Shown here: positions 1 through 28,347 of the stretch, piece after piece
Layout: each line of letters begins with the position of its first letter
Position numbering within the stretch: position 1 is the first letter of the stretch
NCBI GenBank assembly: GCA_014377155.1
Contig: JACMQD010000480.1
Span: forward strand, 1-28,347
Direction: 5' to 3'
DNA: 28,347 nt
Source of the DNA: Herminiimonas sp.
GTDB lineage: Bacteria > Pseudomonadota > Gammaproteobacteria > Burkholderiales > Burkholderiaceae
Made by a program: the position numbers and the translations under genes
Notes under the pieces: generated by a model
Database searches by the model: none
What the model was told of the DNA's origin: nothing
Seen by the model: only the letters and a program-made list of their open reading frames with translations

Positions 1-122
1 CCAGCAGTCTGCCGCAAGCGATGGCATCACTCGGCATCAACGACAAGCCGGGTTTCCTCGCCCTGTTTTCGAGTCATCCACCCATCGAAGCCCGGATCGC
101 GGCGCTGCAAGCCGCGCAATAA
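1..122 (+). CDS. M48 family metalloprotease, HtpX-like (3' end only)
   Basis: Only the last 39 codons are in the window, read in the frame starting at base 3 and ending at TAA 120-122. The peptide ends with SSHPPIEARIAALQAAQ. The 'S-HPP-E-RI--L' ending is typical of HtpX and related M48 membrane-bound zinc proteases, which degrade misfolded membrane proteins. The HExxH active site and the membrane helices would lie before the window, so the assignment rests on this tail alone. The gene is followed after 75 bases by yciO on the same strand. Confidence 0.65.
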   Translation, partial: SSLPQAMASLGINDKPGFLALFSSHPPIEARIAALQAAQ

Positions 123-160
123 AATCATCCACATGTTTTCATTTTTTCGGAGCCTATTCG

Positions 161-188
161 GCGGCGATCGCAAAATGGCGATCGCCGC
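161..188 (+). other. Perfect 11-bp stem-loop in the yciO leader
   Basis: GCGGCGATCGC (161-171) and GCGATCGCCGC (178-188) are exact reverse complements around the 6-base loop AAAATG. No T-run follows, so it is not a classical intrinsic terminator. The 3' arm ends 9 bases before the yciO ATG, covering the place where a ribosome binding site should be. The loop ATG at 175 opens an 8-codon frame whose TGA (199-201) overlaps the yciO start. Confidence 0.6.
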
Positions 189-197
189 GTCATCTAC

Positions 198-821
198 ATG
201 AGCCAATTCTTTCAAATCCATCCGGAAAATCCACAACAGCGCTTGATCAAGCAGGCTGCACAAATCATTCACTCCGGTGGCATCGTCGCTGTACCGACCG
301 ATTCCTGCTATGCACTGGTCTGCCATTTGGACGACAAAGATGCGGTGACCAAGCTGCGCCGCATTCGCGCTGTCGATGACAAACACCACCTGACACTACT
401 ATGTCGCGATCTGAGCGAAATCGCGCAGTACGCAAAGGTCGATAACGCCCAGTACCGCTTGTTGAAGTCGGCTACACCAGGGGCCTATACTTTTATCCTG
501 GAAGCGACCAAGGAAGTACCGCGCCGGCTTAGCCATCCATCGCGTAAGACCATCGGCCTGCGGGTGCCGGAAAACCCGATCGTGCAAGCGCTACTGGCCG
601 AACTGGGACAGCCGTTGCTGGGTACGACGCTGATCCTGCCGAGCGAAGACGATCCACTGACCGACGCCGAACAGATTCGCGAGCGGCTTTCCAAACAGGT
701 CGAACTGGTGATCGACGGTGGCGCCTGCAGCCTGCAACCAACTACCGTGATCGACCTCACGGGCGACGATGCCGTCCTGCTGCGGCAGGGACGTGGCGAC
801 GCCAGCCTGTTCGGTCTCTGA
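198..821 (+). CDS. yciO: YciO family protein (Sua5/YciO/YrdC fold)
   Basis: A 207-residue protein with the YrdC-like fold. The beginning MSQFFQIHP-NPQQRLI, the TPGAYTFIL-TKEVPRRL segment, the KTIGLRVP segment and the PTTVIDLT ending match my memory of E. coli YciO nearly position for position. That makes YciO more likely than TsaC/Sua5, which makes threonylcarbamoyl-AMP for tRNA t6A37. YciO shares the nucleotide-binding fold, but its physiological role is unsettled. PTDS at about residues 34-37 replaces the PTDT seen in many TsaC proteins. The ATG at 198 has no clear Shine-Dalgarno sequence and sits behind a strong hairpin. It is part of the + strand housekeeping run, 115 bases before the M50 protease gene. 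Confidence 0.88.
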   Translation: MSQFFQIHPENPQQRLIKQAAQIIHSGGIVAVPTDSCYALVCHLDDKDAVTKLRRIRAVDDKHHLTLLCRDLSEIAQYAKVDNAQYRLLKSATPGAYTFILEATKEVPRRLSHPSRKTIGLRVPENPIVQALLAELGQPLLGTTLILPSEDDPLTDAEQIRERLSKQVELVIDGGACSLQPTTVIDLTGDDAVLLRQGRGDASLFGL

Positions 822-829
822 ACAGTCAC

Positions 830-851
830 CTGCCGGAATTCTTGCCGGCAG
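830..851 (+). repeat. TGCCGG/CCGGCA hairpin, copy 1
   Basis: CTGCCGG (830-836) and CCGGCAG (845-851) form a perfect 7-bp stem with an 8-base loop, between yciO and the M50 protease gene. No T-run follows. The 10-base CACCTGCCGG context recurs at 28242-28251 in a similar hairpin after hcp, suggesting a repeated extragenic palindrome. Two copies alone do not prove a repeat family. Confidence 0.4.
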
Positions 852-936
852 CTCGCCGGTATACTTCGACGCCGCCGTATTCTCCAGATTTTTACTTGCC
901 CAGGACAACGATGTTCTCTCTGCTAAACTGCGCCAC

Positions 937-1596
937 ATGAATGAACTGATACAGACCATTGCGGTATTTGCGATACCGGTGATCCTGGCGATTACCCTGC
1001 ACGAAGCTGCGCACGCGTTTGCGGCCCGCTACCTGGGCGATAACACGGCCTATTCACAGGGCCGCATGACCCTCAATCCGATCAAGCATATCGATCCGTT
1101 TGGTACTATCCTGATTCCGATCGTGTTGTATGTCTCGACGGGTGGTGCATTCTTGTTTGGTTATGCGAAGCCGGTACCGGTCGATTACGCCCGGCTGCGC
1201 AAACCCAAGCGTGACATGGCGTGGGTTGCATTGGCCGGACCAGTCGCCAATTTTATAATGGCATTCGGTTGGCTGATCTTGTTGCTGGTTTTCGCCGCCG
1301 TGAATGTCAGCGAGCCATTTTTCAGCAAAATGGCCGAAGCCGGTGTGCGTACGAATTTGGTGGTGCTGGCCTTTAACCTTTTTCCGATACCGCCTTTGGA
1401 CGGGGGCAGGGTGATGACCAGCTTGTTGCCCAATCGGCTGGCATTCAAGTTCGCCCAACTCGAACCCTACGGATTTTTTATCGTCATGGCACTGGTGTTG
1501 ACAAAAGTTTTGTCATTTTGGATGGAACCGGTGATGTATGCTTCACTGAAAATCCTCCAGGTTTTGACCTTACCCCTGACATTTTTACTGAACTGA
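937..1596 (+). CDS. Site-2 protease family protein (M50, small membrane zinc protease)
   Basis: A 219-residue polytopic membrane protein of peptidase family M50, which cleaves substrates inside the membrane. HEAAH at residues 22-26 is the HExxH zinc motif in the first membrane helix. NLFPIPPLDGGR near residues 145-156 supplies the third zinc ligand, Asp, in the usual xPxxPLDGGR form. Four to five hydrophobic segments are visible, and there is no PDZ domain, as in the small YwhC/RseP-like subgroup. The open frame extends upstream to 769 over the end of yciO. I chose ATG 937 because it gives the usual N-terminus directly before helix 1. It ends 6 bases before trpS, so the two are probably co-transcribed. 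The substrate is unknown. Confidence 0.9.
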   Translation: MNELIQTIAVFAIPVILAITLHEAAHAFAARYLGDNTAYSQGRMTLNPIKHIDPFGTILIPIVLYVSTGGAFLFGYAKPVPVDYARLRKPKRDMAWVALAGPVANFIMAFGWLILLLVFAAVNVSEPFFSKMAEAGVRTNLVVLAFNLFPIPPLDGGRVMTSLLPNRLAFKFAQLEPYGFFIVMALVLTKVLSFWMEPVMYASLKILQVLTLPLTFLLN

Positions 1597-1602
1597 CCGC
1601 TT

Positions 1603-2805
1603 ATGTATCCCGACCGCGTTGTATCCGGCATGCGCCCCACAGGAGCGCTGCATCTTGGCCATTATCACGGCGCACTTAAAAACTGGGTCAAGCTGCAATC
1701 CGAATTACCCTGTCTTTTTTTTGTCGCCGACTGGCACGCGCTGACCACGCACTACGATGATCCGTCGATCATCGAAACCAGTACCTGGGACATGCTGGTG
1801 GACTGGCTGGCAGCGGGCGTAGATCCGTCGCAAGCGACGCTGTTTATCCAGTCGCGCGTCCCGGAGCACGCCGAACTGCATTTGCTACTGTCGATGTCGA
1901 CGCCGCTAGGCTGGCTCGAGCGCGTGCCGACCTACAAGGACCAGCAAGAAAAACTCGCCGACCGGGACTTGGCCACCTATGGATTTCTTGGTTACCCGCT
2001 GCTGCAGGCGGCCGACGTATTGATCTATCGCGGCAGTCAGGTGCCGGTCGGTGCCGACCAGGTTCCCCACATTGAAATGATGCGCGAAATCGCTCGCCGT
2101 TTCAATCATTTGTACGGTAAGGAAAAAGGCTTTGAGGAAAAGGCCCGCGATGCGGTCAAGAAGCTCGGCGGCAAACGCGCCAAGATCTACACTGATCTGC
2201 GCAACCAGTATCAGGAGCAGGGAAAGGCAGAGGCTCTAGAACAAGCCAAGGCAATTCTCGACGATGCGCATAATCTGAGCATGATCGACCGCGAACGCCT
2301 GTTCGGCTATCTCGAAGGCAGCCGCAAGTTGATTTTGGTCGAGCCGCATGCGCGCCTGACCGCGGACTCGCGACTGCCGGGACTGGACGGGCAAAAAATG
2401 TCGAAGAGCTACGGCAATTCGATTTTCTTGCGCGAGGAAAAGGATTCTTTGACCAAAAAAATCCGCACCATGCCAACTGATCCGGCGCGGGTACGTCGCA
2501 CCGATCCAGGCGATCCTGAAAAATGTCCGGTATGGCAGTTGCATCAAGTGTATTCCGACGACACCACCAAGGAATGGGTGGTCAAAGGGTGCAAATCGGC
2601 CGGCATTGGCTGCCTAGAGTGCAAGCAACCGGTCATCGACGCCGTCTTGCTGGAACAGGAGCCGATGCGGGAACGGGCGCAAGTTTATTTGGACGATCCG
2701 AGCCTGGTACGGGCAATCGTGGCCGACGGCTGCGACAAGGCCCGCAAAATGGCACAGGAAACCATGCGCGACGTGCGTGAAGCAATGGGTCTGGGATACA
2801 GCTGA
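1603..2805 (+). CDS. trpS: Tryptophan-tRNA ligase, with probable iron-sulfur cysteine motif
   Basis: A 400-residue class Ic aminoacyl-tRNA synthetase that charges tRNA-Trp with tryptophan using ATP. The HIGH-type motif is TGALHLGH at residues 13-20. The KMSKS loop is GQKMSKSYGN near residues 262-271. It is longer than the common form of about 330 residues because of an insertion near residues 170-225 and an extended C-terminal part. Cysteines 308, 330, 337 and 340 give the spacing C-x21-C-x6-C-x2-C. This is one residue from the C-x22-C-x6-C-x2-C motif that holds a [4Fe-4S] cluster in Thermotoga maritima TrpRS, so a cluster is plausible here. It follows the M50 gene by 6 bases, and its TGA overlaps the next ATG by one base. 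Confidence 0.97.
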   Translation: MYPDRVVSGMRPTGALHLGHYHGALKNWVKLQSELPCLFFVADWHALTTHYDDPSIIETSTWDMLVDWLAAGVDPSQATLFIQSRVPEHAELHLLLSMSTPLGWLERVPTYKDQQEKLADRDLATYGFLGYPLLQAADVLIYRGSQVPVGADQVPHIEMMREIARRFNHLYGKEKGFEEKARDAVKKLGGKRAKIYTDLRNQYQEQGKAEALEQAKAILDDAHNLSMIDRERLFGYLEGSRKLILVEPHARLTADSRLPGLDGQKMSKSYGNSIFLREEKDSLTKKIRTMPTDPARVRRTDPGDPEKCPVWQLHQVYSDDTTKEWVVKGCKSAGIGCLECKQPVIDAVLLEQEPMRERAQVYLDDPSLVRAIVADGCDKARKMAQETMRDVREAMGLGYS

Positions 2806-3386
2806 TGCATGCTTCGTTGCATGAATCTGCTGCACCGTCGGCATGGGTGCAGCGATTTGCCGGCCTGATTCCGCAGGGTGAAGTGCTGGATCTTGCATGC
2901 GGCGGTGGCCGACATGCGTTCCTGCTGGCTGCCTTGGGGCATCCTGTGACAGCGGTCGACCGCGATCCCCTGGCTCTGGCGCAATGTGCCGGAGCCGGGA
3001 TAACGACCTGTCAGATCGATCTTGAAACCGACGATGTGCGCGCCGGCTGGCCGTTCGGTCCCGCGCGATTTTCCGGCATCGTAGTTACCCGTTATCTGCA
3101 TCGGCCGCTGTTGCCGCGCATCGTCGAAAGTCTTGCGCCTGGTGGCATCCTGATTTACGAAACCTTTGCCACTGGCAATGGCGAGTTCGGCAAACCATCG
3201 AATCCGGCTTTCTTGCTGGCGCCGGGTGAACTGCTGGAGCTGGCAGCATCGTCATTTGGACACGCCTTGCGTGTAATCGCTTACGAGGACGGTTTCGTTG
3301 AAACACCGAAACCGGCAATGCTGCAGCGGATTTGCGCGGTCAAGCCGTCACGGGCGCAGAGTGCTATCGCGCTGCGCCTCAATTGA
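2805..3386 (+). CDS. Class I SAM-dependent methyltransferase
   Basis: A 193-residue protein with a Rossmann-type methyltransferase fold. Motif I is EVLDLACGGGRH at about residues 26-37, followed by AVDRD at 50-54, where the acidic residue usually binds the SAM ribose. GGILIYETF around residues 112-120 resembles the post-motif strand of small TehB/UbiE-like enzymes. The substrate cannot be read from sequence. The start ATG overlaps the trpS stop in the form TGATG, which suggests translational coupling. The gene ends 83 bases before dapA. Confidence 0.85.
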   Translation: MHASLHESAAPSAWVQRFAGLIPQGEVLDLACGGGRHAFLLAALGHPVTAVDRDPLALAQCAGAGITTCQIDLETDDVRAGWPFGPARFSGIVVTRYLHRPLLPRIVESLAPGGILIYETFATGNGEFGKPSNPAFLLAPGELLELAASSFGHALRVIAYEDGFVETPKPAMLQRICAVKPSRAQSAIALRLN

Positions 3387-3431
3387 CTGCTGATTGCGGC
3401 CTAGACTGCCCCACGCGGGCGGGCTATCCGC

Positions 3432-3437
3432 TACAAT
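3432..3437 (+). promoter_or_regulatory. Possible -10 element upstream of dapA
   Basis: TACAAT, in the context GCTACAATCG, lies 32 bases before the dapA ATG in the 83-base gap after the methyltransferase gene. I see no convincing -35 at 16-18 bases upstream, so this is a weak call. Confidence 0.3.
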
Positions 3438-3469
3438 CGATCCTTTAATCTTTACCCTATACCATCATC

Positions 3470-4348
3470 ATGATCCAGGGCAGCATTGTAGCAATCGTTA
3501 CTCCCATGCACGAAGACGGCGCGCTTGATCTTCCGGGCTTGCGCAAGTTGATCGACTGGCATATCTCTGAAGGCACCGATGGCATCGTGATCGTCGGCAC
3601 TACCGGCGAATCTCCCACAGTCAACGTGCAAGAGCATTGCGAACTGATCAAAATAGCCGTCGAGCACACCGCCAAGCGGATTCCGATCATTGCTGGCACC
3701 GGTGGCAATTCCACCTCAGAAGCAATCGAACTGACCCGTTATGCCCAGTCGGTCGGCGCGGATGCGTCGCTGTTGGTAGTACCGTATTACAATCGGCCAA
3801 CCCAGGAAGGCATGTATCGTCACTTCCGCAAGATCGCTGAATCGGTAGACTTGCCAGCAATTTTGTACAACGTTCCGGGCCGTACCGTGGCCGATATGGC
3901 CAACGAAACGATCGTACGCCTGGCGCAGATTCCCGGCATTATCGGTGTCAAGGATGCAACCGGCAACATCGGCCGCGGCACTGACCTGATCCGGCAAGTG
4001 CCGGCATCGTTCTCCGTGTATTCCGGCGACGACGCGACTGCAATGGCGCTGATGTTCTGCGGCGGTAAAGGCAATATTTCGGTAACGGCCAATATTGCTC
4101 CGCGCGCCATGCATGAGTTGTGCGTGGCTGCGATGGCAGGACGCGTCGCCGAGGCGGTTGCGATTAACAACCGCATGCTTCCTCTGCATACCAAACTGTT
4201 CGTCGAGCCTAATCCGGTGCCGGTCAAATGGGCGATGACCGAGATGGGACTCATCGCTTCCGGCTTACGCCTGCCATTGGTACCGATGGCCGAAGAATTC
4301 CATGACATCGTCCGCGCGGCGTTGTCGGAGTCCGGTGTATTACAATAG
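3470..4348 (+). CDS. dapA: 4-hydroxy-tetrahydrodipicolinate synthase
   Basis: A 292-residue TIM-barrel aldolase that condenses pyruvate with aspartate semialdehyde, the first committed step of lysine and meso-diaminopimelate synthesis. The catalytic set falls at the same numbers as in E. coli DapA: Thr44/45 in GTTGES, Tyr107 in VPYYNRP, Tyr133 in ILYNVPGRT, Arg138, and the Schiff-base Lys161 in GVKDATGN. The length equals that of the E. coli enzyme. It is followed by bamC, a pairing also found in gammaproteobacteria. Diaminopimelate supply and outer membrane assembly are therefore neighbours here, although I infer no direct link. Confidence 0.98.
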
Positions 4349-4429
4349 CGCTCGACGCAAGTTGGTGCGCCGCAACCGGCCGCCGCGTTTTCATTCAGTA
4401 TCGACATGACTAATCGGAAGAATTCTCAC

Positions 4430-5578
4430 ATGGCTCAACGCAGTAACGTTCAACGCGGACTCCTTTGCGCAATTGCGCTGACCAGCCTGGCAGGCTGCGG
4501 CTCGATCAACACGCTGCTCGAAGGCGATCGCATCAACTACAAGAGCGCTGGCAAAGCCCCGACGCTGGAAATTCCTCCCGACCTGACGCAATTGCAACGT
4601 GACAACCGTTATGCCATTCCCGAAGCCAACCGAGGTACGGCCACGGCGTCCGGCTACAACTTGCAACAAGGCACGCGGCCAACTACAGCGGGTTCCGTCG
4701 TGGCACCATCTGCGACCGCCGACATGCGGATTGAGCGCGCTGGCAACACGCGATGGCTGGTCATCAAAAAGTCGCCTGAAGTGTTGTGGCCGCAAATTAA
4801 AGATTTTTGGCAAGATTCGGGGTTTCTTCTCAATGTTGAATCTATCCAGTCCGGTGTAATGGAAACCGACTGGGCAGAAAATCGCGCGAAAATTCCGCAG
4901 GACTTCATTCGAAATTCTCTGGGCAAAGTGCTCGACTCGATCTACTCCACAGGTGAGCGCGATAAATTTCGTACCCGCCTTGAGCGCGGAGCTGACGGGT
5001 CGACTGAAATCTACATCAGCCATCGCGGTGCACAAGAAGTTTTGACCGGTGCACAAAAAGACGGCACAGTCTGGACGCCGCGCGCCAGCGATCCGGAGTT
5101 GGAAGCTGAATTCCTCGGACGTCTGATGGCGCGCCTCGGTGCCGACGCAGTCCAAGCCAAGGCCAGTGTCGCCAACGCGGCACCGCAACAGGCGCGTTCG
5201 AAGCTGATCAAGGCCAGCGGCGGCGAATATGTCGAAGTCGACGAAGGGTTCGATCGTGCGTGGCGACGCGTCGGCTTAGCGCTCGATCGCGTCGGTTTTA
5301 CTGTCGAAGACCGAGATCGGGTACAGGGCATGTACTTCGTTCGATATGTTGACCAGGCCACCGATGCGCAGGGAAAATCGTCTGATAAGGGGTTCCTGTC
5401 GCGTTTGTTCTCCTTTGGCGCCAATGATGAAAAAGCCAAGGCCGCCCAGCGTTACCGCGTCTCCGTTAAGGCCGCTGGCGCTGCCAGCAGGGTCGAAGTT
5501 CTCAATGGCGAGGGTAATCCGGACAAGACAATGGTTTCAGAGCGCATTTTGTCTCTCCTCAACGATCAATTGAAGTAG
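4430..5578 (+). CDS. bamC: Outer membrane protein assembly factor BamC (lipoprotein)
   Basis: BamC/NlpB-family lipoprotein of about 382 residues and part of the BAM complex that folds beta-barrel proteins into the outer membrane. A signal peptide ends in the lipobox LAGC (Cys23). The unstructured N-terminal segment contains INYKSAGKAPTLEIPPDL, matching the conserved BamC stretch that contacts BamD. Two helix-grip domains follow, at about residues 105-210 and 255-380. An in-frame ATG at 4406 exists, but GGAAG at 4416-4420 sits 9 bases before ATG 4430, and the signal peptide starts naturally there. The dapA-bamC order supports the name. Confidence 0.93.
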   Translation: MAQRSNVQRGLLCAIALTSLAGCGSINTLLEGDRINYKSAGKAPTLEIPPDLTQLQRDNRYAIPEANRGTATASGYNLQQGTRPTTAGSVVAPSATADMRIERAGNTRWLVIKKSPEVLWPQIKDFWQDSGFLLNVESIQSGVMETDWAENRAKIPQDFIRNSLGKVLDSIYSTGERDKFRTRLERGADGSTEIYISHRGAQEVLTGAQKDGTVWTPRASDPELEAEFLGRLMARLGADAVQAKASVANAAPQQARSKLIKASGGEYVEVDEGFDRAWRRVGLALDRVGFTVEDRDRVQGMYFVRYVDQATDAQGKSSDKGFLSRLFSFGANDEKAKAAQRYRVSVKAAGAASRVEVLNGEGNPDKTMVSERILSLLNDQLK

Positions 5579-5615
5579 GAATTTTTGCCTGTCGAGACAG
5601 GTTGGGCGAGATAGC

Positions 5616-6395
5616 GTGAAGTTTGCAAGTCTTGGAAGCGGCAGCGAGGGAAATGCATTGTTGATTTCCACGCTGTCCGGCACGTCGCGCACCACTGTCA
5701 TGCTCGACTGTGGATTCAGTATTCGTGAAGCGGAACGACGCATGGCCAGGCTGGGTATGCTGCCTTCCGAACTTGCGGGCATTATCGTTACCCACGAACA
5801 TCAGGACCATGTCGGGGGCGTCTTTAAGTTCGCGCGCCGCCACGGCATTCCGGTTTGGCTTAGTTTTGGCACGTTTCAAGCGGTCGGCGATAAATGCAAA
5901 GATGTTGACGTCAGCTTTTGCAGCGATGGTCAGCCGGTAATGATCGGCGCACTCGAAATCATTCCTTACACTGTCCCGCACGACGCTCGTGAACCAGTGC
6001 AATACGTTGCCAGCAACGGGCGCCTGAAGCTCGGTGTCTTAACCGATGCAGGACATTCCACGCCACATCTGGTGTCGGCGCTGGGCGGCTGTGATGCTCT
6101 GGTCATGGAATGCAATCATGATCGCGACATGCTGGCTAATTCTGCGTATCCGCCATCCCTCAAATCACGTATTGGCGGCGCTTATGGGCACCTATCGAAC
6201 CAGACTTCGGCCGAGATCCTCGCTGCGATCGATAAATCACGTTTGAAGACCGTCGTGGGCGCCCATTTGAGTCAGCAAAATAATACACCTCAACTGGCGC
6301 GTGAAGCGTTGTCCGGTGTACTTGATGAAACCGTTACGACAATTATGATCGCCTGCCAGCAGGAGGGGTTCGATTGGGTCGTGCTAGAAGCTTAG
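5616..6395 (+). CDS. MBL-fold metallohydrolase, YycJ/WalJ-like
   Basis: A 259-residue metallo-beta-lactamase-fold protein starting with GTG. The N-terminus MKFASLGSGSEGNALLI is characteristic of the YycJ/WalJ group, proposed to be nucleases or DNA-metabolism phosphodiesterases. THEHQDHVGG at residues 59-68 is the HxHxDH metal motif. Further ligands are likely in DAGHSTPHL, in MECNHD and in GAHLSQQNNTP near the C-terminus. It is the last gene of the + strand run and ends 50 bases before a strong terminator. The exact substrate is unknown. A short hairpin, CCTGTC-GA-GACAGG, lies at 5588-5601 just before the start. Confidence 0.88.
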   Translation: MKFASLGSGSEGNALLISTLSGTSRTTVMLDCGFSIREAERRMARLGMLPSELAGIIVTHEHQDHVGGVFKFARRHGIPVWLSFGTFQAVGDKCKDVDVSFCSDGQPVMIGALEIIPYTVPHDAREPVQYVASNGRLKLGVLTDAGHSTPHLVSALGGCDALVMECNHDRDMLANSAYPPSLKSRIGGAYGHLSNQTSAEILAAIDKSRLKTVVGAHLSQQNNTPQLAREALSGVLDETVTTIMIACQQEGFDWVVLEA

Positions 6396-6445
6396 GATTC
6401 AATTGTCGGCCGCCCTGGAAGATAAAGCGCAGTCGATGCGACAGA

Positions 6446-6480
6446 CGAAAAAAAACCGACCCGAGGGTCGGTTTTTTGTT
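6446..6480. terminator. Bidirectional intrinsic terminator
   Basis: AACCGACC (6454-6461) pairs with GGTCGGTT (6466-6473) around the loop CGAG. The stem is flanked by an A-run at 6448-6455 and a T-run at 6472-6477. It can therefore stop transcription in both directions: the + strand MBL gene from the left and the - strand lipoprotein gene from the right. Confidence 0.92.
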
Positions 6481-6489
6481 TGATACAAA

Positions 6490-6774
6490 TTACTTAGGTG
6501 CAGCAGGTGTTGCAGCCGATGATGCAGCGCTATTGGCGGCAGCAGCAGCGTCCGAAGCCGAAGAAGCAGCGCTAGTCGCGGCAGCAGCGGCGTCCGAAGC
6601 GGCCGAAGCAGCAGCGGCAGCGGCAGCAGGCGCTTCAGGCGCTGGGGCTGCTGGTGTAACCACTACTGTAGGCGCTGGTGCTGTCGCAGCAGGAACGACG
6701 ATTTCTTCAGTCTTCTTGCTGCATGCTGTCAAAGCGATGGCGAACAGGGAAGCGATCAAAAGAGTTTTTTTCAT
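6490..6774 (-). CDS. Small alanine-rich lipoprotein
   Basis: A predicted 94-residue lipoprotein. MKKTLLIASLFAIALTAC is a clear lipoprotein signal with Cys18 as the modified residue. The short Thr/Pro/Val linker (about residues 22-45) is followed by about 45 residues made almost only of Ala with Ser, Asp, Thr and Asn, containing the imperfect repeat AASDAAAAA. This is probably a helical or flexible tail. An upstream in-frame ATG at 6789 exists, but AGGAA ending 7 bases before 6774 supports the shorter form. It has its own promoter and a terminator, so it is monocistronic. I cannot assign a function. A structural role resembling Lpp is one guess, but no coiled-coil heptad of that type is visible. 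Confidence 0.8.
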   Translation of the reverse strand: MKKTLLIASLFAIALTACSKKTEEIVVPAATAPAPTVVVTPAAPAPEAPAAAAAAASAASDAAAAATSAASSASDAAAAANSAASSAATPAAPK

Positions 6775-6813
6775 GAGATTTTCCTTCAAAGATTTAACAA
6801 AATTTTGCGATGA

Positions 6814-6831
6814 ATAATTACCGGTAATTAT
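6814..6831. promoter_or_regulatory. 18-bp perfect palindrome in the lipoprotein leader
   Basis: ATAATTACC followed by GGTAATTAT is a perfect two-fold palindrome without a spacer, 40 bases upstream of the lipoprotein ATG and about 78 bases downstream of its -10. It could be the operator of a dimeric repressor acting downstream of the promoter. As RNA it would be a poor hairpin because it has no loop. No matching regulator gene is in the window. Confidence 0.45.
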
Positions 6832-6908
6832 CGCTCTGTAGGGCGTCTTCGCATGGTTATTCGAACCGATTGGTGCGGCACAACAAAGCGAGATCTTCCT
6901 AACCCGCG

Positions 6909-6938
6909 ATTATAACGGTATTTTTATTCTCCTCACAA
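6909..6938 (-). promoter_or_regulatory. Sigma-70-type promoter of the lipoprotein gene
   Basis: On the - strand, TTGTGA (6938-6933) and a perfect TATAAT (6914-6909) are 18 bases apart. Transcription would start near 6902 and give a leader of about 128 bases. Confidence 0.6.
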
Positions 6939-7078
6939 GACATTTGCTTTTTAGTAAGGTATTGGTAAGCTTTACCACAGCTGAAAAACTTTATTACATT
7001 CTTCTGATTGACGATGAATCCTAGATTCGGCTGCACATTTCTGAGTTGCGCGTGTCGATTGATTTTGTGAAAATATCG

Positions 7079-8200
7079 TCAACTAAGTGATAGCCAGCCA
7101 TCCTGATACCAGACATGCAGCGCCTCAAGCACGTCGCCAGAGGCACTCGAAACCATCAGCGGATCAAGGTGCCTCAGGTCGGCCAGCGCAGTAAGTGCTG
7201 CCTTGTCCGTGGGGCCTATCGCGAAGGATTCGCCATTAATGAATACGTGCTTGCCGCGATACAGCATTTGGGTTTTGCGCGCGAGTGCAACGCCACGCTT
7301 TTTTGCGGCCAGCACGAAGCGCTCTACCGCAAGCGGCCGAACCGGCGGGTCAAAAAACACGCTGGCCTTAGGCTCGGACAGATATTCGCCGAGGAAGATG
7401 GTAATGTCGTCATCCGTAAACCGCACCTTGCCCAGTTCCGCCGCCAGTTGCACGAGCATTTCCTTACCAATTTCTGCCGGTCGGTTGGTCGGTTTCAGAT
7501 CGGGATCCGCATAACGCCCAGGCAAGTCGATCGAGTCCGCCATGAACTGCAGGAATGCATTGCCAAGTTCTTGATAGGAAGGTGCGCGAAATCCGATCGA
7601 ATAAGTCATGCATTCGCCGATCGCCACACCCTCATGCGCGTAGTGCGGTGGCAGATACAACATGTCCCCCGGTTCCAGCACGAACTCCTGTTCCGGCACA
7701 AAGTTGCGCAGGATCTTGAGCGGCACGTCATCAACGATTTCCAGATCGGTTTGCGCACTGATTTTCCAGCGACGTTGACCGTACGCCTGCAACAAAAAGA
7801 CATCGTAAGAATCGAAATGCGGGCCCACGCTGCCATTGTCGGATGCATAGCTGATCATCACATCGTCAAGCCTCGCATCGGCAATGAAACGGAATTGTCG
7901 AAGCAACGCGTCGACGCCGTCGTCATGGTGATTGACCCCTTGAATTAGCAGGGTCCAGTCTTTTTTTGCAAGTGCCGGCAACTTCTGAATCGGACCGTTT
8001 TCCATTTCCCATTGGTTTTTGAAGTTGGTTACCAGCCGGGATTCGACATCATCACGCGCTGCCAGGTCAAACAAAGCCTGCCGCGTTAATAGTGGTGTGA
8101 ATCCAGGAATCGCCTGACGGATCAAGAGTGGTTTCTTGTGCCAGAAGTCGCTGAGGAATTTGGCCGGTGTCTGGTTACCGAGTAGTGGCAATGTTTTCAT
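7079..8200 (-). CDS. roxA: Ribosomal protein uL16 arginine 3-hydroxylase-like JmjC/cupin oxygenase (RoxA/YcfD)
   Basis: A 373-residue Fe(II)/2-oxoglutarate oxygenase of the ROX family. E. coli YcfD hydroxylates an arginine of ribosomal protein L16. The iron triad is visible as His128 and Asp130 in PHFDSYD, and His189 in PPHYAHEG. The segment DVFLLQAYGQRRWKI and the GDMLYLPP strand are typical of this family. The C-terminal winged-helix-like part (about residues 270-373) agrees with the family length. It is divergent from slyD. A TATAAT (8213-8208) lies only 7 bases before the ATG, and no Shine-Dalgarno is seen, so the message could be leaderless. The substrate name is inferred from the family. 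Confidence 0.88.
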   Translation of the reverse strand: MKTLPLLGNQTPAKFLSDFWHKKPLLIRQAIPGFTPLLTRQALFDLAARDDVESRLVTNFKNQWEMENGPIQKLPALAKKDWTLLIQGVNHHDDGVDALLRQFRFIADARLDDVMISYASDNGSVGPHFDSYDVFLLQAYGQRRWKISAQTDLEIVDDVPLKILRNFVPEQEFVLEPGDMLYLPPHYAHEGVAIGECMTYSIGFRAPSYQELGNAFLQFMADSIDLPGRYADPDLKPTNRPAEIGKEMLVQLAAELGKVRFTDDDITIFLGEYLSEPKASVFFDPPVRPLAVERFVLAAKKRGVALARKTQMLYRGKHVFINGESFAIGPTDKAALTALADLRHLDPLMVSSASGDVLEALHVWYQDGWLSLS

Positions 8201-8355
8201 AGAGAATATTATATAAGAGCGTAGGACGGCATCGGCGCACGGTTGAACGACTGTCAGACCGGCGTAGCTAAATACATTTGAATAGCTTTAAGGAATTTAC
8301 GGCCGATTTGACAATCTCTGCATGGTGCGTCAGGCTTGTTTCAACCTCATGCAGG

Positions 8356-8361
8356 TATAAT
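8356..8361 (+). promoter_or_regulatory. slyD: -10 element upstream of slyD
   Basis: TATAAT lies 30 bases before the slyD ATG, and AAGGA at 8380-8384 is a good ribosome binding site. The -35 region at 16-18 bases upstream is poor. A perfect TTGACA at 8308-8313 is too far away to pair with it. Confidence 0.4.
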
Positions 8362-8390
8362 TCGAATTGATATTATAGAAAGGAATCATC

Positions 8391-8939
8391 ATGAAGATCG
8401 CCAAAAATACGGTCGTGACCGTCCATTATAAATTGTCAGACACCCAAGGCAATCTAATCGAGGACAGCAAGGAGCCAATGGTCTATCTCCATGGCGGTTA
8501 TGAAAATACCTTGCCTAAAATTGAGGAAGCGCTTGATGGCCAAGATTCCGGCTACCAGACCTCGATCCAGGTAGAACCAGATGATGCATTTGGCGAATAT
8601 GATGCATCGCTGGTCAAGGTAGAGCCGCGCAACCGCCTGCCGACGCCCCTTGAAGTAGGCATGCAGTTCGAAGGCATGCCGGATGGCGATGGCGAAGACG
8701 GCGAAGGTGACGACGCGCTTATTTTTACTGTTACCGATATTGCCGACGACAAGGTTGTTCTAGACGGAAACCATCCACTAGCCGGCATGGCGTTGCGGTT
8801 CACGTTGAACGTGGCAGATGTGCGGGAGGCAACCGAGGAAGAAATAGCTCACGAGCATGTCCATGGCGCCCATGGCCATCATGGCCACGAACCCGAAGAT
8901 GACGAAGGTGATCATTTCCGTAGCCACCCGGTACACTAG
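8391..8939 (+). CDS. slyD: FKBP-type peptidyl-prolyl isomerase SlyD
   Basis: A 182-residue SlyD-type prolyl isomerase, metallochaperone and folding helper in the cytoplasm. The FKBP core is split by the chaperone 'flap' domain. The start VTVHYKLSD, HGGYENTLPKIEEAL and VEPDDAFGEYD are family signatures. The C-terminal tail (residues about 152-182) holds nine histidines, including HEHVHGAHGHHGH, suited to binding nickel or other metals. An acidic, glycine-rich stretch, MPDGDGEDGEGDD, is inserted in the flap and lengthens it compared with E. coli SlyD. The gene has its own -10 and Shine-Dalgarno and is convergent with the T6SS cluster. Confidence 0.93.
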   Translation: MKIAKNTVVTVHYKLSDTQGNLIEDSKEPMVYLHGGYENTLPKIEEALDGQDSGYQTSIQVEPDDAFGEYDASLVKVEPRNRLPTPLEVGMQFEGMPDGDGEDGEGDDALIFTVTDIADDKVVLDGNHPLAGMALRFTLNVADVREATEEEIAHEHVHGAHGHHGHEPEDDEGDHFRSHPVH

Positions 8940-9088
8940 CCGCCCGTTGAGGCGCCGTTTTGACGGCGTCGACGCCAGATTGCCCGGGCACGATGTTCTG
9001 TACCCGGGTCGCTGCACCGGTGCGGTAGGGCACGACTATATACGCGCCGGGCGAAAACACTGTGTCCGACCCTTAATTGCAACAGCCC
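8940..9088. other. Convergent intergenic region with clustered palindromes
   Basis: 149 bases between the slyD stop and the end of the tssQ-like gene. A hairpin with stems GGCGCCGT and ACGGCGTC (8951-8970) is the best candidate for a transcription end, but it has no U-run. Within 60 bases there are four perfect palindromes: GGCGTCGACGCC (8965-8976), TGCCCGGGCA (8981-8990), ACCCGGGT (9002-9009) and GCACCGGTGC (9014-9023). Confidence 0.5.
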
Positions 9089-9562
9089 CTATTTTTGCGC
9101 CTTTTTCGCTTTGGTAAATGCTGTCTGCCATTGAGGGTGACCTTTCTCACCAGGTGCCAAGTCGAAACCAGGATCGCGTTTCAGGATCTTTTCGAATTGT
9201 TGCCTGCACAAGGTCTGTCTTTTAGTCACGCAGTAGCTGAATGCCATGTACTTCATCGCACGCACTTGCAAGTCATTGTCTTCCGCGCGGATTTCGTTGG
9301 GTCCGCTCACGCGTTTGATCACGCCGTTGTAATCGCCGGCATCATAAAGCACAATCACCTCGTTCATCGCGTTCTCGGACAGCGTTCGCGCTGATTTCGC
9401 GGCGACTTGCACAGGCACTTCTTTTGGCGGAACGATGGGCGCCTTGCGAGCGTTAGGAATGGTGGGCGCCGCATCGGGCCTGGTCGGCAATGTGTCGCAT
9501 CCGGCAGATAAGAATATCGCCATTGCACAGGCCACACCGAGGCCTAATTTTGATAAGTTCAT
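9089..9562 (-). CDS. tssQ: TssQ family T6SS-associated lipoprotein
   Basis: A 157-residue predicted lipoprotein with lipobox LSAGC (Cys22), the last gene of the T6SS transcription unit. After a proline-rich linker comes a TPR-like helical region with LYDAGDYNGVIKR, MKYMAFSYC and LCRQQFEKIL, ending in DLAPGEKGHPQW. This pattern is what I recall for the TssQ-type lipoproteins found in betaproteobacterial T6SS clusters. The role is not well defined; an envelope location beside the TssJLM complex is inferred. The open frame extends to 9652 into the kinase gene, but ATG 9562 begins the signal peptide, 10 bases after the kinase stop. No strong Shine-Dalgarno is visible, so it may depend on coupling. 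Confidence 0.75.
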   Translation of the reverse strand: MNLSKLGLGVACAMAIFLSAGCDTLPTRPDAAPTIPNARKAPIVPPKEVPVQVAAKSARTLSENAMNEVIVLYDAGDYNGVIKRVSGPNEIRAEDNDLQVRAMKYMAFSYCVTKRQTLCRQQFEKILKRDPGFDLAPGEKGHPQWQTAFTKAKKAQK

Positions 9563-9572
9563 TGGTAGGTTT

Positions 9573-11342
9573 CTAGTTTGTTGGAGATGAAAATTCGTGG
9601 CTAATCGTGCCCGTACTGTTTTTCGTGATTTCGATCTGGGTGCGGTGTTCAAAAAAATTGGGGTTGATAATCCTCAGTTCGTGTTTGCCTTCTGGTAATG
9701 CCAAATTTTTGAGCGGAGGACTCACCCCTTTTAGCACGCCGTCTACAATAACCTTGCCCCACGGGGTAATCGACAAGGCAACTGTACCCATCGGTTTTGG
9801 CACAGTGGTTTCGATAGCAACTGTAGTTTTAGCAAGCGACGGCGGCAAAATCTTCAGGTTCAGTGCGGTAAGCCTGGCATTGGCTTCTTTAGTATACTTC
9901 CCTGATGGATATTTCTGAATGAAATTTACCCAGTCCGTAGAGGTGGCGTCTGGATCGCCGATCAGGCTCTCCCAGTTTACCGTTTCCGCGTCAATAGTTG
10001 ATGCTGCTACCTCTGCTGCCGCCGGTGCCGGTTCTGGCTGCGCGAGCGGTGGGCTTGATGGCATAACGGGTGTCGATACTACCGCCGCCATCGATACTTC
10101 CGGTGTTTTTTCAAAATAAAAGCGGTCTGTCGTGACGAACGCAGCGGTAGTGCTGATCAGCAACACAGCCAACAAAACAATCAGGATCGGCCATAACCCG
10201 CCTTTACGCACAGTCTTATTGCCGCTTGACGGGGTTAAACCTCGGGGACCGCTGAAAAGATCTTCGACCGGTAGCGGACCTGCGACAGCTTTTTTGTTGC
10301 TCTGAATTTCCACGCCTTGGGTATGACCTTTGGACGTCGTCACCGGAAATGTATGAAGTGTTCCTGGAGTTGGTAATACGGCGATTCCGAAGTCCGGCGT
10401 TAAACCGAGAAGCTGCATGAATGCTTCGATCGACTGCGGTCGATCATCAGGTCGGATGCACAGTCCGCAATCAATCGCCGCGAGGAAAGCCTGGCTGTAG
10501 CCGCTAGGCGCTAAGTGATGCAATGGCTCGATCGGATCCTTGATCATGCGGGCGACCGACGTTGGCGGCGGCTTGCTGGTGATCGCATAGTAGATGACTG
10601 CCGATAGCGCATAAATGTCGGTCCAGGGACCCTGCTTCATCGAAGTGTCGTCGGCGTATTGCTCGATCGGCGCATAACCGGGTTTTAGAATAACGGTCAG
10701 GGCCTGGGTCGCCTCGCCGATAATCTGGCGCGCGGCGCCGAAGTCAAGCAGCACCGCTTCACCGCTGGTCTGGATCATGATGTTGTCGGGCGATACGTCT
10801 CGGTGCAAAATTTGGACCTTGTACAGTGCATCGAGCGCTGCGAGTATTGGCTTGAGCATGAATTTCAGCCAATTTTCTGTAATCAGATGCGGACTTCTTC
10901 TGACTACCTGTTTGAGCGTCTGGCCATCGTAAAAGCGCATCGCCATGTAGCCAGTCTTGTTTTCTTCCCAAAAACGATGAACCTTGATCAGAGCCGGATG
11001 ATCGAACTGCGCCAGCAGGCGGGCTTCGTTGATGAAGCTTTTCAATCCGATATCGAAGGTTTCCTGATGTCGCTGCGAACGCACTATTACACTCTTGTCG
11101 GCGCCGCGGGAGGCAAGCGCGCCGGGCATGTATTCCTTGATGGCGACCGTACGCTGAAGCGAACGATCCATCGCCAGATAGACGGTGCCGAATCCCCCTT
11201 CGCCGATGATCCCGGTGATTTCAAATTCGGCCAGCAGGGTACCCACCGGCAGGCCATGTTCAGCCGCGGTGCGCGATGGGGCATAGGCTGCGCTGTCAGG
11301 TAGTGGGTGGGGAACAGTATGTTGCTCGTTGGTCGTCGTCAT
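9573..11342 (-). CDS. T6SS-associated Ser/Thr protein kinase (PpkA-like) with periplasmic PEGA domain
   Basis: A 589-residue membrane kinase. The N-terminal kinase domain has the glycine loop GEGGFG (47-52), Lys69 in VAIKE, the catalytic loop HRDVSPDN with Asp182, DFG with Asp200, and APIEQY after the activation segment. One membrane helix lies at about 383-403. The periplasmic part has a Pro/Ala-rich linker, a short helical stretch (about 455-498) and a PEGA domain (about 518-572, ending IINPNFFEHRTQIEI). With the PP2C enzyme and the FHA protein upstream it forms the threonine phosphorylation pathway that switches T6SS activity in Pseudomonas aeruginosa. PpkA there has a different, VWA-type periplasmic region. 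All catalytic residues are present. Confidence 0.92.
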   Translation of the reverse strand: MTTTNEQHTVPHPLPDSAAYAPSRTAAEHGLPVGTLLAEFEITGIIGEGGFGTVYLAMDRSLQRTVAIKEYMPGALASRGADKSVIVRSQRHQETFDIGLKSFINEARLLAQFDHPALIKVHRFWEENKTGYMAMRFYDGQTLKQVVRRSPHLITENWLKFMLKPILAALDALYKVQILHRDVSPDNIMIQTSGEAVLLDFGAARQIIGEATQALTVILKPGYAPIEQYADDTSMKQGPWTDIYALSAVIYYAITSKPPPTSVARMIKDPIEPLHHLAPSGYSQAFLAAIDCGLCIRPDDRPQSIEAFMQLLGLTPDFGIAVLPTPGTLHTFPVTTSKGHTQGVEIQSNKKAVAGPLPVEDLFSGPRGLTPSSGNKTVRKGGLWPILIVLLAVLLISTTAAFVTTDRFYFEKTPEVSMAAVVSTPVMPSSPPLAQPEPAPAAAEVAASTIDAETVNWESLIGDPDATSTDWVNFIQKYPSGKYTKEANARLTALNLKILPPSLAKTTVAIETTVPKPMGTVALSITPWGKVIVDGVLKGVSPPLKNLALPEGKHELRIINPNFFEHRTQIEITKNSTGTISHEFSSPTN

Positions 11343-11360
11343 GGAAATTAGTGGTTGGTT

Positions 11361-12158
11361 CTATCGTCGGACCGTAACTTCGTTTGGCTCGCCTATCCAA
11401 ATCGCGAAAGCGCTGAAATTATCTTGAGGATTTTTGGATTGCTCGCCCGGTGTCTCGACAAGTCTCATCATCGCGGCAAGCCAGTCATGGGCAGTCGTGG
11501 CCACAGATAAGGTCACTTCCATGTTGTGTTCGGTCACCCACTCCCAGAAACCGTCGGTACAGACGAGGAAAGTGTCGCCGTCTTCAATGTCCGTGGAACC
11601 GTGTGGGGCCACGCAGACTGTGTCGTTGTCGGCGCCGATGGCGGCATACAGCCTGCTACGTTGGGGATGCGTGCGCAGTTGGTCGGGCTTGCAGTAACCG
11701 GCGTCGACGAATTGCTGAACCAAACTATGGTCGCGGGTAATGCTGATGATCCTGTTACGCCGGAAAAGGTAGATGCGTGTGTCGCCAAGATGCGTCCAAA
11801 TCGCACGCCGTTTTTGCAGATCGATAAACAACAAGGCAACGGTGGTGGTCATGTCTTTAAAACGGCGATCGGCTGCCTGCTGTCGGCCAAGGCTGGCAGT
11901 GGCAAGTTCGATGCAAGAGTCGAGCAAGGCACTGGTGCAAGATGACGCCTTCTTGAAGCAGTCGACGATTGCTTGCGCAACGACGCGGGAGGCGATTTCG
12001 CCGCCTTCGTGCCCTCCGGCCCCATCCGCAACCACAAAACAAGCCAGTTCATTGCGTCGCGTCCAGGCGAGGTAATCCTGATTGGTACTGCGCGCGCCAA
12101 TGCCACTTTTCTGCGCGACGGTTAATGCGATTGGAGGGTGGAGCGATGAAGAAATCAT
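11361..12158 (-). CDS. PP2C-family Ser/Thr phosphatase (PppA-like)
   Basis: A 265-residue soluble phosphatase of the PP2C/PPM family, expected to reverse the action of the neighbouring kinase on T6SS substrates such as the FHA protein. Metal-binding motifs are visible: RSTNQD (23-28), VADGAGGHEGG with Asp45, LGDTR with Asp126, TDGFWEWV with Asp202, and the C-terminal QDNFSAF. In P. aeruginosa PppA switches the H1-T6SS off. Its ATG overlaps the tagH stop by the four bases ATGA, so the two are probably translated together. The kinase gene follows after 18 bases. Confidence 0.92.
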   Translation of the reverse strand: MISSSLHPPIALTVAQKSGIGARSTNQDYLAWTRRNELACFVVADGAGGHEGGEIASRVVAQAIVDCFKKASSCTSALLDSCIELATASLGRQQAADRRFKDMTTTVALLFIDLQKRRAIWTHLGDTRIYLFRRNRIISITRDHSLVQQFVDAGYCKPDQLRTHPQRSRLYAAIGADNDTVCVAPHGSTDIEDGDTFLVCTDGFWEWVTEHNMEVTLSVATTAHDWLAAMMRLVETPGEQSKNPQDNFSAFAIWIGEPNEVTVRR

Positions 12159-14014
12159 TGTGTGCTTTCCTGGTTGAAGCGCTCGATTTCTTCTTCGTAA
12201 GCGGCCAGAAACGCTTTGCCAAACAAGGTTTGAAAGTCATCTTGCGCTTCCGCTTGAATATTCCGGAACAGTTTGCCGTAGTGATCCCACATGCGTGCCT
12301 TGCGGGATACCGGCAGTACGGCATCGAGGATCGAATGTCCGCTGATGTGTTGGTCCAGTCGTGCCGGGTCGAAGCGTTGCAGTACATCGTCGAGTGCGGC
12401 GCGCATGCCCGCAACGACACCGATCTGGTGCGCGCGCAGATCCCGGTAGGCGTCGTCCATCGCGGCCACGGGTTCCATAAAGCCTGGGATTTTTCTGCCG
12501 AACATCTGCATCAAGGCCGTCTGTCCGTCTGGCAAAAATTTGAGCGGATTATTGTTCCGGACGACGATCATCGTGACGTCTGCACGGACTTCACGTTTGA
12601 CAAATGCGCGCGAGGAAATGAGTTCTACCGTACCTTGTGTCGCCGACGCTAAAATCTGTCCGATCAATCGCATCAGATCTGGCGTCAGTTCCTGTGTGAT
12701 CGTATCTTCAGGAAGATCGGCGCCGTCCAAAAACGCCTGTAACAGCCGACGTCGGTCATTTGCGGCGACATCTGCGACGCCTCTCAGGTCGGGTCGCATC
12801 GGGGACGTTGGCTGTTCGCCCTTCTTCGGTAGCGTGGACTCGACCTGTACAACGACAGGCGTTGATGTTGCATACGGTGGCGCTGTGGCTGCATGGTTTC
12901 GATCTGGCACAGCAGCGGGGTTACCGAATGACGCCGACACCGATGTTTCCGTTTCCATTACATGAGAGTTGGCGAACGCGCCGTCGCTCACTTGGAGCCG
13001 ACCGATCGGCATCAGGAATGGCGTATCGAGTTCCTGCACATCGTTGCGCATGGCTACGCTTTGTGCGGAAGTCGGTGCAGGTGCCGACAGGATCGATGAT
13101 TCGCCAAACAGTTGCAGGGGATCGACACTCGCCGTATCGGCGTCGGCCTGTAGCAAGGTTTCTACGGGCGTGTCGGCGGCGGTTTCGATCAGCGAACCGA
13201 GCATACGGTCCTCGAAGGACGCAAGAGTTACGGCGTTATGAGCCAGCGCTCCGAGCGGATCATCGCTGTTGCGCACCGCGTACGACGGCATTGCGAAAGG
13301 ATCAAAGTTATCGGGAATGAGGGCTGCGCCGTGGGCCGTGACAGCAGGGCCGTGTACGGCATCCTCGAGAAGATCGTCGAAACCGATAGATTGTGCATAC
13401 GGGCCCGATGCATGTGCATGGACTGGCGGCAATGGCAGAGAATATGCGCTTGCTGCTGCTACCGATTCGGAGATCACTTCAGTGGCAGACGTGGACACTG
13501 CTTGCGGTATAAAATCCTGGCCGAGACCACCAGACAGACCGGACAACGCTAAACCGTTGGATAATATGCCATCGAAATTTGAGTCTACTGCGTTCCCGGT
13601 TGCACTGTTTGGTGGTTCGGCGCATTGCTCGATCGGCGGCGCGGATTGTGCGATCACATTCGCAAATACGGCTTCGGAGTGTTCGAAAGCATCGGACTGA
13701 AGGACCGCCTCCGCGAGCAGTACGAACAATCCGACAATTATTTGATCTCCGGGCGCGAACGCCATTTCCTGGTTGGCTGCGACTTCGTGGCCGCTTACCA
13801 TCAGCGAGTTGGCTTGGCTGAGGTTGACGATCGTATGGCGTCGCCCATCGCTGAATACGGATGCTTGCAAACGGGAGACATGGCGCTTCGGGTCCGGCAA
13901 TACCAAGTGGTTGTCAGCGCCTCGTCCAAGTGTCCCGCCCGCGGTGCCGAACACGGCCGACAACGGTTGTTGCGGCACTTCATTGTTAAAGGAAACAACG
14001 GTAAGTTGGATCAT
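12155..14014 (-). CDS. tagH: T6SS-associated FHA domain protein TagH (Fha)
   Basis: A 619-residue cytoplasmic scaffold. The N-terminal FHA domain (about 1-100) has GTLGRGADNHLVLP, the phosphothreonine-contacting HVSRLQA, and an Asn in SQANSLMVSG. A long low-complexity middle part (about 105-415), rich in Ala, Ser and Pro, looks disordered and is probably where phosphorylation occurs. The C-terminal 200 residues, from RRRLLQAFLDGADLPED through NPLKFLPDGQTALMQM, match the conserved T6SS-Fha domain. In P. aeruginosa Fha1 binds its own phosphorylated form to trigger secretion. It starts 39 bases after the LpoA-like gene and overlaps the phosphatase gene by ATGA. Confidence 0.93.
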   Translation of the reverse strand: MIQLTVVSFNNEVPQQPLSAVFGTAGGTLGRGADNHLVLPDPKRHVSRLQASVFSDGRRHTIVNLSQANSLMVSGHEVAANQEMAFAPGDQIIVGLFVLLAEAVLQSDAFEHSEAVFANVIAQSAPPIEQCAEPPNSATGNAVDSNFDGILSNGLALSGLSGGLGQDFIPQAVSTSATEVISESVAAASAYSLPLPPVHAHASGPYAQSIGFDDLLEDAVHGPAVTAHGAALIPDNFDPFAMPSYAVRNSDDPLGALAHNAVTLASFEDRMLGSLIETAADTPVETLLQADADTASVDPLQLFGESSILSAPAPTSAQSVAMRNDVQELDTPFLMPIGRLQVSDGAFANSHVMETETSVSASFGNPAAVPDRNHAATAPPYATSTPVVVQVESTLPKKGEQPTSPMRPDLRGVADVAANDRRRLLQAFLDGADLPEDTITQELTPDLMRLIGQILASATQGTVELISSRAFVKREVRADVTMIVVRNNNPLKFLPDGQTALMQMFGRKIPGFMEPVAAMDDAYRDLRAHQIGVVAGMRAALDDVLQRFDPARLDQHISGHSILDAVLPVSRKARMWDHYGKLFRNIQAEAQDDFQTLFGKAFLAAYEEEIERFNQESTQ

Positions 14015-14053
14015 CGGACAATCAATCTGGCAAGTGGTTGAATGGGTGTGGCA

Positions 14054-15922
14054 TCAATTTCGCTTTTGTCGAACTTCTGCGAGTCGGTCGAAATCCGATG
14101 CGTGGTATCGGGCAAGGTTAGCCTCCTGGAACGACACTACCTGCAAATCACGCTCGACTAACCGACCGCGCGTAACCCGCAAGGTGCCGGTGGCGCCGTC
14201 CATCACCGGACGATTAAAGCGCACTTCTTCATTGAGCAGTAATACAGATAGTCGGCAGACGTCGACCCCGAGCCAGTACAGACGCAAGGTCACTGCGTCA
14301 CGAGAGATTGCTGGTGGAACCCGGGAGGCTTCCTTGCTCGCCCTCACCAGGGACGGACTGTCGACGAAATAGACATGCCGGCTTTTGTCCAGCTTGGCGG
14401 CCTCGGGCGACAAAGTATTTAAGGTCGACGTGCCGAACACATTCCAGCTAGCGGGCATCATATTGATGGCGGGCAGTGCATTGCGAAAATCGGCGGCCAC
14501 GAAAACCATGGTGCTGGCGGCGTTGCCGGTGGTAGTTGCGCGCGTGATAGCTGCAGCATCATTGGTGGAGACAGAAACTTTGACGGAGCGCTTGAGCTGC
14601 GTCCATTCCCTTGCAAAAGCTTCTGCCGAGCGAAGATCGAGTGGACTGCTGCCCCTGAGAACGATTGCTTCGGTAAATCCTTTGTCCCGCGCTGCGCGTG
14701 CGATCAGTTTGGCTTCGTGGGTGATCGGCAAGCCGAACTGGTACAGGTTGACCGGAACGGTCTCGGTATCGATGACGTTGAGGGCCACTGTCGGCACCGA
14801 CAGCAGCTTGCGCTTGGCCAGTATCTTCAACGCTGAACGCGGCAGCGGCCCGACGATGAGGATAGCGCCGTTGTCGACCGCGGTATTGTAGGCATTGATG
14901 GTAGACTCGGCCTTTTCATCGGTCTCATATAGCTTGACCGGGAAAGGTCCGGGGGTCTTGGCCTGGACAGACTGGAAACCTTCCCATACCGCGCGCGCGG
15001 AAGCCCCTAGTTCCTTGGATCGGGTAGGCAGGATCAGCGCCAGGTGGCGCATTCGCGCCTTGTCGGCATTGTTCAGATCGAGCAGGCGCTGGTCCAGGAT
15101 GACGTGGCTGGGGTAACGCTTGCGCCACGCCGCAATGGCCTTGGCCTTTGCGCGTCCCGGCGGCATGCCGTCTTTGGACAACAGCGCCAGATCGATCCAT
15201 CCGCGTTCTGCATTGTCGCCGGTCTGCTCCCGAAAAGATTTCAGCGCTGGCACCGATTGGACAGCGAGAAGCTGCCAGATCGATTCCTGATGCGCCGACA
15301 ACTCTCTGGTCGACGCCAGAAATTCTTCCGCCCGGATATGCGCATGAAGCGAGCGCAGCACATACGACTGTCCGGTGTCTAGTCCGGCACTTGCTTTGGT
15401 GCTGTCGCGCAGTGCAAGCGTGGGTTCGGAAAGGCGATATGCTTCGGCCATGGTCGACCAATACACGCCTTTTCCGGCGGAACCCAACTCGCGCAGACGC
15501 GTATCGGTCAAGCCTGTCATTGCCTTGAACACATTGCCATCGGCCAGCGCCAGTTGTGCGCCTAGCAGCGCCCCATACGCGCTCGATGGCGCCGAAGCCT
15601 TGAGTTTTTTCAGCATGTCGAGTGCGTTCGGAACGTCCTGCACCGAAAGATAGAGTTGCGCCGCATCGAAAAGATAACGCGCGCGGTCCGCTGCCATGGA
15701 TTGCCGATGAACGTCGACGAACGCATGTGCGGCGTCGATTACGCGACCGTCATCCTGAAGTTGCAGGGCATCCTCGACTGTACTCAACTTCTTTGGCACG
15801 GCGACCACTTGCACAGCCTGTTTAACCGGCGGTTGCGGGGTCGAACACGCCGACATCAGGAAGGCAAGCAGCAGCGCAATCGCAGCAGTACCTTTGGCGC
15901 GGCCGGACGGACGAATAGGCAT
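14054..15922 (-). CDS. LpoA-like lipoprotein (penicillin-binding protein activator family) inside the T6SS cluster
   Basis: A 622-residue predicted outer membrane lipoprotein with lipobox MSAC (Cys26). Residues about 48-285 are helical and TPR-like. From about 292 to 600 there is a periplasmic binding-protein fold with the LppC/LpoA signatures HLALILP, AILIVGPL, VPTVALN, YQFGLPITHEAKLIARAA and AEAFAREWTQL. E. coli LpoA has the same plan and activates peptidoglycan synthase PBP1A from the outer membrane. Start 15922 is preferred over ATG 15949 because GGAA lies 7 bases before it and the signal peptide begins there. Flanked by tssG (39 bases) and tagH (39 bases) on the same strand, it is part of the operon. 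A wall-synthesis role during T6SS assembly is inferred. Confidence 0.85.
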   Translation of the reverse strand: MPIRPSGRAKGTAAIALLLAFLMSACSTPQPPVKQAVQVVAVPKKLSTVEDALQLQDDGRVIDAAHAFVDVHRQSMAADRARYLFDAAQLYLSVQDVPNALDMLKKLKASAPSSAYGALLGAQLALADGNVFKAMTGLTDTRLRELGSAGKGVYWSTMAEAYRLSEPTLALRDSTKASAGLDTGQSYVLRSLHAHIRAEEFLASTRELSAHQESIWQLLAVQSVPALKSFREQTGDNAERGWIDLALLSKDGMPPGRAKAKAIAAWRKRYPSHVILDQRLLDLNNADKARMRHLALILPTRSKELGASARAVWEGFQSVQAKTPGPFPVKLYETDEKAESTINAYNTAVDNGAILIVGPLPRSALKILAKRKLLSVPTVALNVIDTETVPVNLYQFGLPITHEAKLIARAARDKGFTEAIVLRGSSPLDLRSAEAFAREWTQLKRSVKVSVSTNDAAAITRATTTGNAASTMVFVAADFRNALPAINMMPASWNVFGTSTLNTLSPEAAKLDKSRHVYFVDSPSLVRASKEASRVPPAISRDAVTLRLYWLGVDVCRLSVLLLNEEVRFNRPVMDGATGTLRVTRGRLVERDLQVVSFQEANLARYHASDFDRLAEVRQKRN

Positions 15923-15961
15923 GGTAATTTCCAGGTTGATCGGACGCATGGCCCGCTTTCG

Positions 15962-17029
15962 TTATAAATCGCAGCCGAGCACCAGATCGGCTGCGTCCAG
16001 TTCATTTCGATGCGTGTCTAGCCAGGATGTCCATCCCAGCTGCGCACCGCAGCCCAGACGCGCTGAAAAAACATCATTTTTTTGCAACACCAGACGGAGG
16101 TCGATCAGTAGTTCCAGTCCGAGATAGGTTCTGAGCCAGGCGGCAATCCGTGCGGCGCCCGCACAGCCGGGTAGTAAAGATTGGTAGCGCGCCAGCGACA
16201 TCGGCCCCATCGTGATGCGAACCTTGTGTTGGGCATCCAGCACCTGTTCACCGATGATCGCGGTCTCACCAAGGCGATTATTGCCCCGGGAGGACGCGAG
16301 ACGGGTTTGCTCGGAGCGCGCCAGCGCAATCCAGTGCGAAACAAACTCGACGATCGACACCGGTACCGAGAAGTAACTGGACAAAATGGCGGCAAGCCCT
16401 TCGGGATTGCGCGTCTGGCGCGCAAGATGCTGCGCATGGAACAGCTTGGCGTGATCCGAGATGTCATCACGCGCGCGCAGCGTCGACTGGCCATAGCCGA
16501 TCAAGCTGGCCGCATGTCTTGTAAACCGATCGTCATCCGGCCGATCCATGCTTACCGTGGACTGGGTATCGGCCCACGCCCGATAGAACAACAGGATCAA
16601 ACGGTGATGGAAGATATCGGCAAAGTGTGCGAGTGTCGGATCGTTAAATCGGCGCAGGCGGTCGCGCGCATATTCGGTCAGATGCAGCGGCATGGGGCCA
16701 TTTGGGCCGAACAGTCCGAAGCCCAGAATCGACAGCCGGGGGCGCGCCTCACCGGCTGCCTGTGTTATACCCGCAATGGTCGAGGCGGCAAATGCCAGTG
16801 ACGGCTCCTGTGCCAGCCGCACGGGCTCGAAATGGGGGCGCGGACTTCTCCCAAGCAGCGGCTTCGCGTCGTCGCGACTGTCGATCCAGCGCAGGACCGA
16901 AAACAGGTCTGCCTTGTGCGGATCCTCGAGCAGATGCTGCCAGAACGGCTCCGCGAAAAAAGTTGCGGTCGCCCGTTGATCCGGTGTGACCGAGCGCTGA
17001 TCTGTCGATGCAGGCAAGGTGTTCGTCAT
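15962..17029 (-). CDS. tssG: T6SS baseplate subunit TssG
   Basis: A 355-residue baseplate protein that binds two TssF copies in the wedge complex. The family signatures FSVLRWIDSR, RLSILGFGLFGPNGPMPLHLTEYAR and the HHRLILLFYRAW segment are all present, followed by the typical VPVSIVEFVSHWI. The open frame reaches 17062, but ATG 17029 overlaps the tssF stop by ATGA and starts just before the conserved N-terminus. I take that as the true start. The gene ends 39 bases before the LpoA-like gene. Confidence 0.96.
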   Translation of the reverse strand: MTNTLPASTDQRSVTPDQRATATFFAEPFWQHLLEDPHKADLFSVLRWIDSRDDAKPLLGRSPRPHFEPVRLAQEPSLAFAASTIAGITQAAGEARPRLSILGFGLFGPNGPMPLHLTEYARDRLRRFNDPTLAHFADIFHHRLILLFYRAWADTQSTVSMDRPDDDRFTRHAASLIGYGQSTLRARDDISDHAKLFHAQHLARQTRNPEGLAAILSSYFSVPVSIVEFVSHWIALARSEQTRLASSRGNNRLGETAIIGEQVLDAQHKVRITMGPMSLARYQSLLPGCAGAARIAAWLRTYLGLELLIDLRLVLQKNDVFSARLGCGAQLGWTSWLDTHRNELDAADLVLGCDL

Positions 17030-18906
17030 GCGATCGGCCTGTTTCCGATACGCGGTCGCCAACTTCCGATTACCCCCCGCTGCAAAGAACGCAAGGTCGT
17101 TTCGGTGAACACATTGACCGACACATGCCGCGCCAAAAACTGCTCCAGAATCGCGCCGAAAATATAGGGACTGCTACCGGCAAACAGCGATTCGTCGACG
17201 GTCAACTCGATACCGACGCCGCGTCCGAATACGATCGGCCCTCGCTGCGGAAGCCTTCGCGTGATGCCGCTCGATCGCATGCCCTGCAACGCACCGACCT
17301 GATGGCTTAGGGCCGAATCCGATAGCGCCGCGTAGAGGGATAACAGTTCGCGCAACGCCGTCGCACCGCCTGCCTGTTCGGCGTTATCGATGTCGGTGAG
17401 GGATAGGTAATTCAGGTTGAGATGACTGATCAGACGCCAAGTGATCGCCTCTTCGGCCATCGCTGGCGAGGGTGCCGACGGCCCCCTGACGATACGAATA
17501 CCGTCGATTGGCGCTGACGCTGTCAGGGCCAGGTCACGGTCGGAGCCAATCGGCATCAACAGAGGCAGATCGCGATTGGTGCACATGGTATCGACAGATA
17601 AATGGCGCATTCCACTTCGGTATGGTGCGTCGCGGCAGTCGACCAGCGACAGGAAGACCTCGCTGCCGATATAAGCAGTGCGGGTTCCGGCGCGCCTGGC
17701 GGAATCGGAAAGCACACGCGGTTCGCGGCGTGTGGAAAAGTAGGCTGCGCCGGACTGGGCCGCATTGTCGAAAGAAGAATAAAACGGACGGAATGTCTGG
17801 TCGCCCGTCGCGTCTTCGTGATGGCCGACGATACCGGTGACGGCATGCACTTCGAAGTCCAGCGGACGCGTACGGTCTACCACGATATGGTGGTCATGAT
17901 TGTCGGCGCCAAGCGCCAAGCGGTCGCCGCGCTTTGGAAAGAGGTTGACGACAGGCGTACAAAACAGCGCCAGTTGCTTTTGATCGACCAAATTCTCAAG
18001 CTTGCCGACCGGGCAGTCGAGCAGGATCGTCAAGTCGAGGATATCGCCACTGGCCTGTCGGACCATCGTTTGCAGGCCCTCCAACCGGAAAAACTGGTAC
18101 CGCGTCGAAAACGCAAAGTACTCGTGCAGCAAGCGGTAGCCCTGGAAGCTGCGAGTGTCATACGGCAGCATCGCTTGCTGCGCATCGAAGCCCTCTGGCT
18201 GGATAGAGCATGCATCGCGAAACTCGATCCAGCGAGACGGTCGCTCTGCGCTGGTGCCGGTGAAGCCGAGCGCATGCGCAAAGATGTGTTCATACAACTG
18301 CGACGCGATACCATCACTGCCCGACAGAAAAAAAGAAAGACTGTCGAGGTCGAGTGCGGCTAGCTTCGCGGCACCGATGGCTTTCAGTCGAATCCTGATC
18401 GCACCTTTGACGTCCCGCTCCAACGGTAGCGCGGCAAGTGGCAGATCGGCCGGCGCGCCGGTGCAGCTCACATCGACAATTTCCAGCGGCCACAGGGTAA
18501 GCGCATGTGCGGTTCGAAATTCACAGGCGGTCTGCTCACCTTTTGCCACGCCGCCCATCATCGAGGAATGCCTGGGAATCGTGAAGCCTGCGCCGACGCT
18601 GCCTTGCGGCATGCGTGGTTTGACCTGGGCTATGGCCATGGCAGGTGTGGGCGCCAGGTAATTGGGATATAAGATGTCGAGCAGTCGCTGTGAAAAACGC
18701 GGGAACTCGGCATCCATCTTGAGCTGGATGCGCGCCGTCAAGAAGCTGAAACCTTCCAGCAGTCGTTCGACATAGGGATCGGCGACATCGATCTCATGTA
18801 TTCCTAGACGGCCAGCGATCTTGGGATACTGTTGCGCGAATTCCTGGCCCATCTCGCGCAGGTAGGCGAGCTCGCTGTTGTAATACTGAAGCAGACGCGG
18901 GTTCAT
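17026..18906 (-). CDS. tssF: T6SS baseplate subunit TssF
   Basis: A 626-residue protein, the usual TssF size. The beginning NPRLLQYYNSELAYLREM followed by FAQQYPKIAGRL is diagnostic, as are DPYVERLLEGFSFLTARIQLKMD and the LYPNYLAPTPAMAI stretch. TssF and TssG form the gp6/gp7-like wedge of the T6SS baseplate and connect it to TssK. The gene overlaps tssE upstream and tssG downstream by ATGA, so the three baseplate proteins are probably made in a fixed ratio. Confidence 0.97.
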   Translation of the reverse strand: MNPRLLQYYNSELAYLREMGQEFAQQYPKIAGRLGIHEIDVADPYVERLLEGFSFLTARIQLKMDAEFPRFSQRLLDILYPNYLAPTPAMAIAQVKPRMPQGSVGAGFTIPRHSSMMGGVAKGEQTACEFRTAHALTLWPLEIVDVSCTGAPADLPLAALPLERDVKGAIRIRLKAIGAAKLAALDLDSLSFFLSGSDGIASQLYEHIFAHALGFTGTSAERPSRWIEFRDACSIQPEGFDAQQAMLPYDTRSFQGYRLLHEYFAFSTRYQFFRLEGLQTMVRQASGDILDLTILLDCPVGKLENLVDQKQLALFCTPVVNLFPKRGDRLALGADNHDHHIVVDRTRPLDFEVHAVTGIVGHHEDATGDQTFRPFYSSFDNAAQSGAAYFSTRREPRVLSDSARRAGTRTAYIGSEVFLSLVDCRDAPYRSGMRHLSVDTMCTNRDLPLLMPIGSDRDLALTASAPIDGIRIVRGPSAPSPAMAEEAITWRLISHLNLNYLSLTDIDNAEQAGGATALRELLSLYAALSDSALSHQVGALQGMRSSGITRRLPQRGPIVFGRGVGIELTVDESLFAGSSPYIFGAILEQFLARHVSVNVFTETTLRSLQRGVIGSWRPRIGNRPIA

Positions 18907-19445
18907 GTACCACTCACAGACTGGTCTTGTACCAACATTTCGCCGCTTTCCAGATCGAGATTGGTTCGCAAGAGAAGTTCAAGCGGATAGGGCTGCGCCC
19001 ACAGTTGGCAGCGAATCTGGAATGCCAGCACGTTGTGATGATTGATGAGGTCGTCGGTCGCCAGCGCGCTGACTTGCAACGTGTCTTTCAGGATTCTCGG
19101 CTCGAAATCCAGAATTGCGCGGCACATGTTCTGCTCCAGCACGGTCCAGTCGATTTCCGATACGCGCAGGCCCGACAAGGGGCGCATGCCGAAATTGACG
19201 ACCGATCGAATTGCGTGTGGATATTGATGGAGCGTTTGGTCGGTTTCGCCGTTGGCGGTATTGAGCAGCCATGCCAGGTCGCGCAAGACCGATTGCCGCA
19301 GTTCCGCGCGTGACATCGCGCGTCGGTTTGCCGACTCGACATCGCTGTGCGGTTCGTTATCGGTCAGGCGGTCCAACAGCGATGGCTGCAGACGTGCGGT
19401 AGCGCGCGGGTTGGTGGTTTTTGGCTGATGTGGACTGCGGGACAT
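18903..19445 (-). CDS. tssE: T6SS baseplate subunit TssE (gp25-like)
   Basis: A 180-residue protein of the GPW/gp25 family, homologous to phage T4 gp25, which starts sheath polymerisation at the baseplate. Visible features are LLDRLTDNEP near the N-terminus, RAELRQSVLRDLAWLLNT, SVVNFGMRPLSG, and a C-terminal strand region ending in QLWAQPYPLELLLRTNLDLESG. The N-terminal 20 residues are basic and probably flexible. It begins 12 bases after the tagJ stop and overlaps tssF by ATGA. Confidence 0.94.
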   Translation of the reverse strand: MSRSPHQPKTTNPRATARLQPSLLDRLTDNEPHSDVESANRRAMSRAELRQSVLRDLAWLLNTANGETDQTLHQYPHAIRSVVNFGMRPLSGLRVSEIDWTVLEQNMCRAILDFEPRILKDTLQVSALATDDLINHHNVLAFQIRCQLWAQPYPLELLLRTNLDLESGEMLVQDQSVSGT

Positions 19446-19457
19446 GGCTGCGCGCTG

Positions 19458-20267
19458 TTAGGCCGGTATATCGAAAAGGATGCGACGCACGTCGAGCAGC
19501 GCATGTTCGCCTTGGTCAGTAGCGAGCATGCGCTGGCCGCTGCCTGCAAAGCCGTCGCCGTCGAAGTCTATCCACCGTGTTGCGCGCGCCATCCGAACAT
19601 CGTCGTCCGCCGCTTCAGAACCTGGATAGCGGACAGGAATCAATGCCATCTGTTCGCCTTTTTCGATAAATGTCAGCCTTGCCGGCAGCCACACCAGATC
19701 GCGCAGATCCTGCGGCATGTCGAGTTCGATGCAACGAAGCTGACTGATCGCAATCCAGCAATAACGCGTACCGATAATGGCTTCGATAATTGGACCGAGC
19801 CGCGAATCGGCGTCGCAAAGCCAATCAAACCGTTGGCCATCGAGCGATCCGCCCGTGGCGGGCGCCTGTTCCAGCGCATTGTCACGCAGGCATCTGGCGC
19901 CGGCGCTATCGCCGGCTGCAAGCAGGTGCTGCGCCTCGATCATCATCGAAAGCCAAGAGGGCGGCACACCGATGATATGCGGCTTGCGCCTTCCGGTGAA
20001 AACTTCGGCACGGTCTCGCTCGCAATTCAGTGCTTCGCGATAGATCGTCGCCATCGACAACGCACCGGCATCGAGCTGTGCGCACAGCTGCAGTTGTGTC
20101 CGCGCACGCTCCCATTGCCCTGTCAGGCATAGCAGTTGAAACAGATAGACCCGTAAATCGGCCTTGCCGGGCTGCGTACGGATTGCAGCCTGGACCTTGT
20201 CGAGTCGCAGGGCGAGCGGGATCGCCGGGCATCGGATGCTATCGGGATTTGTAAGGGATAAGGTCAT
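19458..20267 (-). CDS. tagJ: T6SS accessory protein TagJ (ImpE family)
   Basis: A 269-residue protein of the ImpE/TagJ family. The N-terminal helical repeat holds LRVYLFQLLCLTGQWERARTQL, and the later segment ends with VRRILFDI. In P. aeruginosa TagJ binds the sheath protein TssB and can recruit the ClpV ATPase, but it is not essential in all systems. The frame is open upstream to 20444, but ATG 20267 overlaps the tagF stop by ATGA and begins the conserved part. It should not be read as TssA, which has a different ImpA domain and is not seen in this window. Confidence 0.88.
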   Translation of the reverse strand: MTLSLTNPDSIRCPAIPLALRLDKVQAAIRTQPGKADLRVYLFQLLCLTGQWERARTQLQLCAQLDAGALSMATIYREALNCERDRAEVFTGRRKPHIIGVPPSWLSMMIEAQHLLAAGDSAGARCLRDNALEQAPATGGSLDGQRFDWLCDADSRLGPIIEAIIGTRYCWIAISQLRCIELDMPQDLRDLVWLPARLTFIEKGEQMALIPVRYPGSEAADDDVRMARATRWIDFDGDGFAGSGQRMLATDQGEHALLDVRRILFDIPA

Positions 20268-21046
20268 TTTTTCCAGTCTGTATGCCGTGCGTGAAGTGCG
20301 GTTTGGGAAAACAGAGCATTGAACAAGGTCTTGTTGAGGCCGCCGCTGTGGGTCATTGCACGCATGGGTCCGCCGCCCGACTGGTTGCACCACCAATAGC
20401 TGGTACAGCCCATCGTCACGTTCGATATCTGCAAGCGCGGCCACGGGACCGGTGATGGGGACCGTGCCGATAGCCCCGCATTTTGATTGTTTTCGCAGTC
20501 GGCATTGAGTACGCTGAAAATGTCGCCGCTGCAGGTGGATGTGCTAGAGCCTGTTGCGGAATCGTCAATCGCCGGGATGCGGTTATCAGCAGCGGCAAAT
20601 AGCTGCTCGAGCTGATCGATATTGGGATTTCGATGTGTCAGGTCGGCGATGATCGACTCGTGATCGGCATACAGGCCAGAAAGCTGCTCAAGGCAAATGT
20701 TTTGCTGCGCAGGTAGATCCGACTGTCTGAAGATCGTGAACGGGAATTGGCGACCGACGCGGTCGCTGCTGGGTGCGATGGTACCGATCATCGTTTGGCC
20801 GCATACCGCCGGTGGCAGCACAAAATTCCATGTCGCCGCGCGACGCACGTGGATAGACTGCGGTCCATGGGCAGGCGCTGCAATTGCAGGCGACAGCAAT
20901 GTCGCTTCATAGAGGCAGGTGCGCAACCAATTATCCCAGATGAAAATCGTCTGCTGGGGCACGCGCCGGCTGACAAAATCACCGGCGCTCGGGATCTTTC
21001 CATAGAAACCGGCAACCGAACCGAAATACTCGGATCGGGCATTCAT
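20264..21046 (-). CDS. tagF: T6SS-associated protein TagF (ImpM family)
   Basis: A 260-residue cytoplasmic protein. GFYGKIPSAGDFVSRR, IFIWDNWLRTCL and the later GRQFPFTI are hallmarks of TagF/ImpM. In P. aeruginosa and Agrobacterium TagF represses T6SS activity post-translationally, partly through the FHA protein, so here it belongs to the same control layer as the kinase, phosphatase and TagH. Start 21046 is preferred to 21061 because it overlaps the tssM stop by ATGA. The C-terminal third is less conserved, with a Ser/Thr-rich piece near residues 160-180. Confidence 0.9.
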   Translation of the reverse strand: MNARSEYFGSVAGFYGKIPSAGDFVSRRVPQQTIFIWDNWLRTCLYEATLLSPAIAAPAHGPQSIHVRRAATWNFVLPPAVCGQTMIGTIAPSSDRVGRQFPFTIFRQSDLPAQQNICLEQLSGLYADHESIIADLTHRNPNIDQLEQLFAAADNRIPAIDDSATGSSTSTCSGDIFSVLNADCENNQNAGLSARSPSPVPWPRLQISNVTMGCTSYWWCNQSGGGPMRAMTHSGGLNKTLFNALFSQTALHARHTDWKK

Positions 21047-24000
21047 AGGCTGGAGGGGCACTTGAAATCCATCAGCTCGCGCAACTGGAAGGGGTTGTAA
21101 ACACTATTGGTGGTGATTTCAAACTCAATTTTTCTTCCTTCGACATTGAGTAGTGCAAAAAACCGCTCGGGAACCGCCGTCGCGCGGATCTGCGCCCGGT
21201 CGAACAATCTGTGCAAGGCCCATGGTCCGTCACCGGCGTACCCGGTACCGCCGGTGATCTGGGGGGTAAGCTGGATGCGTACCTGTTGACCGCCACGCGG
21301 CCCCGGCCAGGTAATAGGCGTCGGAACCTGCGGTCCGTGTGCATACTTCAGCAATTGACCGTCGACATCGAGTGTCATTTGCGTGATTGACGTGTCCATC
21401 TCCGCTGGTTTTATTTCCAGTTTCAGAGTCGGCATGCGGCCGCCATGGCGGAAATACACGTCTCGGATCACCGCTGCACGCTGGAACGCAACCAGTCCGC
21501 CGCTGCCACCGATTACGGACCCGTCGATGCCCTTCTTGAAGCTCCATGGCTTGGTCGACAGATCCACCATCGTGCTCAGGTTTTTTTGGAAGAATTCATC
21601 CATCAAGCCACCGGGCGCGAACATCCTGGCAAAATCGTCGGCAGTCACATCCTTGGCTGATTCGCTGGCAAACGGATAGCGGTTGCCCAGCGCCTTGCGG
21701 CAAAACTGGCCAACCGTTGCGTCGAGCGTGGCGTCGAGTCCGGTAATGACCACACCGGATATTTGGGCCGAGCCGTTGGTGGCCAGTTCGGTCAGCATGT
21801 CGCGCATCGGCGACGGCAGGCGCGCGGCATCCGCCCGCATCCTGGTGATGACGTCGGTAGCCGGTGGCGCAACGCCAGCCTTGAGTGCGGCATCGGTGGC
21901 GCTTAGTGCAATGTAGAGTTCATTGACCAGCTGCAGCGTCGCGTCGATCGGTGCCGCACCGCCGGTGTTTCCCTGGGCCAGTTTGCGTAGTGATTCGAAG
22001 CGGGTGTCGACCATCAGTTCGGGTCGCTTTTGCGACACCTGCGTCACTGGCGTGCTGGAACCGATCACTTTTTCAAGATCGTCCTTGTAGGCCTTGATGC
22101 GGTCGCTGGCCTTGTCAGCAAGTGATGGCGTTTTCTCGGTTTCTCTTACGAGTGTTGTTTCTTTGGAGGCGGCGCGAATGAACGACGACAATGGTGAGTC
22201 GGGAGCCGACAGTATCCGCGCCGACTCGATGCTTTTTTGTAACGATGCCACGCGAATCAGGCGTACATCTGCCAGGAATTCTTCCCAGATCTTGATGTAA
22301 TCTGCCAGGTAAAGTCGCCGCACAGCATTGCCAAGGTCATTGTTGACAACGTCGTTCATCTTTTTTCTGGCGGTATTTGCCGACGTTATGACGTTTCCGA
22401 TTACCCACGACTCCTGGTCGCCAAGCGATGTCGCCACACTACTAACCTGCTTGTTGAACAGGTCGTGATAGCCGCTGTAAGTGAACAAGCCCGGCACGCC
22501 GCGCGTGAGTGCCTGTCCGCTGGGCCGGTAGAATACGAGCAAGGCTTGTGAACCGGCGGCTGCAGCAACCGTGAAATCGGGCGGCTCCTTGCCATTGAGG
22601 AGGCGCTTGATGCGGCTGTACACCCGTTGAGCGGGCGTGAATTGCTGCAACCGATCGCGCACCCGAGTTACCAGTGCATCGTCCTTCGGAAAGGGCGACG
22701 CCACTATGCGCCCTTCCAGCAAGCTCGACAGATGGCCATCCAGCGATTCCAGGGTCGCTTTAGACGTATCCGGCGGTAGGTGCTTGCGCAAGCTGATCAA
22801 TACCCACTGCTTGAGCCCATCGCTATTGAAGCGCGCCGGTTCATGCAGCATCAGGTACGCCTTGAGGGCTTCGAACGAATACTCGAGATTGTCGGCGGGC
22901 GCCTGTTGCAAGTCGCGTTCGACGCCTCGTGCGATCGCCGGCAGCAGCGCATCTTCAAGCATGCGTTGGTAGACCGCATTGCCCGACGATGCGATCTTGG
23001 CGCCCTGAAACAGGCCGAATCGGTACGAATAGGGCGCTGCACCAACGACGAACGCGTCGTTGTCGGCAAGATCTCGCGCATCGTCGAGTATCGGCATGAG
23101 CTTCAGAATGTCATCGATCTCACGCCGCGAACCGGCGTCGAGCACTTTTGACAGGGCGACGATCCTTGCCTGAACCGTATCGATGAACGTGCGGTTATTG
23201 GCAAAGCTGATTGTCCACGCGGCAAGCGTGGCCACGAGCAGGAGTATGACCCCCGAATAGCCGGCGTAGCGCAGAATCCGTGTATTGCGTTCCCATTGGA
23301 AATTGCGCGCCGCCAAGTAGCATTCCGGGAAAATGACATTTTGCAGCAAGCACTGCAGGAAATAACTTTTGCCTGTGCCCGCCCTGGCGGCTACATGCGG
23401 CCGGCTGTTGGTCTTGAATTTCCTTTGCATGGCGCCTAGCACGCGATCGAGCGGCGCGCCTTCCTGGGTGCCGCTGGTAAAATAGATGCCACGCAAAAGT
23501 GGCGCTTCCTCGAACCTTGATGCACTGAAAACCGGTTCGATCATTTGTTCCAGCACATCCTGCAATCCCGCCAACTGCTGCGGCATCGAATACATCAATG
23601 CGCGTTTGATCAAGTCCTGTTCTGCCAGCAGCGCCTCCGGCAAGCCGGCATTGATGCGATTGAGCAGTAGCGCGAATTCGGTTTGGACCCATGGCGCGAA
23701 ATCTGGCGCGGCATGTAGACCGTCGTCATAGGGCGCGGTAAATCCCCACACCTGATCGCGTTCGTCCTTCGATAGACGAGAAAAATACTCGTTGAAGCCC
23801 GCCAGCAGATCAGTCTTGGTCACCAATACATAAACGGGAAAATTAATTCCCAGAATGGCGTGTAACTCCGCCAAGCGCTTTTTCAGCGACACGGCATGCG
23901 CATGGCGTTCCGGTGCGGACATTGTCAAAAGATCGGACACGCTGATGGTCATCATCACGCCGTTAATGGGCTGCCTGGGTCGGAATTTGCGCAGCAGGGC

Positions 24001-24648
24001 GAGGAAGCCTTCCCATTCCGTTCGATCGGCCTGAGCGTCGCTCTCTTGCGTCGTATAGCGCCCGGCGGTATCGAGCATGATGGCTTCATTGGTAAACCAC
24101 CAGTCGCAATTGCGCGTGCCGCCAACGCCACGAATGGCGCTACGGCCGAACTGATCGGCCAGCGGGAAGTTCAGGCCCGAATTAATTAGCGCAGTGGTTT
24201 TACCCGATCCGGGCGCACCTATGAACATGTACCACGGTAGCTGGTACATATACTGTTTCGACATCCGTGAAAAAAATCCGCTGCCTCCTGTTGCAGCGAA
24301 CCGGGTTTTTTTGAGGATGCCCAGCGCGTCGTCGAAACGTCCTTGCAGTTCGGCCATCTGTGCGGTACTGACGCCGTCGGTGGCGGCGCCGGGTGAAGGA
24401 CGTTGTGCCAACTGGTTGAGCAGTCGTGCATTCATGTTTTTTTCGCGCCACAACCTGATCATCAACTTGAGCAGCCAGATTGTAAAAATAATGCAAATCA
24501 CGGTGGTCCGGGTCACTTCGGCGTCAAGTGGCTTGTAGGGTCCGATCGCCACGAGCGGGCCGACGAACCAGATCAGCGCTGCGAGGCAAACCAGCCCCAT
24601 TAGGATGAGCAGGCTCTTGTTGAACACAACGCGGAAAAGGTAGCTCAT
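21043..24648 (-). CDS. tssM: T6SS membrane complex subunit TssM (IcmF)
   Basis: A 1201-residue inner membrane protein that forms, with TssL and TssJ, the trans-envelope channel. Two N-terminal helices (about 12-34 and 46-66) precede a cytoplasmic NTPase-like domain with an intact Walker A, GAPGSGKT at 144-151. A third helix near residues 443-465 leads into the large periplasmic part, which reaches TssJ. The C-terminal end has the usual beta-rich domain. An intact Walker A is not universal in TssM. The open frame continues upstream to 24945 over tssL, but GAGGA 7 bases before ATG 24648 and the immediate first helix fix the start. The tssL stop overlaps this ribosome binding site, 10 bases ahead. 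Confidence 0.97.
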   Translation of the reverse strand: MSYLFRVVFNKSLLILMGLVCLAALIWFVGPLVAIGPYKPLDAEVTRTTVICIIFTIWLLKLMIRLWREKNMNARLLNQLAQRPSPGAATDGVSTAQMAELQGRFDDALGILKKTRFAATGGSGFFSRMSKQYMYQLPWYMFIGAPGSGKTTALINSGLNFPLADQFGRSAIRGVGGTRNCDWWFTNEAIMLDTAGRYTTQESDAQADRTEWEGFLALLRKFRPRQPINGVMMTISVSDLLTMSAPERHAHAVSLKKRLAELHAILGINFPVYVLVTKTDLLAGFNEYFSRLSKDERDQVWGFTAPYDDGLHAAPDFAPWVQTEFALLLNRINAGLPEALLAEQDLIKRALMYSMPQQLAGLQDVLEQMIEPVFSASRFEEAPLLRGIYFTSGTQEGAPLDRVLGAMQRKFKTNSRPHVAARAGTGKSYFLQCLLQNVIFPECYLAARNFQWERNTRILRYAGYSGVILLLVATLAAWTISFANNRTFIDTVQARIVALSKVLDAGSRREIDDILKLMPILDDARDLADNDAFVVGAAPYSYRFGLFQGAKIASSGNAVYQRMLEDALLPAIARGVERDLQQAPADNLEYSFEALKAYLMLHEPARFNSDGLKQWVLISLRKHLPPDTSKATLESLDGHLSSLLEGRIVASPFPKDDALVTRVRDRLQQFTPAQRVYSRIKRLLNGKEPPDFTVAAAAGSQALLVFYRPSGQALTRGVPGLFTYSGYHDLFNKQVSSVATSLGDQESWVIGNVITSANTARKKMNDVVNNDLGNAVRRLYLADYIKIWEEFLADVRLIRVASLQKSIESARILSAPDSPLSSFIRAASKETTLVRETEKTPSLADKASDRIKAYKDDLEKVIGSSTPVTQVSQKRPELMVDTRFESLRKLAQGNTGGAAPIDATLQLVNELYIALSATDAALKAGVAPPATDVITRMRADAARLPSPMRDMLTELATNGSAQISGVVITGLDATLDATVGQFCRKALGNRYPFASESAKDVTADDFARMFAPGGLMDEFFQKNLSTMVDLSTKPWSFKKGIDGSVIGGSGGLVAFQRAAVIRDVYFRHGGRMPTLKLEIKPAEMDTSITQMTLDVDGQLLKYAHGPQVPTPITWPGPRGGQQVRIQLTPQITGGTGYAGDGPWALHRLFDRAQIRATAVPERFFALLNVEGRKIEFEITTNSVYNPFQLRELMDFKCPSSL

Positions 24649-24658
24649 CGTGTTGTCC

Positions 24659-25948
24659 TCATTGCGCCGGGGTGGTCGCGGCAACCATAAGGGTAATCTC
24701 GACACGGCGATTTTTCGCACGATCGGGCGCGCTGTCGTTGCCGGCAATCGGGTCGTCCGCGCCGCGCCCTGTGGATTTAATGCGCTGTGGCGTGCCAAGC
24801 CGAGCAGCGAGCAGCGAGGCGACAGCATCCGCGCGGGCCTGGGACAAGTGCCAATTCGAGGGAAATTTAAGCGTACGAATGGGCGTGCTGTCGGTGTACC
24901 CGTTGACGATAACGTCACCTTGCACCTGCTTGAGCGCGTCGCCAATGCGGGCTAGTACCGGTACATAGCGATCCATGACGGCAGTCGCTGCAGGTGCGAA
25001 CAAACCGTCGCCGCGCAATGTGACCACGCTTCGGTCTGATTCGTCACGCACGGCGACCAGTCCTTCGCGTATTTCGGGTTCGAAAAACCTGGCGAGGCGT
25101 TGTGGTGCCGTTTTCTTGTCTGCCGGCTGTGCCGCTACGACGACCGGCGGTAATCGAAGCTTGTTGATCGCCGCTGACAGATCGTCCGATATCCGTTCAA
25201 GCTTGAACGACAAAAAAAGATAAATAGCCAGCCCGACGGCGCCGGCCACGCAAGCGGCGACCCAGACCGGCAGGAACATCCACGATTTTTGTTTGCGCGC
25301 TTCGGCACCTTTCCAGTGTGGAGACAACGGTGCACCGAGTGACTCACGTGTCGATGTCAGGATGGTCAATAGCCTCTGCTTGACGGTTTCGAGCTGAGGA
25401 CGGCCGTTATCGACGATCCTGAAACGGCCTTCGAATCCCATGGCCATGCAGTAGTACATCAGTTCCAGCAAATCGTGATGCAACTGCGGATTTTGCGCCA
25501 GCTTGGAAAGCAGCTGAAAAAATTTTTCACCGCCCGAGGTCTCGTTGTGAAACGTCACCAGCAGACTATGCCGGGACCAGGCGCCAGAACCACCCCAAGG
25601 CGTTTGTGCCGCCGTTTCGTCGAGTACGGTGCACAGGCAGTAGCGCGCGCCGATGATGGTTTCGGTACCGATGCCCGACTGTCTCGCCTGTATCTCGAAG
25701 CTCTTGATCTGCTCGATCAGAAATTCCCGCAACGCAGGTGGGTTGGGGTGACGCGCTGTCACGCGAATTTGTGGTACCAGGTCGAGAATTCGGTTGGCCG
25801 CAGTCACAAGCGGATTGGCTCCGCTGATGACTTCCGGCAGGTCAGCTGCGACGTCCGGCAACTGCGCATGGTCGTGAACCGGCATGGATGCGAAACGCAT
25901 CGCATCAGGATCGACCACCGCTTGGGCAAAGGGATTGAGGTCATTCAT
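24659..25948 (-). CDS. tssL: T6SS membrane complex subunit TssL (DotU) with C-terminal OmpA domain
   Basis: A 429-residue extended TssL. The cytoplasmic DotU domain (about 40-205) contains RYCLCTVLDETAAQTPWG, SLLVTFHNETSGGEKFFQLL and MYYCMAMGFEGRFR. One membrane helix lies at 224-246. The periplasmic domain (about 310-420) is OmpA-like, with VNGYTDSTPI, NWHLSQARADAV and NRRVEI, the pattern that binds peptidoglycan. This anchors the T6SS complex to the cell wall from within TssL. In systems with a short TssL, a separate protein such as TagL does this. It lies 18 bases after tssK. Confidence 0.97.
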   Translation of the reverse strand: MNDLNPFAQAVVDPDAMRFASMPVHDHAQLPDVAADLPEVISGANPLVTAANRILDLVPQIRVTARHPNPPALREFLIEQIKSFEIQARQSGIGTETIIGARYCLCTVLDETAAQTPWGGSGAWSRHSLLVTFHNETSGGEKFFQLLSKLAQNPQLHHDLLELMYYCMAMGFEGRFRIVDNGRPQLETVKQRLLTILTSTRESLGAPLSPHWKGAEARKQKSWMFLPVWVAACVAGAVGLAIYLFLSFKLERISDDLSAAINKLRLPPVVVAAQPADKKTAPQRLARFFEPEIREGLVAVRDESDRSVVTLRGDGLFAPAATAVMDRYVPVLARIGDALKQVQGDVIVNGYTDSTPIRTLKFPSNWHLSQARADAVASLLAARLGTPQRIKSTGRGADDPIAGNDSAPDRAKNRRVEITLMVAATTPAQ

Positions 25949-25966
25949 GGGTTGAATGCGGCCGAG

Positions 25967-27301
25967 TTACCCACGAATCGCCCAGAACTCGAGCCGCAAG
26001 CCGGGAAAGTCGCCGGCGATGTGCATCGCCAGTCCGCCGGACTGCGGTAATTGCCGCCACAGGTCATGGTCGGTAAGCAGCTCGAAATAATGGTAACCGG
26101 CGTTATAAGGAATCTGGCGCGGTACGATAGGCAGTGCGCGGAGCACGACGCCGGGAAGGTGGAGGTTGACCAGGTCGCGAATTCTTTCGACAGGGCCGAT
26201 TTTGACTTGCGTCGGGAAATGCGAGCGTACGATTTCGGGCGCCACGTCGGCATGTACGGCCAGGATGAAATTGGCGGACTTGATCAGGTCCGGGCTCGGC
26301 ATGATCGCGACTTTGACGCCATAGGTGCGATCGTGCAGTTCGATCTGGATCGCGTTCTGTTCCATGACCATCGATAGCGAGCGTCGCAGATCTGCCATCA
26401 GCGGCTCGAAGCAACCCCGCAGGTCGTCATGATCGTAGCAGGGGTAATTGCCCGGTCGCCGGCTATCTGCCGAGAAAGTCGACAGGTCGCCGGCTACTTG
26501 GAGTAGAGACAGGTACAGGGTTTCCGGATGTAGGCCTTTGATGCGGTCGAGGTGCCGGATTGGCGGTTCCCATCGGTTGAGTAGTTCCAGCATCAGAAAA
26601 TCGGCGACTTCGGATACGCCGCCGCGTCCAGGCTGCGACAGGCGCGCCGCCAGGGTATTGCCGCGCTGATGCAGCAAGCCTAAAGCTTCTTTCACATAGG
26701 CTGCAAGTACTGCCTGCGCGGCGCACGCCAGGGTAGGGGGTATGTAGTCCCGGTCCAGGACGATCTGATTATCCTGCTGGCGCTCAACAATGCGCACGAC
26801 GCCAAGCGCCATCCACCCATCCTGCAAATCCGAAGCGAGTGCCAACCGCAAACGCAGGTCGCCCAATTGCATCAGCGATGTCGTTGCGCGAACCGAATTG
26901 GTATCGTCAATTTCAACTTCCGTTATGTCATAGCGCGCCAGCGAATCTACTTCCATGTCGAAAGCGATCTCGTCCGTTCCGTAACGCTTAACTGGAAGCG
27001 CAAGCACGACTTTTGCATGGCGGGCGCACGCCGGTATGTCGAGCGGAAGTGGGCGCGCGCCGTGCTGTGGAAAGTGAAACGGCGTACCATCCTGAAACAC
27101 TCCGTGCGCCGAGGTGATGATCAGTTTGCCGAGTGATAGCGCTTGGTCATCAATTTCGAGATGACGGAAGCCCCAGAAAAACTCTTGCAATGGCTGGCTG
27201 CGCGCCTGTGTCAAAAACTCGAAGTGGCGCTCTTGCTGCTGGAAGTGCTGAGGCTTAAGAAACATCCCCTCGGACCACACCACTTTCTTTTGCCATGACA
27301 T
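25967..27301 (-). CDS. tssK: T6SS baseplate subunit TssK
   Basis: A 444-residue protein that links the baseplate wedges to the TssJLM membrane complex. The start MSWQKKVVWSEGMFLKPQHFQQQERHFE is diagnostic in the pattern VxWxEGMFLxPQHFQQQ. The C-terminal region with the KIGPVERIRDLV and LPGVVLRALP segments matches the part that contacts TssL and TssM. AGGGA lies 8 bases before the ATG, so this gene has its own good ribosome binding site after the 134-base gap behind tssJ. I see no clear promoter in that gap. Confidence 0.97.
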   Translation of the reverse strand: MSWQKKVVWSEGMFLKPQHFQQQERHFEFLTQARSQPLQEFFWGFRHLEIDDQALSLGKLIITSAHGVFQDGTPFHFPQHGARPLPLDIPACARHAKVVLALPVKRYGTDEIAFDMEVDSLARYDITEVEIDDTNSVRATTSLMQLGDLRLRLALASDLQDGWMALGVVRIVERQQDNQIVLDRDYIPPTLACAAQAVLAAYVKEALGLLHQRGNTLAARLSQPGRGGVSEVADFLMLELLNRWEPPIRHLDRIKGLHPETLYLSLLQVAGDLSTFSADSRRPGNYPCYDHDDLRGCFEPLMADLRRSLSMVMEQNAIQIELHDRTYGVKVAIMPSPDLIKSANFILAVHADVAPEIVRSHFPTQVKIGPVERIRDLVNLHLPGVVLRALPIVPRQIPYNAGYHYFELLTDHDLWRQLPQSGGLAMHIAGDFPGLRLEFWAIRG

Positions 27302-27435
27302 GTAAATGTCCCTATATTCTTTTTGCTTTGACAGTTCATTCAGTGCGATGGCACTGAGGCTTGATGCGCTGTTTTTCGCCTCGATGTTTCTTGCAGTGTG
27401 GGTAATCGCTACCTTGGTGGGTTGCAGGGACAGTG

Positions 27436-27981
27436 TCAGAACTGCATCTTTACCGATTTCTGATCCAGCAGGATTCGATAGGTCTTCGTTAGTGGTTCGA
27501 ATTTCAGCATCGACAGACCAGCTGCCAACATCCCGTCTCTGCCCTTAGGTGGTAACAGGGCACTGGCACGCCACACCGCCTTGTCGAGGTCGCGGAACTC
27601 CGCGAATACCCCGACGAACGCGGCATCTGGATGCCCCTTGCGTAGAACGATGCGGCTTTCGCCAGGCCGGATGAAGAATTCTTCTTTTTCGATGAGATCA
27701 GCGCCCAGCGTAGCCTGGTCTTTTTGCGACAAGGAAAAGAAATCGACCGATTCGAAGTTGGCGACCGATTTCAATTCATAGATGATGATTCTTAATGGCG
27801 ATGGACGGCCATTGCTGTCTGCATTTAAGCTTTTTGACGATTGAATCTCGATCTGGAAGGGGTTGGGTGATATTGACCGCGGATTGCTGGCGCAACCGGC
27901 GCAAAGGGCCAGAAGTGCTGCCGTGATCGCGGCGCCGATCATCCCGGCAAGCCTGTTCATCAATTTCGAAAAGTCATTCAT
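27436..27981 (-). CDS. tssJ: T6SS outer membrane lipoprotein TssJ
   Basis: A 181-residue lipoprotein with lipobox CAGC (Cys30). The mature part has the transthyretin-like TssJ fold signatures PSPLRIIIYELKS, FESVDFFSL and EFFIRPGESRIV, and ends with a strand containing TYRILLDQ. TssJ anchors TssM to the outer membrane. ATG 27981 is kept, but an in-frame ATG at 27960 would also leave a working signal peptide, and neither has a Shine-Dalgarno. The start overlaps the stop of a small upstream frame by ATGA, which may explain the missing ribosome binding site. Confidence 0.9.
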   Translation of the reverse strand: MNDFSKLMNRLAGMIGAAITAALLALCAGCASNPRSISPNPFQIEIQSSKSLNADSNGRPSPLRIIIYELKSVANFESVDFFSLSQKDQATLGADLIEKEEFFIRPGESRIVLRKGHPDAAFVGVFAEFRDLDKAVWRASALLPPKGRDGMLAAGLSMLKFEPLTKTYRILLDQKSVKMQF

Positions 27982-28145
27982 CGTGTTTTAGTCGGGTCTT
28001 GGTATGAAAGTATTTTCTGGCAAGCATCCCTGTCATATCGGTATGTGCCGCTGCGACGATCGGCTGCACGCGCTACCTGCGACGACGTCTTCAGTGGGCC
28101 ATGCGTCGTATGTGGTGAATAGGTGCAGGCGAGTTCGCTTGCCAT
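27978..28145 (-). CDS. Candidate 55-aa ORF before tssJ (doubtful)
   Basis: A small frame starting at ATG 28145 and ending in TGA that overlaps the tssJ ATG by ATGA, like several other junctions of this cluster. The product (MASELACTYS...) is polar, has no signal peptide, helix or known motif, and I do not recognise it. The start follows an A-run without a Shine-Dalgarno. The same frame stays open to a TTG at 28262. It could be a leader peptide coupling tssJ translation, or chance. Confidence 0.2.
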   Translation of the reverse strand: MASELACTYSPHTTHGPLKTSSQVARAADRRSGTYRYDRDACQKILSYQDPTKTR

Positions 28146-28199
28146 GGAATTTTTTTTGCGTGTGGTGAGCCGACTATCGTTTGGAGTTGACTTTGGCTG

Positions 28200-28239
28200 T
28201 CGCCGGAAAGGCAGCGCGACAGACGCCGCCTTTCCTCGA
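28200..28239 (-). promoter_or_regulatory. Large stem-loop between hcp and tssJ
   Basis: GGAAAGGC (28205-28212) and GCCTTTCC (28228-28235) form a perfect 8-bp stem. Inner GCG/CGC pairs (28216-28218, 28224-28226) and outer TCG/CGA pairs (28200-28202, 28237-28239) extend it around the loop ACAGA. No T-run follows on the - strand, so it is more like an RNA-stabilising or processing element, or an attenuator, than a full terminator. Confidence 0.55.
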
Positions 28240-28243
28240 CCCA

Positions 28244-28261
28244 CCTGCCGGTACGCCGGCA
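28244..28261 (-). repeat. TGCCGG/CCGGCA hairpin, copy 2
   Basis: TGCCGG (28246-28251) and CCGGCA (28256-28261) form a 6-bp stem with the loop TACG, a stable UNCG-like tetraloop context in RNA, 18 bases after the hcp stop. It shares CACCTGCCGG with the hairpin at 830-851. Confidence 0.45.
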
Positions 28262-28278
28262 AGTCAACCCGCCGTATA

Positions 28279-28347
28279 TTAGGCCGTCGCCTTGTTTTCC
28301 TTGACGTCCCAGCCCATTTGACTTTCCGCGCCCTTGCCGCCTTGCGA
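28279..28347 (-). CDS. hcp: Hcp (TssD), 3' end only
   Basis: Only the last 22 codons are present, ending in GGKGAESQMGWDVKENKATA and TAA (28281-28279). The GWDVKxNK ending is typical of Hcp proteins, which form the hexameric rings of the T6SS inner tube. Its place directly before tssJ on the same strand, in a T6SS cluster, strengthens the call. The rest of the protein lies beyond the right edge. Confidence 0.8.
   Translation of the reverse strand, partial: SQGGKGAESQMGWDVKENKATA

What the first reader, a model, noticed from the sequence alone, without database searches (positions are those of the whole stretch)
14054..15922. LpoA-like peptidoglycan synthase activator built into a T6SS operon
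The sequence shows a lipoprotein with N-terminal TPR-like helices and a C-terminal periplasmic-binding fold carrying LpoA/LppC signatures. It sits between tssG and tagH on the same strand with 39-base gaps. In E. coli LpoA activates PBP1A. A dedicated copy in a T6SS operon is not a core component I know of. It could steer wall synthesis to the site where the TssJLM complex crosses the murein, or reseal the wall after firing. TssL here carries its own OmpA wall-binding domain, which fits a wall-aware system.
Basis: partly seen in the sequence, partly recalled or inferred. Interest (0 to 1): 0.78.

Follow-up and report, generated by a model that had tools for sequence, protein, structure and literature searches.

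The report
Cell-wall synthesis activator paralogue in T6SS
A bacterial "spear gun" gene cluster carries its own, strongly diverged copy of LpoA, a lipoprotein known for switching on cell-wall synthesis; it lies beside the kinase, phosphatase and FHA genes thought to license firing, which suggests, but does not show, that wall building and firing are coupled.

Summary
Confirmed: window 14054-15922 (minus strand) encodes a 622-aa lipoprotein of the LppC/LpoA family (Pfam LppC 128.7 bits, cut-off 28.8). Its predicted structure (pLDDT 87) has both LpoA domains. It lies between tssG and tagH of a T6SS cluster, 39 bases from each.

It is not the housekeeping LpoA type. The window's genome is not held, but the one held genome with an orthologue (G001, a MAG) has two LppC genes: a short one at the rsmI/yraN site and the T6SS one. 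The T6SS type ("LpoT", my label) is a fully supported group on a very long stem and is rare.

In G001 tssG lies about 30 kb from lpoT, but lpoT-tagH-stp-stk-tssQ is kept. LpoT thus goes with the FHA/kinase module, not tssG. Four more relatives share contig length with a TagH (inference).

Function is inferred: an outer-membrane-anchored coupler of the T6SS with a PBP1A-type synthase. Nearly level rival: an LpoA-derived scaffold or sensor of the kinase pathway; a conserved LpoA loop is lost. The papers searched showed no description.

The parts
14054..15922 (-). lpoT (my label): LpoA-type lipoprotein, 622 aa; lipobox cysteine C26, helical N-domain about 49-291, PBP-like C-domain about 292-607
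12155..14014 (-). tagH: FHA protein with T6SS_FHA_C domain, 619 aa with a long stretch between the two domains; neighbour of lpoT in both loci read
   Evidence: (TIGR03354 226.4 bits)
11361..12158 (-). stp: PP2C-type Ser/Thr phosphatase (PppA-like)
   Evidence: best hit NF033484, 155.3 bits, below its equivalog cut-off of 230
9573..11342 (-). stk: Ser/Thr kinase (PpkA-like) with C-terminal PEGA domain
9089..9652 (-). tssQ: TssQ-family T6SS-associated lipoprotein
   Evidence: NF038027, 110.3 bits, cut-off 65
15962..17062 (-). tssG baseplate gene, upstream neighbour of lpoT in this window but not in G001
17026..18906 (-). tssF
18903..19445 (-). tssE (gp25-like)
19458..20444 (-). ImpE-family gene (the name tagJ is recalled); labelled tssA by mistake in the scripts; the listed ORF overlaps tagF, so its true start is probably at a lower coordinate
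   Evidence: PF07024
20264..21061 (-). tagF
21043..24945 (-). tssM (the listed ORF overlaps tssL; its true start is probably at a lower coordinate)
24659..25948 (-). tssL with C-terminal OmpA domain
25967..27301 (-). tssK
27436..27981 (-). tssJ lipoprotein
   Evidence: TIGR03352

Best explanation
Shown: the gene encodes a paralogue of LpoA that lies in T6SS loci, next to the FHA/phosphatase/kinase/TssQ module, and exists beside the housekeeping LpoA in the one held genome that has it. [quoted passage not shown] coli LpoA does, and presents its C-domain at the inner membrane to a PBP1A-type synthase (OB-domain aPBP) and/or to the T6SS membrane complex and the periplasmic part of the kinase. Most likely it couples T6SS assembly sites, chosen or licensed by the kinase-TagH pathway, to local peptidoglycan synthesis, so that the wall is rebuilt around or after the trans-envelope complex, or assembly is placed where wall is being made.
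Against: No interaction or phenotype is shown. The C-domain stem is very long (2.11). The loop after Asp521-x-Pro523, which in betaproteobacterial LpoA begins with a Trp and runs to Asp-His-Pro-Ala-Val, is lost in LpoT. LppC was found at only one of the three TssF-bearing loci of G001, and only 1 of 41 FHA loci examined has lpoT, so it is dispensable for T6SS in general. Within the module, kinase and phosphatase of the window do not score best against those of the lpoT-bearing system of G001 (single best segments: stk 500 bits to C25, 451 to C11, 445 to C35; stp 245, 221, 202), so joint descent of the whole module is not shown. No PBP gene was seen in the parts of the G001 locus scanned or among the window genes scanned.
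Confidence: 0.4

Rival explanations
1. LpoA-derived scaffold or sensor of the kinase pathway: LpoT no longer activates a PBP but works like A. citrulli TssW or P. aeruginosa TagQ/TagR, an outer-membrane component that reaches the kinase and the membrane complex and sets where and when the T6SS assembles.
For: The shared neighbours are tagH-stp-stk-tssQ, with tagH on four more contigs by inference. [quoted passage not shown] Long stem and 33 residues at least 95% conserved in LpoT and under 10% elsewhere; a housekeeping loop is lost.
Against: A TssQ lipoprotein is already present in the module, so the outer-membrane slot may be filled. Both LpoA domains and 48 of 73 conserved columns are kept.
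Confidence: 0.37
2. Second general LpoA: an extra, functionally redundant wall-synthesis activator that only shares a transcript with the T6SS.
For: Family membership and fold; co-directional 39-base spacing could be hitch-hiking.
Against: It adjoins tagH in two lineages despite rearrangement, plus 4 inferred contigs; it forms its own diverged group; in 147 relatives of G001 no full-length match of this type was found away from a T6SS.
Confidence: 0.13
3. It replaces a lost housekeeping LpoA in the window's own genome.
For: The window's genome is not held, so this cannot be excluded there.
Against: G001 has both. Six of the ten best BamC matches to the window were examined and all six have LppC at the rsmI/yraN site (in G024 it was matched only in part).
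Confidence: 0.05

Closest known systems
LpoA / LppC family (PF04348; E. coli and H. influenzae LpoA, YraM)
   Same: Two-domain architecture, lipoprotein cysteine, profile and fold matches
   Different: Encoded in a T6SS cluster, not at rsmI/yraN; separate group on a long stem; housekeeping C-domain loop lost
Betaproteobacterial housekeeping LpoA (e.g. Chromobacterium 4pyr; G001 protein P0044)
   Same: Homologous C-domain (29% identity to 4pyr over 291 residues)
   Different: Usually C-domain only: in 29 of 30 compared the C-domain begins by residue 170, with the longest possible start; LpoT has the full N-domain
TssW of Acidovorax citrulli (TssW-PpkA-Fha axis)
   Same: Outer-membrane component encoded beside kinase and fha (PMC12607579)
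   Different: The TssW sequence was not compared here; from gene order the window's tssQ looks the likelier counterpart of TssW (inference)
TagX, recruited MltE, and TagV (wall-related T6SS accessories)
   Same: T6SS accessories concerned with the producer's own wall (PMC10433429 and PMC10564176, passages)
   Different: TagX and MltE cut wall and TagV is proposed to bind it; LpoT resembles an activator of synthesis

Membership tests
LppC/LpoA family | Profile match above curated cut-off | tested here: met
   128.7 bits against 28.8
LppC/LpoA family | TPR-like helical N-domain plus type I periplasmic-binding-protein C-domain | tested here: met
LppC/LpoA family | Lipoprotein signal with lipobox cysteine | tested here: met
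   Cysteine C26 at 90% or more in the alignment; by reading only, no signal-peptide program was run
Orthologue of housekeeping LpoA | Location at rsmI/yraN/diaA/dolP | tested here: not met
   Window and G001 C35 copies lie in T6SS loci; the housekeeping gene is beside rsmI in 30 of 30 compared loci, yraN labelled in 29, and in 6 of 6 more
Orthologue of housekeeping LpoA | Conserved C-domain positions of betaproteobacterial LpoA | tested here: not met
   48 of 73 kept, 25 changed, many at 514-533
LpoA as PBP1A activator | Binds and stimulates PBP1A | not testable with these tools
   Biochemistry; OB-domain aPBPs exist in G001
T6SS accessory component | Encoded in T6SS clusters of more than one lineage | tested here: met
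T6SS accessory component | Needed for Hcp secretion or T6SS placement | not testable with these tools
   Needs a deletion mutant
TssW-like outer-membrane anchor | Sequence relation to TssW | not tested
   TssW sequence not fetched

The most novel reading that the evidence does not exclude
A T6SS carries its own dedicated peptidoglycan-synthase activator, wired to the kinase-FHA licensing module, so that firing is coupled to local building of the attacker's own wall. It would be a synthesis-side counterpart of the wall-cutting TagX and MltE.
Probability: 0.35. Interest if true: 0.8.

Novelty: new variant of a known kind. Interest (0 to 1): 0.6.

Why it matters
How a membrane complex about 18 nm wide crosses a wall with pores of about 2 nm is a recognised question for T6SS, and the answers given in the review passages I saw are enzymes that cut wall (PMC10433429, passages). 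A dedicated LpoA paralogue would put wall synthesis into the picture, or would show a synthase activator turned into a T6SS positioning or sensing part. Either reading is testable with one deletion and one binding assay.

Tried and rejected
Whole genome of the window: not held, so its own housekeeping LpoA could not be checked; an orthologue-bearing genome and BamC-chosen relatives were used instead. Scan of viral contigs: 26 pattern matches, none a relative. Scan of genome contigs with the LpoT alignment: 19 pattern matches, 1 relative. Further draws for LpoT at E <= 1e-52 gave only G001: 1 of 399, 1 of 3, 1 of 392; the draws overlap. NCBIfam gave no family for P0001 at E <= 0.001. A search of plasmids with the window's trpS gave one hit covering 24% and no origin. 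Terminator-like matches near lpoT were 3 against a mean of 2.5 in shuffles and no promoter-like site was found, so no transcription unit is argued from them. No tRNA gene in the window.

Rejected: the OmpA domain of TssL as a special sign of a wall-aware system; tssG as partner by neighbourhood; chance neighbourhood in one strain.

Dropped rows and limits: the tree used 14 LpoT rows (P0001-P0014; the fragment P0015 was left out), 30 housekeeping rows and 28 other LppC rows; duplicates L005, L081 and L083 and the weakly matching 617-aa L082 (also beside rsmI) were left out. The 30 housekeeping rows are G001's own and the 29 best-scoring of the 95 other genomes with a match, not a random draw; their lengths use the longest possible start. 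The long stem leaves the attachment point of LpoT unresolved. The column comparison rests on one MAFFT alignment of 15 LpoT, 30 housekeeping and 20 other rows. The model alignment A2 held 38 of the 43 proteins; 5 close relatives of kept rows were left out. The contig-length inference counts as positive evidence only: G001's own contig length (80245) does not appear in the lists, so a missing match says nothing. Of the 42 FHA places, 41 were fetched (39); several lie near contig ends, so upstream genes could be unseen there, and in two of the 39 (L073, L074) the FHA gene itself was not labelled by the script. G001 is a MAG, so genes may be missing or misplaced.

Literature: LpoA with type VI secretion 13 papers, penicillin-binding protein activator with type VI secretion 5, LppC with type VI secretion 3, PBP1A with type VI secretion and peptidoglycan 36, of which 20 were listed. 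These were judged by the listings, and three papers also by passages; none of what I saw describes a T6SS-linked LpoA. Most subscription papers are not in the library. Automatic labels exist for relatives: a JGI name for P0012 and P0015 is outer membrane PBP1 activator LpoA, and an NCBI name for P0014 is penicillin-binding protein activator.

Full report
On the minus strand at 14054-15922 there is a 622-residue lipoprotein gene, 39 bases from tssG and 39 bases from tagH, in a run of T6SS genes from tssJ (27981) to tssQ (9089). It scores 128.7 bits against Pfam LppC, far above the cut-off of 28.8, and finds solved LpoA structures by sequence alone. The gene before it on the strand is tssG; those after it are tagH (FHA), a PP2C phosphatase, a Ser/Thr kinase with a PEGA domain, and a TssQ-family lipoprotein.

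Relatives. Fourteen proteins at 44-66% identity form a set of their own, then there is a drop to 28% (one search scored only the 7995 best candidates). I call this set LpoT. A scan of genome contigs (one genome for each of 84,980 species) found one member, in a record named as a Burkholderiaceae MAG, here G001; the scan uses two short peptide patterns and could miss diverged members. Profile searches in 148 relatives of G001 (itself included) found LppC-type matches at E <= 1e-5 in 96 genomes, but only G001's match spans the whole profile. LpoT is therefore rare in what could be searched; the other members are known here only as proteins from contigs whose kind I could not see.

Paralogue, not the housekeeping gene. 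G001 has LppC at two places. One is a 415-aa, C-domain-only protein between rsmI and genes of the UPF0102, SIS and BON families (the names yraN, diaA and dolP are recalled). The 30 housekeeping loci compared (G001's and the 29 best-scoring others) all have rsmI beside the gene, and 29 a labelled yraN. So do six of the ten best BamC matches to the window, the six that I examined (in G024 the gene was matched only in part). In 29 of the 30 the C-domain starts by residue 170; the exception, in G113, starts at 227 and has an N-domain. In the tree of 72 C-domains LpoT is one side of a branch with 100/100 support and a stem of 2.11 changes per column, while end branches have a median of 0.46; G001's housekeeping copy lies elsewhere in the tree. 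Such a stem is what a change of job can leave behind, but it also makes the attachment point unreliable.

What it travels with. In G001 the order is lpoT-tagH-stp-stk-tssQ. The run tssJ-K-L-M-tagF-ImpE-tssE-F-G begins about 13.5 kb beyond tssQ on the same contig, with sheath and ImpA_N genes on the other strand and a ClpV-like gene in between; tssG is about 30 kb from lpoT and is followed by a GGDEF gene. The window's core genes are closest to this system: TssF 64.5% identical, against 56.2% and 55.0% for the other two TssF genes of G001, and TagH also scores best here. Kinase and phosphatase do not: their best single segments score higher against the other systems of G001 (stk 500 and 451 bits against 445; stp 245 and 221 against 202), so joint descent of the whole module is not shown. 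LppC was not found at the other two systems. So lpoT adjoins tagH in both arrangements, while tssG is its neighbour in one. Of the 42 FHA places found in 32 of 148 genomes, 41 were fetched, and only the G001 C35 place has lpoT. The nearest upstream ORF was scanned in 7 of the other loci: aminotransferase twice, valyl-tRNA synthetase, topoisomerase, Sua5-like, Hcp, and one without a family. For the other relatives, 4 of 14 have a longest contig, number of contigs and source set identical to those of a TagH homologue (39845, 20362, 16270 and 237281 bases), and two of these also to a TssG homologue (39845 and 237281). This is inference from database fields, not a view of the contigs.

What has changed. 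Of 73 C-domain columns that are at least 80% conserved in 30 housekeeping proteins, 48 are kept in LpoT and 25 changed. Many changed ones fall at 514-533: Asp521 and Pro523 are kept, but the Trp that follows (in all housekeeping rows with a residue there) and the Asp, His, Ala and Val further on are not. 33 positions are at least 95% conserved in LpoT and under 10% elsewhere. Whether this loop touches PBP1A is not known to me.

Mechanism. E. coli LpoA is an elongated lipoprotein that can reach from the outer membrane to PBP1A, whose cross-linking it stimulates through the C-domain (PMC4111904, passages; PMC4632607, passages). G001 has at least two aPBPs with the OB-like domain (3 of 5 transglycosylase-domain places scanned), so a partner type is available. 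In A. citrulli the outer-membrane protein TssW, encoded between ppkA and fha, interacts with PpkA, TssM and TssJ and decides where the T6SS assembles (PMC12607579: abstract, discussion section and passages). Two readings remain nearly level: LpoT couples T6SS sites to a PBP1A-type synthase (0.40), or it is an LpoA-derived rod used as scaffold or sensor of the kinase pathway without synthase activation (0.37). The steps from lipoprotein anchoring to any partner are inference.

Against the reading: no phenotype, no interaction, a rare gene, not found at most T6SS loci examined, including two in the same genome, a lost housekeeping loop, and a kinase and phosphatase that do not track the lpoT-bearing system.

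Novelty. It is a paralogue of a known family in a setting for which I found no description; the searches and their limits are given under Tried and rejected. I rate it a new variant of a known kind.

Noticed in passing
L008 / L081 (G113 C14), 547-aa protein at the rsmI-yraN site: A housekeeping-site LpoA that has an N-domain, unlike the other 29 housekeeping proteins compared; it groups with P0016 outside the rest.
   Followed up: partly
L082:2556-4409 (G107): A 617-aa protein beside rsmI that matches the LpoT C-domain only weakly (31 bits); left out of the tree.
   Followed up: no
L040:14730-16490: A GGDEF protein follows tssG in G001, in the place that lpoT has in the window.
   Followed up: no
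window 12155-14014: TagH of the systems linked to LpoT (read or inferred) is 519-777 aa long, while several tagH-stp-stk-tssQ modules without lpoT have a TagH of about 380-430 aa.
   Followed up: no
L092:4015-7092: A 1025-aa protein of G001 with a weak transglycosylase match and a partial transpeptidase match, far from the usual aPBP size.
   Followed up: no
L046:7009-10837: Two kinase genes in tandem, then a weak tssQ match, tagH and stp in G126; the order kinase-tssQ-tagH resembles A. citrulli ppkA-tssW-fha.
   Followed up: no
L058 (G001 C11): A module hcp-tagH-stp-stk without lpoT in the same genome as the LpoT-bearing one.
   Followed up: partly
window 7079-8939: Flank next to the T6SS: a JmjC/ROXA-like oxygenase gene and an FKBP-type isomerase gene.
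   Followed up: no
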